From NCBI GenBank assembly GCA_028554795.2, contig CM068826.1, positions 103,861,602 to 103,925,601 of the forward strand: a stretch of 64,000 nt of DNA. The letters run 5' to 3'. A program made the position numbers and the translations under genes. This document shows, one piece after another, positions 1 to 64,000 of this stretch. This DNA comes from Sinohyriopsis cumingii. Taxonomy: Eukaryota; Mollusca; Bivalvia; Unionida; Unionidae. The first letter of the stretch is position 1. Each line of letters starts with the position of its first letter. The notes under the pieces were generated by a model. That model searched no databases and had not been told where the DNA came from. It saw only the letters and a list, made by a program, of their open reading frames with translations.

Positions 1-1590
1 TAATAAAATTGTATTAGTCTTAATAACAAAATGTTCTACTGATTTCACGTTCGAATCCCGAGGAAGAATCCAAGATGGAAGACGATGACGTATGCTGCAA
101 TCTGTAGTGTTGACGTCTACAGTTCCTTGTAAAAACAAGAGCTATCACTCTGGTTTCTTATAGCTGAATACATTTTTATATAAAATAAACTGTGCTTGTT
201 CCACAATATTACATGAGCACACGTATTTTCCAGAAAAATAACAGAATTAATCCTTTTGAATCCAAGTAATTTGAAATAACTCCAAACCAAGTAATTTGAT
301 GGAACTCCAAACAGCACAACATACAACTAACAGTTTAACAGCCCAGCTTCTACTGAGATTAATTCCCCAAAACATTGGTTATATGGTCTTTCTAAAACGT
401 AAACAAGGGGTCACGTGGTCATCTTCTGGAAAGTTATAGAAGCAAGTGCTTGTTACAGATCACGTTTACTCAATGTGACCCTGACGAAAACCAATCATTT
501 TCACTCTAAGAAAAAAAATAATTGTTTACATCTTAAAGACAGTGTCCCATCATGACCCTGGAAACAACCAATCATTTTAAAATAAAATAGAACTTGTTTA
601 CGAAGGCTGCTACAAACCCCGAAACAAGGTCAGGATTTAGATCAACACCTGGTTTATAAACTAGCAGTCAAGGTCAAACTATTTTCTAAACAAAGTATCA
701 TCTTTAGTGAAAAAATTTATATTACAATATCATGTAATGAAAAATAAAAAAGTATATAAAAAGACTGACAAACAATTAAATTGGCATAAATATATATTAA
801 ATCAGATATAATTAAATCAAATATACATAACAGGTAACACACATGACCAAATAAACAACTAAGTAATTAAATAGCGCCAACCGCAAAATGAGGACTAGTG
901 GACCAAGGATAATTACTCATTAATGTCAAAAGTAAACTAGAGAAAACTGTTCTTCGTTGTCAGTCCTAAAGAATTATAGCTTACTTATAAGAGAATACGA
1001 TTTATTTATAGATGCACAACATAACTCATCTTTCAAAAGACCATGGCATTCTTTTTCGTTTGAGGAACACCAAATAAGTTGTCCTTTTAGTAGTTTCTTG
1101 GATGATAAATGTGACTCATATCCGTTATATCATTACATAAATTCCAGTCTCTAATAAAATACATAATGACCATGTACTAACATTAACAGTCGCAAGTTAT
1201 TATCATTGCCTTGCTGTAAAACAATAAACTACAAATCAAGTATTTGCCCAGTTCTAACACTGTACAGCCTTCATAAACAGGGTCACAATAACTTCCTTAT
1301 TCTTAAAACTGACTAACATCAAGCCTTTAATTATGATTGTTATCCTTGCAAATTATAGATCTTTCTGTTGATTTCAAAACGTGTCTTCATTAGCGCAAAA
1401 TCTTAACTTAGACTTTTCAAAGTCACTAGTTGATTCTCTAAAAAGAAACAAAAACCAGCGATTGATAACAATTTTAGGTAGTAGTCAGGTTCATTTAAAG
1501 ATTTTTATGAACCACTTTGCACCACATTTGCTGTCCAACTTGGCACTAGCAGGGTGCGGGTTCGAATCGGGTCGACCGCCGTGGTGTATC
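1..1590. other. No gene recognised (left edge)
   Basis: AT-rich sequence with only short open frames that look like chance. The missing exons 2 and 3 of the partial glutathione peroxidase gene at 2320-2628 would lie on the minus strand in this direction. I found no sequence here resembling the conserved exon 2 (the E-I-L-N / Y-V-R-P-G region), so they are probably outside the window. Short tRNA B-box-like strings near 48-59 and 1558-1568 are isolated. Confidence 0.5.
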
Positions 1591-1598
1591 TTTGCAAT

Positions 1599-1797
1599 CA
1601 GGGCCGGCGCCAGACCCTGCCAGACTATCTGGCGCCCTAGGCAAAGTTAGATTTTGACGCTTGGTTCACACCCGCCCCCCCCCCCGAATATATCAATTTC
1701 AAAATTTATAAACAATAATTTTTTTTAGAAGATGCGCCCCCTGAAATCAGCGCCCTAGACGGCTGCCTAGTTTGCCTATATGGTAGCGCCGGCCCTG
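1599..1797. mobile_element. hAT-type non-autonomous element (MITE), 199 bp
   Basis: The segment begins CAGGGCCGGCGC and ends with the reverse complement GCGCCGGCCCTG. It is flanked on both sides by the same 8 bases, TTTGCAAT (1591-1598 and 1798-1805). Eight-base target duplications and CAGGG-type ends are typical of hAT transposons. There is no coding capacity, and the inside contains a C9-10 tract. Boundaries and duplication are read directly from the sequence; the superfamily assignment is inferred from duplication length and end sequence. Confidence 0.85.
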
Positions 1798-2181
1798 TTT
1801 GCAATGCCTTTTTTGTTTTCTCATTGCACTTGTGCACGTTATAAGAATTTACGTCATAATGCGCCGTTAAACACAAATGAAGCCAAAACACCAAGGCATT
1901 TAACAGTACACACATACCAGTCACGCATTAACGAAGCATTGCTGCTGATTAGTCTAAATACTTTAATTTTGTTGAGTCCATTAAGGCAGGGTATGTTTCA
2001 AGGCTGTCACGAAGCCACGCGTAGAATCACTCTTGTGAGTCCTGCCCATGTCTGACACAAAAGGTGTTTGGTTTGGTTTGGTACTTTAAGACACTGCAAC
2101 ATAAGTAAGTTACTTTATGCAGAGACAATCGGAGTGCCTTGCCAAAGGACATCCCACAGTATCTGAACCAGATTGGTCCAA

Positions 2182-2250
2182 AGGTCGGATTCGAAGCCGC
2201 GCCCTTTCGGTCGTGAATCCGGCATGCGAAGCGCTGGGCCACCGCGGCTT
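2182..2250 (-). repeat. tRNA-derived SINE head fragment
   Basis: Read on the minus strand, this has a box-A-like start (GTGGCCCAGCGCTTCGCATG) and a box-B-like GGCTTCGAATCC, spaced as in a tRNA gene. No complete cloverleaf or SINE body is evident, so it is probably a SINE fragment rather than a tRNA gene. Confidence 0.4.
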
Positions 2251-2319
2251 TAGGATAAAAATAGTAAAACTAACATATGCATTAAGATATTGACATATTT
2301 AAATTTAAAAACAACTCAC

Positions 2320-2628
2320 CAATCCAAAGTTATTGCAAGGAAACCCGAGCACGACTAACCCATGATGCTGATATTTCTCTACTAGTGCGTTGATTTCGGG
2401 GTAATGCACCCTGGTGTGACCTCAGTAGCTGGCGACGTTCACCAGAAGAAGAACGTTTCCTCTAAAGCTGCCGAGTTCAATTTCCTCCTGTTCATAAACA
2501 TCTAAAATGCGATGATTATAAATAGTACTCTCAGCATTAGAGCATGTCACCCTCTTTCCATAACCGGAAGTGACGCTCCCTAGAAGTACAGACAGCAGAA
2601 CATACGGGGAGTAAGTCGAGGGAGTCAT
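2320..2628 (-). CDS. Secreted selenocysteine glutathione peroxidase, exon 1 (partial gene)
   Basis: First coding exon of a second GPx-type selenoprotein, reducing hydroperoxides with glutathione or a related thiol. The ATG is at 2628. An N-terminal hydrophobic stretch of about 20 residues looks like a signal peptide. The active-site context V-N-V-A-S-Y is followed by an in-frame TGA (2419-2421) and G-H-T, the place where the family has selenocysteine. Reading through the TGA, the frame stays open to ...G-F-P-C-N-N-F-G-L and a consensus donor (GTGAG) at 2315-2319. The exon is 309 bp and ends in phase 0, like exon 1 of the complete paralogue at 8050-8349. The family's catalytic Gln (C-N-Q-F) is Asn here. 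The remaining exons lie beyond the left edge, so expression and the SECIS element cannot be judged. Confidence 0.85.
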
Positions 2629-2875
2629 GTCTGTCGGAACAGATGTAACAGACTCGCTTGCCAGCCCGAGTTAAAATGAACTCAGCCTAGCCTTGTTACG
2701 CATGTCATTGTCACACTGCTTCCTGGTGAAGCTTTGTTAATAGAGGCAACGAATAGTATCAATCGATACCGTACGTACACATCTGTTCAACAGTTGTCAT
2801 CCGAAAGAACCATGAACGTAATAGTGGATTTTAAAGTCTATGGGGTATAGAAGTTAGGTCTTTATAAACTGTAGA

Positions 2876-2883
2876 TTTGTGTA

Positions 2884-2952
<69 letters not shown>

Positions 2953-2968
2953 GACAGAGAGAGAAAAA
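2876..2968. repeat. Compound microsatellite (TG)n(AG)n(ACAG)n
   Basis: Perfect TG, then AG, then ACAG repeats in series, ending in a short AG run. The plus-strand reading frame across it is an artefact of the repeat. Confidence 0.95.
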
Positions 2969-5561
2969 ATTGGTTGAAGAGAAAGTGCTGACTGAGACGG
3001 GTTGGCAACTTACTCAAGCTTACTTTCACATAATTTATCTTAAACGTTGCTTGAAAGGTTGCAGTTTGATTATGTCATAAAAGATGTTGTGGCAACGTAT
3101 TTACATTGTTGCTGAAAGATTACAGTTTGGCAATGCTAGAGTTGCCATTGTAGCAACGTCATAAAACAAATTCTCTCCAGACAAAACGATTTTTCGACAT
3201 TGAAGTTATCTTCTTGCAAACATGACTCATGGATGCTGTATTGACGTCGGAGGCATATAAAATTTTTCTGTCATTTACAAAAAAGATCCATATCTACATT
3301 CAATTATTATGCTTTCATATATGATATATTTTCATATTACAATTCTAACCGCATTTCAGCCCAATCCAGTACAATGTTTCTGCAAAGTTGCAGAAAACGT
3401 GTATACGCATTATCAAATAAAATATAAGGTATTTGCCTACCCCCCCCCACCTCGACAATGTATACTGTATCTCCTTGTGATTTTAAAAACGAAACACTTC
3501 AAGAATATCCAAATGCTCAGAATTAAGTCATTTCAGTCATTAATTTATCATTTAAAACCAGATTGTCGCCAAAGGGGTTCCTAACCGTGTTTGCGTTTCA
3601 ATCCAAACTGGGGTTTTCACTGTTAGCAATGGGCTTGCTCTCCGTCCTTTTAGGCTTCTGGAAAAAAAAAGTCCATATAGGGTGAAGTGATCAGTCCTCC
3701 AGAACTATGTAAAAGGTAAAACCTGTTGGATCTTTTCATTATAAATAAATGTATGTATGTATGCATATGTATATATATATAATACTACATCTTTAGTGTG
3801 CTGTAAATCCATTATTGTCAATCTATGTTCCTATCTCTATTGTGTAATGATGAAAAATTAACTGAATATCTCTTCTGAAGAGGAAATAAAGAAATTCAGT
3901 CAGTCATACATACATGCGTACATACATACATACATACATATATACTTACTTACTTACTTTTTTACTTAGTTACTTACATGTGCACGCACACTGAGGTAAC
4001 TCAAAAATCTGTCAGTCAGAAATATATCGCCGAAGTGACCGACATGGTAAATATATAAATTCATTTGGAGTATGTATACAAAAAAACTAACATTGAAGTA
4101 GTTATCCAGACAAATGGGTAGATCGAGGAGTGATGATGAATGCCCATTTCATGTTAACGCCGGAGAGTGTGTGTGCGCGCGTGTGTTTGTGTGGGTGGGG
4201 TTATGATAGCAAAATCGAATTATTAAGGTTATTTAAACAATTTTGATGGAGTTGCTTACTGTTTACGGCACAGTATCACAGACAGGTTATCTAGAGTCGA
4301 GGCATTCAGACTAAAGTTCACTAACAGAAAACGACCCGGATTGAGCCAATCGTATGATTCGATCTCGAACCCTTTCAGTCACAAATCTGGCACGCTAACC
4401 GCATCGCCGCTGTGACTTATCTTTGTGGGACTTTACTCGCTTGAAGACATATTTATTTTTTTATGTACGATGCTTTGTTCTGCTTGTTTACTGAATTATC
4501 GCATTGAAACCAGCTGTTGAAAATGCCGGTTTATCCGAGCATAGTGCGCATCACGGACAAACATATCTGTCTTTATGTCGCACCAGTCGGCACTCTTCAC
4601 TGAAACTTGTTATAGTAGAATGAACAACATAGACTAAGATCTTCTGGGACATATAGTGACAGGAGATCTAGGTCCAAGTTATTTACAAACAGGTGAGTAT
4701 TATGCAGGGATATATACAGCACTTTTTTGAAGCCCATAGAGAATATTATATTGAGAACTTTAGATTAACCAAGGAGAACTTTAAACTACCTCGAACGTCC
4801 GGGAGTGCTTCTGTATAATAATTCAAGTTTTAATTTACATGTTTCCGCTAGCATAGTCTGCTGATAATGAGAATTCAAAACCTACAACAGCTGGTTATTA
4901 CCAGTAAACGAGTAGCAAATAAACGGTAGCAGCCTATTAGTGCGTATTGGAACGTCCCAGAAGAATTTGCCGCGCACATGACAAATTGGTTTCTAATACT
5001 ATTTCTTTTTGCATAAAAGTTTTTTTTTTTCTTTCCTCCTTGGTATACGATTGCTCGTTGTGGTCAGAAAGAAATATTTTAACGCCATAAAAAGCTGCCA
5101 TATGCGTATTTCTAGAATTTCGCCGGAATTCCATAGACCCTTTCTCACGTACTGATGCTTTAATTTGGCGGTTTTTTTAGAGATAGTAATTTTTAGTGAA
5201 TAGACGTCTTCAAAAGCAGGTTTGGGTAAGCTTGAGCCTGAGCGCTATCTTCCTACGAAGAAAGGCTGTGTTACAAAAATCAAATTTGTCCAGGATTTCT
5301 TTCCCTATTATCTATATCACAAAGAAAATGTCACGGACAGAGTACGGGATGGGAAAGCAAATGTCATGAACACCTAACAAAGAGTATGGGTATGGGAAGG
5401 CAAACAGGAAGTATAGGTTATTATCTGATTACATTTTCTATGATAACATTTTGTGTGGTTAGGTATTGTGTTTAAGCTTTCGTGCGTTTGATGAATACAG
5501 GTACAGAGAGACACCAAGTGATGGAAATATAAAACAAAATGCAAAGTTTTTTGTTAATTCT
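2969..5561. other. Intergenic DNA, no gene seen
   Basis: Contains poly-C and poly-A runs, a (TACA)n/(TTAC)n stretch around 3895-3970, short (TATG/TA) runs near 3745-3782 and a tRNA-head-like SINE fragment near 4335-4420. No open frame resembles a protein I know. Confidence 0.5.
4335..4420 (-). repeat. tRNA-derived SINE head fragment
   Basis: On the minus strand: a box-A-like GGCGATGCGGTTAGCGTGCC and a box-B-like GGGTTCGAGATCGAATC, similar in layout to the fragment at 2182-2250. Too diverged to be a tRNA gene. Confidence 0.35.
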
Positions 5562-5567
5562 TTTATT
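5562..5567 (-). promoter_or_regulatory. Poly(A) signal of the GPx gene
   Basis: AATAAA on the minus strand, about 670 bases beyond the stop codon of the complete GPx gene and beyond the candidate SECIS. This is a reasonable 3' UTR end. Confidence 0.45.
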
Positions 5568-5707
5568 TATTTGTCCTCCGAACATTTATTCAAAATTGAA
5601 AGAAAACAAGTCAGCCATATTGCAGGTTTGATCATAATGAAGACTGTTCAGTAAGAAGGTTTACACGTGGAAAAAGAACGCACAAAATTTCCAAGTGTTC
5701 CCTCTTA

Positions 5708-5755
5708 ATCAGGGAGCTACCTTCAGCCAACGACTGTTTTCGGAGCCCTCGTCAT
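5708..5755 (-). promoter_or_regulatory. Candidate SECIS element (3' UTR of GPx)
   Basis: On the minus strand, 485 bases after the GPx stop, ATGA is followed by a GC-rich arm (GAGGGCTCC), an unpaired AAAA run, an apical segment, a complementary arm (GGTAGCTCCC) and TGAT. This is the order of a eukaryotic SECIS: ATGA/TGAT quartet, about 9-pair helix, conserved As. By hand the helix pairs at seven of nine positions, with A-C and C-T mismatches, and one of the pairs is a G-U wobble. A SECIS is required for decoding the gene's in-frame TGA as selenocysteine. No folding was run. Confidence 0.6.
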
Positions 5756-6239
5756 GCACTGAACAAGCTTAACTTGACTGTTACCATTACGAATGGCTGA
5801 CCTGATCTCCTCAAATGAATGATCTACATGAAAATATAATAACTACTATCATATTGTAATATCAGTCATAAATAAGTATTTTTGCAATAAAAAAAATTGC
5901 TTTATGCCACACAGAAATCGTAAAAGTTCTCACCATCTCTCTCTCTCTCTCTCCTCCACACACACTGGTTCCATTTTATTTTAGGCGAGTCCTTAAAGTA
6001 GGATTATAAGCTCAGTTTATAACTAAAGAAACATAACTTTTAAGTTACTAAAAGCGGAGTGATTGCATTTTAAATTTGAGTCATGAAACTAAAACCTAGT
6101 TGTTAAAATATGAACAAAAGGGTAGACACTATATTTTCTTCGACGTTATGTCGCTTCTGTTGTGAAAACGAAACAAAACAATCTGTCAACTAAGTAGAAT
6201 ACCAATAAAGTTGCAATATCCGATATGTTTGACTATAAA

Positions 6240-6476
6240 TTAGTACGGTATCTTTAAGATGGAATTATCCTTGAAAATATCATTGTTCTCAAGAAGAGTG
6301 ATGATGTCCGGTCTGAGGTCGCTGGGCATAGTGTCCGGACTGTAACGGTAGGCGGGAATCCCAGTTTTGGTGATTAGAAAAGCCTCAAAGTTCCAGCGAA
6401 CATCACTCACACGGATGGGGGAATAGTGCAACATATCGGCTGTCTCAAAAGTGTCACTTGTTGGCCCACAGTAAGA
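6240..6476 (-). CDS. GPx gene, exon 3 (C-terminal)
   Basis: Acceptor ...GTAG just above 6476; stop TAA at 6240-6242. It encodes the segment with the W-N-F catalytic motif and the C-terminal tail. Confidence 0.9.
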   Translation of the reverse strand, partial: SYCGPTSDTFETADMLHYSPIRVSDVRWNFEAFLITKTGIPAYRYSPDTMPSDLRPDIITLLENNDIFKDNSILKIPY

Positions 6477-8349
6477 CTACAGCAAGTACAAATAAATAAA
6501 TTAATAGAGATCTTTGAATCAAAATATTATGAAGGTAAAATTAATTCAGAAAAGATGTGATATGATAGAATGCCAAAATACCTGGTAAATACCTGTCTGG
6601 TAAAGACTGGTACATCAAGATGCAGACATAAACTACCGGTATATAAGACTCGCAAATATTAGATATATATTCTAAAGTTCAAAACTTTCTTTATGGTGGC
6701 ATTTATTGTATTTTCCTTACAAAAGTTTAAAACATGATTAATCATTTTGTTCGAAAAAGCCTCAGGTCGATGTTCCAAAGACTTGGACTGCAAGAAACAA
6801 TGTCGGGATCTGTGGTATTAAGACAGAATGAATAAAACAGCCGTTGTATCATTTGTTACTCTTGGATTCGCATCAAGGAAGACTATACAAAAATATATAC
6901 AGAACTAAGCATTATAAAATATTGCGATGCAATTAAGAACAAGTAATTTTGCATGTCAGAGGTAAATATAAACAGGCAACAGTTATCTGAGACCGAAGAG
7001 GTTGTTTAAAATCATCAAAATTATGTAAACCCTTTTGTGTCACTCGTTGCAAAATGAAGCAGATACACGTTTTTAGGTTATATCCAAAATGAAAGGTAAT
7101 TTTACCTTTAAGTACGTGTAGATAGGATGCTCTTTATCTCCATTGACGTCAATTTTTTGCGTCAAAGTAAATTTTGGCTCGTACCCGTTCCCAGGCCGGA
7201 CATATTTCAAGCCGTTGAGAATCTCAGTGGCGTTGGTTCCAGGCTCTTGCTGTTCGGAAAGAAAGAGAAAGTAAGAAACTAATTACTAATTACATGCATA
7301 TGTGGATATGACACTTTAGCTATTACAACACGTGCTTTATAAATTACAGGTCCTGAGTACCATTTCTGTTGCCATATGACATTCTTGAAGTGGAAGTAAT
7401 TTCAAACTAGGACTGATAATTTCCCAGATGATTTAGACGAAGCCATATTGGTCTCCATGGACACGAATGAGAAGACATTTTAGCAAAATATGCCTTAAAT
7501 GAATTCTTTTTTCTTTCTTTTTCTCTCTAATTGCTTTACATACATATTATATAATTTTGTTAAGGTCTTAACTTTATCGTCAACTAAATAGACTCTTACG
7601 GGCCACATATCCTGTTAGACAATTTGCACCTTTAAAGGTTCGAAATCATTTGAGCCCCTCTCCTACAAATGCGTTTGAATATTGATGGTAGTTGGTCTTC
7701 ACAATATAAAAAGACAACAAGTATTGAACTAAGCCACCCTTCGCTGTGAGCTATCGTACCTAGGTAGATGCAACACTTTATAAAGTGACAGTTGGAAATG
7801 ATTGATGTAACATTTCGATTAAATAATTACAAATGTGTAAAAGTAAAACTAGCCAAAATCGACGTTAGTAAACCCGTTGAATGGGTAATCTGCGAGTAAT
7901 GAATCAGTGGATGTAAGACGCTAATATTTCCGGTTACAGTTGACAGGCGCAAACCGTCATTTTACAACCTGTTGGAAATCGTTCCTGTGAATTGCTCTTT
8001 GCATGTCATGGATGCCATAGTACTGAAACTGTCAATTATCTGCACTTACCAGATTGAAATCATCGCAAGGAAAGCCGATCACAACTAAACCCTGATTCTC
8101 GAATTCGGTGACAAGTGCGTTCAATCCAAGGTAATGTGGGGTGGTTAACCCTCAAAAGGTTGCGGTGTTCATGAGCAGGAGGACTTTTCCTCGAAAATCA
8201 TTGAAATTTATAGTTTCCTGTTGATATATGTCCATAATTGTCTGGTTATAGATGTCAGTATCTGTCTTTAGACACGTCACACGCGTTCCAGAGACGCTGT
8301 GCAGCGTCCCTATGACGAACGCCAGCAATAGCTGGCCAAGTGTTAACAT
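6240..8349 (-). CDS. Secreted selenocysteine glutathione peroxidase (complete, three exons)
   Basis: GPx-family selenoprotein, probably of the extracellular GPX3/5/6-like group. Exons are 8050-8349, 7106-7249 and 6240-6476, all with GT/AG borders and all phase 0, giving 227 codons including the stop. The start ATG (8347-8349) opens a hydrophobic signal peptide of about 20 residues. The active site reads N-T-A-T-F, in-frame TGA (8149-8151), G-L-T; the TGA is the selenocysteine codon of the family. Exon 2 carries the Q-E-P-G and L-K-Y-V-R-P-G-N-G motifs. Exon 3 carries C-G-P, then V-R-W-N-F-E-A-F-L, which supplies the catalytic Trp and Asn. The catalytic Gln expected in F-P-C-N-Q-F is Asp (F-P-C-D-D-F). 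A TATA box lies 35-40 bases upstream of the ATG and a SECIS candidate lies in the 3' UTR. A paralogue lies downstream at 2320-2628 in the same orientation. Confidence 0.92.
7106..7249 (-). CDS. GPx gene, exon 2
   Basis: Acceptor ...ACAG at 7250 and above, donor GTAAAA at 7105 and below, 48 codons in phase 0. It begins Q-E-P-G and contains the conserved V-R-P-G-N-G-Y segment. Confidence 0.9.
8050..8349 (-). CDS. GPx gene, exon 1 with selenocysteine TGA
   Basis: Signal peptide, active-site TGA at 8149-8151 and donor GTAAGT at 8044-8049. An ordinary ORF finder stops at the TGA, but the family pattern and the open frame after it support readthrough. Confidence 0.9.
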
Positions 8350-8383
8350 TTTTTCGCACTAACAGGGGGGACTTGGACTCACA

Positions 8384-8389
8384 TTTATA
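8384..8389 (-). promoter_or_regulatory. TATA box of the GPx gene
   Basis: TATAAA on the minus strand, its 5' edge 40 bases upstream of the ATG. This implies a very short 5' UTR if the start site lies at the usual 25-30 bases downstream. Confidence 0.5.
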
Positions 8390-10092
8390 CCCGAGATTGT
8401 ACAGGTACAGCAGTCACGAGCTGATACAATTACTGATTAGATTAATGGATAGTATGTTTACTGTCCTTGGCACGGTAACTATAGTATATTTATTTGGTAA
8501 AGAGATTCCTATAGCAGAGCTTCGAGGCATAGTTTTTCTCGATAAAAGGGGTGAACAACATATAATATGGTACTTGAAACATATAATATAAAGCTTAGCC
8601 ATATGTGCAACACAAAGAAAGAATACTTCAGAAATTTTGCGTAAATAGAATAAGGAAGATTTTTGGAGAAATAAAGACAATATTTTAAGTATTTTATTAT
8701 GGGATCTGACCGACAATCGGACAATTTAATGTTGGAGTGGGGAGACTGGGATTCCAAAAATATATATTCAACCACCAGTTAGTTTCCAAAAATATCATTG
8801 TTCTGTTTCGTAGAAAAAGATCGAATTACATCAATTATATTAATTGAAAAAAAAAATTATTTTTATGTAATAGAAAAAATAAAATATCTTTGTTCGAAGG
8901 AAAACCATAGTCCCCCATTTCCCCCGCGAATTTTAAATGGTCGTTCCATAAGTATGTAAATAGTGAGAATTAAAAAAAAAGAAAAGCTTACACTGGCAGA
9001 AAATCTGCATCACTCTTAGATTTGAATATGATCTCCACAGTATACATCTTGGAAAGATAAACATGACACAAGATATTTTGATAGGGGTACTTATAACAAC
9101 GTAGTCGTACACCACCACCACCACCACCCACCACCCGTTGCCTTGTTTGGAAGTCATGGGGACATCATCTTCGATTTCTATACTTCGTATGCATTTCACT
9201 ATGGTAACCAGTTAATGAAATCACCGATTTCATCATGTTTTGTAGTAATATCTTGCCGCCATTTTTGCATCAATGGAAGAGTCGCAAGGTCAAGGATATC
9301 CTTTGTTTAGACAGACGATAGTCGTATCAACTGTTAAGACACGCTGGGGCAATAAATCCAAGATAAATGTATTTGCTTTCAGTCCGATTATCAATACGTC
9401 CTTTGCATGTGAGTTCTCACGAGGTATCGTCTGCTGATTTGTGAACTTTTGTTCCACGATAAGGTTATTTATCAGAATTAGTTTACTTCTGGTTAAGTGA
9501 GGGTTCTCGAATTATGTCTGTGTGTCTGTATCAAGCTCTATGTTATATTTCTAGATTTATTTTCATTCGTTAAACAACTGCATTGTATTAACAGTGCATT
9601 TGCTATTGACCACTTGGAAACATGGATCGACCACTCGGAAATATTGACAATTCTCTGCATAATCATTTGCATGTACCTTTCCTTAAAATCTGTAATTTTT
9701 ATTTATAATATTTCATAGTGGTTAAAAGAGGTCCATTTAGCCATTGGATATTTTTTTTAAATTAGAAGGGAAGAATGTCGAATTTATAAATGGTTTAAAT
9801 TGTATATACATTCCGCATAGGTTCCACCCAAGGTGGACAAGCTGCTGCCTGGCAACACGGTTACTCACTAATTTACACTCAGCTAGCAATTAAATTGACA
9901 AATCCATCGACATCGTTTATCTTGTATGGCTTAGTTTAAATGTATGTTACTGCCCAATAAAATGCAATATAATTGGACATACATTCTATCAACTTTCATC
10001 GTCTCTCCCTGCGTGATATACAAATAAACGCTGCGAAACATGACAACATATTGTAAACCTAGATAAATAGTTTAAATATTAATAAATACAGC

Positions 10093-10129
<37 letters not shown>

Positions 10130-10479
10130 CAGAGCATTTGAGTGCTGATCATTGTTTCAGTCGTTTGGTAACTTTATTAAACCCTCTGAACATACAAAAA
10201 TATTTTTTCTCAGTGGGACTATCATTACCACACGACAGGCTGTTTAAGCGTATCAACTAGAACAAAGTATGGGTCAGTTCAGATGTTCTGCCGTGCACCA
10301 AATTTGGAAAATGAATAAGGCAATGCTGCACGGTTCCAATGCCAGCAAGTGGGCAAATAACGGTTGTGGTGAAAGTTGAATTTATGCTAAGAATGAGTAC
10401 CAATAATAATTTTGTGTCATGGTATTCATTGTCAAAGCTCTTGTTAAAGATGAAATAGAAGACAAGACAAGGTGCATGA
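8390..10479. other. Intergenic DNA, no gene seen
   Basis: AT-rich, with a (CCA)n-like run near 9113-9135 and a (GA)n run at about 10091-10131. Open frames here are short and have no recognisable motif. Confidence 0.5.
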
Positions 10480-11640
10480 AGATCGTTCCGCTGTATTAAC
10501 ATGGATGGAAAGTGCAATGTATGTAGATCATTCCACTTATTAACATGGGTGGAAAGTACACAGTATGTAGGTCATTCCACTGTATTAACATGGGTGAAAA
10601 ATACAATGTGTGTAGATCATTCCACTGTATTAACATAGGTGAAAAATACAATGTGTGTAGATCATTCCACTGTATTAACATTGGTGGAAAGCACAATGTA
10701 TGTAGATCATTACACTATATTAACATTGGTGGAAAGTACAATGTACGTAGATCATTCCACTGTATTAACATGGGTGGAAAGTACACAGTATGTAGGTCAT
10801 TCCACTGTATTAACATGGGTGAAAAATACAATGTGTGTAGATCATTCCACTGTATTAACATAGGTGAAAAATACAATGTGTGTAGATCATTCCACTGTAT
10901 TAACATGGGTGGAAAGCACAATGTATGTAGATCATTACCCTATATTAACATTGGTGGAAAGTACGATGTACGTAGATCATTCCACTGTATTAACATGGGT
11001 GGAAAGTACACAGTATGTAGATCATTCCACTGTATTAACATAGGTGAAAAATACAATGTGCGTAGATCATTCCACTGTATTAACATTGGTGGAAAGTACA
11101 CTGTATATAGATCATTCCACTATAATAGTATGGGTGAAAAGCACAGTGTACGAAGATCATTACACTGTATTAACATGGGTGGAAAGTACAATGTACGTAG
11201 ATCATTACGCTGTATTAACATGGGTGGAAAGTACAATGTACGTAGATCATTACGCTGTATTAACATGGGTGGAAAGTAAAAAGTATGAAGTTCATTCCAC
11301 TATACTAACGTTAATGATAAGTAAACTATATGATAATTGCACTGTATTAACATGGATGGAAAGTAAAATACATGAAGATAATTACACTGTATCGACATTG
11401 ATGTAAAAATAAATGTATGACGATATTCCACTGTATTAACATTGATGGAAAGTAAACTGCATTAAGATCATTCCACTGTATGAACATGGATGGAAAGAAC
11501 AATGCATGAAGATCATTCCATCGTATTAACATCGATGGAAAATACAGTTTACAAAGATCATTCCACTCTATTAACATCGATGGAAATTACAATGTATGAA
11601 GATTACTTCACTGTGTTAACATCGATGGTAAGTAAAACTT
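10480..11640. repeat. 45-bp minisatellite, about 25 copies
   Basis: The unit reads roughly TAACATGGGTGGAAAGTACA followed by a GTATGTAGATCATTCCACTG-type half. Central copies are nearly identical; outer copies (from about 11280 on) are more diverged and have irregular lengths. Because 45 is a multiple of three, both strands have long open frames with 15-residue repeats. These are a by-product of the array and are not called as genes. Confidence 0.9.
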
Positions 11641-12179
11641 TTTGTATCTGAGAGTCTACAATCACATACATTTTACAAGCCTGAAATTACACGTGTATAT
11701 AGGAGAACTGAGAGTGGGTAATAGTTCTTTTAAAAATTCAGGTGCTTACTAATTCATTATAAAACAAACATATTTTCCTTATTGTGGTATTGCTTCCGAT
11801 CCAGTTTCAAACAAATTAATATTACTGAAACGCATATTATGACAGTCTGGTTAAGATTCGTTCTGCTTCCATTTGGAAACGTTTCTATTTTTTCTTCTCC
11901 GTATTCAGATTTATCAAATCTGAAAACGTCCCACACATTATTAGCATGTTCCTAAAAATGTCTTATGTAAGAACATACAATTTGTGTAAGTTATCTTTCC
12001 TTGGCAAAAGCATTGATTTTAGTAGGTTTGCTCAACCTACAGACGTTCTTTTTATAATGTGAGCTATATTAACCAATCATTTGTAATCTGAAGATACGTT
12101 AGTAGTCAAGATGATTGTGATCTGAATCCAGGCATAGTGTAAGTTGGGTTATTTATAAAGAGCATAACTTCATTTTATT

Positions 12180-12181
<2 letters not shown>

Positions 12182-12275
<94 letters not shown>
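12182..12275. repeat. (AT)n microsatellite
   Basis: About 94 bp of uninterrupted AT dinucleotide. Confidence 0.95.
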
Positions 12276-12278
<3 letters not shown>

Positions 12279-13052
12279 ATAAATATCGAGTATGCGCATT
12301 TGGTTAAAGCGCACCGTTTTAAGGAATTCTTAGATTTGTGTGATTGCTTGTGTGATTATTGGAATTCGGCGCAATGGAAATATTCCTAGCCCGAAATAAT
12401 TAGCCAATTATTATGAGCAAACGTCACGGAGTGAAGTGTTAGTGAGTTTCCATGATGCCATGGTTCACTATTAGTGAATTCAGGCCAAAACCGAATGAAT
12501 GTCCCTGTCGTAAGATAGGCCATATTAAAATTTAGTAGTGTACATTGGTGGTGGACTACAGTGGCAGTATTTACGGTAGAAAACCGGTAAATTGCACAAG
12601 AGAATAAATAAGAAGGGACTTGGCAGATACCTTTTATGTCGCCATGGGGGCAAATGTGTGCAGTTATATTGGCGAAGTATGCCTGGAAAGCATACATTGA
12701 CTTGCCTAAGGTGGCGGAGTTAAAATAGTTCCCAGTGTTAAGGGGATATTGTTATATCTTCTAAGGCGTAAACGGCTGGCGGTACGGAAACATGAAGATA
12801 AATCATGCAGATGTGCGGTTGATATATATTTGGCAGGTAGTTTCATCTGTGGTCTTACATTAATTAGAGTAAAATTTAGGTATAGAATGGACACGTCGGG
12901 CTTTCTAATTTACAACTGAAGTTGTATGGAAGTCTTTGGAATGTTGGGGTAAACGTATGACTTCTAGCGGGAATCGCGCCAGGGTTTGACAACCGCTCGG
13001 TCAAGTAAATACCCCTGTGCGTGTAACAATAAATAAATAATTAAATAAATAA

Positions 13053-13179
<127 letters not shown>

Positions 13180-14007
13180 TAATGTTCTCCATCCACTAAG
13201 ATAATCAGACACTATAGGTAAATACGATCCTGACTTTCGCGCCGCTAAAGCCTCAGTGCCTGCCGTTTATAATAAATTTTACCATTCTTCCAATAAAATT
13301 CAAGTTTGGAAAAAAGGAAACAATTGGTTAAAAAATACCATTCTTTGAAATAATCTAAATATATGCTTAAACGACCTTCAAATATTCAGTGTAGAATTAA
13401 GAGGTGCCACCCGTTAATTCAGTCACTGAAGTCGCTCGTAATTCCGTTCTTTTTCGGGAGTGCTCCAAAGGTGATGATGTGATACATTCGTCAAATTCCG
13501 TTAGTGACTAATCTAATAATAATAACATTAGCACGTGGCGCACTAAGTGATTCGTGAGGGAATGAAGAGATGCAGGCCCGCTTTGCTCAAGCGGATCTGA
13601 GAAGAAAAAGCTTGCATTAGGTAAAAAATAAAACTGGTGACTGTTGGTGATCAGCTGGGCCGCTGGAATGCTTTGAAGGGCGATCCTGGGCTGAAGACAA
13701 TCCGACATTGTGTGGCGATAGCTTCTTATATTTACAAGGATGACCTCATGAAATATTGTATTCCAGCTATCGACTGAAATTGGTTCACGCACTGATGTTG
13801 CCGATTAAGATCGGATTAATTCCTACATATCTGAAACGTATCCGGGTTTCTCAGTTCGAGGGAGAAATTATTTGGCTCATAATGTGATGAAACGTCGATA
13901 TTATCTGGTTTAAATGGAACCCAAGAGTGTTTAGTACCGATATCTTTCGAGATTCAGTAGTATTCAGATGATTTGGCATGTACGACTTTTTGCACGTAAC
14001 GGCAGTA

Positions 14008-14332
14008 CTTTAAAAAGTTGTACTAGCAGCTGCTTCACTTGGCGCTCAGCATTACGAGGTTAGTGTTTGGACTGGGTGGCCTGGTGTCAGGATAATGTAA
14101 CTGGTAAGACATGATGCCACATGTTGCAGCATGGTGCTCCATAGTTCGATACCCCCCCCCACATCTGTTTTGATACTGACGGACGATATGTGGAACCGAA
14201 ATCAATATCGGTCTGATTTATTGACCTAGATGTCCCATTGCTAGACATCACTATAAATTGACCCATAGCAGACATGGTAGCCATATGACTAAAATTGTTC
14301 AAGCTACGTTAAAAATCCAAATCACACACACA

Positions 14333-14391
<59 letters not shown>
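14008..14391 (+). mobile_element. SINE family A, 5'-truncated copy
   Basis: Shares the body motifs of the copies at 18616, 32072 and 35182: a TTGGCGCTCAGCATTA-like string, GGTGTCAGGATAATGT, GACATGATGCC, GACATCACTATAAA and GCTACRTTAAAAATCC. It ends in a long (CA)n tail. The tRNA-like head is missing and there is an extra internal segment near 14150-14230. Confidence 0.75.
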
Positions 14392-14394
<3 letters not shown>

Positions 14395-14899
14395 CAATTC
14401 GACCTTTTATTGATTTACTTTTTTAATATGGGAAATACCTAATATAACAACTCGTGTGGACTGATAATAACAGACATAACAACTTTTGATATCTTACAAG
14501 TCGACGGGGCATCTCTAACGCTCTAACTAGATCTATGACAGGGTTGCGAGACATCTACAAATACAATAAAATATCAATATATATTCTTCCTGCTTTCTTG
14601 TAATAACTTACATGACCCAGATAATTTAAAAAGGAAAGCAAGCAGTAGTTCCAGAAATTATTCATAAATAGTCAGTTTGGCACAATTATTTTAGACCATG
14701 GAAAAATCTGCATTTTTGCATTATCCGTCCGCACGCTCAGCAGATGTGAAAAATCCGTAAATGTAGTCAGTCTGGTAATGGGTTTAGTTCACTACACAAT
14801 CGGAATATCCTCGGCTTTTTCCGTCAAGTCGAGAACTACGGCGCACTGTGTTACAGATGCTTTAAAGTCTTTAAAGAGTGTAAAATTTCAGTGTTAAAA
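14392..14899. other. Region upstream of TYW3
   Basis: No TATA box in good position and no CpG-rich block. It probably holds the TYW3 promoter and 5' UTR, but nothing specific is visible. Confidence 0.35.
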
Positions 14900-15079
14900 A
14901 TGAATTTAAACAACTTCCACCTTTTTGATGAACAGAAGAAGAAATGTCTAAGTGCGGCGGATCTCAGTAGAAAAGGATCAGTTGATGCACACATTATTCA
15001 CCTTGTGCAGTTAATCAATGATCACCCTGATTTTTTCTCCACCAGCTCATGCTCTGGAAGGATAATACTGTTGGACAAT
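14900..15079 (+). CDS. TYW3: TYW3 exon 1
   Basis: The start at ATG 14900 gives 60 codons up to donor GTACAA. Contains the S-R-K-G-S-V-D and S-S-C-S-G-R-I signature. Confidence 0.9.
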
Positions 15080-18000
15080 GTACAACTAATTATATAAACG
15101 CTTTTGGAAGTTCACTTTTCCTCATCACATTATAGAAAGTTTTGGGGGTTCCCTTTTCCACGTCATATAATTTTTTAGGGGTTCCTTTTCCACGTCACAT
15201 TTCACCCATACACTTTTAATTTGCTGTCATTTAATCAGCCATTGATATGTAATGCAGTGTAAAGTAGATTTAATGTCAAATTTCTTATGTACCTTTCTCG
15301 GCGACCATCTGATGTGTTCACTGGTGGCAGCCAGTCAAATCAGAAAAAATAAACACAAAGAACAACTTAGTTCACTGCGACAAGTATCCCTATATTCTTC
15401 TCACAGAAAAATTACATTATTAGTACAGTCTGCATAAAAATGATTAATTTCTTAAACCACCTTCTTCAGCAAGATGCGGACATGATCATAATATCCATAT
15501 CTAGTGAACAGCTTGGTTAAAACTAATGAAATACATTTTGCTAATCATTTCTAGCTTCATTTAGAATCCTGCTGGATGAGTCTAAATTTGATAATGGGTG
15601 AATAAAGTAGAAAAGGCCCATTTGCTAAGCTGTGTCTAGTGAAAGTATCAGAAGTTCATTGAACAATATGCAATGGCTTGTATATACAAGCAGCAACTGA
15701 TTCATGCTTCTTAAAGCAGAAATGTATGATGATTAATTTTATTTAATAAATGTCCAGGTGACCTGGAAAAAAATGTGGATTACCATTTACCATTCACTCA
15801 GAATGGGAATGGGTGCAGTATATTTTACAAGGAGATGCTTAAGATTGTTGTTGTGGACTTTATGCCATTTTATAGCACAAGATAGGCTATACATGGCATC
15901 CAGTATAACTGGTAGATGAAGATCCAAGGAAAACCTAGGAAATAACCAACAACTCATTTCTTACCTACCCACATATGCAGAGCCAGAGACTCGAACTCAC
16001 ACCGACAGAGGTGAGATGGCAATGATAGGTAAAGGCTAGCACTTTTCACCACTTGGCTGCCATGGTCCCAAAAAGACTGGTTTTTAAAAATCATAATATT
16101 TGAAAGAAATGAATAATTTTCTTGCAGATTTTATCAATACTGTGCTTTGATATATCAAAAGTACAAAGAAGTGCAAGCCTCTAAGATTACTGGTGAAAAC
16201 TATAAATTCCATCTCATATGTAACGTTTACATCTTGATTAAACAACTGTGGTCTTTCTTTACTGGTTCAGTGTATACATATATCATGTATAAGCAGATTT
16301 TAAAATCTGCAATCGTGAAGAAGCAGTGGGTGATTAAAATGTTTTTTGTATGTGTACATATATTGATTCAGTCAGTTGGACAGCTGATTTGTGGTTCATA
16401 TATTCCAGCAATGTTACAAATAATTTTGTACCTGTTTACATTTTTTTAACGTTTATGTTCTGACTTAGCATTAGATATATTTTCTTTTCAAGATATTATT
16501 GTTTGAAAGCAAAATGTTAATGGATAGCTGATTAACTGCCTCAGGAGAACTTATCTTTTTGAAGGCAAATCTTAAACAGTCACATGATGAATAAACATTA
16601 TTTGTTGAAATAAATGTGTTACATACCAATGCCAAAAAGAACATGATAGCCTGATGCCCAGGACCCCTATAATTTCAGTTCGAGCCCCTCCTGTATTGTA
16701 CGTGAGGTTCCTGTTGGGTTTGTTGAAAATAGTTTTAATTTGACTGAACAAGCCTGGATCATGCTGATGAAATGCAATAAAACTATTTTCAAGTTGTTAA
16801 AAGACTGGTAAATTATTAATATTTGTCACATTGTATTACCTTGTGAGGATCATCTGTTTGTCAGGTACAAAGTGATACATGGGGAACCAACTGCCTGGGT
16901 TACTATAACTAGTGCTCATATGGCTTTGGCATACATGTGAATTGAAAATAGCATATTGGATATTTATGCACAGTAAAGAAACCAGTCTGGTGGGTAATGG
17001 AACTGTTCCAGCAATCATGGGAACCAATGTAATGATCCTTTGCCGTGTAATGGGAATAAATGGGAATAAAGCAAGCATGTAGACATGGTAAGCTGTTAAT
17101 TTATTACTTGTTGTAATCTGGATATTATGCCAAATGTGGGGTGTTTTATTGAAGTATTATTAGCAATAAAGGGATCAAATATGGTTATATTGGCTTTTGA
17201 GTCTTTGATTAAAAATTGGCTCTCCTTTGTTTGATCTAAGATAAAAAGGAAAGACTGACTAAAAATGATTTTGGCCCATCTGTTTTCTTCAAATGTGATA
17301 GTGGCTTGGTGAACTGTACGTTGTCAGCTTTCACAGTCGGCAGCTTATGATGCCCATTGGCGGTGGTCAAAGCCACAGGTGGTGAGGGTCTTTTTCAATG
17401 AGTCTTTATATCTCTTTCAAGGTGTCCCTCTATCACGGTGGCTAATGGACAGCTCACCATTGCCCTGCCCAGTGTAGCTGTATCTTTATGAGCATGGCCT
17501 CAATGCTGGTGATCCGTGCTTGTTTGAGGACTTCAGTGTTGGTGATGAAGTCACTACAATGGATGTGGAGGATGGTGCGGAGGCAGCACTGATGGAAGCG
17601 TTTAAGGAGGCGGAGGTGGCAGCTGTAGGTGACCCAAGATTTGGTGCCATATAGGAGGGTGGTCAGTATGACAGCTTTGTAGACGCTGATCTTAGTATCT
17701 TTCTTGAGACTGGTGTTGTTCCACACTTGTTTATAGAGTCTGCCAAAGGCACTGTTTGCCTTGGCCAATCTTTTGTCTATTTCTTTGTCGAATTTGGCAT
17801 CAGAGGAGATTACACAGTCCAAGTAGGTGAATTGGTGGACTGCTTTCAGCTATGTCTGGTCAATGAATATACTTGGTGGCTGGTACTCTTCCTTGGGAGC
17901 CGGCTGGTGAAGTACCTCAGTTTTCTTTAGTCTGACCTCAAGACCAAGGAGCTGGCACGCTTCTGCAAAGCAAGTTGTTACTCGCTGTAAGGCAGCTTTG

Positions 18001-21000
18001 ATGTTAGCAACAAGGGCATTGTTTTCTGCAAAGAGAATTTCTCTAATCAGTTTTTCCAAGATCTTGGTATGGGCATGAAGTCACCCTAAGCTGAAGAGGT
18101 TGCCCTTAGTACGAACTCAGATATAGATGCCATCTTCGTCATCAAGGTCTTCTGTTGCTTTCTGGAGCATCCTGCTCAAGAAGACTGAGAACAACGTGGG
18201 GGCTAAAACGCAGCGCTGTTCCATGCCATTTGCGATGGGGAAGGTCTGTGACAGGTTTCAAACCTAACAAAGCTGGTCTTCATGTAGCTGGATGACCATG
18301 GTAAGGAACTTAGGAGGACAGCCAAGCTTTTCAAGGATTTTCCACAGTCCTTTTCTGCTCACCGTGTCATATGCCTTCATCAGGTCCAGAAATGTGATGT
18401 ACAGTACTTTGTTTTGTTCTCTGCATTTCGCCTGGATCTATCTTGCCAGAACCAGAGAGTTAGTGTGGCTTCAGAGCTATTAGGGGCACAACTGATATGG
18501 TGTTCGTCCTTCTAATACATATTCCCTGTGATAAATGGTACCAGCAGAAAATAGTATCACACCTTGTTCTCCACTTCTTAATGGTATTTGCATTGACATT
18601 GTCACTTTCAATAAGCTACTGCTCAAGTGGCCTAAGTGGTTAGAGCATCCGCCATGGATGCGGGAGGGTCATTGGTTCCAAGTCCAGCCAGGTCATATTA
18701 CCAAAGACTTTTAAAAATGATACTAACACATGCCATGCTTGGCACTCAGCATTAAGAAGTTAGTGTTGAGACTAGTTGGCATGGTGATAGGATAATGTGA
18801 CTAGGTGGAACATGATGCCTCATTGCTATGGCATGATTCCCCAGTCCTAGGCATCACTATCAGCTGCAACACTGCAGACATCATAGGAGAATGACTGAAA
18901 AATTATTAAAGCTACATAAAAATCCAGATCACACAAACACAATAGTTTCCATTTTAACACTAATGTACCAAATTTGCAAGTATTGTAGTTTTTTGTACAC
19001 CTAAACTAAATGCAGAAAGGTCACGTGTTAGTTATTCATTTGTTTGAGTACTGATGATGTCACAAAATAACATACATTTAGTTAGCTGGGACTTCCTGAT
19101 GGTGAATTAATATTTCAAAGTCCCAAGGAAACATAATAACAAAAATGTGAGGGACTTACTCAAATGAAACTATATTGAGAATTCATGCCCAGTAAATATG
19201 GCTGTGATTTTGAAAAGGTTTTTTGTTATGGTTTCCAGTTTTAAATTGTTTTCTAGATTCCATTACTTTTATCCTTTGATCACTTCTTTGTTTTTTTATT
19301 ATAGAGTGACACTGATGAGATCAGTATTAAAAAGAAAGGTTGCCAATGGATATTTACATCACATGACCTTGTTGAAAGCAAAGAAGTGGTAAGTCAGACT
19401 GCAGCAAATAACTTTTATGGATATGATAATTTATGTGTGAATTTGTACATGTAGATTCCTCACCTAATGATTATAGTACCATAATTTTGGAACATAAGTT
19501 TAACTTTGCTATAATTACAAAGTATTATTAAACTTAACCAGGTACCATATGTACTTGCTCTTACGTCTAATCCAGCTGCAAACTGCAAAGACTCAGTAAA
19601 CAAGATTATAAAACCCTAGGTCACAATTAACATTTTCTGATGACTTAATGGAATTTTCCACTGTAGAACAATGTTACTAGAATTATAATATAGAATGATG
19701 TAATAAACATCATGTCAGCTAGGTATTTTTATGGGGGAATTCCAATAACCATGACCCAGATGCTAATAACAGTTTGCTTCAGTTGATAATGATCCTCATA
19801 TTAAACCCACACTTCGATAAACTAATTAGCTATGTATAATTTGTTTACTAAAACAAAAACATCCTCACTGACTCTAGTCAGGAACACAGTGAACTTGATT
19901 ATCAACAAGATCAAGTTCAAAAAAACAGTTATCAGTAGCATATAATGAATAAAAAAACAACTAACAATCAATTCAAATTAAATAGACATAACACTTAATA
20001 ATTCTTTTTGGTCAGTAGAGTATGAGTCCAATCAAGGGAGTCTTGTTTATGGCTTGTGATAAAACTTGGTAATTATTATGGTCATCTGCTAAAGATCATT
20101 TGAAGAAAAATCACATTGTTCACACAGTCTTTGTTTGAGTTATTTCCCTGTATGTCTTGTAGCTTAAGGAAATACATGACACAGTCTTATTAGTGCTGTT
20201 AGTCCTGTAGTTTTTAATGAATTGCCATGAAACTTAGTAAATATTATGGTCATCACCTGAAGATAAATTTTTCAGATCCCTGTCCATCATCCAGTTTTGT
20301 AAGAGTTGTAGCCCTTGTTAACTTAACAGTTGAGTGCAGAGTATGAGAGACTCCTTTGAATTCAGCTTGCCTCACAGGTTCAATTGGATCAGCATGAAAT
20401 TTGGGAAATGTAATCATCTGATGATGCACATAAAGTCAAACCACTGTCCTTCTGAAATTTGTTTTTTAGAGTTATTGCCCTTTTAACTTTTGGAGCCTGA
20501 TGTAGTATATAATATTCTTATGAACACAGCTAGTCTTGGTAGTTTTCAGTGGAATGACATGAAACTCTGTCTTATGGTCATCATTTTGAAGATGTGAACA
20601 TCAACAAATCACTGTGCTGTCCAAATTTTGGTTAGAATTTTTCCTGCAGCTGAAATCAGTGTAAGACAGAATCTTTTGAATGCAGCTTGTTCAGCAGCTT
20701 TTATGGATCACTGGGAAACTTCAGGGATTTAAACATGAACTTGCCTGATGCCCTGGACAAGCTCAGATTTGGTTCAGACAAGCTCAAGTTTCCAAAGGAT
20801 TTTCCTGTAGGCAACTCCAAAAACATCGCAAGAGAGAGGGAGAAAGGGGTTGTGTTCCATTCAATAATGCTTACATTCTGCAAGTTTTGTACCCTGTGAT
20901 CCTGCCACATACACTTATCGGCATCTTTATTTAGTGTTTATATGTACCACATTCTTCTGTCACATAACTGCTCACATTTTAAAAAAAAACTTACTATATG

Positions 21001-24000
21001 TTAATTCCATCTTGTACCCAGTGTGAAGGTCAGTCTCGCATTTTCTTTTGCGAACATTATTGTGAATATTTAAAGCAGGTTTTGACAAATGAGAAATAAA
21101 TACTTAAATTTTAACTTATCCATTACATTTTAATCGTAATATTTGTATGTATCTGGGATTCACTGACTTCCATATCCTATGCCAGTTTGTTAGCTTGCTG
21201 ACTCTAAAGAATTGGCTTGTCTAAAATTGTTTTGATGTTCCCAGTTTTAAGGTGAGTAGGTGTTAACTGTTAGCAATATGAATCATGAGAATTCTTTGAC
21301 AGTTGTGTTTGGAAATAAAGGCACTCAACTCTAATGATTAACCATCAGGAGCATTTTGTTCAAATCGTGATCGATTTACCAAAAATGTAGAACCTACAAG
21401 ATGTGTTTATGAACAGCTCTTTATGTGATAAATGCAGAAGACTGATACATACTGCTTGCCAAACAATTAAATGGATAAAAATAAACATTCTCAATCTCCA
21501 AATATGGCTTGTCAAATATTTTTATGTATGTCGCTTATTACAAGGTGACTAGATGATAATTCTTAAGTAAATGGATAAAATAGGTGTTCACAAGTCCTTC
21601 AGCTGTGAGTATAAATAAATCATTGCAAATGGTATTGAAATGTGATTTTCACTGAAAGACTTCATATGATGTTTAATTGGTCCTAAAATGAAGAGGTTTC
21701 AATATGATATCCAATAAGGCTGTAATTGATCTTGAAAATCTTGTAATTGCTGCTATACAGAAAGTAATATTGGCATTGGATTTTCACCAGAAAATATTTT
21801 TATGAAGTCTAGTTATTACCAAGAGGCCAAAACAGCAGTATTGAAAATCTTGCTGCTCCTTCTGAATGGAAGTTCATATTATCATGGAGTTTTCCTGAAA
21901 AGACTTCTTTGATGTCTAGTTGGTCCTGAATGAAAACAGTGCCGATCTTGCATCAGGTATGGTCATCATGGCATCCGTCTTGTAATCACAAAAGAATATC
22001 AGAGATGGTTTGAACACTCAGCAGTTAAAAAGAAGAAATGGTTATATCTTGGATTCCAGGAAATTCTGTTCTGCCACTGGAGCATCAGTCCTTTTGACAT
22101 TTAGGTCATTATGTCTTCAACCCCACCTTCTTCCATACCCTTCCTATCTTTAGATCTGTCTCAGGAAGTTAAGTGATGTTATTTAACTTGGGCCTTATTA
22201 TTTCGCAGTGAAAGAGCTGTGGGCAAATTTGCATAGCATTTTTGTTAATTATTGGTGTATTAATTGATCTTGGTGTCATGTGACCATTATTATCTTTCTT
22301 AATATGATTTCTACAGCCTCTCCCAGCGTTTACCTCATCTACTTTGGTATGTCCTTTATGGGAGATACAATGACAGAACTTCAGTTCAAGCTAGTAAAAC
22401 ATAATCTTCAGCAAAGATTTTAGCATTAATAGTCCAGATTAAAAGAACAGGCAGCAATTATCTGTTTTTACTGTGTCAGATTTTGACTAAATTTCTGAAT
22501 TGCTTTCTAATGTTAGGGTACCTTCATGTGACAAACTGCAGTTATTTCTTTATTCAAAATGATAGAAATAACACATAGGAACTAAATTCTGATCATTATC
22601 TCAGTATTAGAATAACGTTGGAACAAATAAATTTGCCGGTTATTGATACCAATAATTTAATTGTCAGTAGGTGCTAAGATAGTTCACACAAGGCTTTAAT
22701 GTATGGAAAAATAATTTTAGCAAAACCATCATATATTTTCTTATTTCTCAACCAGTTTTCATGATCTTCATACCAAAATGTTTGTTTCCTTTACATTGTT
22801 GGTTGATTTTTCAGTGGAGAGTTCAGACAAAATGACAGATCTTCAAAATCTTAATCATTGCAATCAGTGTCAAGATTTAGTGTAGCATTAACTACATCCC
22901 CCAGTGCTTGTTTACATCCTTGATTGGTTACATAAAGTTGCTTCAGATTTGCTAAATCATCACTTGCTAACTTTTGGCATGGCTTAGTGTGTTGGAAAAA
23001 TGGCATCACCTATCCTTGAGTGCACTTCACAATGAACCTTGTCAAATAAAAAGGGCCAGAACTATTTTAGAAATGTTTAAAATAATGATCAAGGCTTCAG
23101 CAAGTGTTACACAGGTAAGTGTAATCTTTTTGGTGTAAATGATAAATGACTTCTAAAGCATAATATATACATGTGTGCTTATTCACACAGGTTGCAGTGG
23201 ATCTACTACAGTGTACAATGTCACATTCTCCAGTTTTGACTTGGTTGCCATAATGTGCTGGCAAATCTGGGTCTATGAAATTCCCTCGACATAATTGGTA
23301 CAACTAACAATATAGACCCTGATCTAGTGGTGCATTAAGCAATGGCAGAATGAGTCTGTTTTGTTTGCAGTTGGACTTGACATTTAAGTGAGTTATTTAA
23401 TTTTATATGACCATCCAAAGTGGTGATAGTTGATATTTCCATGATTTTATTACATGTGTCTTCAGTAATTTAACATTTATGTTTGTAAATTTTAAAACTA
23501 AGCAATTAAGATTAAAAATGCGAATTTTATTTTGGAAATCACTGATGAGCATCAAGTGCTATGCTTGTCGAATCCATAATTACTCCTTCATTTGATTTTT
23601 GTCTGTCGGCATTTTAATTAGTATTTAATTTCCATTTACACATTTGAAAAATATTTTCAGTTTATTTTGCTGAAAATGTAAGTGGTCTGGGGTGAGTGTA
23701 AATCTTACTTAAGCAACAGTTTTACAAATATGGCAGATACAGGTCACTTTTTTTAGAGAAATCCTAGAAAGAATATCATTTTAGGTTTTAGTCAGTAATT
23801 ACCTTTATCAGTTTAACTTGACAGTAGTTTCTTTGTTGGAAGTTTGATATTTTGAATCAGAATTAGTTAGAAGAAAATTTCTACTGAAATAGATACGTGT
23901 GTATGGTAAATCTTGCATAAGGAAGTAAATAATTAAGTCATTAATTACACTAGTAAGGTAAGTAGTGGCAGGAAAGCAGTCAGCTCTTTAATTTGTCCTC

Positions 24001-27000
24001 TAGATGATAAATGAGGCCTGTTGTTTAGCTTTGTCCTGTCTTGAATATAGAAGACAATACAAAATTGAAGTACTGGTAGCATTTGAATTTAATTAGGTAA
24101 AATACCATTATAACTGCAGTTAATTCACAGTTACAAATTCTGTTTTATTTTACAAACAACAATTTTTAGTATAAGTTGTGCACACATTTGTCTGGACTGT
24201 CCTGAATTTAGGACAGTCTTCAGGGCAATTATTCAGGGTCTTGTCTGAACCATCTAAAACACTGCCTATGGTAGGTCTTGTGGAACATCAGTTTTGGTGC
24301 AGAAAAACTTGGTACCAGTCTGAAATTATGTTTAACATGATATTTATAGGTGTCTGTCCAGTGTAAAGTAATTAAGCATGGGCATCTGCATGGTAATTTG
24401 CAAAGTAAGTAATTTTGTGGACAGACAGTTTATTCACGGTCTATTTCCATCAATCTGTTTTACATATTCGGGTCTTGTATGATAACCATTTACTACTGTC
24501 ATTTCTAAAGTTTCATTTGGTATTTGTATATAAAGGGTTGAAGTATGTTATACAGAGTTTTACTCATTGTTGGGTGGTGGATGGATGTGAAAAAAATATG
24601 TGGGAGAAATAACCAGAAGAGGTGTTTGTCGTGCATATATGTCAATGCGCAGTTTCTCCATCTGTCTATTCATGATGATGATTGGATTGTAATGTATTGC
24701 AGTGGATGGATTTTCCTCAGAAATGGTGGTCTTTAATTGTTACTTAAATACTCTTATCACATATAGGACAGTCTGAAATGAGACTGGTGACAATTGGAAA
24801 TCCAAAATGGCTGTCATGGCAGCCATCATTAAAATATTGTTTTTGCTTCTTCTTCTTAATAGCTATATTGACATAGGCAATTTGCAAGTGGACAGATGTC
24901 ATTTGCATGCTCAGAAAATAACAAGTGGGCTATCATACAACAATATTTTTCACAAAAAATCGTGATTTTCTATCTACTTTAAAAAACCATTTATTTACTG
25001 GCAACCAGTTTGACTAGCATTTTCAGTTTAGACGTGAGTCTTGATTTTGCTGAGAGAAAAGAATTAGAATAACCATAATAATATACTTATACACCTTCAA
25101 TGCGTGCCATGCATGGGCGAGAGGAATGCATAGAGGCATATTCAGCGCATACCTACCCACCCTTTTTGGCGTATTGTTAACTGTGCTTCTGTACCGAAGT
25201 AACTCGGCAATATTCGGATCAGTTCAGATTTGGAAGAGTCAATTGCATCAGCAACAAGCACCCTGTCCCACTCAGACATCACATGGGTATCATGTGCTGT
25301 GTGTTAGTTTCTGCGTGCTTTGTTTTAAGTTCATTCTTTTCAATTTTGTGTTCACAGTGTCTTTTATTCATCCCCCACTTCACTGGGTATCCTGCGTTTG
25401 GATTATTAATTGGTGTTTACAGTGATATTTAATATAGCTATTTATAAAAAATTCTAAATAATTAAAATTTTCTAGAAGCTACAGCTTGTATTGCTGTCTC
25501 AACTGCATCGTGTGAGCAAAGGTTCAGTTTTGTAAACAGAATAAAACAAAACAAAGATTGGCTCTAGACACTTCCACCCTGTGCGATCTGCAACAGCTGG
25601 TTGTTAAAGGACCACCGGCCGAGATTTACAATCCCAGTCAAACCATTGATGAATGGTGCTTCACAGCTCCAGGCAAATGTCACATTGGTGGACATAAGTG
25701 CAAGCTTTCAGTGGCTAGTTTATAGGTTAGGTAAAATGTTTTTATAAAAACTGCAATTATTATGTTTAAAAAAGAAGCAATAAAACTGAAGTATTTATTG
25801 TTATTAAAACAAAGACAAATATATAATGTCAGTTTTTCTTACTTGCCTGAACGTATTATATATTCGAATTGATGTTGACATTTGTCATCGTCCTCCCCTC
25901 GTCCCCCTCCCAGTTGTTGGTATTCTTTGGCTAGCGAGTTGTCATAACAAATTGCAAGTTACTCTTGGCTACAATTTTGAGGGTTGAAGTGGACTCTCAT
26001 GAATTCCTGCAAGTTGTTGTCAGCCACTAGAGTATCAATCTCTTCTAGAGCCTCTTGTTTCATTTCTCAAGCAAACTACACTTTACATCTGTGGTTTAGA
26101 ACCAATGAAACCATTCTATAATTTTTTTATAAGTTTGGTTTCATAACAGGTTATCACATTATATGCACCTAATGCCTCAGATATTGGTTTCTATATGGTG
26201 TCATTGTTGCTTAAACCATTTATGCGTGGTCTTCCTGTGATGGAAACCATTTCTGTAATTAAACTTAGCTGTATTGCTTGGTTTGCAAAATTTTGAGTCT
26301 AAAGACAAATTATATGTTGGTGAGATTTTATTACATTTTCAAGTTTTTATAGGTTATGGGGTTTTAGGGTACATCATTATTTTGAACATTATATCATGCA
26401 GAAACAATTGGACAAATGTGTCCTACTCTTGAACACTCCAAGGAGATCTGACTGTGAGAATCGAACCCAAACCCTTTTGGTCACATGTTCACTGCCTTAA
26501 CCACCACAGTGCCACTGCAACTTGAAATGAATATTTAAAAAATTTGACAGAATTTAGCTTTGAAATCAGCCATTTATAGAGAGGACAGATTTGTTTCATC
26601 GTTTGGGTAACATATTCTTATGCTCATTCTGTCATTCATATTGGAAAGGTCATAGCTAATAATATTATCTTTATTTCCAGGTCAGCAGTTTGAAGAGCAT
26701 TAATGGTAATGCAGTATTCAAGTTTGAGCCATTTGTTCTACATGCACAATGCAGAAATCTGACAGATGCACAAACCCTTGTAAGCATCCATGTTTACTTA
26801 ATTTAAAATTCATATTAGATATCTACTGGAAATACTTTTCTCATAAAAGTTTTTACAAACTGTTCTGCAAGAGATAAATACTTGGAGGAAGATATTTTCC
26901 GTGAATAAATCATTTTTCAGTGGCATATAAATTTATGGTTTTCATTGTTACTAGAAACCAGGAGTTTAAAGACCCAAACAACTAACCCTTTTACCAAAAC

Positions 27001-30000
27001 AATATAATGCTTTCCACAGTCCACAAATTTAGGTACAAAAAAAATATCATTTTTTGCAAAACCATACAAAGTGATCGCCATAAGAATATGCTGCCATTGA
27101 CCCAAATTTTTTAACACTCCAGTTTTTTTAGACAGGTATATCTTTTCAAAGCCCAATAAAATTTAAAAGATTCAAGTTGGATTGGACATTAATAGTATTC
27201 TGTAATTAATTCCTGAACCAGTCTAACTGATTTTACATATTTGGGGCAATCATTGCATTAGTTTCCCTATTTGTTTTATCAGTCTGAACAGTGCAGACAA
27301 TTTCTGGACACTAAGTAAATTTTTGAAGCCAACCAAAAATAAGAAAGAATGAGGATGGAATTGTAAATTCTGGCACCCATCTGAGTGATTTGACTCACTG
27401 GCATTTTTGGGGAAGATTGTTGCTATATTTAGACTTGTAGTGTCAAGATAGTTTCAAGCATTTTCAAAGGATTGATAATATAAATAGAGGTCAATGATTT
27501 TGGTGATAAATTCTTTATTCAACGACAATCTTTATATCATGAAACAATGTAACATTTGAACTTATTTCAATCATTAGTTCTCATACACTATTATAATCTG
27601 GGTTATGGTAGCGATCATAAGGAGACTTGTTTGGCTTTAATCAGTTGATTTTATTAATACTTGGATGTCCAGTCAAACAGATTCAGCAGCACGATATCTG
27701 CCATGATGTTGAAAACGTACCCAGAGTTTACAGAAATTAAATTAATTACATCATTAAGGACTCATCACGGGAGATATTTGGACACTGTCTGTTCTTATCA
27801 CCACTGGCATTATATTGAGATGTTGAACAGACAAAAACAATCACCAGCAATTAAAAATAATCATTCATTATTTGTACAAATGAAAATACCAAAACATTAT
27901 CATGAAAGTGTTCTTTATTGGTAAGCAATGATATAATACAACCTAGCCACCAATTCTGACCAACACTGAACTTGCCATGCATACCAATCAACACTGAACT
28001 TGCCATGCACTCTGATGCAGTATCTTGATAAATGAGATATTAATTTTCTGGACTATTTTTAGGAAAAGATAATAATTTTCATTAGTACATGCATTATCCA
28101 GACAGTGAGAAAAGTAATTATTTTTTGTAATATCTGGACATTTAAATCAGTGATTATATTTGACTACTAAAGGTAAAGACTGAGTCAGTGTGTTAAGAAG
28201 AAAGTTTTGAAAACTTTCAAACAATTATTTTTAAAATTTCTTCCATAGGATTTGGAGAATCAGTCTTTACGGTCTTATTAGAATTCTCTTTTCATTACCA
28301 GTACCTGAGTTACAGCAAAATCTGATGTATGTAACAATCCTAATAAAGTTGGTAGACGAATAGTGGAATTTGTTTTAAGATACCATCTGTGAGGACAGGT
28401 GCTTTTTTTTAACATCTGGGTATCTTGGAGTAATCTCATTGGGCATAGGTGGAAACTCTGCCTTTATCATTAAAAAGCCCACATATAGTTTAGGACATTT
28501 TATTGAAATAATAGCAACATAATTTGCTTAAGTAATGCTCTTAGGATATTATTGAGGTTTTTTCTCTTGAAATAATCCAACATACTTATATCAGTTATTT
28601 GAGTACAGGGACTTAAAGTTTGTTTCAGATTGTGATACACTTAGTTGAAAAGAGCAGACCATGTAATTATCAAACTCATCTTGATTGCTCACTCAGTCAA
28701 AGTTTGATTCATTGGTTTGATTCATTGGATTTGATCATACACAGATTTTAAATCTTTGCATATATACAAGTTTGTTCCATGTTGGGTATTAAATTTGAAC
28801 GTTTTCACGAATGTTAAGGGGCTTTATGAATATGTGGTCACATCATGAACCACATTCAGTTAGGTGGTCCTTGTATGTAAAACAACATGGAATGGCTGAT
28901 TAAATCATGAAGAAAAAACAATAGGGACCTTGTAACTGACCACAGGTCAATATGGTAAGGCAGTTTTGTCACACTCCATTCTGCCATTAATGTTGGATAA
29001 TACAGAAAAAAAATTCTCTCTGGATCAGTGAGTTTTAAGTTAATTCTAATGAAGCCACAGCAAGAAACCATCTAATTTAGTAACATCAGTCAGCTTTCTT
29101 TTTTATAACTTCCAAATATTGGTGCCTTATGAACTGTGTTGTACGTCTCATAAGTATAACTGAATGTTGAACTCAAATCATTTCAGTTGAGTTGTGCAAT
29201 TGCCTCAGGATTCAGAAATTCTGGCATTAGCATTGGAAACAAGGGAAAATTTATAACCGTGAGTATTCCTGATGACTAAATGTTGAAATTGATTGATTGA
29301 TTGATTGATTGATTTTACTATATATACTCACTTATAATTCAAGTCTAACTGCAAACAATACAGACTCTATTCTGCCATCACATAATATACTGGCAAATCA
29401 GGGTCTGCGTTACATATTCTGCTGATTACTCCTTACAAACTAGACCGGGATCTGGTGGTGTATTATGTGATGGGTGTTTGCAACTGGACTCATAATTAAC
29501 TATATACAGTAGTTTTATTTTTGTTGAACAGGACCCAACAACAATGCTTTGCACAAGAAATCATAAGTGATGAATAGTAGACCATAAATGATGAATGGTA
29601 GACCGTAAATGATGAATGGTAAACCGTAAATAATGAATGGTAGACCATCAGTGATGAATGGTAAACCATAAATGATGAATGGTAAACCATAAATGATGAA
29701 TGGTAAACCATACATAATTGATGGTAGACCAGAAATGATGAATGGTAAAACATAAATAATGAATGGTAAAACATACATTATGGATGGTAGACCATCAGTG
29801 ATGAATGGTAAACCATAAATAATGAATGGTAAACCATAAATTATGAATAGTAGACCATCAATAATGAATGGTAAACCATAAATGATGAATGTTAAACCTT
29901 AAATAATGGATGGTAAATTATAAGTGATGAATGGTAAACCATAAATGATGAATGGTAAACCATAAATGATGAATGTTAAACCATAAATAATGAATGGTAA

Positions 30001-33000
30001 ATCATAAACGATGAATGGTAAACCATAAATAATGAATGGTAAACCATAAATTATGAATAGTAGACCATCAATAATGGATGGTAAACCATAAATGATGAAT
30101 GGTAAACCATAAATGATGAATGTTAAACCATAAATAATGAATGGTAAATCATAAACGATGAACGGTAAACCATAAATGATGAATGGTAGACCATAAATGA
30201 TAAATGGTAAACCATAAATGATGAATGATAAACCATCAATAATGAATATTAGACCATCAATAATGAATGGTAAACCATAAATGTTGAATGGTAAACCATA
30301 AATAATGAATGGTAAATTGTAAACAATGAATGGTAAACCGTAAATGATGAATGATAAACCACAAGTGATGAATGGTAGACTGTAAATGATGAATGGTAGA
30401 CCTTAAATAATGAACAGTAGATCATAAATGATGAATGGTAAACCATAAATGATGAATGGTAAACCATAAATGATGAATGTTAAACCTTAAATAATGGATG
30501 GTAAATTATAAGTGATGAATGGTAAACCATAAATGATGAATGTTAAACCATAAATAATGAATGGTAAATCATAAACGATGAATGGTAAACCATAAATAAT
30601 GAATGGTAAACCATAAATTATGAATAGTAGACCATCAATAATGGATGGTAAACCATAAATGATGAATGGTAAACCATAAATGATGAATGTTAAACCATAA
30701 ATAATGAATGGTAAATCATAAACGATGAACGGTAAACCATAAATGATGAATGGTAGACCATAAATGATAAATGGTAAACCATAAATGATGAATGATAAAC
30801 CATCAATAATGAATATTAGACCATCAATAATGAATGGTAAACCATAAATGTTGAATGGTAAACCATAAATAATGAATGGTAAATTGTAAACAATGAATGG
30901 TAAACCGTAAATGATGAATGATAAACCACAAGTGATGAATGGTAAACTGTAAATGATGAATGGTAGACCTTAAATAATGAACAGTAGATCATAAATGATG
31001 AATAGTAAACCATAAACATTGAATGAATTGATGAATGGTGAACTATAAATGATGAATGGTAAACTGTAAATGATGAACATTAAACATTAAACTGTAAATG
31101 GTGAACATTAGGACTTAACCTAAATATAATGCTCATCATCTTTAACATTTAAACACTTAGCAAATGCTTTGTCATGTCGTGTAATTGTGCTTGCATATTT
31201 TAATACTACGGGTGAAACGATTCATCGATATATCGATGCATCAGTACTTTTGCTGAAACGATACACATAAAATGCAAAACGATACTTACTGTATGCATGT
31301 TATTTTAGTCATCAGCAGTCATGAATAATTATTATTAGTTGCCTTGTTATTCTGTAAAATTACAATCCAACTGAAACAGCATTTGCAGTCACAGGCATTC
31401 ATGTTTATTAGTAAAAACAAAAAAGATTTTTTGAGAATACCCACTCGCCATCTACAAGTTAACACAAAGTAACATGGTATGTAATCCATTCCTCTCCCCC
31501 CAATTTCATGCTAATTATCTTAACCCAGAAGTATGTCCAGCATATACTATACATTCCATACATGTTTTACATGTTTAATGAAGTACTTTACTCATCATTT
31601 AATAACCACTTTCACGCGAAGTTTCTACTTTGAATTGTATCTTGACTCCTTTGGTTGATTTGAAAACTATCTTACCGGTGTGTTGCACGTTGAAATATGT
31701 TATTGCTTGCTCCGCTCCAGGTTAAACAGTAACCACCAATCAGAAATCAATGTAGCTTATTCTCTGCCTGAAAAACAGGAAGTATTGATGATCAAGGTAT
31801 TTGCTATATATTGGTAACCTTACTTTTGTATTTGAATCAATAATTGTGTAATTGTTTCACAGTGTGGCATTAGATTTTCTATAAATGTAATCCAGTATGG
31901 TATCATTGATGCTTGCTGTTAGCTGTCTTATTTGAGGACATTGCTTGAATATGTCTGCATGTTTATTAAGGCATGTAATACTGTTATAGTAAATACTTAT
32001 GGGTTGTAATTTTCCATTGTTGTTATCATGTTTCAGTTGCGCAATGACCAAGTGCAAAATGTTTGAGACTTCTCTCATGGCCTGAGTGGTTAGATTTTCT
32101 GCTTTTGATGTGGAAGGTCATGGGTTCAAACCCCAGCCGAGTCATACCAAACACTTATGAAAATTGGAACTAGCAACTACCTTGCTTGGCACTCAGCATT
32201 AAGAGGTTAATGTTAGGATTGGTTTACCTGGCATCAGGATAATGTGACCGGGTGAGACATGATGCCACATGCCTGCGGCATGATGCCTTCGTGCTAGACA
32301 TCACTATAAACTGCCACACTACAGACATCATAGCAGTATGACTTACAAATTGTTAAAGCTATGTTAAAAATTCAAATCACACACACACACATGCACACAA
32401 GAGGTTTAAGGTTATCAGGGACAGAAGGCGTGCCTTAGTTGTACAAAATATGTTCTTCAGCTTCACCATACTTCCTCATCTTCACCAAGCAGTATTTGTG
32501 CTAAGAAGTGGTTAGAGGGAACATGGTCCACAGTGCTGTGCAGTGGTTAGAAGGAAAATGGTGCACAGTGCAGTGCAGAGGTTAGAGGGAGCATGGTCCA
32601 CAGTGCTGTATAATGGTTAGAGGGAACATGGTGCACAGTGCTGTGCAATGGTTAGAGGGAACATGGTCCACAGTGCTGTACAGTGGTTAGAAGGAACATG
32701 GTGCACTGTGCAGTGCAATGGTTAGAGGGAACATAGTCCACAGTACAGTGCAATAGTTAGAGGGAACATGGTGCACATGCTGTGCAGTGCATAGAGGGAA
32801 CATAGTCCACAGTACTTCACAAAACTTTGAAAACCAGAAGAGACAAGAAAGGTGAATTTCAACCAACCATGACATTTTGAGTCTTTACAATAAGCTTTGT
32901 GGAATCCTGTGTTAAACCTCTTTGCAGTGAGTTGGAACCACAAACTACTTATCTTTATGTCTCCAGTCTTGGACGCAGAAGCTTGGGTCATGTATGCTCT

Positions 33001-36000
33001 ATCAGTCAGTTGGATGGGTTTTGGGGCAGTGCCTTCTCTCCATCAATTTTAATACTAAGGATGATACAGAAACTGATCAACCAGACCTGCAGAGTGATTC
33101 TGGTAGCCTCTTTCAAAAGGGACAGATCTTGGGTGAATCATGTTTTGATACTACAATTCTTCCTGTTCCTCCAATACTTCTATATATTTGACTTGTTAAG
33201 AGAGCTCTGTGCAGAGAGATATTTGGCCCTGTCATTGTGAGAGGATTTCACAGGGTATCAACATCTTTCCATTGCAGGCCTCAATCTGTCAGCTTGTTAA
33301 CTGCTTTCACAGTGTCATCAGTGGGATAAAGTTAGCACATTATTTTAATCAGGGGCAACCACTCCATCATCTCTGACACATTCAGATACGAAGGAAGAGG
33401 AAATATAGGTCACAGCAATGACCTCCATGACTTGCATGACATTTGTGACTTTAATTGACCAGACAATCACCCTTTTCTCCAAGCGTGACTTTCATGCATT
33501 CTGACATAGTTCAACTCAGACAATTTGGAACCCCTCACCAGAACCTCTCTGTAGCTGCTACCTTACAAAACATGTTTTTGATAACTTAAAGGTTCAGCAT
33601 GCAGAGTGAGTTGGATGCCTGTTTGATGGACCTGAACTATCTCCAGTTCAGATCAGGCAGTTCTGTTGTCCAAATAAAAGAACAAGGCTTAATATTGTGC
33701 TCCCAGGCTGAGACCAAAAAAATGTCTCCTTTTCCAGTAAAGACAGTGAAACACGTCATAACCTCTCAAACCTTGTCAAAAAGGGTGGCCTGCTAGCTGT
33801 GATCAAGGGAGGTAATTGGTGAGAGTTTATTCCCTTTGTCATATGGCCGATTGATGGAAAAGACAAAATATTCTTCTTTCCAAACTGGCTGGATTTGAGA
33901 GATGGTTGACTGTATTTCGCAACATTAATGTGATCTGATAAGTAGTTTCAAAGAGTCATAATTTACAAAAAAGATTTACTTTCAATAGAATAAGTTATAA
34001 AAATAACATGGTATTATAATGAATGGTTTTAATTCAAGTTGAAAATAAAAATTAAAAATAAATTTATATTGTCACATAATCATTTACATAATGATGTTGT
34101 TACATGATTGATTACTATACATATAAATTGATATTGTCATGTACTCAGTTACATAATGATGTTGTTACATGATTAATTACTGCACATAAAAATTGATGTT
34201 ATTACACGATTGGTTACAATATAGTTGATCTTGCATAAGTATGTAATTGATTACATAATAATTGGTCTGACATGATTGATCACATAATAACTGATGCTAC
34301 ATAATTGGTTGGTTTTACATAATCAATCATATAATGAGGATATCATTGAAAAAATTAACCACAAGAAGGAATTTAAAAATATGAATTTAAGATATTTCCT
34401 CATTTTAAAATGTACAATTCCAATAGTGACTTCTTTATACATGACAAATTACCAGGTGTTTAAACCAGTTGGAATATGTATGAAAGAATACAGAATCTTA
34501 AAACTATTACCCATCTGTTATTAGGTAATCACTATAAATGATGTAAAGCTGACCTTCTATAGGAGATGACCTGTCCTATGAGATTTGTAGTTTATGGGAA
34601 AACTGTAAAAGGTTGCGAATCATGGCCCCTACCATCAAATATTATCGTTTGACCCTTGATAGTAAAGATAATGCCATATGTAAAAACGTTCAGGTAAATA
34701 TAATGTAAAAGAATGTTTTTCAGGCTGTAAGAAGTACACATTCATTAGAGGTTCCCCTCACTTGTGATGGCAGACTGATGGTCAGTGAAGAGGTAGGTTT
34801 AACTATTAACACATAGCCTATTCTTGCTAAAATATACATTTATAGCCAGAACTATTTATTGTTAGTGTTTGTAATTTTTGTACACTTTATATTATCATCA
34901 CCATCTCATCTTTTTGCGGGCCTCAAGTGGCCGAGTGGTCTAAAGCGCTCTCCGTTACGGATCACTGCCATCTCACCTCTGTCTGCATGGGTTCGAGTCT
35001 AGGATTCGGCCAGTGTGGGTATGTGAGAAAGCTTGCCAGTAGCTTCTCATGGGTCGGTGGTTCTTCCCGTGGTTTTACCAGGTTCTTCCTCCACCATTAA
35101 TACTGGCCGCCATGCATAGCCTATCATGTGCTGAAAAATGGTGTTAAACCCCACAACAAGAGCAACAATCTCATCATTTTGTACTGCTCCAGTGGCCTAG
35201 TGGTTAGAACATCCGCCTCAGATGCAGAAGGTCGTGGGTTCGATTCCTGGCTGAACCACACCAAAGACTTGCAAAAATGGTACTAACAGCTGACTCGCTT
35301 GGCGCTCAGCATTAAGAGGTTAGTGTTAGGATTGGTCGGCTTGGTGTCAGGATAATGTGACTGGGTGGGACATCATTCTACATGTCTGCGGCATGATACC
35401 TCAGTGCTGGACATCACTATAAACTGTCACACTGCAGACATTGTAGCGATATGACTAAGAAATTTTTAAAGCTACATTAAAAATCCTAATCACACACACA
35501 CACACACACTCATCGTTTTGTCTTTTTATAACTGGTTGATAATGAACCATTTTTCATACATAAATCATTCATCATGTAACCTTTTTTGTAGCGCTGTATG
35601 GCCTTACAGTGCTAGTGCACTGTAAAACCACAATAAATGGCATTCACAGTTTAATAATTAATTTTCAGATTTACAGATAATATTACACTTAAAAATATAA
35701 GTATATTGGGTAAATTAAATTAGCTGAATTTTAATAAGAAAGTTCTCTGTATTAGAGGACCAAAAATAATTGTAATTTTTATGGACTGATGATGTGTAAA
35801 AAGTATTAGCATATATGAAAAATTGGAATGTATGAAAAATCAAATATTGGAGTTTTTGAAAAATTAGACTTTAAAAAATTTACAGTACATGAAAAATGAG
35901 TTTTTGAAATATGAAAGTAAATGAAAAATTAATATACGGATAATTAGTATACCAAATAATTAGTATGAAAAATTAGTGTTAATTGCTGCTTTGTAATTCA

Positions 36001-38069
36001 AATGTAAAGTCTAAAAGCTCGACGTGCAAAATTAAATTTTCAACCACTGCAAATACAGTTTAAAAACATGACATGAAATGGATCTATTAAAGCAAATAAT
36101 TTGATAAAACATGTGAAACTGGAATTCTCAAAATACAACATTAAAATTTCAACCACTGCTGTGTGATGGAACAAATAAAAATTTTAAAAAACTTAACACA
36201 GAAAATGGAACTTTCAATCATTGCTTTGTAATTCAGCAGAACTCAATATATGAAATGGGACCTTTGACACCAACAATGGGATTCAACATGTGAAATTGGA
36301 ATTCTCGACACTTGGCACTGAAATTTCAACTGCAACTTTCTCTATGAACCATCATTGCTCTACTACAACAACTCATACAGACGTAAATCTGACACAAGGC
36401 TTCAGATCATCCTCAGGGAAAACTTGCCTTTTTCATGAGTTGTGTATTGATAGGTATATAAAATTATATTGAACATTTTACAGCTTAGTTTGCCCACATG
36501 AGTATTGCATCTGGTCTGGGAATAGTTACCGTAGTAGTGGGGTGACTTTTTGGATGTAAAAATGAAATCTAATGTTGGCACAAAATTTTCAGTCATCATT
36601 AGAGAAAATGTTTAGAATTACCTTTACAGTCAGTACATGTTTTTTGGTTTTCTTTATCATAAATATTAAGTAATAATCAAGTTTAAAAAATCCAATATGA
36701 ATCTCTGTCAAATCTATGAAGTTATGACATTTGTCTGTTCATCTTGCAAGAGACAGAAATCCTTGCTTTCATGAGATCTGACTTGAAAGTTAAGGCAAGT
36801 TTATTTGTAACAAAAAAAAAACCATTTAGATTTTGGTAAAATATTTTGGAAGAAAGGTCAGGCCTTTATGTTTCACAAAATCTGAGGAGTTAGTTTTCAG
36901 AAAGTTCTGGAATAGGTTAAGAAATATTCCATTCATAATATAGTTTCTGTGTAAACAGTATTTGTAAAAAAAATTGTCAGTTTCTTTCCGATATATTAGT
37001 ACCTACAAGTGACGTAAGACTTCAAGATTCTATATAGATTTGATCAAAGTCATGATTCCATTGACTTAAATACTTAATTTACATTAACATGTTTGTTATG
37101 GCTTAACTCTGTCCTAATCCACAAGTCTGAAAAAAAGTTTCATATTTGAAGCCAAATGTTTTGTTTCGAAATTCATATCAACTTTTACATGAAGAGATTA
37201 TCAAATTTTACCACAAAAATATTGTTGAATGTTTGTTTCTTGAATAATGTTTTTCTTTAATTTCTTTCTTTGGACATCCATTGTAGTGAAAAAGTTTTTG
37301 TTCCAAAATTTATGCTTTTTCTTTTCTTTTCAGTATATTGAATACCTTGTCAAACTTGCAAATATAAAGATGAAAGAAAATTTTCAAAGAATTGAAAGGT
37401 AACTATTTGTCTTTGTGTTGAATTATCTTTTGTCTGTCTGTTTTAAAATAATCATCATCGATATATATTGTTCTTCACAAAATAGCCCATTCAAACCCAG
37501 GTACTGACATCATTGAAATATTTTTGTGCATTTTTATATGCAAAATTTGCATTTTCAGGAGAGTCCTAATAAAAATAAACAGAGACATGCAGTTAGTGTT
37601 TGCTCTGTGATTAGTATGATGTACTTTGTTGTCAATTGGTACAGTTTCATTACCTGCACAGACATTGCCAGGTTAGCCTCCATAGTTTGTCCCTGGGCAA
37701 GGCACTTTATTCCAATTGTCTTGACACAATTTAACCTTCCATGTGTTTGTGGGTAACCATCAAACAAACAAACAAACTTAATCTCTTTGCTGAACAGTGT
37801 GATCATTTATTTGCTATTTTTTCACATAAAAAGGTCACCAAGTCTATGATTTTTCATTCTTCAGACTTTTCACCAACATGAAGGAGGCTCTCACAGGAGA
37901 AAATTGTGACTACAGAAAGAAGAAGCATAAAGAGAAAGAGCATATCAAAGGGAAAGTTAGCACTGAGAAAATTCAGCTACAGGAAAATGAAAAAGATACT
38001 GAAGTGGAAGTTTCTGTGGAAGAGGATTTAAGTGTCTGTAATCTGTTTCAGTCTGATTTTGTGACATAA
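14900..38069 (+). CDS. TYW3: tRNA wybutosine-synthesizing protein 3 homologue (seven exons)
   Basis: TYW3 is the SAM-dependent methyltransferase that methylates the 7-aminocarboxypropyl-demethylwyosine intermediate at position 37 of tRNA-Phe on the way to wybutosine. Exons: 14900-15079, 19305-19388, 26681-26779, 29187-29258, 34724-34792, 37334-37398 and 37865-38069. Every intron has GT/AG borders and every junction keeps frame (phase 0 except exon 6/7, phase 2). The sum is 774 bp, 257 residues, about the usual animal length. Recognisable family motifs are S-R-K-G-S-V-D and S-S-C-S-G-R-I in exon 1, K-G-C-Q-W-I-F-T-S-H-D in exon 2, A-V-F-K-F-E-P-F-V-L-H in exon 3, S-G-F-R-N-S-G-I in exon 4, V-R-S-T-H-S-L-E-V-P-L in exon 5 and Y-I-E-Y-L-V in exon 6. 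The tail is Lys/Glu-rich and poorly conserved. Introns 2-5 are large and filled with repeats. Confidence 0.93.
15859..16070 (-). mobile_element. SINE family B, inverted diverged copy (TYW3 intron 1)
   Basis: Reverse complement of the family seen at 34917, 38676, 59712 and 61824. It shows the CACAAGATAGGCTATACATG-like tail block and a diverged box-B region (ACTCGAACTCACACCGACAG). It is old compared with the right-hand copies. Confidence 0.7.
17305..18475 (-). pseudogene. 5'-truncated non-LTR retrotransposon (LINE) reverse transcriptase
   Basis: The minus strand reads as the second half of a LINE reverse transcriptase. It has an L-D-L-M-K-A-Y-D-T-V-like palm block near 18380, an F-A-E-N-N-A-L-V-A catalytic-box relic (normally A/F-x-D-D) near 18030, then Y-K-A-V-I-L-T-T-L-L-Y-G and R-L-L-K-R-F-H-Q-C-C-L-R thumb-region blocks near 17600-17690. 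Several stops and frameshifts separate the segments, and the catalytic Asp pair is lost. No endonuclease domain is present. It sits in TYW3 intron 1, opposite to the gene. The clade was not determined. Confidence 0.8.
18616..18941 (+). mobile_element. SINE family A, full-length-type copy
   Basis: tRNA-like head (AAGTGGCCTAAGTGGTTAGAG as box A, GGTTCCAAGTCCAG as a decayed box B), then the family body and a short CACA-rich tail. Located in TYW3 intron 1. Confidence 0.8.
19305..19388 (+). CDS. TYW3: TYW3 exon 2
   Basis: Acceptor TTATTATAG, donor GTAAGT, 28 codons, phase 0. Confidence 0.9.
19960..22010. repeat. Degenerate dispersed repeat block in TYW3 intron 2
   Basis: Loosely repeated phrases such as CATGAAACTTRGTAAATATT, TATGGTCATC and GAGTTATTGCCCTT recur roughly every 170-230 bases. 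A second phrase set (ATTTTCACTGAAARACTTC / GATGTCTAGTTGGTCCT) recurs at 21640-21960 and again at 38240-38440. Copies are too diverged for an exact unit by eye. Confidence 0.5.
25475..25725 (+). pseudogene. hAT-family transposase C-terminal (dimerisation domain) remnant
   Basis: In frame from 25475: A-V-S-T-A-S-C-E-Q-R-F-S, the hallmark block of the hAT C-terminal dimerisation domain. A single-base deletion at about 25545 shifts to the frame continuing R-L-A-L-D-T-S-T-L-C-D-L and a D-E-W-C-F tail, ending at TAG 25723-25725. There is no upstream transposase, so this is an isolated 250-bp relic in TYW3 intron 2. A domesticated exon is unlikely because of the frameshift and because TYW3 splicing skips it. 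Confidence 0.75.
26443..26518 (-). repeat. tRNA-derived SINE head fragment
   Basis: On the minus strand: box-A-like GGTGGTTAAGGCAGTGAACA and box-B-like GGGTTCGATTCTC. Fragment in TYW3 intron 2. Confidence 0.4.
26681..26779 (+). CDS. TYW3: TYW3 exon 3
   Basis: Acceptor TTATTTCCAG, donor GTAAGC, 33 codons in phase 0, containing the F-K-F-E-P-F-V-L-H core. Confidence 0.92.
29187..29258 (+). CDS. TYW3: TYW3 exon 4
   Basis: Acceptor CATTTCAG, donor GTGAGT, 24 codons, S-G-F-R-N-S-G-I motif. Confidence 0.9.
29565..31115. repeat. 21-bp minisatellite with higher-order repeat
   Basis: About 70 copies of a unit close to GATGAATGGTAAACCATAAAT. A larger block is duplicated: matching variants recur 588 bp apart at one end (29891 and 30479) and 567 bp apart at the other (30411 and 30978), so one copy lost a unit. 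Being 21 bp long, it opens minus-strand frames with 7-residue repeats that are not real genes. In TYW3 intron 4. Confidence 0.92.
32072..32400 (+). mobile_element. SINE family A copy (TYW3 intron 4)
   Basis: Head with CATGGCCTGAGTGGTTAGA and GGGTTCAAACCCCAG, the family body, and an ACACACAC tail. Confidence 0.8.
32500..32830. repeat. 35-bp minisatellite, about 9 copies
   Basis: Unit about GTGCTGTGCAGTGGTTAGAG then GGAACATGGTCCACA, with C/G alternation between 'GTCCAC' and 'GTGCAC' versions. Confidence 0.85.
32840..33900. other. Unassigned, possibly old mobile-element remnant
   Basis: This stretch of TYW3 intron 4 is less AT-rich than its surroundings and has several overlapping medium-length open frames (32899-33240, 33599-33796). 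I could not match any motif to a family. A decayed retroelement is possible but not shown. Confidence 0.25.
34724..34792 (+). CDS. TYW3: TYW3 exon 5
   Basis: Acceptor TTTTTCAG, donor GTAGGT, 23 codons, H-S-L-E-V-P-L motif. Confidence 0.9.
34917..35166 (+). mobile_element. SINE family B copy (TYW3 intron 5)
   Basis: Box A AGTGGCCGAGTGGTCTAAAG and box B GGGTTCGAGTC of a Ser/Leu-type tRNA head, then the GCTTGCCAGTAGCTTCTC body and a GTTAAACCCYACAACAA tail. Confidence 0.85.
35182..35509 (+). mobile_element. SINE family A copy (TYW3 intron 5)
   Basis: Best-preserved member here: box A AGTGGCCTAGTGGTTAGAAC, box B GGGTTCGATTCC, the family body and a (CA)n tail. It starts only 15 bases after a family B copy. 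Confidence 0.85.
37334..37398 (+). CDS. TYW3: TYW3 exon 6
   Basis: Acceptor TTTTCAG, donor GTAACT, 65 bp. It splits an Arg codon with exon 7. Confidence 0.88.
37865..38069 (+). CDS. TYW3: TYW3 exon 7 (C-terminal)
   Basis: Acceptor TTCTTCAG, stop TAA at 38067-38069. Encodes L-F-T-N-M followed by a Lys/Glu-rich tail. Confidence 0.88.
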
Positions 38070-38346
38070 AGAATCTTTGTTAATTATTCTTTGTTTTGTT
38101 TTTAGCTATACTGGTCATAGACCAGAGGAGCACTGGGATGGCCTGTTTTCTGCTGTCTGTCTGCCATTTGTCCATTAGTACAAATTTGTTATTGCTGCTC
38201 CTCTGGAATTATTTGGAGGATTGCCATAAAAATTAATGTACATTAATCCCAAAATTAAGTTCATCCTCAGTGAAATTGGTCACTCTTGGACATCAAAAAT
38301 AGCCATAACATCACTACTCCTCCTGTCATATCAACATTGGGTTTTC

Positions 38347-38352
38347 AATAAA
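38347..38352 (+). promoter_or_regulatory. TYW3: Possible TYW3 poly(A) signal
   Basis: First AATAAA after the TYW3 stop, 280 bases downstream. No other support. Confidence 0.35.
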
Positions 38353-38473
38353 AGGCTTCTTTTGATGTCTTGTTTGTCCAAAATTAAAATGGTGCCAATC
38401 TGACTTCCAATATAGATGCCATGGCAGCCATCTGAAAATTCTCCTTATCACTATTCAGCCTGCACAGAATGGG

Positions 38474-38566
38474 ATTTTCCAGGGTTCTTTCTCCACTGGT
38501 TATACTGGCTGCCTTGTATAGCCTATCTTATGCTGAGAAATGGCGTTAAGCCCTACAACAACAACC
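38474..38566 (+). mobile_element. SINE family B, 3' end only
   Basis: Tail part of the family (CAGGGTTCTTTCTCCACTGG and GGCGTTAAGCCCTACAACAA). Lacks the tRNA head. Confidence 0.7.
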
Positions 38567-38675
38567 ATATTAAAAGCACCATCACTAAAACGCCATGTTA
38601 AGTTGTGCAAGATGATGTTAGATTAAATAATGGAGAAATAATAATCAACATTCTATCCAATCTTAACAAGAATAG

Positions 38676-38933
38676 GGGGCTCCAAGTGGCTGAGTGGTCT
38701 AAAGCGCTCATCGTTCCGGATCACTGCCATCTCACCTCTGTCTGCGTGGGTTCGAGTCCAAGGCTCGGCTAGCATGGGTACGTGGGAAAGCCTGCCAGTA
38801 GCTTCTCGTGGATCGGTGGTTCTTCCCTGGGTTTTCCAGGGTTCTTCCTCCACCAGTTATACTGGCCTCAATGTTTAGCCTATCTTGTGCTGAAAAATGG
38901 CGTTAAACCCTAGAACAACAACAACAACAAAAA
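38676..38933 (+). mobile_element. SINE family B with 13-bp target duplication
   Basis: Full-length copy from the tRNA-like head (TGGCTGAGTGGTCTAAAGCG, GGGTTCGAGTCC) to a (CAA)n tail. Flanked by TTAACAAGAATAG at 38663-38675 and 38934-38946, which proves retroposition as a unit. Confidence 0.9.
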
Positions 38934-39539
38934 TTAACAAGAATAGTGTTACCAAACAAGGTTGGATGAGTACCAAAATATTAAAGCTTTCCATGCATAT
39001 GATTTCTCTGACTCTCGCTGATCTCCAGTAATTATTTATGAACTGAGGCATGGTATGAGCTTAAGGAATTTGTTATGCACTGAGAACGACCTGAATGAAT
39101 ACGTCCATTGCCCTTCATTCAGTGTCCTTAAAAAGAGGTCAATCATTTTAATGCTATTTTAATAAGACTGTTTTCTCGTAAGGACTGGCAGTTGAACAAT
39201 AATGTAGTTCCTTGTCTAGTGTCACCAGCATAGCAGAGTATTCAGTCTTATTTTAATTCATGTATACAAAATAAAATGGATCCGTAGTACTATTTCCCTC
39301 TGCTGCGGCACTGGCATCCACTCTTATAAAAGCATATTTCTGTGTCTTTGTATGCATGAGTGCATATAGGTGTATTTGTGTACATGTATGTGTGTGTGTG
39401 TAGCCTTACTACATCTCCACTATTCTTCCAAGCTTAGCAGTGTATATATGTACATTACTTGTACATTCCTGGTTAAGCTGGTTTAGCAAAGGTTGCCTAC
39501 ATCCTCTATAGATACTTGGTATGTGAAATATGATAATAG

Positions 39540-41669
39540 GGTACAATTTGATGAGTACTACACCCACATCACAAAGTAGGTCACTGTGGCCAATATGTCA
39601 GGCTTTAGAAACTTGATCAAATTTAGTATTAAGTTTATTTATCAAGCTCTGTTCATGCTGGCCTCATCAACTTGATGATTGTATGCATCTCTATTAGTAC
39701 CAAACTCTTACCACAAAGGTTAATGTAACCTACATTTCACATTTGAGTGGCTTACTTTAAGTTGCTTTTAACTCAATACCACATAGGTTTTTTGCACCCC
39801 ATATCCATACTATTTTGCTTGGAATCATCAACCTTGGTGTTGGAACACATCTTGATGAATGCTACACTCTTGTATAAAAGTAGGTCACTGACCTGGATTT
39901 CACACTTCACTGAGTTATATATTTTTTTAAAGTTTATTTCTCAAGCACTGTTCATGTTAGAATCATTAAACTTCATGAGTATATGTATCTCTGTATCACA
40001 CCCTTACAACAAAACAAGGTTACTATCATCTACATTTCACATGTTTCAAGTTTCTGCATTTAGCTGATAACCACATAGATATTTATATGCCATAAAGTGT
40101 AACATTTCATGTTAAAATGTTTACTATGCATGCCATAAAGTGTAACATTTCATGTTATAATGTTTACTATGCATGCCATAAAGTGTAACATTTCATGTTA
40201 TAATGTTTATTATACATGCCATAAGGTGTAACATTTCATGTTATAATGTTTGCTATGCATGCCATAAGGTGTAACATTTCATGTTATAATGTTTACTATG
40301 CATGCCATAAAGTGTAACATTTCATGTTATAATGTTTACTATGCATGCCATAAGGTGTAACATTTCATGTTATAATGTTTACTATCCATCTGTTCCCTGT
40401 TATTTTTTCATACAGCAATTTGATTTGTTAACCAACTACCATTACTAAACTTTGCAAATGGCTTATATTTTAATTTTGGTTTTAACGGTCAAAGACACTG
40501 AATCTAAAAGTAGAAAACTGGTTTGTGCACAATGACTTTAGTTATACATCATAGTCATAGACTAAGCTTTGTGGATGGTTTGCACTTGGAGTAAAGTAGA
40601 AGCCTATTGGTTTGATTTGAATTCAGAAGGTCATAGGTCAAGGTCATTGTGCATGAAAATTGAAAAATGGTCTCTGCACAACAATTTAAGCTCATATATA
40701 TGTACCTGCACCAAAGGTTGTCATTGGCTTACATGCTGGGTAAGAAATAAGTATTCACTTTAGGCTCTAAAGGTCCTGCTTAAGGTCACTGTAATTTAAA
40801 GAAAAAATGGTTTTTGCATCATAAACTTAGTTCTAGATTGCATACTGTGACCAGTGTCTGTGAAGAGTTAGATGAAAGAATGAGGCGTATTGATTTTGGG
40901 ATCAAAAGGTGAAAGGTCATGGTAAATGCGGCTCAAATTAAAATGGATTTTGCACAATAATTTATGTTCTAGAATAAGTTACTTGTCCAAACCTTGTGGC
41001 TGGCTTGCACTTGGGTAAGAAAGAAACATGGATTCTGGATTCTAAAGGTCAAAGGTTGTGATCATGGTATGTCTAATAAGAAAATAATTATGGTGTCTGC
41101 ACAGTGAGTTTAGTTCAAGATCACATTCTTTGACCAAAGTCAAGGTCACTGAGACTCTTTTGGTCAAGAGTCACTAGAGTCTGCCAAGCCTTACAAGTGT
41201 CTACACATGACTATTAAGTGTGAGATGAGTGTGTAATATGGCATTTACAGTTCTCTTGTTTGCATTCTATACAAAACTATACCTGGAATCATAAAACTTG
41301 TTGAACAGAATTTTGATAAGTAAAACACTCTAATTGCAGAAGTAGATCACTATGACCAATAATACATGTTTCACTGACTTACGTCAAATATTGTCATTTA
41401 GCTGTTCATTCTAGGGTCATTAAACTAGAGGATTGCATTTATATCTATTAGCGGCTCACCAATAAAAAAGATCACTGCAAGCTACAATTCACATTTTAAC
41501 TGGATTATGTTATAATAAATTTTTTTTAGCTCATGACCAGTAGATCTAATAGGTTTATTTTGCATTTTATTTACATTGTATTCTATCTAGAATCATTAAA
41601 TTTTGTAATCAGATGCATTTTGATGAACACAGCGTCTTCATTGCAAGAGTAAATCTTTATGGCCCATTA
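39540..41669. repeat. Degenerate dispersed repeat (left flank of Polinton)
   Basis: Recurring phrases: GTAGGTCACTGTG / CACATTTCAC, TTCATGCTNGNATCAT..AACTTGATGA, and TGCATCTCTATTAGTACC, spaced irregularly at about 170-210 bases. The same phrases resume at 57980-58330, right of the Polinton, so the element inserted inside this repeat field. No gene seen. Confidence 0.55.
40091..40385. repeat. 43-bp tandem repeat, about 7 copies
   Basis: Unit CCATAAAGTGTAACATTTCA + TGTTATAATGTTTACTATGC + ATG, nearly identical between copies (AAGTG/AGGTG variants). Confidence 0.92.
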
Positions 41670-41674
41670 AGCTT
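41670..41674. repeat. Target-site duplication, left (AGCTT)
   Basis: AGCTT directly before the left terminus, repeated at 57420-57424 after the right terminus. Five matching bases; Polintons usually show six. Confidence 0.7.
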
Positions 41675-41808
41675 AGCAGCAGGAAGAGCGAACAGACCAC
41701 TTGGTTGAAATATAATTTGCTTAAAACAAAACATCATATGAAAAAATAAGGTAATGTATGTACTTTGTTTACATATGTGAGGTCGCGCCCTTCCGGCTGC
41801 TATTAATT
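41675..41808 (+). repeat. Polinton left terminal inverted repeat
   Basis: 134 bp matching the reverse complement of 57287-57419 with about ten differences. Its own ends are inverted copies of one another (AGCAGCAGGAAGAGCG at the outside, CGCCCTTCCGGCTGCT at the inside). Confidence 0.93.
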
Positions 41809-41853
41809 TATCCAAAAATTTTATCAAGTCCGATTTGATATCTTGTTCTAGGA

Positions 41854-42396
41854 TCATGTAAGTTTATTGCTATAAATCCATGCAGAGTAGCTTGCGCTAA
41901 TGAAAAAAAAGTTTCTAAATTTATTTATATCCATGTCACCACCACACCAAGTTTGATGAATATTTCGCAACGTATGTGTATCAACTCCATTAAACACAAC
42001 TAAAATATTACAGTTGTCTCTGATCGCCTTTGGTATTTGTGTGTATCGCTGAGTAACATAAATCACATCAGTGTTTTTATGTCTACCTCGAGAAAATATT
42101 CTAGCAGGATTTGATTGTTTGTCCAGGATCACATCATCGTATACAACCAAATTATTAATAAATCCGTCTATGGAATCTACTGATGGTGCTTCATCAATAT
42201 CGGTTATAAACTCGATAACATCGTTATCTTTGTCCAATAATCTTGCGTTTTCATTAAAATCTTTAAGCACATCATAACATCGTTGATCATCTACAGACGG
42301 GGCTACCAAATACAACTTATCCCATTTTAGCCATCTCATTATAAGATTAAGTAACAACTGTGTCTTTCCACTTCCAGATGGTCCTATTATTATCAT
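41854..42396 (-). CDS. A32/FtsK-like genome-packaging ATPase
   Basis: HerA/FtsK-superfamily ATPase that in Polintons and related viruses pumps DNA into capsids. Walker A G-P-S-G-S-G-K-T is at residues 5-12, Walker B V-V-Y-D-D at 84-88, and the A32-type V-T-Q-R-Y at 114-118 followed by I-P-K-A-I-R-D-N-C-N. 180 residues, uninterrupted, so one of only two or three clearly intact genes of the element. The frame is open for nine more codons upstream of this ATG (to about 42423), with family-like residues but no start codon. The true N-terminus may therefore have been lost to a small indel. It ends 46 bases inside the left terminal repeat. Confidence 0.9.
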   Translation of the reverse strand: MIIIGPSGSGKTQLLLNLIMRWLKWDKLYLVAPSVDDQRCYDVLKDFNENARLLDKDNDVIEFITDIDEAPSVDSIDGFINNLVVYDDVILDKQSNPARIFSRGRHKNTDVIYVTQRYTQIPKAIRDNCNILVVFNGVDTHTLRNIHQTWCGGDMDINKFRNFFFISASYSAWIYSNKLT

Positions 42397-42487
42397 CCTA
42401 ATTGAGTTCGGTAACGCAGGATGGTGTTTGACAGTTTCTCATTTTCGAGTCACTGAGAAATCAATTATATCCATATTATATAAATAC
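42397..42487. promoter_or_regulatory. Divergent promoter region
   Basis: The ATPase (minus) and the zinc-ribbon/PLA2 gene (plus) are transcribed away from each other across this short gap. ATTATATAAATAC lies just before the plus-strand ATG at 42488. A TATA-like role is plausible but unproven. Confidence 0.35.
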
Positions 42488-43024
42488 ATGAATCTATATT
42501 GTTTACGTTGTAGAACTAAAACCCCAACTAATGATCTATCCATGGTTACAACAAAAAATGCAAGAATAGCATATGGTGGAAGATGTGCAGTATGTAATAG
42601 AAAAAAGTTTTCTTTTTCACCTAAAAATGATGGTGGTGATATTGCTAAATTAATGTCAAAGTTCCCAGGCACTCCCTGGGCTAAATACTCTGGAGAAAAT
42701 CATCTACCAAGATATAATTATTGCGGTCCTGGTACTCTACCAAGATATAATTATTGCGGTCCTGGTACTCGACTTGATATCAGGCTTGATAATCAGGATC
42801 AACCAAAACCAGGCGAGGAACCAATAAATGCTATTGATAAAGCATGTCATGTTCATGATGTAGCTTATAAAAGCAAACACCTACAAGATAGACATATTGC
42901 AGATGTGAAATTGATTCATTCATTAAATTCTATAAAAAATAAAAATATAAGAGAATCATTAGCTAATTGGTTAGTAAGATCCGCGATGAAAGGTAAATTA
43001 GCACTAGGGGCTGGTAATATATAA
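42488..43024 (+). CDS. Zinc-ribbon protein with parvovirus-type phospholipase A2 motif
   Basis: 178 residues, uninterrupted. The N-terminal four-Cys ribbon (Y-C-L-R-C at 4-8, C-A-V-C at 33-36) resembles small viral zinc-ribbon proteins of the DUF5679 type. The C-terminal half has a secreted-PLA2-like Ca-binding loop Y-C-G-P-G-T and the catalytic pattern D-x-A-x-x-x-H-D-x-x-Y (residues 117-127). This is the arrangement in parvovirus VP1 and in some other small DNA viruses, where it helps virions leave the endosome. The loop is present twice because of a perfect 33-bp tandem duplication (42704-42736, 42737-42769). The start is ATG 42488, 10 bases after an ATATAAA-like string. It is followed directly by the integrase gene (ATG 43025). 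The enzymatic role is inferred. Confidence 0.82.
   Translation: MNLYCLRCRTKTPTNDLSMVTTKNARIAYGGRCAVCNRKKFSFSPKNDGGDIAKLMSKFPGTPWAKYSGENHLPRYNYCGPGTLPRYNYCGPGTRLDIRLDNQDQPKPGEEPINAIDKACHVHDVAYKSKHLQDRHIADVKLIHSLNSIKNKNIRESLANWLVRSAMKGKLALGAGNI
42704..42769 (+). repeat. 33-bp in-frame tandem duplication in the PLA2 loop
   Basis: Two identical 33-bp units starting CTACCAAGATATAATTATTG, duplicating 11 codons around Y-C-G-P-G-T. Confidence 0.95.
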
Positions 43025-44028
43025 ATGGAATCGATTTATTATTCCCCAATTGGATACTGGAGGGGTAAAGCAGCAATTAGTAAACTCGCTGATGCAGCAA
43101 AAGTCAAGTACTCTACAGCCGCAAAATGGTTATCCAAACAGGCAATATGGTAAATTTACCTACCGCCACCTAAGCAAATTCGATTTGCACATTTTGATGT
43201 TAGTGTTCCTAATGAAGTTCATCAGACTGATATATTATTTTTTACCACATGATACCGTTAAAATTGGTTGACGTCAAATAACATACAAATACGCGCTAAC
43301 TGTTGTTGATGTTGCAAGTAGATACAAAGATGCAGAACCATTATCAACTAAAACATCATCTGAAGTAGCCAATGCTTTTAAACGAATTTATCAACGAGGT
43401 GGTCTACGATGGCCACAATTATTACAGGTTGATCCTGGCAAGGAATTTCTTGGTCCAGTATCATCGTTGATGAAGTAACATAATGTCAAAATACGATGAG
43501 GACATACTGCAATTCATCGTGATCAGGCAATTGTTGAACGATTTAATCAAACACTTTGAGCGGTTATTTGGATATCAATACGCAAAGGAATTTATTCAGG
43601 ATACGAGATCTCGTGAATGGGTGGCAAGATTACCAAATGTGATAACTGCATTAAATAATGTAATTACTCGAACAACCAACATGAAACCCATTAATGCAAT
43701 TACAAAAGCACATATACCTACACAACGACATGATTTTTCAACACAACCAGTATTAGGTAATACTACTGTAAGATATTTATATGAACCTGGTGAACTTGAA
43801 GGTGGTAAAAAAAGAGCAACTGATCCTATTTGGAGTATTACGACGCACATGATATCTAGCCTAACAAGATCCACTGGTAGACCCGCAATCTACAGATTGG
43901 ATTCAACTGCTCCTCAACGTGGATTTGTACGTGAACAATTACAAATAATTCCCGAGGACACTCAATTACCACCCAAATCACTTAACTGTCACCAAGGGTG
44001 CCAGCACCCTGACGTCGATTACACTTAA
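43025..44028 (+). pseudogene. Polinton integrase (retrovirus-like, rve/DDE), interrupted
   Basis: Integrase that would cut and join the element's ends. The start ATG 43025 begins one base after the previous stop. The core domain shows the three acidic residues: H-Q-T-D (about 43229), Q-V-D-P-G-K-E-F (about 43431) and V-E-R-F-N-Q-T (about 43536). Also visible are the Y-A-L-T-V-V-D-V-A-S-R-Y strand, a downstream N-N-V-I-T-R-T-T-N-M-K-P segment, and a C-terminal V-R-Y-L-Y-E-P-G chromo/SH3-like region. Breaks: TAG near 43150, a frameshift near 43235, TGA near 43269, TAA near 43477, TGA near 43498 and a frameshift near 43556. The last 47 bases overlap the convergent polymerase-fusion gene. Clearly inactive. 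Confidence 0.9.
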
Positions 44029-47000
44029 GACAGGTCAACATAGTATTTTCTCGTGTATGACCAAGACTTATTTTTTCTATCTACAGTAAATTGTCTTGGA
44101 TCATTTTTCAGATACCGCCATAACATTATACAATTACAACAAGCACAAAGATTATTTTGTTGCTGTTTCAGCGCATTAATAAATTCAACGTCAAGATCAA
44201 ATTCTCAATTATTTTTTTTGACACTTTGTTTATAACCAGCCAATCTTTTTCTTATTATATCATTATCGAGGTCATCATTGATCACTGACGAGTCCATGAT
44301 GATTCTCCGCAGTTGAGATATTTTTCTAACTCGAGACACTGCAAGATAAATTAAGTTTGACCATTCGATACGATCATCAATGATCCAAACAACTGTATCG
44401 GTAATAGTTAATCCTTGAGATGAATGAATCGTCATCGCATATCCAAGCGTCTATGGGGATTTATCAGCACGTAGAGCATCCTCAACAACATCAACATCAA
44501 CTGCAATAATATCATTCAATACAAGATTCTGTTTCCCCTGTCCTGGTATATCAACATCAATATTTTGCCGTTGCGTATCTGCTGGTCGATAACTTAATGG
44601 AACTGGCAACGTTGGAAACTTTTCTCATTGTAACTGAAACAACTCCTGTTGAAGTGTATCACGAACTGTCTTCCTACTTGCTACTATCAAATTGTTTGGT
44701 CTCCACGTTTGTAGAAAGTCGTTCATGGGTGTTTCTGAAATTACCTCGCGCATAATTTCACACTGAATTTTATTTGGTTGTAGTCTGATTAATTTTTTTA
44801 ATTCCTTTAATTCTGCATCAAGTGCTCTATGATCATCATTTATTTCTTTGTAATAATCAACAAAATTTCTCAGCCAATCATGTGGAGATGCTCCATCTAT
44901 AGGTGGTGGTTGACCGTGATCGCTGCACATTATCACAGCAGTATTTCTTGTTAATAACCAATCGAGAAATGTTTTTAATACTTCCAACGACACAGTACAT
45001 ATTTCATCCCAAACGATAATCCTCGGAATATATTTTTCTCCCATTCAATCAGGAGTCCATGTATCATCTTTGTACCTAAAAAAGCTGTTATAAGTACATG
45101 ATTGTACTCATTGTTTCATTTCTCGCGCGAGTCTGTGTGTAGGTGTTAGCACAATCATATCTGAATTCTGAAATAGTTCAATCGCTCGAGTGGTTTTACC
45201 AGAACCGCCAGGTCCATTTAGATAAACCTTTTTATTAATAGTTATTGGATCGTATACTGATAGTGCAGATGATAGCTTTAATGTTTGATTATTTTTGCCT
45301 GATTTTATCAGGTAAATATCTTTAACCGCAACATCAGCGGATTCGGAATAATTAAGTATATTTTCTTTTTTTTATTCTCCATGAACCCCACGATGCACAA
45401 GTGTCTATATTTAATTTTTCTAACAGTCCTGAATATTTTTTATTGATATAAAACGAATCCATAGTGACTCTGACAGCAAACTCAGAAACCTTATTTATCA
45501 TCGATAATAGATTTATCGAAACGTACGCTAACATTGATGATCTTAAATGAGTATATTGAGGTGACTCACTGTCCATATAGCTCACAATTGTACCTAGTTT
45601 ATTTCCATTTGGCAAGAAAGCTATTTCTCGACTTATAAATGTGTTTCTATTTGTTGTATCGGCGATTATAAAATCTAACTCAGCATCGTCCATGATCAGT
45701 CTTGTACAGTGTCGTTTATGATCATATGATCCTCCTTGGGTGAACTTGCCAATTATTTTTCTGCCAAGATCTTTTGCGATTTTATTCTTGTAATCAGTTT
45801 TATTGTGGTTTTCATAATCGGAATATTCTTTTTGTTGTGGTAACCAAACTTCAGTTTGTTTCCAGTATGATATAATTGCTTCACTGATCGTCAGCGATAT
45901 TAATATCGCACAATCAAGCATATATCATAATAGTACTATTGGTGCCCACATTTTTTCTGGAAAATGCCTACCAAACCAAACATAACAAATCATATGGAGA
46001 TCTTTAGCAAACTCGAATGATTCGACACAAGCAAATCCAGTCAAGTCAAAATCCTGTTATGGTCCATTTATCGATACTCGCACCATTTCATGTGTTGGAT
46101 GACCGAATCTCTTGAAGTATACAGAACAATCTCTGTATCCGAGAAAACTTCCCAGATAACATGCAACCATATCAACTGAAATAACATCTTTATGATCGTA
46201 TTTAGTATTCCATAGTCCGCCGTGTCTGTATTCGACACAACTCGATATTATATCATTGAGAAAATCAAATCTAGTTGGTTTCCACGAATTTTTCTTTCTA
46301 GCAAAATGAGCCGCAACTGACGGAACAGTAAAACAGTTGCTCAATAGTTCATCAGTATCATGAGTATATTGCAGCGCAAGATTTTTCATTTTCTCGTGGA
46401 GAAGATCTGTTTGATAAATAACACCATTCGGTCTTACAAACTGATCAAATTTACTTTTTTCTTCCACATCTGATTCGTCGTTTTCAGAACTTTCAAACAA
46501 CCATACTGACACAGGATCCTTTTTACTTATTTCGTTAATAAAATCAAACATATCTCCGCAGTAAAATTTAACAGTTCGATTTCATGGAAACACTGTTACT
46601 GCGCTAGTCCATGCGTGTGCGTTATGATCAATAATTTTAATCGAAGCTCCTTTTGATTTATATTTTGATTCATATAATATTTCTCCTGTTATTGTCGCTA
46701 CGGTTATTTGGAATTTTAATTTTTTCCTAACTCAGCAACATCCTTGATAGACGCTCCGGTATCTTTAACCATTTCTCCCCACTCATTTATTATTTTATGT
46801 CCTTTATCTGTTAAACCGCTTCCACGAGTCGAAACGGTAAAATGTTCTGTTACTCGTTTGGCTACACAGTTTATTTTTGAAAATTTCATTGGCTTCAGAT
46901 TATCAACGCTAGGTTTTTCATTTATCGGATAGATTCCATAAATAACTGCTGTTACAGTGTATGCTCGTTCATAATACGGTTTGTCAATACCAGTCAATAG

Positions 47001-47412
47001 ACCTGGTTTGGAATCTTTACTTAGTACGACAGTTTTTTTTATTAGCATGAACAGGATCATATTTGTCATGAATAATCCAATCATCTGTTTCTGTTAGCAC
47101 GACAAATTTTATTCTGAAAAGATATTTGCGATTATCAAGGTATTTAATGATAGTTGCTGCTTGTTTGTCGTTCATCGTAGCGTCGATGATATCTTTGTTA
47201 CGTATAATCTTGAACGTTGACCGGACATGAGATGCGCCATCTGCATGAAATTCTTTCTTGGCATCGTGAATTTTATTAATCAAACTTTTATTTTTTGGAT
47301 CAACCAGGTCTCGCATCGGTAGGTCAGGATATATTCTGTCGAGATTAAATTTATCTGCTTTCCAAGGCTTGATTCGGGATAATCTATCGAATTCGTTCAT
47401 ATTATATTTCAA
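43982..47412 (-). pseudogene. Fusion: family B DNA polymerase - SF1 helicase - HNH domain, interrupted
   Basis: One continuous coding unit of about 1,140 codons once single-base breaks are allowed for. The N-terminal region (47412-46570) holds an N-C-V-A-K-R-V-T-E-H-F block. Polymerase motif A, S-V-D-M-V-A-C-Y, lies at about 46156-46179; a motif-B-like T-H-L-R-S-S-M-L-A-Y and a motif C, T-M-D-S-F-Y, lie at about 45448-45468. An A8 run near 45367 carries the indel that separates polymerase and helicase. The helicase has G-P-G-G-S-G-K-T (45192-45215), I-V-W-D-E (about 45010), a C-S-D-H-G-Q-P-P-P motif III and Y-L-A-V-S-R-V-R-K motif VI (44322-44348). After one in-frame TGA (44205) the frame goes on into C-A-C-C-N-C (44131-44148), F-T-V-D-R and, after a last shift, L-T-C-L-K-C-N-R-R, a Cys-rich HNH-like fold. 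The polymerase type (protein-primed) is inferred from element context. Confidence 0.82.
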
Positions 47413-47444
47413 ACAAGTATATAAATTAAAATATTATATATACA
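47413..47444. promoter_or_regulatory. Divergent start region, TATA-like
   Basis: Only 32 bases separate the polymerase-fusion ATG (minus) from the Cys-rich gene ATG (plus). They contain TATATAAATTAAAATATTAT. A shared AT-rich promoter is likely but not shown. Confidence 0.3.
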
Positions 47445-47603
47445 ATGTCTCGATGCAGATGGCTGATGATCGGTTCATTGACCTCTTGGAATAAATCTTG
47501 TAAAAAGGAATTCTGCGGACAACACTTGCAGAGTGTTCATAGAGGTTGTTTAGGACCGATACCATGTCTGTGATGTGGTGTTGGAGTATGAGAAAAAACT
47601 TAA
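47445..47603 (+). pseudogene. Small Cys-rich (zinc-finger-like) protein, interrupted
   Basis: A 52-codon frame with two in-frame TGA codons (47571-47573, 47589-47591). Cys/His spacing C-R-W, K-S-C, F-C-G-Q-H, R-G-C, P-C-L-[stop]-C-G suggests a small zinc-binding protein. Function unknown. The two TGAs fit C-to-T decay elsewhere in the element. No confident family match. Confidence 0.45.
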
Positions 47604-47708
47604 AAGATACTATGATAAAAAAAAATAATAGTAACAACGCTATAAAATCCGTGGAGGATTATCTAAGTTTTCAGACAAATTATGATTTAAACAAATAATA
47701 TTATTATA

Positions 47709-48190
47709 ATGAACACAGAATTTGTGAAGCATCCTATAATAACAAACTACGAATCAAATCGTGACGGTGTGATTAGAAATTGCAGGTTGAAAAACCAGTT
47801 GGTTTTGTTATTAATACTTATTATCTAATGTTTACTATTGGTAAGAAAAATCATCTCTGTCATCGTTTCACATACGACTGTTTCTTCGGAGTGATCAAAG
47901 ATGGCCTTGTGATCGATCATATCGACGTTATAAAAACCCATAATTATTTATCCAACCTTCAGGCTATTACACAGAGCGAGAACTCCACATGAGGAGGGAC
48001 TGGTAAGTTCATAAAGATTCCTAGAGCGATTAAATCCTTTAATGTAGAGACTGGAGAAGAGAGAATTTTTCAATCAATGTGTTCTGCTGCGAAATATTTT
48101 GATATCAACCAGCGTGCGGTAAAATACGTCGCAGAAAATATAACCAAATCCGCCTTCTCAAAAAAATATAAACAAAGAATCATCTTCTAA
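47709..48190 (+). pseudogene. HNH endonuclease with NUMOD-like tail, interrupted
   Basis: Stand-alone endonuclease of the type found free or in introns of phages and large DNA viruses. From ATG 47709 there is an N-terminal strand-rich part. A frameshift at about 47780 leads to H-R-F-T-Y-D, V-I-D-H-I-D and S-N-L-Q-A-I-T, which follow the HNH_3 pattern. An in-frame TGA (47990-47992) is followed by a segment E-T-G-E-E-R-I-F-Q-S-M-C-S-A-A-K-Y-F resembling a NUMOD1 DNA-binding helix-turn-helix. It ends at TAA 48188-48190. One nonsense codon and one indel make it inactive. It could have been a genome-specific homing-type enzyme. Confidence 0.75.
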
Positions 48191-48499
48191 TATCAATAAT
48201 GGAGATAAATTATCATCTTTAGCAAGTAATTACCTCGAATTCTATTTATTAACTATTTATTTCAATTTTGGGTCCGTATTTTACCCATATACTACTGATT
48301 TTTTCGACTTGAGCGAAGGGAGATAATTCTGTAAACATATATTTCTCCGTAGATTATGATTTTTATGGTCGTAATTAGTTAATTAACCATCTACGTCGTA
48401 ATTAATATCAATAATATAACAAGCAGAAGGATATTTATGGTTTCTAACTTACAAAATAGAAAAATAAACGTGGTTACATAGTACAATATAGCAAGTTAT

Positions 48500-48835
48500 T
48501 TTTAGATCTGTTCAGAAACCGCTGTTTTAGTGTTTTAGTGCAGATATGTTACGATCTATTCATAAACCGTTGTTTTAATGCAGAAATATTTTACAATCTA
48601 TTCAGAAACCGCTGTTTAAGTGCAGATATTTTACGATTTACTCAGAAACCGCTGTTTTAATGCAGAAATATTTTACAATCTATTGAGAAACCGCTGTTTT
48701 AGTGCAGATATTTTACGATTTATTGAGAAACCGCTGTTTTAATGCAGAAATATTTTACAATCTATTCAGAAACCGCTGTTTTAATACAGAAATATATATA
48801 ACTTACAATCTATTCAGAAACCGTAACTGTATAAA
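48500..48835. repeat. 42/40-bp alternating tandem repeat
   Basis: About eight copies built on CAGAAACCGCTGTTTTAATG with alternating CAGAAATATTTTACAATCTA and CAGATATTTTACGATTTA second halves, i.e. an 82-bp dimer unit. Confidence 0.88.
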
Positions 48836-48857
48836 TATTTCTGAAACGTATGTATAT

Positions 48858-48935
48858 CAGATGCTTTCGTAGCTCATTGCGAACGCGTCGAACTATGAAA
48901 CTCGAGGTCTGGTGATCGAGTCCCATGACTGACAA
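48858..48935 (+). other. tRNA-like fragment
   Basis: GTAGCTCATTGCGAACGCG resembles a box A / D-arm and GGTGATCGAGTCCC resembles a box B / T-arm at tRNA-like spacing. I cannot pair an acceptor stem, so a functional tRNA is doubtful. Confidence 0.25.
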
Positions 48936-49189
48936 CTGTCGGTGGTTACGCTTATTTGCTATTTTTATCATTAATTGGGGGCTCCGCTTAAAGCCTCGAA
49001 ATTCAACAGAAAAAAAACCACCTCTCACCACGTCACCAGTGGTGGATACATGTTTTGTATCACCCACGAGCTGATTATTGGGTGTGTGTGTGTGCGTCAA
49101 AATCTGTTTAGTGTAGAGAGGCCTGTTTATGTTGTGCTGTCCTTACTATAAATATGTAAATAATATGTGTTGTGCCGTCCTTAATTAAG

Positions 49190-49550
49190 ATTTATATGTT
49201 GTGTTATCCTCTAAACTTGCTAGAATGCGGTGGCAATCTAGGAGTTTACATGGGGATTATATGTTGTGTTGTCCTTATGTGTGTCCTCTAAACTTGCTAG
49301 AATGCGGGGGCAATCTAGGAGTTTACATGGGGATTGTGTCGTCATTCACAAAACACGCCCTCTTGAACCTGCTAGACCGCTGTTTGACGGGTTAGGGGTT
49401 CTCATAGGGGGTTGTGTTTCGTGTGCCCTCTAAACTTGCTAGAATTCGGTGGTAATCTAGGAGTTTATATGAGGGTTGTGTTGTCCTTATGTGTGTTCTC
49501 TAAACTTGCTAGAATGCGGTGGCAATCTAGGAGTTTACATTGGGATTTTT
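49190..49550. repeat. About 65-75-bp tandem repeat, 5 copies
   Basis: Units contain CCTCTAAACTTGCTAGAATG and GGCAATCTAGGAGTTTACAT. One copy (about 49340-49410) is strongly diverged. Confidence 0.85.
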
Positions 49551-49597
49551 TTTATTGCTGAGGAAACCATATTCAGATTGTTAAAAATTTATTTTAA

Positions 49598-49684
<87 letters not shown>
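49598..49684. repeat. (TA)n microsatellite inside the Polinton
   Basis: About 85 bp of pure TA, ending just before the small gene at 49692. Confidence 0.95.
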
Positions 49685-49685
<1 letters not shown>

Positions 49686-49691
49686 TAAATA

Positions 49692-49855
49692 ATGAACCAT
49701 GAAATTATCAATGATGTAATTGTTGCTATTAAAAAATTAGAAAAAGACATTTTAATATATCTGATGAACTGAATCCTGAAAAGATTATTTCTGATTTTGA
49801 ATTTTTAGAAGAATTGATGGTGGTTTTACACTTGTGTCGGAATACAAGTTTATAA
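49692..49855 (+). pseudogene. Small hypothetical protein, frameshifted
   Basis: ATG 49692 opens an acidic/hydrophobic frame that, after one single-base loss near 49754, continues to TAA 49853-49855 (about 54 residues). The stop is immediately followed by the ATG of the next small gene (TATAAAATGA), a tightly packed arrangement that supports both being real. No family recognised. Confidence 0.45.
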
Positions 49856-49856
49856 A

Positions 49857-50093
49857 ATGAATTCAGGTGGCGATGTTCCAGTCACTGGCTGCAGTAAAAG
49901 ATGATCAGGTCAAGGAATTCGTCCCTCTGTCTCTGCCGTAGTAGAAAAAATTAGATTGGGGTTATCTCTTGAATACGAGGTAAGGAAAACGATTAATGCT
50001 CGTGTAAGACAATTAAGAAAAATTATGTTAGATCGTGGAACGATCCAAAGTAACTTCGCTATTGATGAAACGACCGAGCATGAGCACGTGTAA
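49857..50093 (+). pseudogene. Small hypothetical protein with one nonsense codon
   Basis: 78-residue frame from ATG 49857 to TAA 50091-50093, with an in-frame TGA at 49902-49904. The second half is basic and helical (V-R-K-T-I-N-A-R-V-R-Q-L-R-K-I), suggesting nucleic-acid binding, followed by an acidic tail. Last plus-strand gene before the convergent inverted repeat. No family recognised. Confidence 0.5.
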
Positions 50094-50099
50094 TATTTT

Positions 50100-50738
50100 A
50101 TTATTATTCTGAATATTTAATTTTTATTCTGAAATATTTTATTTTTCTCAAATATTTTTATTATTCTGAAATATTTTATTTATTCTCAAATAATTTTATT
50201 CTTCTGAATATTTTATTTTTCTGAAAATATTTTTTCCCCATAAAATCTGATCGATTTGTATAACTTTCACTACCTAAATACCCATCTTAATTAACAAACT
50301 GATCGATTTGTATAATTTTGAGTACCAACCACCTCATCAGAATTACAAAATTGATCGATTTGTATAATTTTGAGTATCAACCACCCCATCAATTTCAGAA
50401 TTAAAAAAATATTTCAGAATAATAATATTTTTTTGTATTATTTTTTGCAAAACTGGTCGATTTACATGTTTTTGACTACCTAACTACATATCAGAATTAA
50501 CAAACTGATCGATTTACATGATTTTGAGTATCAACCACCCCATCAATTTCAGAATAAAATAAAATATTTCTGATAAAAATAAAATATTTCAGAATAAATA
50601 AAATATTTCATAATAATAAAATATTTCAGAATAAATAAAATATTTCTGATAAAATAAAATATTTCTGATAAAATATTTCAGAATAAATAAAATATTTCAG
50701 AACAAATAAAATATTTCTGATCAAAGATCATTACGATA
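50100..50738. repeat. AT-rich inverted repeat at convergent gene ends, with internal 52-bp tandem repeat
   Basis: The left arm (about 50100-50235) repeats TTATTCTGAAATATTTTATT. The right arm (about 50540-50725) repeats its complement AATAAAATATTTCAGAATAA. Between them are about five 52-bp copies carrying CTGATCGATTTGTATAATTT. Left-arm genes end at 50093 and right-arm genes at 50745, so this structure sits exactly where transcription from both sides meets. Confidence 0.8.
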
Positions 50739-50744
50739 AAAGTC

Positions 50745-51242
50745 TTACGACTTTACATACAGATTCACAATTAATTCCTCTCCCCTTAGGTCAGTTAAGC
50801 GTCCGAGGTGGTCAGTGAACTTAAAATTTATTCGTGTTAACATATTAGTATGACACAGCAGATAAACAGGATTAGTTGGTTCTTGCATGATTAAACTTCC
50901 AGGGGGAACTTGTGGTGTGAACGTATATAATATATATCCTTGTTGAGCCTGACTTGATTTTCCAAGATCTATTTGATAACTGCCATCGATCACATCACAA
51001 ACTAGATTAACCGCGATTGTTAAGGTTATATTAACGATTCCCGGAGCTACATGTCTAGCGCCTCCGTATGGATCATTATTGTATATAAGAACAGATGCTG
51101 GTGGTAATGTTTCTTTGTACCGTGTAAGTATATCAGTAAAGTTTTCATCGATGATTTTGGTAGTGGATTTTTTTAGTTCGTCTGCGTTATACCCGGAAAT
51201 TTAAAATTTACCAGTGTAGCTTCTGTCAACGAATACGCGTTT
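50745..51242 (-). pseudogene. Structural-type protein (penton/minor-capsid-like C-terminus), one nonsense codon
   Basis: About 165 codons ending L-I-V-N-L-Y-V-K-S at 50745. The last 60 residues (P-G-S-L, N-P-V-Y-L-L, F-T-D-H-L-G-R, D-L-R-G-E-E-L-I-V-N-L) follow a pattern I associate with structural proteins of Polinton and adintovirus type, possibly the minor capsid. An in-frame TAA lies near 51200, and no ATG is visible at the expected start. Assignment to a capsid role is tentative. Confidence 0.5.
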
Positions 51243-51250
51243 AAAAAATG

Positions 51251-51770
51251 TTATTTAGACCTAAATTGATCGTCGTCAACATGATTAATTATTGCCCGAA
51301 TTAATCGCTGGTTAACATATTCCATATCGGACGCGAGCTGATTTAGTATTTCAATGTGTTTTATGATTTCGCTGCGTAAAGTTGTATCAAAAATACGTTC
51401 TTGGAAACTTTGCCGTAGCAGCTGTAGATGTATTAATATGTTCTTTATTTTTTTCTTTAAAGTATTCAATAATTTGACTTAAGTAAACATCAATTTTTCT
51501 TTTTCCTCTTTCTTCTCTTTCTCTTCCAGGAACTAACTCGATAGAAAAATTCCACTGAATAGTATTCTTGTTGAAAAATAAAAGTTCGATGTCCACCGTT
51601 GCATTTTTTATATCAAGTAAATGTTGTTTGTATGATGGGGTAATTTCGTGGTATGATTGCTTATCCGTGACATAATCAGACTTTTTTGGTTCTAGTAAAG
51701 GTGGTGGTATCGGTGGTGGGATTTTAGGCCATCCTAAGACATTTCTGATCGAACTCTGATAAATCTGTTA
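51251..51770 (-). pseudogene. Hypothetical protein, Pro-rich start and helical end, frameshifted
   Basis: From about 51763 a frame with P-P-P-I-P-P-P-L-L-E-P runs through a charged stretch R-E-R-E-E-R-G-K-R-K. After a shift near 51430 it continues as a helical segment (Q-L-L-R-Q-S-F-Q-E-R ... R-L-I-R-A-I-I-N-H-V) to TAA 51251-51253. No start codon in frame. Function unknown. It lies between the two structural-type genes on either side, same strand. Confidence 0.4.
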
Positions 51771-52125
51771 TTGTTATTTTTTATTCTTTCCCGGTGATAT
51801 TCTTTATTCTGCGCTGAAATTCATCGTTGATTTGCTCAATCTGATAACTACCAGTTGGTATTCCAACAACGTTCCGGTCAGGTGTTCCATCCGGTTTGTT
51901 TTTATTAGCAAATACAAGCGAATTATTTGCTGGTGTACCATTAAATGATTTCGATCTGATATTTGGCCAACTATTATATACACGTAATTGTGCTAGTGCA
52001 ATTTCTTTGACTGGAATTGCAGTTGGAAAATTGATGCTAAATTCAGGATTAGTCAAACTTACTGAGATCATCGTGGTCTTGTGTGGGGTTGTGTTTGTCA
52101 CGATCTGCTGGAGTAATTCCGTCAT
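51724..52125 (-). pseudogene. Structural-type protein N-terminal segment, one nonsense codon
   Basis: ATG 52125 opens a frame with S-V-S-L-T-N-P-E-F-S, A-L-A-Q-L-R-V-Y-N-S-W and G-S-Y-Q-I-E-Q-I-N-D, then a TAA at 51781-51783. Beyond it the same frame stays open for 18 codons to TAA 51724. The beta-strand pattern followed by 'Y-Q-I-x-x-I-N' resembles the start of a Polinton-type capsid or penton protein whose end may be represented by 50745-51242. Inference only. Confidence 0.45.
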
Positions 52126-52601
52126 TATTAATATTCGTACCTTTAATACCAGCGCAGTTGTATATTTTAATCATCTCTGAAAACTCGAAATCAGATATAA
52201 TTCCATCACTGAGACTCGCTGATAACAACGAAGATAACTTCTAATATGCAACCGTCGCCGTATGTATTTTATCATGTAATCGGATAATTTTCATTCGTGC
52301 TAGTACATATTTTTTGGCAATAATATTAAGAACACCTGCAATCGTTGTTGTAGCTGAAATACAGATTGTCACAGGTACTGTTGCCATCATTGTCATTGTT
52401 GATAATATCACACCGGTTCCAGCAACAACAGCGGATACTGAATAAACAATCACGTCGACGATAACCAGTCGTCGTCGATATTTTTATTTTTACTGTATAT
52501 TGTTCGACGATATCTTTTAATTTTACTTGCCATTCACGTGCTTGATTGTACCTGTAATGTTGCGATGCAACATCATTTTGAACGTCGACTGGGGTATTCA
52601 T
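52049..52601 (-). pseudogene. Two-helix membrane protein, frameshift and nonsense
   Basis: The ATG 52601 segment is polar (Y-R-Y-N-Q-A-R-E-W). After a shift near 52490 it enters R-R-R-L-V-I-V-D-V-I and two hydrophobic helices rich in Val/Ala/Thr (about 52300-52450), then a basic loop A-K-K-Y-V-L-A-R-M-K. A TAG at 52241-52243 is followed in frame by S-D-G-I-I-S-D-F-E-F, a helical acidic end. The gene then either stops or overlaps the next gene's start. It resembles the small two-helix membrane proteins seen in Polintons. Role unknown. Confidence 0.5.
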
Positions 52602-52608
52602 TATTATT

Positions 52609-53613
52609 TTATGCAGTATGTAATTGAGGTGTTTCAGTTACAAATTCCAGACACCACCAGTAAGATGTTGAGGTTAATGTCTTATCAGCTGCTTCCAGCA
52701 TAAATTCTTCTTCGGTTCCTTTATTTAAAACAACAGACACAACCCCTGAAAACTTATCAGTTGAATGACACCATGGATACGTTGTAAAATATTTCAAATT
52801 TTGCAGCACTGAACACAGACAGCCTGTACACGCCAGTGACTGTTACGGTATATTTGATAGTTTTATTTTGCTGCGACCATGTTGCGAACCCAGATGATAC
52901 CATGTACACGATGTTGGTAATATGCCCGGGAGTTACTCCGGGTGGAATTTTAATCAAACTGGTTTTATTAACGATCTCAGGAATCCCCGCTACGATGTCT
53001 TCTTGTGTTTTTTTAATCGTATCTAACGTTTTTTTTATATCAGATAGTTTTGCGTCAACGGTCAACGGATTACCAAAAAATTCATCTGCGGTTTCCTTAA
53101 GTTTTCTAAAATTTTTACGGAAATTTGTAAACGCGTTTACGTGAACGTCATACTCGGCCCGCAACGTGGATAATTTACCATCTACGGTGTTGTAGTTGGT
53201 GTCAACATAATTTTTTGTTGCGGCATCTTCGTCTGATGTTGTATCTCTTAAAACCACTATTTTATTCCCGTTCATGCTCCCGTCATTGTGTCACCGGTAT
53301 TTTTCACGCGATTAGCAACGCTTCTTGCAATTTCATCTCTGATAGTTGTAAACGATACACTTGAATCCCTGATTTTTCCGCTGTCAGTAAACACAGGGAT
53401 ATTATCCGTGACCGCACCGAGTACTCGTCGAACTATATCATTCCGCCTGATATTGCTAGTTTTTAGTTTACCATATCGATCCTGAAAAATAACAACCTCA
53501 TCTGGGTCAACTCCAGCAAGTTTCATAATATCAGCGAGTTCATCTTTATGATACCCAATGAGTACCGGGTCCTGAATTCGAGTCGAGATCAATAATGCCT
53601 GTTTCGAATTCAT
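52609..53613 (-). pseudogene. Tail-fibre-like virion protein, frameshifted
   Basis: The proposed start is ATG 53613, inside the protease reading frame. N-terminal half: F-Q-D-R-Y-G-K-L-K and V-F-T-D-S-G-K-I-R. Then T-G-D-T-M-T-G-A, and after a short indel at about 53272, M-N-G-N-K-I ... D-A-A-T-K-N-Y-V-D. This hinge sequence is typical of phage tail fibres and of fibre-like proteins in adenovirus-related elements. A helical stretch follows (about 52950-53150), then beta-rich Y-T-V-T-V-T-G-V-Y-R-L-S and, after another shift near 52800, a C-terminal domain ending at 52609. A receptor-binding spike is the likely role, by analogy. At least two frameshifts. Confidence 0.65.
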
Positions 53614-53707
53614 TCGGTTGTTTCGGTAATTGATCTCCCATAAAAACACCTCTGAAGTTTTTTATTTTTATTTGTTTAGCAGCATCAAGTAAATCAAAAT
53701 TTGACAT
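53546..53707 (-). pseudogene. Adenain-type cysteine protease, N-terminal half only
   Basis: Adenovirus-like maturation protease. From ATG 53707: N-F-D-L-L-D-A-A-K, I-K-N-F-R-G-V-F-M, G-I-I-D-L-D and G-P-G-T-H-W-V, the last holding the catalytic His. The frame ends in TAA at 53546 after 53 residues. The second half of the family (acidic/Asn residue, Gln and nucleophile Cys) is not present in any frame downstream; instead the fibre gene runs through. Family members are about 200 residues long. A deletion or recombination joining protease and fibre genes is the simplest reading. Confidence 0.8.
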
Positions 53708-53718
53708 CGGTGTGAAGT

Positions 53719-54198
53719 TTAGATTCCTGGAATCCTCAGACCTTTTCCTAGATAGGTTCCTGGTAATCTTAGGCCTCTCCCCAGGTAAGTTCCTGGTAAT
53801 CTTAGACCAGATCCCTTTTTTATATCCTTTTCCTGTTGCTTTCTTTAGAGCCATTCCAGCAGCTGTTCCAACAGCACCTAACGCGGTTGCTTTTGCGACA
53901 GCTGGAGCGGCAGCAGCTATTAATGCTGGTATTGCTGCAAGAAGTGGAAAATACCACCTGTTTTAACCATATCTTTAATGGCGCTCGGAGAAAGAACAAG
54001 TTGAACTCCAGTTTTTGATTTCAGTGCTTTATTGAAGTGTTTAATTTGATTCTTGGTTAGTGACAGTTTATTTGAACCACCACTAGAAATCTGATCTTGT
54101 TTCAACGTTATTTTTGTTCCGCAGTTTTTTGTTGAATTTGATTGACGTTTTTTCACCTGACCGGGAGTCAGAGTGACATTAACATGACTGTATGCCAT
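53719..54198 (-). pseudogene. Core/minor virion protein, two frameshifts
   Basis: From ATG 54198: V-N-V-T-L-T-P-G-Q, then a basic Lys-rich segment with L-T-K-N-Q-I-K. A shift near 53960 gives an Ala-rich hydrophobic helix (P-L-L-A-A-I-P-A-L-I-A-A-A-A). A shift in an A6 run near 53818 gives repeated G-L-R-L-P-G-T-Y-L-G units ending at TAA 53719. The layout (basic, hydrophobic, Gly-repeat) matches the core or pVI-like proteins next to the capsid gene in Polintons. Probably DNA- or membrane-interacting inside the virion. Confidence 0.6.
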
Positions 54199-54233
54199 TT
54201 TATGATAAATACTTGTCACGCTCCAAATAATGA

Positions 54234-55553
54234 TCATAGATTTTCCACTGGTGCATCAACGACTCTCATTCGACCGCTACCACCCTCAAGTAACATTGCT
54301 TTGTCACTAAGTATAACCGCAATTGCTCTGTAATCAACACCACCACCTGTATTCACGCTGGCTTTAAAGTGTATATCAACGAGAGATTGCTTCGATAAAT
54401 CAAGATGCTCCAGCGAAGAATAATAAATCGGATACAAAGTTCTAAAATCATGTTGTGATATTTGCAAACCGGTATCCACATTTTGATCACGTCCCATGAA
54501 TGTCATCAAACGATGATATACACGTGCTATATGATTTTGTTCATAATTTAGTATTATATTTTCCGTTGGTTCTTGTTGTCCATTTATCCGCAAAGAAACC
54601 TCGGTGACATTTAGTTGGTCAAATATCATATGAAAGCGAGTTTGCGAGTTTAATCGATTATGATTTTGCAGCGCAATAAAAATATGTCGCGGTGCAGAAA
54701 CACCTTGCTGTGATACTATATGCCATGCAAACTGACCGTTAGTATTACTTTGTGCACTATCTGTAGTTGTTGTTAACCACGACAACAGAGACTTACCACC
54801 TGTATCCATGAAAGAAAGCAATATTTATTCTTCTGCGATCATTGAAGTCATTACTGGCATCCACAACGATAGTTCTTTTAGTATTACTTTACCAGTATCA
54901 CCAATAGGTCTCCAGAGAGCATCGTTATCATTACCTTTTCTCACAAGAACAACCGTGTGTCTAGCTCCAAAGATAACTTTTCTAACATTTCTACAAAATC
55001 CGAAGATGTGTGATAATGGAATAGCACACGAAAAATGTCTCCTCCCTGTATTCAACATTGATCGGCGTGTTGCAAATCCCAAGTTGAAATTTGGGTTAGA
55101 AGCATGATATTATAATGATCGCTTTCAGGGTGATCAGAATTATCTTTAACAAACATCATCGTGGGACCTGCTGATCTTGTATAATCGTCAGAGTATCTTG
55201 CCAACCCTATTATTGTTGTAGCAACGTCGACATCTTTCTGAATCGATTCAATCTTTTTTCCATCAATCATATATACGGCGCTATCAAATAGTGCCATAAT
55301 ACCATTGTTGACAAAACCAACCTTTACTGCATATGCGTATTCAGCATCATCCGTTTTTATAATTTCACCTTCTACCTCAATAAAAGCCTCAGCGGGTAGA
55401 AAATATATACTTGTATCATGAACTTGAAGTTCGATACGCCCCTGTTGATTTGGTTGTTTTGCATCATAGGAATAACTGATAATCACGTGCTGATTCATCC
55501 TTACGGACAGGTGCTTCCATATCAAATGCTTCGTCGGATACGCGCTTGAACAT
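54234..55553 (-). pseudogene. Major capsid protein (double jelly roll), frameshifted
   Basis: About 440 codons from ATG 55553, in three or four frames. Recognisable blocks: Y-F-L-P-A-E-A-F-I-E-V-E-G, D-S-A-V-Y-M-I-D-G, I-I-G-L-A-R-Y-S, I-P-L-S-H-I-F-G-F, N-D-N-D-A-L-W-R, L-S-L-W-M-P, Q-N-H-N-R-L-N and L-Y-P-I-Y-Y-S-S-L. These follow the capsid protein of Polintons and adintoviruses. Shifts near 55480, 55090 and 54830 make it non-functional. Flanked by the small basic virion gene (upstream) and the core gene (downstream), the usual neighbourhood. Confidence 0.85.
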
Positions 55554-55585
55554 TTTATTATAATTATTTTCGCTTAACACGAGAA

Positions 55586-56029
55586 TCATCGTGTTTGGGA
55601 GATTCCACTCCCTGATATTAAACTTGAAATATTATTCCTTGGTTCACCTAGCCCTTGATCTGCTAGTGCTGCTGGTCTCTGATTTGCAGCTTGATTTATT
55701 ATTTTACTGACATCTGCGGGCATAATTTCAGTACTTGGTAATTTTACTGGTTGTGATTTTCGTCTTATTAATCGTGCTAGTCTATCTTTGATCGCCGAGA
55801 ACGCCTTACCAGCAACATTGACAATGGCACCAGGAGTTTTTTCACGAACAATATCAATAGCCTTCATCGATAATTGTTTTGCAATAGGCGCTGCTTTTGG
55901 GGCCATCCTTGTAAATAATCCCCGTACAACATCACCAAGTCCATCTCCGTAAAATACCTCGTAGACTGGTAATCGTGAGTTTACTACTCTGACAGGTACA
56001 GATTTACGATGATTATTGTGTACAATCAC
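55586..56029 (-). CDS. Small basic virion protein (adenovirus core pX/pVI-like)
   Basis: 147-residue open frame without breaks. It begins with GTG at 56029, and no ATG is in place, so the start codon may be mutated. Features: V-F-Y-G-D-G-L-G-D-V-V-R-G-L-F, a G-x-G-like site followed by an amphipathic hydrophobic stretch, then a basic helix R-L-A-R-L-I-R-R-K and a Gly/Ser-rich end. This resembles the short membrane-active or core precursor proteins encoded just before the capsid gene in Polintons and adenoviruses. Function by analogy only. Confidence 0.6.
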   Translation of the reverse strand: MIVHNNHRKSVPVRVVNSRLPVYEVFYGDGLGDVVRGLFTRMAPKAAPIAKQLSMKAIDIVREKTPGAIVNVAGKAFSAIKDRLARLIRRKSQPVKLPSTEIMPADVSKIINQAANQRPAALADQGLGEPRNNISSLISGSGISQTR

Positions 56030-56056
56030 TTATTTTAATTACCATTTATCTAACAA

Positions 56057-57264
56057 CTAGTCACTGTAATCATCAACGAGTTCATCGATAAGTTCTCGGT
56101 AAACACTGATATCCATAATACCACCTTGGAATAATCGTTGACAAATATCAGCTGCTTCATTGGTTATTTCTGGTGAGTTATTTCCGGCACGTTTTCCTCC
56201 TATGAGAACTTCTAACCGTGACACGTCATTGATGATATTATCAGGAAAAACAAAATTACTTTCCAAACCACTACCAGTAGCACCAGGTGTATCATCTCCT
56301 GGAGATTGTGGTCGAGCAGTTTGGTGCTGTAGAGGAGGTTGTTGTGTTTGCGAAGGTGGAGGAAGTTGATATGAAGGTTTTTGCTTTTGTAGCCCACTTT
56401 TCAGTTCCTCCTTACTTTTTTTGTATTAATTTACTTATTTCTTGTGTTATTTCCTCCTCTTCTTGTGCCATTTTTCCTCTTTTTTTTAATTTTTTCCAAC
56501 TTTTCTTTTTCTTTTCTTTTCGTTCAAGTTTTTCTTTTCGTTCAAGTTTTTCTTGTAATAATACTCCTTCATTAAAAACGTCATAAAAACTACCTTTAGT
56601 TATCCGGTTTATACCCCTGTTTATTTTATACACCCAGTCAAACCATGTTTTACGATTAGTACTTTTAACATATTCAGGTTTTAAATAATTATATCTGTGT
56701 AGAAAACTTGAAGCAGCAAACACACCAAGATCAATTATATCATCACAAGTATTTAATTCAAATTTTTTTCTTATTGCCTGTATACCATTATTAGTAAATT
56801 TTTCTGTAAAAGTAATATCCTTTTTATGTTCTTCTTCATCCACAGGGTCAGTAACAGTAGGTGGAGGTTGAGGTGGAGGATGAGCTGTAGCTATATCAGT
56901 TGGAAGATTTCGTAAAATTCCTTTTATTTTTTTTAATTCTTCTTGCTATTTTTTCAGTTCTTCCTGCTATTTTTTCAGTTTGTTCTGATGCTTGTTTTAA
57001 CACTGGAAAAATACCCTTTTTCCTCTCCTCATCCTCCTCCTTAATATCTTCCCGATATAGTTTTTTTCAGCAGCCGCTGCAGCTTTTTCAGTAACTGTAG
57101 TGACGGGTTTAAATAGTTTTTTAGTGTCTTCTTCGTACTCAACTTGTGCTTCCTGCTGCGCTCGTAAGTTTTTTCCGAATGAATCTCTAACAGGAAGAAA
57201 ATTTTTTGATTGATTCTAATCGTTCTCGAGCTAGCCTTGCAGTATGAGATTCCGGATGTACCAT
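56057..57264 (-). pseudogene. Long Pro-rich coiled-coil protein, several frameshifts
   Basis: About 400 codons from ATG 57264, immediately inside the right terminal repeat, to stop 56057. In order: H-P-E-S-H-T-A-R-L-A-R-E-R (shift), Q-Q-E-A-Q-V-E-Y-E-E-D and an Ala-rich helix (shift), a Lys-rich stretch, P-P-P-Q-P-P-P, then an open block (56412-56843) with W-F-D-W-V and a long K/E coiled coil. After a shift in an A7 run near 56423 it continues with a Gln/Pro-rich linker and a C-terminal helical domain with K-R-A-G-N-N-S-P-E-I. Probably a virion scaffold or internal protein; the last domain recurs, as I recall, in Polintons. No enzymatic motif. Confidence 0.55.
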
Positions 57265-57286
57265 TATTTATTACAATAATTTTTTT

Positions 57287-57419
57287 AATTAATAGCAGCA
57301 GGAAGGGCGCGACCTCATATATGTAAACAAAGTACATACATTACCATTTTTTTCGTATGATGTTTTGTTTTAAGCAAATTATATTTCAACCAAGTGGTAT
57401 GTTCGCCCTTTCTGCTGCT
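57287..57419 (-). repeat. Polinton right terminal inverted repeat
   Basis: Reverse complement of 41675-41808. Its two ends are inverted copies (AGCAGCAGGAAGGGCG inside, CGCCCTTTCTGCTGCT outside), a better match than in the left copy. Confidence 0.93.
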
Positions 57420-57424
57420 AGCTT
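57420..57424. repeat. Target-site duplication, right (AGCTT)
   Basis: Matches 41670-41674. Confidence 0.7.
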
Positions 57425-57454
57425 CAATGACTTGGGAAAATTTGTTTTTGAAGT

Positions 57455-57978
57455 TCATTTCTCAGTCATTGATGTTCATTTCTCAGTCATTGATGTTCAT
57501 TTCTTAGGCATTGATATTCATTTCTCAGGCATTGATATTCATTTCTCAAGCATTGGTGTTCATTTCTCTGGCATCGATGTTCATTCCTCAAGCATTGATA
57601 ATCTCAGGCATTTCTCAGGCGTTGATATTCATTTCTCAGTCATTAATGTTCATTTCTCAGTCATTGATGTTTGTTTCTCATGCATTGATATTAATTTCTC
57701 AGGTATTGATATTCATTTCTCAAGCATTGGTGTTCATTTCTCTGGCATCGATGTTCATTCCTCAAGCATTGATAATCTCAGGCATTTCTCAGTCATTGAT
57801 GTTCATTTCTCAGTCATCGATGTTCATTCCTCAAGCACTGATAATCTCAGGCATTTCTCAGGCATTGATGTTCATTTCTCAGGCATTAATGTTCATTTCT
57901 AAGGCATTGATGTTAATTTCTCAGGCATTGATATTCATTTCTCAAGCATTGATGTTCATTTCTCAGGCATTGTTCATG
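57455..57978. repeat. 21-bp minisatellite, about 24 copies
   Basis: Unit TTCATTTCTCAGGCATTGAT+G with variants. A larger block including CTGGCATCGATGTTCATTCC and TCAAGCATTGATAATCTCAG recurs about 185 bp apart (57560 and 57740). Opens artefactual frames of I-S-Q-A-L-I-F repeats. Confidence 0.92.
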
Positions 57979-58993
57979 GCAGAATCATGAAATTGACCAT
58001 AATATGCATCTGTTGTTATCACTTTCTTTCAACAACCCTTACTGACTTTGGTTATGTTTCTGTATTGATCTCATGACTACATGACTTTTAGGCATGTCAT
58101 ATGCATGCTATCATTCCGAGAATCATACAACTTTGTAAGTGGAATGCATCTTGCTATACTCTAATTACAAAAAGAGATCTCTGTGACCCACATTTCATGG
58201 TTCAGTGATTTTGCTGAAGCTTTGTTTTGGAAGCTGATTTATTCAGTAGGGGGTGCTGTTTGTGTTAAAATCATGAAACTTTGATAATTATGCATCTCTT
58301 TTAGTGCATCACCGTTACAGCCAAAGAAGGACACTGACATACATCTTGTTTTACTAATTTAGGTTTAAATTATTTTAAATACTGGCTACACAGATATTAT
58401 CATGCAGTATCCACACCAACTAGTATGCAAAGATTTACCTTTCTGACCAGTACAGTTTGGAAGTGGTAATAAATATGTTTATTTATTTGTAATCTTTCCA
58501 TGTTAATGACTATACACTGCTACCCACTACAGGTTAATTGTGAATTGTACATGTGAATGGCTTTATATATGTAAATGGCATGCATTTCATTTGAAGCCTG
58601 ATAATATTTACAATGGCTGCTGGAAACTACGAAGAGTCTTTGTAGAGGTGGACTATGTAATTGTTGATTTCATTTTAAAGGCTATAATGTATCACTGCAT
58701 CAAGGGATTTCAAACAAGTACTGTGCCATGTTAAAATATGATGGGGACAAGGCAAATAATTTAGGAGTGATTGCAAGTGTCATGCAGGAAGTTATCTCCC
58801 TTTGAAAGTGACTGTAATTTGCAAGAGATAAAATTAAAACACATCAGAAAAGATTGTTTTATTATTTTATTTCCGCATCTGCAGCAGAATGAATAAGACA
58901 AGTTCATGCCAGCACATTGCAATAGAGTGCATCAGGGTGATGACACAAATGTTGCAGAAATTCTTTTTTCCCCAGCAGTTATAAAGGATTTGT

Positions 58994-59032
<39 letters not shown>

Positions 59033-59091
59033 TTATGTCACTTTTAACACATTATTGGCAAGATCAACAAGTAAATTAGAGCCAAGTGTCT
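57979..59091. other. Degenerate dispersed repeat and simple repeat, no gene
   Basis: Continues the 39540-41669 repeat field (GTTCATGGCAGAATCATGAA, TGCATCTNTTNTAGTGCATC). A (TTTA)n run lies at about 58984-59034. Confidence 0.5.
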
Positions 59092-59186
59092 TTCCCATGG
59101 ACACACGGTGGCAGCCTACCTGGGCTGGCATTGAACCCATGACCCTTGGATTGCGAGTCTGACGCTTTACAAATCTCGGCTCCCCA
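59092..59186 (-). repeat. tRNA-derived SINE head fragment
   Basis: On the minus strand GGGGAGCCGAGATTTGTAAA and GGGTTCAATGCC, a box-A/box-B pair similar to SINE family B. Confidence 0.45.
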
Positions 59187-59711
59187 ATTTTGGATGATAA
59201 TCCTTATTGATTGGAAATAATTCAGTAAGTGGATAAAATAACCAGATAACTCTTATTTTGACAGTGTGATTCTGTAATGTCTCATTTAGCTTGCTAATTT
59301 CAATAACCTGAGAAATTTCGAATATATCTGCTCGCCTATTTGCAACTAAACCGAAAAATCCCTTTAATTTGGAAAACTTTGTTCATGTCAGTGGACGCAT
59401 GGACATACTAATTTAGCTCCATGAAATCCTAAAACTGAGTGCTGAATGAAAATTGCTCCAAACCTTCCAAACAGCCAAGAACCAGCTTATGGAAAAGTGG
59501 GATGCATCCTTATAAAATACATTCAGTTTTATATATAAATGTATAACATCGCATAGTAACTGCTTCATAAAATTTAGATTCTCGCTTAAATGTATGGTTG
59601 ATTTTAGAGTCCAGCATGTGTGAAACAACAAAGTAATATACATTGTTTCCGCTGAAACTTTATACAAATATAATTTTCTACAACATAATAAATTGGTACA
59701 AAGTTCTTATA

Positions 59712-59968
59712 TAAGGGGCCCCGAGTGGCCGAGTGGTCTAAAGCGCTCTCCGTTCCGGATCACTGCCATCTCACGTCTGTCTGCGTGGGTTCGAGTCTAG
59801 GATTCGGCCAATGTGGGTATGTGAGAAAGCTTGCCAGTAGCTTCTCGTGGGTCGGTGGTTCTTTCTGGGGTTTTTCCGGGTTCTTCCACCACCATTAATA
59901 CTGGCCGCCATGTATAGCCTATCGTGTGCTGAAAAATGGCGTTAAACCCTACAACAACAACAACAACA
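59712..59968 (+). mobile_element. SINE family B with 14-bp target duplication
   Basis: Full-length from GGGGCCCCGAGTGGCCGAGT to a (CAA)n tail, flanked by ACAAAGTTCTTATA at 59698-59711 and 59969-59982. Confidence 0.9.
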
Positions 59969-59982
59969 ACAAAGTTCTTATA

Positions 59983-61810
59983 AGGGATTTTAAAAACTGG
60001 TATCATCTTCAAGGAATCCTTTCCATCCAATGGATTTAGTAAAGGATGGTTAAGAAATACGTTATTTTTTTTTTTTTAAAGCAGCCCCAGTGGCTGAGCT
60101 TTGTGCCATATTCTTTCGAAATCTTCTATGTCACTCCTTTCATATATTACTATAACGTAGTGTACCATTTACTATGCATTTACCTTTGCTAAGATTGCCA
60201 TAATACATATCGAATGAGATACAGGTATACAAAGAGTACAGACACACAGACACAGACACACAAACGGCATTATAATGCATTGAGAAACAATGTCTTGTAA
60301 ATCTTTTAATACAATATTCTTTTATAAACTTAATATGACATTTAATTAAATACAGACGTATTTTTATGTTTAAATTACATCATAAAAAGAAGCAGCAATA
60401 AGTGAACACAGCATGCAAATATGTTAAATAATGGAAAATCTAATACACATGCTACTAATCAAATGAATTCTATGACCAAACAAATCAACAGATTGGTGTT
60501 GTATATTTTTTAAAACAAATCTTAATCCGTTAGTTTCATATGATGTTAAAATTAAATCTTTTTTTCTTCTAAGTACCATGTAACGATATTTATGACCTTT
60601 ACATTTTGGAGGACAAAAATAAATTCTTGAGATATTCCGTCTCATTTCCGGCAGCAACCTTTATATCCACTCATTGTCCAGCATGAAGTCTTCATTTGGT
60701 AATAAACTGTTAAACTATGATGTTATTACCGTACGTGCTCGTTTATGAAACAGATCCAACTGCAAAAACTGCATAGACCTAGATATTCATTTGCAGGATG
60801 CGCCAGCACAGCTGTGTCCTTCAAGTTTGTTTTGGATTGACCAGTAGACTAAACACCACATTATATGGTAGCGACCAAATTAGCCTAGCGCATGGAATGG
60901 TAAAACTCCCTTCATAGATCAAAGGTAAAAAAAACACTATAACCTCTTTCCTGTCCTAACGAGTTTTATTCCACGCTATTCGACTGTCGGATTGATTTTC
61001 CCTCCTAAACCTGGGGATGTTTTAAAAATATATGATAAAATGGAAAAGTTAACGGGTCTAAGTACTTAGTAGAGGTCATTTATATTTACGGGGGATCAAA
61101 AATCGATATTTTCATATCATGGATGAAGTGATCTTAACTCTTCCAATGACTGGTTATAATAGATGTTCTTGCCACATAGGAATGAAAACAGAAAAGAAAG
61201 TATATTTCGATGTTTTGCTAATGCATATAAGTTACGGTTTAGATTGTTTAATCTTACAATTATAGCTTTAAAATGTGGAGACGGTTTTCTTTCGGTAGCA
61301 AATAATTACTTTCAGGTATAGAAACCAAATGTTTTCGATTAAAGAGGCTTAAATACATGTACATCTTGATCTACAAGTAATATTATCAGTTGGGAGTTAA
61401 CGTCTTTTCTTACGAACACCTATAATGCGAAATTTGCACACACCGACCTCTTATATGGCGATGCAATATGATATACAATGGTGTTCAGAACTTCCACTGC
61501 TGTACTAATAACACATAACTAGTGTTATAGAACTGAAACTTTAAACGCGGTTAGTGGCGAAGATATGTCAATTACAAATTAATACAAAATTTAGAATCAC
61601 TCAAAGAAATAAATAAATTAAAGAAAATTTGACTTAAAAGCTGTCCCCATTTTACCCAGGGAAGAAAGATGGATACCGTGCCCATCCAGATTGAAATATA
61701 TAAGCGAAGTGCACGTTATGCATTCTTGATTCCAATTTGTTACATTAATGTCTCTAAACGCAATGTATGACAATCGGAACAAGGCAGCGCCCATCAACTA
61801 ACATGGATTT
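59983..61810. other. Intergenic DNA, no gene seen
   Basis: A SINE-head-like string GCAGCCCCAGTGGCTGAG lies at about 60080-60100. Nothing else recognisable. Confidence 0.45.
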
Positions 61811-61823
61811 ACTTCTACCTCAA

Positions 61824-62068
61824 GGGGCCCCGAGTGACCGAGTGGTCTAAAGCGCTCTCCGTTACGGATCATTGCCATCTCACCTCTGTCTGTGTGGGTT
61901 CGAGTCTCGGGCTCGGCCAATGTGGGTATGTGAGAAAGCTTGCCAGTAGCTTCTCGTGGGTCGGTGGTTCTTTCCAGGGTTTTCCCGGGTTCTTCCTCCA
62001 CCATTAATACTGGCCGCCATGTATAGCCTATCGTGTGCTGAAAAATGGCGTTAAACCCTACAACAACA
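61824..62068 (+). mobile_element. SINE family B with 13-bp target duplication
   Basis: Nearly identical to the 59712 copy; flanked by ACTTCTACCTCAA at 61811-61823 and 62069-62081. Confidence 0.9.
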
Positions 62069-62081
62069 ACTTCTACCTCAA

Positions 62082-62727
62082 AATGGCTTGGACGTGTCTA
62101 GTGTCAAAAATCAAGAACTTCTTGGTATCAGCACTGATCAAAATCACAACTGCCGCCCGAATAATTTTGAAACTTCCTAATATGACTCCCTTGATGTTTT
62201 GTTGTCACAGCTACATTGGCTACTCTCGACCTACTCCCGACCTAATTCAAATAATGAGCGTAATCTCCGATCAACAACTAAATATGATCTCCAGAATCTT
62301 TTGGAATTCCTTACCCCAGGTGATACGTATTTAACATTCCCTTACTTCATTTAAAACATAATTACAGAAAAATTTTCTTGACCAGCTGTAATGACATATT
62401 TAAACCTTCCAGAAGATAACTTGATCATTGTGTCCAGAAATAATATGTGCATGTTTTATTCGATGTAAGTATATAGGACCTCTGATATGCTGAAATGTAC
62501 TTAACGTGTGTATAGTATATTGTTCATATACGTATATGTTGACCAGTATAGTTACATATACTAATTCATTTTAAACCTGTGTGAGTACTTGTGCGAAAAT
62601 ACTTGAGTGTGTGTAAGGACATATTTATTTTTTTAAAATTTAAATAGTAACGCGCTACAGAAATTGAGGACAACATGACATATGGGTCTTTCAAGACCAA
62701 ATGTGTTATCCTCGTGAAAGAAAGTTG

Positions 62728-62770
<43 letters not shown>

Positions 62771-64000
62771 TCTAGTAGTTTTGTTTTTATTAATGGTTTA
62801 TAATTTTTACGAACTTCCAATCTAATAAACATATTATTGTGGCAGTAAACAAAGCGTGACAACACGAGGTCACTAGATTCATGTAAATAGTTATGACTTT
62901 CTTACGCTTGTTCACAACCCACATCAAGTACTACTGCATAAAAATAAAAAAAATAAAAAAAAACAAAAGAAAATAAAACCACCGAAACAAACCACAGAAA
63001 CACCAGCACACTTCCTGTACTAATGAAGCCGCCAACTTTAGTATTACATAAAACCAAAAATCAATGAAGAAGAGGCAACATTTCAATTACTGCATGAAAA
63101 TTACCCAAAAATTAAATGAAACGAATGCAAGAAGAACAACAAACTCATAATTATTGCGTGACAATAACAATAATCAAGTCGGCCTCCAACTTGACCACTA
63201 CATAACAACACAAAACAAAAGTCCACTTCTCATCTACTGCATCAAACACAAAACAACAAAAACTTAAATAAGCATTGGGCCGCTTCTCAATTACACATTT
63301 AAAGACCAAGACACAAAGACTGCTGGTTAAGCTACTGTACACAGGAGGGAATTCACAAAATTGAAACAGATAAACCAAACCATTCATTCGTTATTTCATC
63401 CATGAAAAGACACAAGGGCAGATAAATCACATGAAAAGACACAAGGGCAGATAAAGCACATGTAAATAATGTAAACATATTGAAGGGATAGCTTGAATAA
63501 TTGTACAGTAAATAGGAATACACAATCGCATATAAGCGACAAACAGAGAATGATGAAGCCAATATGAAGAAGATATCCAGAAATACACAAGCGATCACGT
63601 GACCATCATATCTTTTTACTGGAACACACACACAATAATTGAATAGTACTGCTAGTTGACACAATCCTGCAGTAGTGGTATTTAAAATCATCGACTGAGA
63701 TGGAACGTAGAAAAATGATCGATACCAACCCTGTCTAGACTTCACACGTAGGAAGAGAAAACCAATCTTCATATATACTAGAAATTATAGTAATGATGGC
63801 TAACTGAATTAGCTCAGTGGTTTAATCATTGGAGAATGCCCTAATGTTCTTTTTTTGTTTTATTGACTGACATTTCTAAAACAGAACTTTCGGACTTAAA
63901 TCAAACCACCTGTAGAAAAGTGAATCTCTGCTGAGATTTGTAGAAGATTGTAATTATGTCTCTCAGACTCGTAACAAAGGAACCCACGTACTTTCCGTTT
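62082..64000. other. Right edge, no gene recognised
   Basis: (TTA)n microsatellite at about 62728-62768, an A-rich stretch near 62940-63000 and a 28-bp tandem duplication (CACATGAAAAGACACAAGGG...) at about 63400-63455. A hydrophobic minus-strand frame at 63353-63772 has no supporting motif. Confidence 0.4.

What the first reader, a model, noticed from the sequence alone, without database searches (positions are those of the whole stretch)
43982..47412. DNA polymerase B, SF1 helicase and HNH domain joined in one Polinton gene
Reading through single-base breaks, the minus strand is one coding unit: polymerase motifs A and C, then Walker A, D-E, motif III and VI of an SF1 (Pif1/RecD-like) helicase, then a C-terminal Cys-pair HNH-like domain after one in-frame TGA. 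The polymerase/helicase border has only an indel in an A8 run and the helicase/HNH border only a TGA, so these were not separate genes. Classical Polintons have a stand-alone protein-primed polymerase without a fused helicase. From memory, similar fused proteins are annotated in glomeromycete fungi; I could not check this.
Basis: partly seen in the sequence, partly recalled or inferred. Interest (0 to 1): 0.88.

Follow-up and report, generated by a model that had tools for sequence, protein, structure and literature searches.

The report
Polymerase-helicase-nuclease fusion in a Polinton
The window holds a decayed copy of a virus-like mobile element whose DNA polymerase, DNA helicase and a nuclease-like domain are one protein; intact, nearly identical copies elsewhere in the same genome show the fusion is real, and the architecture resembles one already described in related protist viruses.

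Summary
On the minus strand, 47400-43982 is one decayed gene: an intact 1,176-residue relative matches it end to end in five collinear segments, broken by four frame changes and eight stops. It lies in a 15.7-kb Polinton-type element (41675-57419) with inverted repeats and integrase, A32-like ATPase, PLA2 and jelly-roll capsid pieces. Twenty were fetched; 19 differ by 0.08% on average. Models and conserved residues give the order TP-like, OTU-like, phi29-type palm lacking the first motif C Asp, Pif1/RecD-type helicase, HNH-like tail. This is the layout described for 'Tlr1-like helicases' of protist PLVs and transpovirons, with HNH at the C-terminus in some PLVs (PMC11071308), so the fusion is no new kind. 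New here are a probable animal host (the four named relatives are sea slugs) and a recent burst, probably hundreds of copies, with 5-bp target duplications. No glomeromycete relative was named.

The parts
41675..57419 (.). Whole Polinton-type element, 15,745 bp, decayed copy of an older subfamily
   Evidence: TIRs; termini AGCAGCAG...CTGCTGCT read; the same terminal CTGCTGCT in six of six young right ends fetched, with unrelated flanks
41675..41823 (+). Left terminal inverted repeat
   Evidence: 143 of 157 alignment columns (91%) identical to the right arm
57272..57419 (-). Right terminal inverted repeat
41670..41674 (.). Putative 5-bp target duplication AGCTT, left
   Evidence: 5-bp duplications in 8 of 8 young pairs and, read by eye, in 3 of 3 further copies whose ends are printed
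57420..57424 (.). Putative 5-bp target duplication AGCTT, right
43982..47400 (-). Decayed fused replicase gene: N-terminal TP/OTU-like part, palm, SF1 helicase, HNH-like tail
   Evidence: four frame changes and eight in-frame stops
46200..47400 (-). N-terminal region: TP-like then OTU-like (conserved Cys and His), then the stretch before motif A; limits approximate
   Evidence: alignment of 50 relatives; model of P0050
45375..46200 (-). Protein-primed type B polymerase palm, motifs A to C (first Asp of motif C absent); limits approximate
44250..45371 (-). SF1 (Pif1/RecD-like) helicase
43985..44204 (-). C-terminal HNH-like domain, CxxC...CxxC
   Evidence: collinear with P0002 up to residue 1172; the HNH region aligned in 45 of 50 relatives, the CxxC...CxxC[N/G] pattern in 43 of 50
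43025..44028 (+). RVE integrase gene in broken pieces, convergent with the replicase gene
   Evidence: Pfam rve 8.1e-6 on 43272-43478, below Pfam's cut-off; one 329-aa ORF with similar first residues at the same place in young copy L009
42500..43024 (+). DUF5679 and phospholipase A2-like domain
   Evidence: PF08398 8e-14, PF18930 8.9e-11
41854..42438 (-). A32-like packaging ATPase
   Evidence: Pox_A32 1.3e-12
47709..48190 (+). Separate HNH_3/NUMOD1 endonuclease gene, divergent from the replicase, broken here
   Evidence: HNH_3 4.2e-8, NUMOD1 6.3e-4; 178-aa ORF with a similar N-terminus at the same place in L009
54237..55109 (-). [quoted passage not shown]
   Evidence: PF21738 5e-8 on 54234-54821 and 3.7e-9 on 54828-55109

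Best explanation
The finding is a decayed gene for a Tlr1-type replicase of a Polinton-like element: terminal-protein-like domain, OTU-type protease domain, protein-primed family B palm, SF1 helicase and a C-terminal HNH-like domain in one polypeptide. SHOWN: the order, the single open frame in relatives and in same-genome copies, the conserved residues, the element's other genes, and integration with 5-bp duplications. INFERRED: the N-terminal domain supplies the hydroxyl that primes synthesis at the TIR ends, the OTU domain cuts it off the large chain, the palm copies the linear element, and the helicase on the same chain opens the duplex ahead of it. The RVE integrase then joins a linear copy to new host DNA. 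The HNH-like tail is an integral part of the enzyme, perhaps nicking or trimming replication intermediates, rather than a passing homing endonuclease. The window copy itself is dead. Its family has recently amplified in this genome.
Confidence: 0.82

Rival explanations
1. The three parts were separate neighbouring genes and only look joined in this decayed copy.
For: The window copy has a frame change at one border and a TGA at the other.
Against: 38 of the 39 scored same-genome copies, and relatives P0002 and P0003, read through both borders in one frame.
Confidence: 0.01
2. The fusion arose independently from Tlr1-like helicases: a classical animal Polinton polymerase that picked up its own SF1 helicase and HNH, as OmPLV did with the opposite order (PMC12721341, sections 15 and 20 read).
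For: No tree was made against Tlr1, and the probable animal host differs from the protist hosts named for Tlr1-like helicases in the passages read.
Against: Same domain order, same loss of the first motif C Asp and same HNH option as described for Tlr1-like helicases. The best viral structure match, H6WBE3 (999 aa, unnamed in the table), aligns over 1,147 columns at E 8e-26, though with TM-scores of only 0.21 and 0.23.
Confidence: 0.18
3. The HNH tail is a selfish homing endonuclease or intein remnant and no part of the replicase.
For: PMC11071308 proposes intein invasion for such domains. A separate HNH_3/NUMOD1 gene stands next door. Five of 50 relatives lack the region.
Against: Same position in 45 of 50 members, as conserved as the helicase and diverging with the palm in the 29 full-length ones. 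Window and young copy differ mostly at synonymous sites there.
Confidence: 0.3
4. The palm is inactive and the protein is only a helicase, as the title of the 2016 paper puts it (known from reference lists only; PMC5499653 not held).
For: One of two motif C aspartates is missing in the whole family.
Against: Motif A Asp in 47 of 47 and a conserved motif B-like stretch. PMC11071308 notes active polymerases that lack the same Asp. No polymerase family matched the other element pieces scanned.
Confidence: 0.2
5. The frame changes and stops in the window are functional (programmed frameshifts or stop readthrough).
For: Three of the four frame changes lie at or near runs of six to eight T.
Against: 38 of the 39 scored same-genome copies have no stop in the frame. 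Integrase and capsid genes of this copy are broken too.
Confidence: 0.02

Closest known systems
Tlr1-like helicases (pPolB-S1H fusions) of polinton-like viruses and transpovirons (PMC11071308)
   Same: Order TP - vOTU - palm - S1H; first motif C Asp missing; HNH or GIY-YIG at the C-terminus in some PLVs; Tlr1 also carries an RVE integrase
   Different: Protist and giant-virus hosts in the passages read, probable animal here; no tree made; no relative confirmed in IMG/VR by the search for related loci
Polintons/Mavericks of animals (pPolB plus RVE integrase)
   Same: RVE integrase, packaging ATPase, DJR capsid, TIRs, size about 16 kb
   Different: Polymerase not stand-alone; 5-bp rather than 6-bp target duplications (6 bp is recalled)
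OmPLV helicase SF1-pPolB of Oxyrrhis marina (PMC12721341)
   Same: SF1 helicase and pPolB in one large protein, mostly found in broken copies
   Different: Helicase is N-terminal there and the exonuclease is retained; no HNH tail mentioned in the sections read
SF1 helicase-GIY-YIG proteins of Cryptomonas PLVs (PMC12220804, passages read)
   Same: Large protein with SF1 helicase and a C-terminal homing-type nuclease
   Different: GIY-YIG, not HNH; HNH in Rhodomonas PLVs is N-terminal to the helicase

Membership tests
Tlr1-like helicase (pPolB-S1H) | Palm followed by SF1 helicase in one polypeptide | tested here: met
Tlr1-like helicase (pPolB-S1H) | Palm of the protein-primed kind | tested here: met
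Tlr1-like helicase (pPolB-S1H) | First Asp of motif C replaced | tested here: met
   A in 49 of 49 relatives with a letter there
Tlr1-like helicase (pPolB-S1H) | vOTU domain with catalytic Cys and His before the palm | tested here: inconclusive
Tlr1-like helicase (pPolB-S1H) | TP-like domain at the N-terminus | tested here: inconclusive
Tlr1-like helicase (pPolB-S1H) | No exonuclease domain | tested here: inconclusive
   the phi29 match starts at chain residue 55, so a remnant between OTU and palm is possible
Tlr1-like helicase (pPolB-S1H) | C-terminal HNH or GIY-YIG in some members | tested here: met
   HNH-like region aligned in 45 of 50, Cys pattern in 43 of 50; by sequence pattern, below Pfam cut-offs
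Tlr1-like helicase (pPolB-S1H) | Groups with Tlr1/transpoviron sequences in a tree | not tested
   no Tlr1 sequence was held
Polinton/Maverick | RVE integrase, packaging ATPase, DJR capsid, TIRs | tested here: met
Polinton/Maverick | Stand-alone pPolB gene | tested here: not met
   fused in the window, in all 39 scored same-genome rows, one of them with a stop, and in 20 of 20 fetched loci
Polinton/Maverick | 6-bp target duplication (recalled) | tested here: not met
   5 bp in 8 of 8 pairs
Polinton/Maverick | Adenovirus-type protease and penton | tested here: inconclusive
   no Pfam match on the pieces scanned
OmPLV-type helicase-pPolB | Helicase N-terminal to the polymerase | tested here: not met
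   palm precedes helicase

The most novel reading that the evidence does not exclude
An undescribed, very recently active clade of animal (perhaps molluscan) Polintons uses a Tlr1-type protein (TP, OTU protease, palm, helicase and HNH in one chain) as its only replicase. The HNH tail is a working replication nuclease, and the elements have made hundreds of near-identical intact copies in one genome with an integrase that leaves 5-bp duplications.
Probability: 0.35. Interest if true: 0.72.

Novelty: new member of a known kind. Interest (0 to 1): 0.55.

Why it matters
Tlr1-like fused replicases have been described from protist elements and transpovirons, and their polymerase activity is a prediction. 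A multi-copy family in a probable animal genome, with intact frames and fresh insertions, would widen the host range of this replicase. It would also give one natural enzyme on which priming, self-cleavage, synthesis, unwinding and the role of the HNH tail can be measured. It bears on whether Polintons and polinton-like viruses are really distinct groups.

Tried and rejected

Led nowhere: Pfam gave no DNA_pol_B match for the 10 window pieces or for the 10 relatives scanned. At E below 1e-3 PHROGs gave only helicase-type families for the six replicase pieces scanned. The search for related loci in viral contigs with a palm piece, the ATPase and the 50-protein alignment, and in genome contigs with that alignment, confirmed no relative. 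dN/dS among young copies was useless because the two ORFs compared (L009 and L017) differ at one site. Host identification by a molluscan hemocyanin family did not complete. HNH and TP domains were not fold-searched alone. The structure-search rows shown list no HNH fold; that is no evidence of absence.

Papers. Sections read: PMC11071308 (section 10 and the figure legends; passages besides) and PMC12721341 (abstract, sections 15 and 20). Passages only: PMC7805220, PMC4642659, PMC10120064, PMC12220804, PMC4028283, PMC11071296, PMC4409740, PMC2836005, PMC10328495. PMC5499653 was not held and is known only from reference lists. That I found this animal family nowhere in print rests on the ten searches, which cover open-licence papers only and of which I saw listings.

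Full report
What was claimed.

Check of the observation. The open stretches contain the motifs as described. Individually the window pieces score poorly against Pfam: the helicase C-terminal piece matches UvrD_C_2 at 1.5e-4, below Pfam's cut-off, and none of the ten pieces matches a polymerase family. One uninterrupted 174-residue piece around motif A was searched against 5.8 billion proteins, with candidate length set by the whole region. It found three proteins of 1,058, 1,176 and 1,168 aa at E 1e-57 or better. Two of the three (P0002, P0003) run through polymerase, helicase and HNH-like tail in one frame; the third (P0001) ends before the HNH-like tail. tblastn of P0002 against the window covers residues 3 to 1172 in five collinear segments, with four frame changes and eight in-frame stops; the reversed window gives nothing better than E 1.6.

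Intact copies in the same genome. The window lies at C3:103861602-103925601 of a 2.90-Gb assembly. A search of that genome with P0002 scored 39 of 38,191 first-look candidates, the best ones only: 38 of 39 have one open frame of 1,181 residues without a stop, one has a TAG, and all 39 are 85% identical to P0002. These rows are a selection for good matches; what share of all copies is intact was not measured. Twenty of these loci were fetched; all 20 give an ORF of 1,174 aa. In L009, the one whose ORFs I listed, the ORF lies between a divergent 178-aa ORF (whose N-terminus resembles the window's HNH_3/NUMOD1 gene) and a convergent 329-aa integrase ORF. So the fusion is the natural state of the gene.

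Age and copies. Over 6.5 kb, 19 of the 20 loci differ by 0.08% on average (maximum 0.17%); the twentieth (L017) differs by about 1.5%, with one difference from L009 inside the gene. Six of six right ends fetched share the same last bases and then run into unrelated flanks. A search with the terminal 201 bases gave 1,068 first-look candidates; all 40 scored are 100% identical and lie on C1 and part of C2 only. If most candidates are real this means several hundred elements; that is an extrapolation. Of the 20 end loci fetched, 16 form eight pairs and four have no partner among the fetched rows. The eight pairs give lengths of 16,125-16,217 bp and a perfect 5-bp duplication each, 8 of 8. Three further copies fetched earlier show 5-bp duplications when the printed flanks are compared by eye.

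The window copy. It is 66-73% identical in DNA to young copy L009 over three matching stretches, so it belongs to an older subfamily; 39 other scored copies are 93-95% identical to it in the 491-bp stretch searched (40 scored of 4,647 candidates, the window itself included). Its element spans 41675-57419, with AGCTT on both sides and TIR arms 91% identical. Integrase and capsid genes are also broken, while the ATPase piece is open over 194 codons. In all 8 open pieces of the replicase compared, nonsynonymous difference from the L009 gene (pN 0.16-0.31) is far below synonymous (pS 0.63-0.88), HNH piece included (0.196 against 0.855). dS was saturated in five of the eight; in the other three dN/dS is 0.13-0.18. 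The lineage was under purifying selection over its whole length before this copy decayed.

The HNH tail. Its region is aligned in 45 of 50 relatives, and the full CxxC...CxxC[N/G] pattern is found in 43 of 50. The four cysteines and the D, H and N residues are kept in 44-45 of 50, the rest being gaps apart from single substitutions. In 29 members with all regions (21 partial ones dropped) its mean identity is 0.68, and its distances follow those of the palm (r 0.74, 0 of 2000 permutations as high). That speaks against a sporadic homing invader. Of 10 relatives scanned, Pfam HNH matched three and Endonuclease_7 one, all below cut-off, and six showed no nuclease match, so 'HNH-like' is the right word and nuclease activity is unproven.

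Relation to what is known. PMC11071308 (section 10) describes Tlr1-like helicases of PLVs and transpovirons as proteins with a TP-position domain, vOTU, palm and S1H that lack the first motif C Asp, with GIY-YIG or HNH at the C-terminus in different PLVs. The window gene has this order, this substitution and this tail. It works like one and probably is one, but no tree was made. PMC12721341 describes the opposite order in a dinoflagellate. The element otherwise meets Polinton features but not the stand-alone polymerase, and it leaves 5-bp duplications, where 6 bp is what I recall for classical Polintons; 5-7 bp is reported for three elements among those found in oomycetes and a fungus (PMC7805220 passage).

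Host. Not identified. The 2.9-Gb assembly, a CpG-depleted background (0.49 outside the element) and the fact that the four named relatives are sea slugs, Elysia crispata and E. marginata, make an animal, perhaps a mollusc, the best guess. The planned test did not complete.

Verdict. Confirmed observation and correct main reading; known kind of enzyme; notable for the probable animal host and the recent burst of intact copies.

Noticed in passing
47709-48190 (+): A second, separate endonuclease gene (HNH_3 plus NUMOD1) sits divergently next to the replicase, so this element carries two HNH-type domains.
   Followed up: partly
52760-53290 (-): Piece with weak matches to phage tail and tail-fibre families (best PHROG 1640, E 1.3e-5), perhaps a receptor-binding fibre of the element.
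   Followed up: no
young copies, e.g. L039/L040 to L056/L057: 5-bp target duplications in 8 of 8 pairs, where I recall 6 bp for classical Polintons.
   Followed up: yes
L017: One young locus differs by about 1.5% from the others over 6.5 kb although its replicase ORF differs from that of L009 at one site, so nearly all differences lie outside that gene, as if a neighbouring stretch had been exchanged.
   Followed up: no
14750-15094 (+): TYW3 methyltransferase match (E 1.3e-15), probably a host gene exon.
   Followed up: no
17457-17849 (-): By eye a LINE reverse-transcriptase-like fragment; no Pfam match at E 0.01.
   Followed up: no
whole window: CpG observed/expected 0.49 outside the element and 1.04 inside, as if the element had not yet reached the host's depleted level.
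   Followed up: no
44028-43982: The ends of the integrase and replicase frames overlap convergently in the decayed window copy, but not in young copy L009 (5025 against 5050).
   Followed up: no
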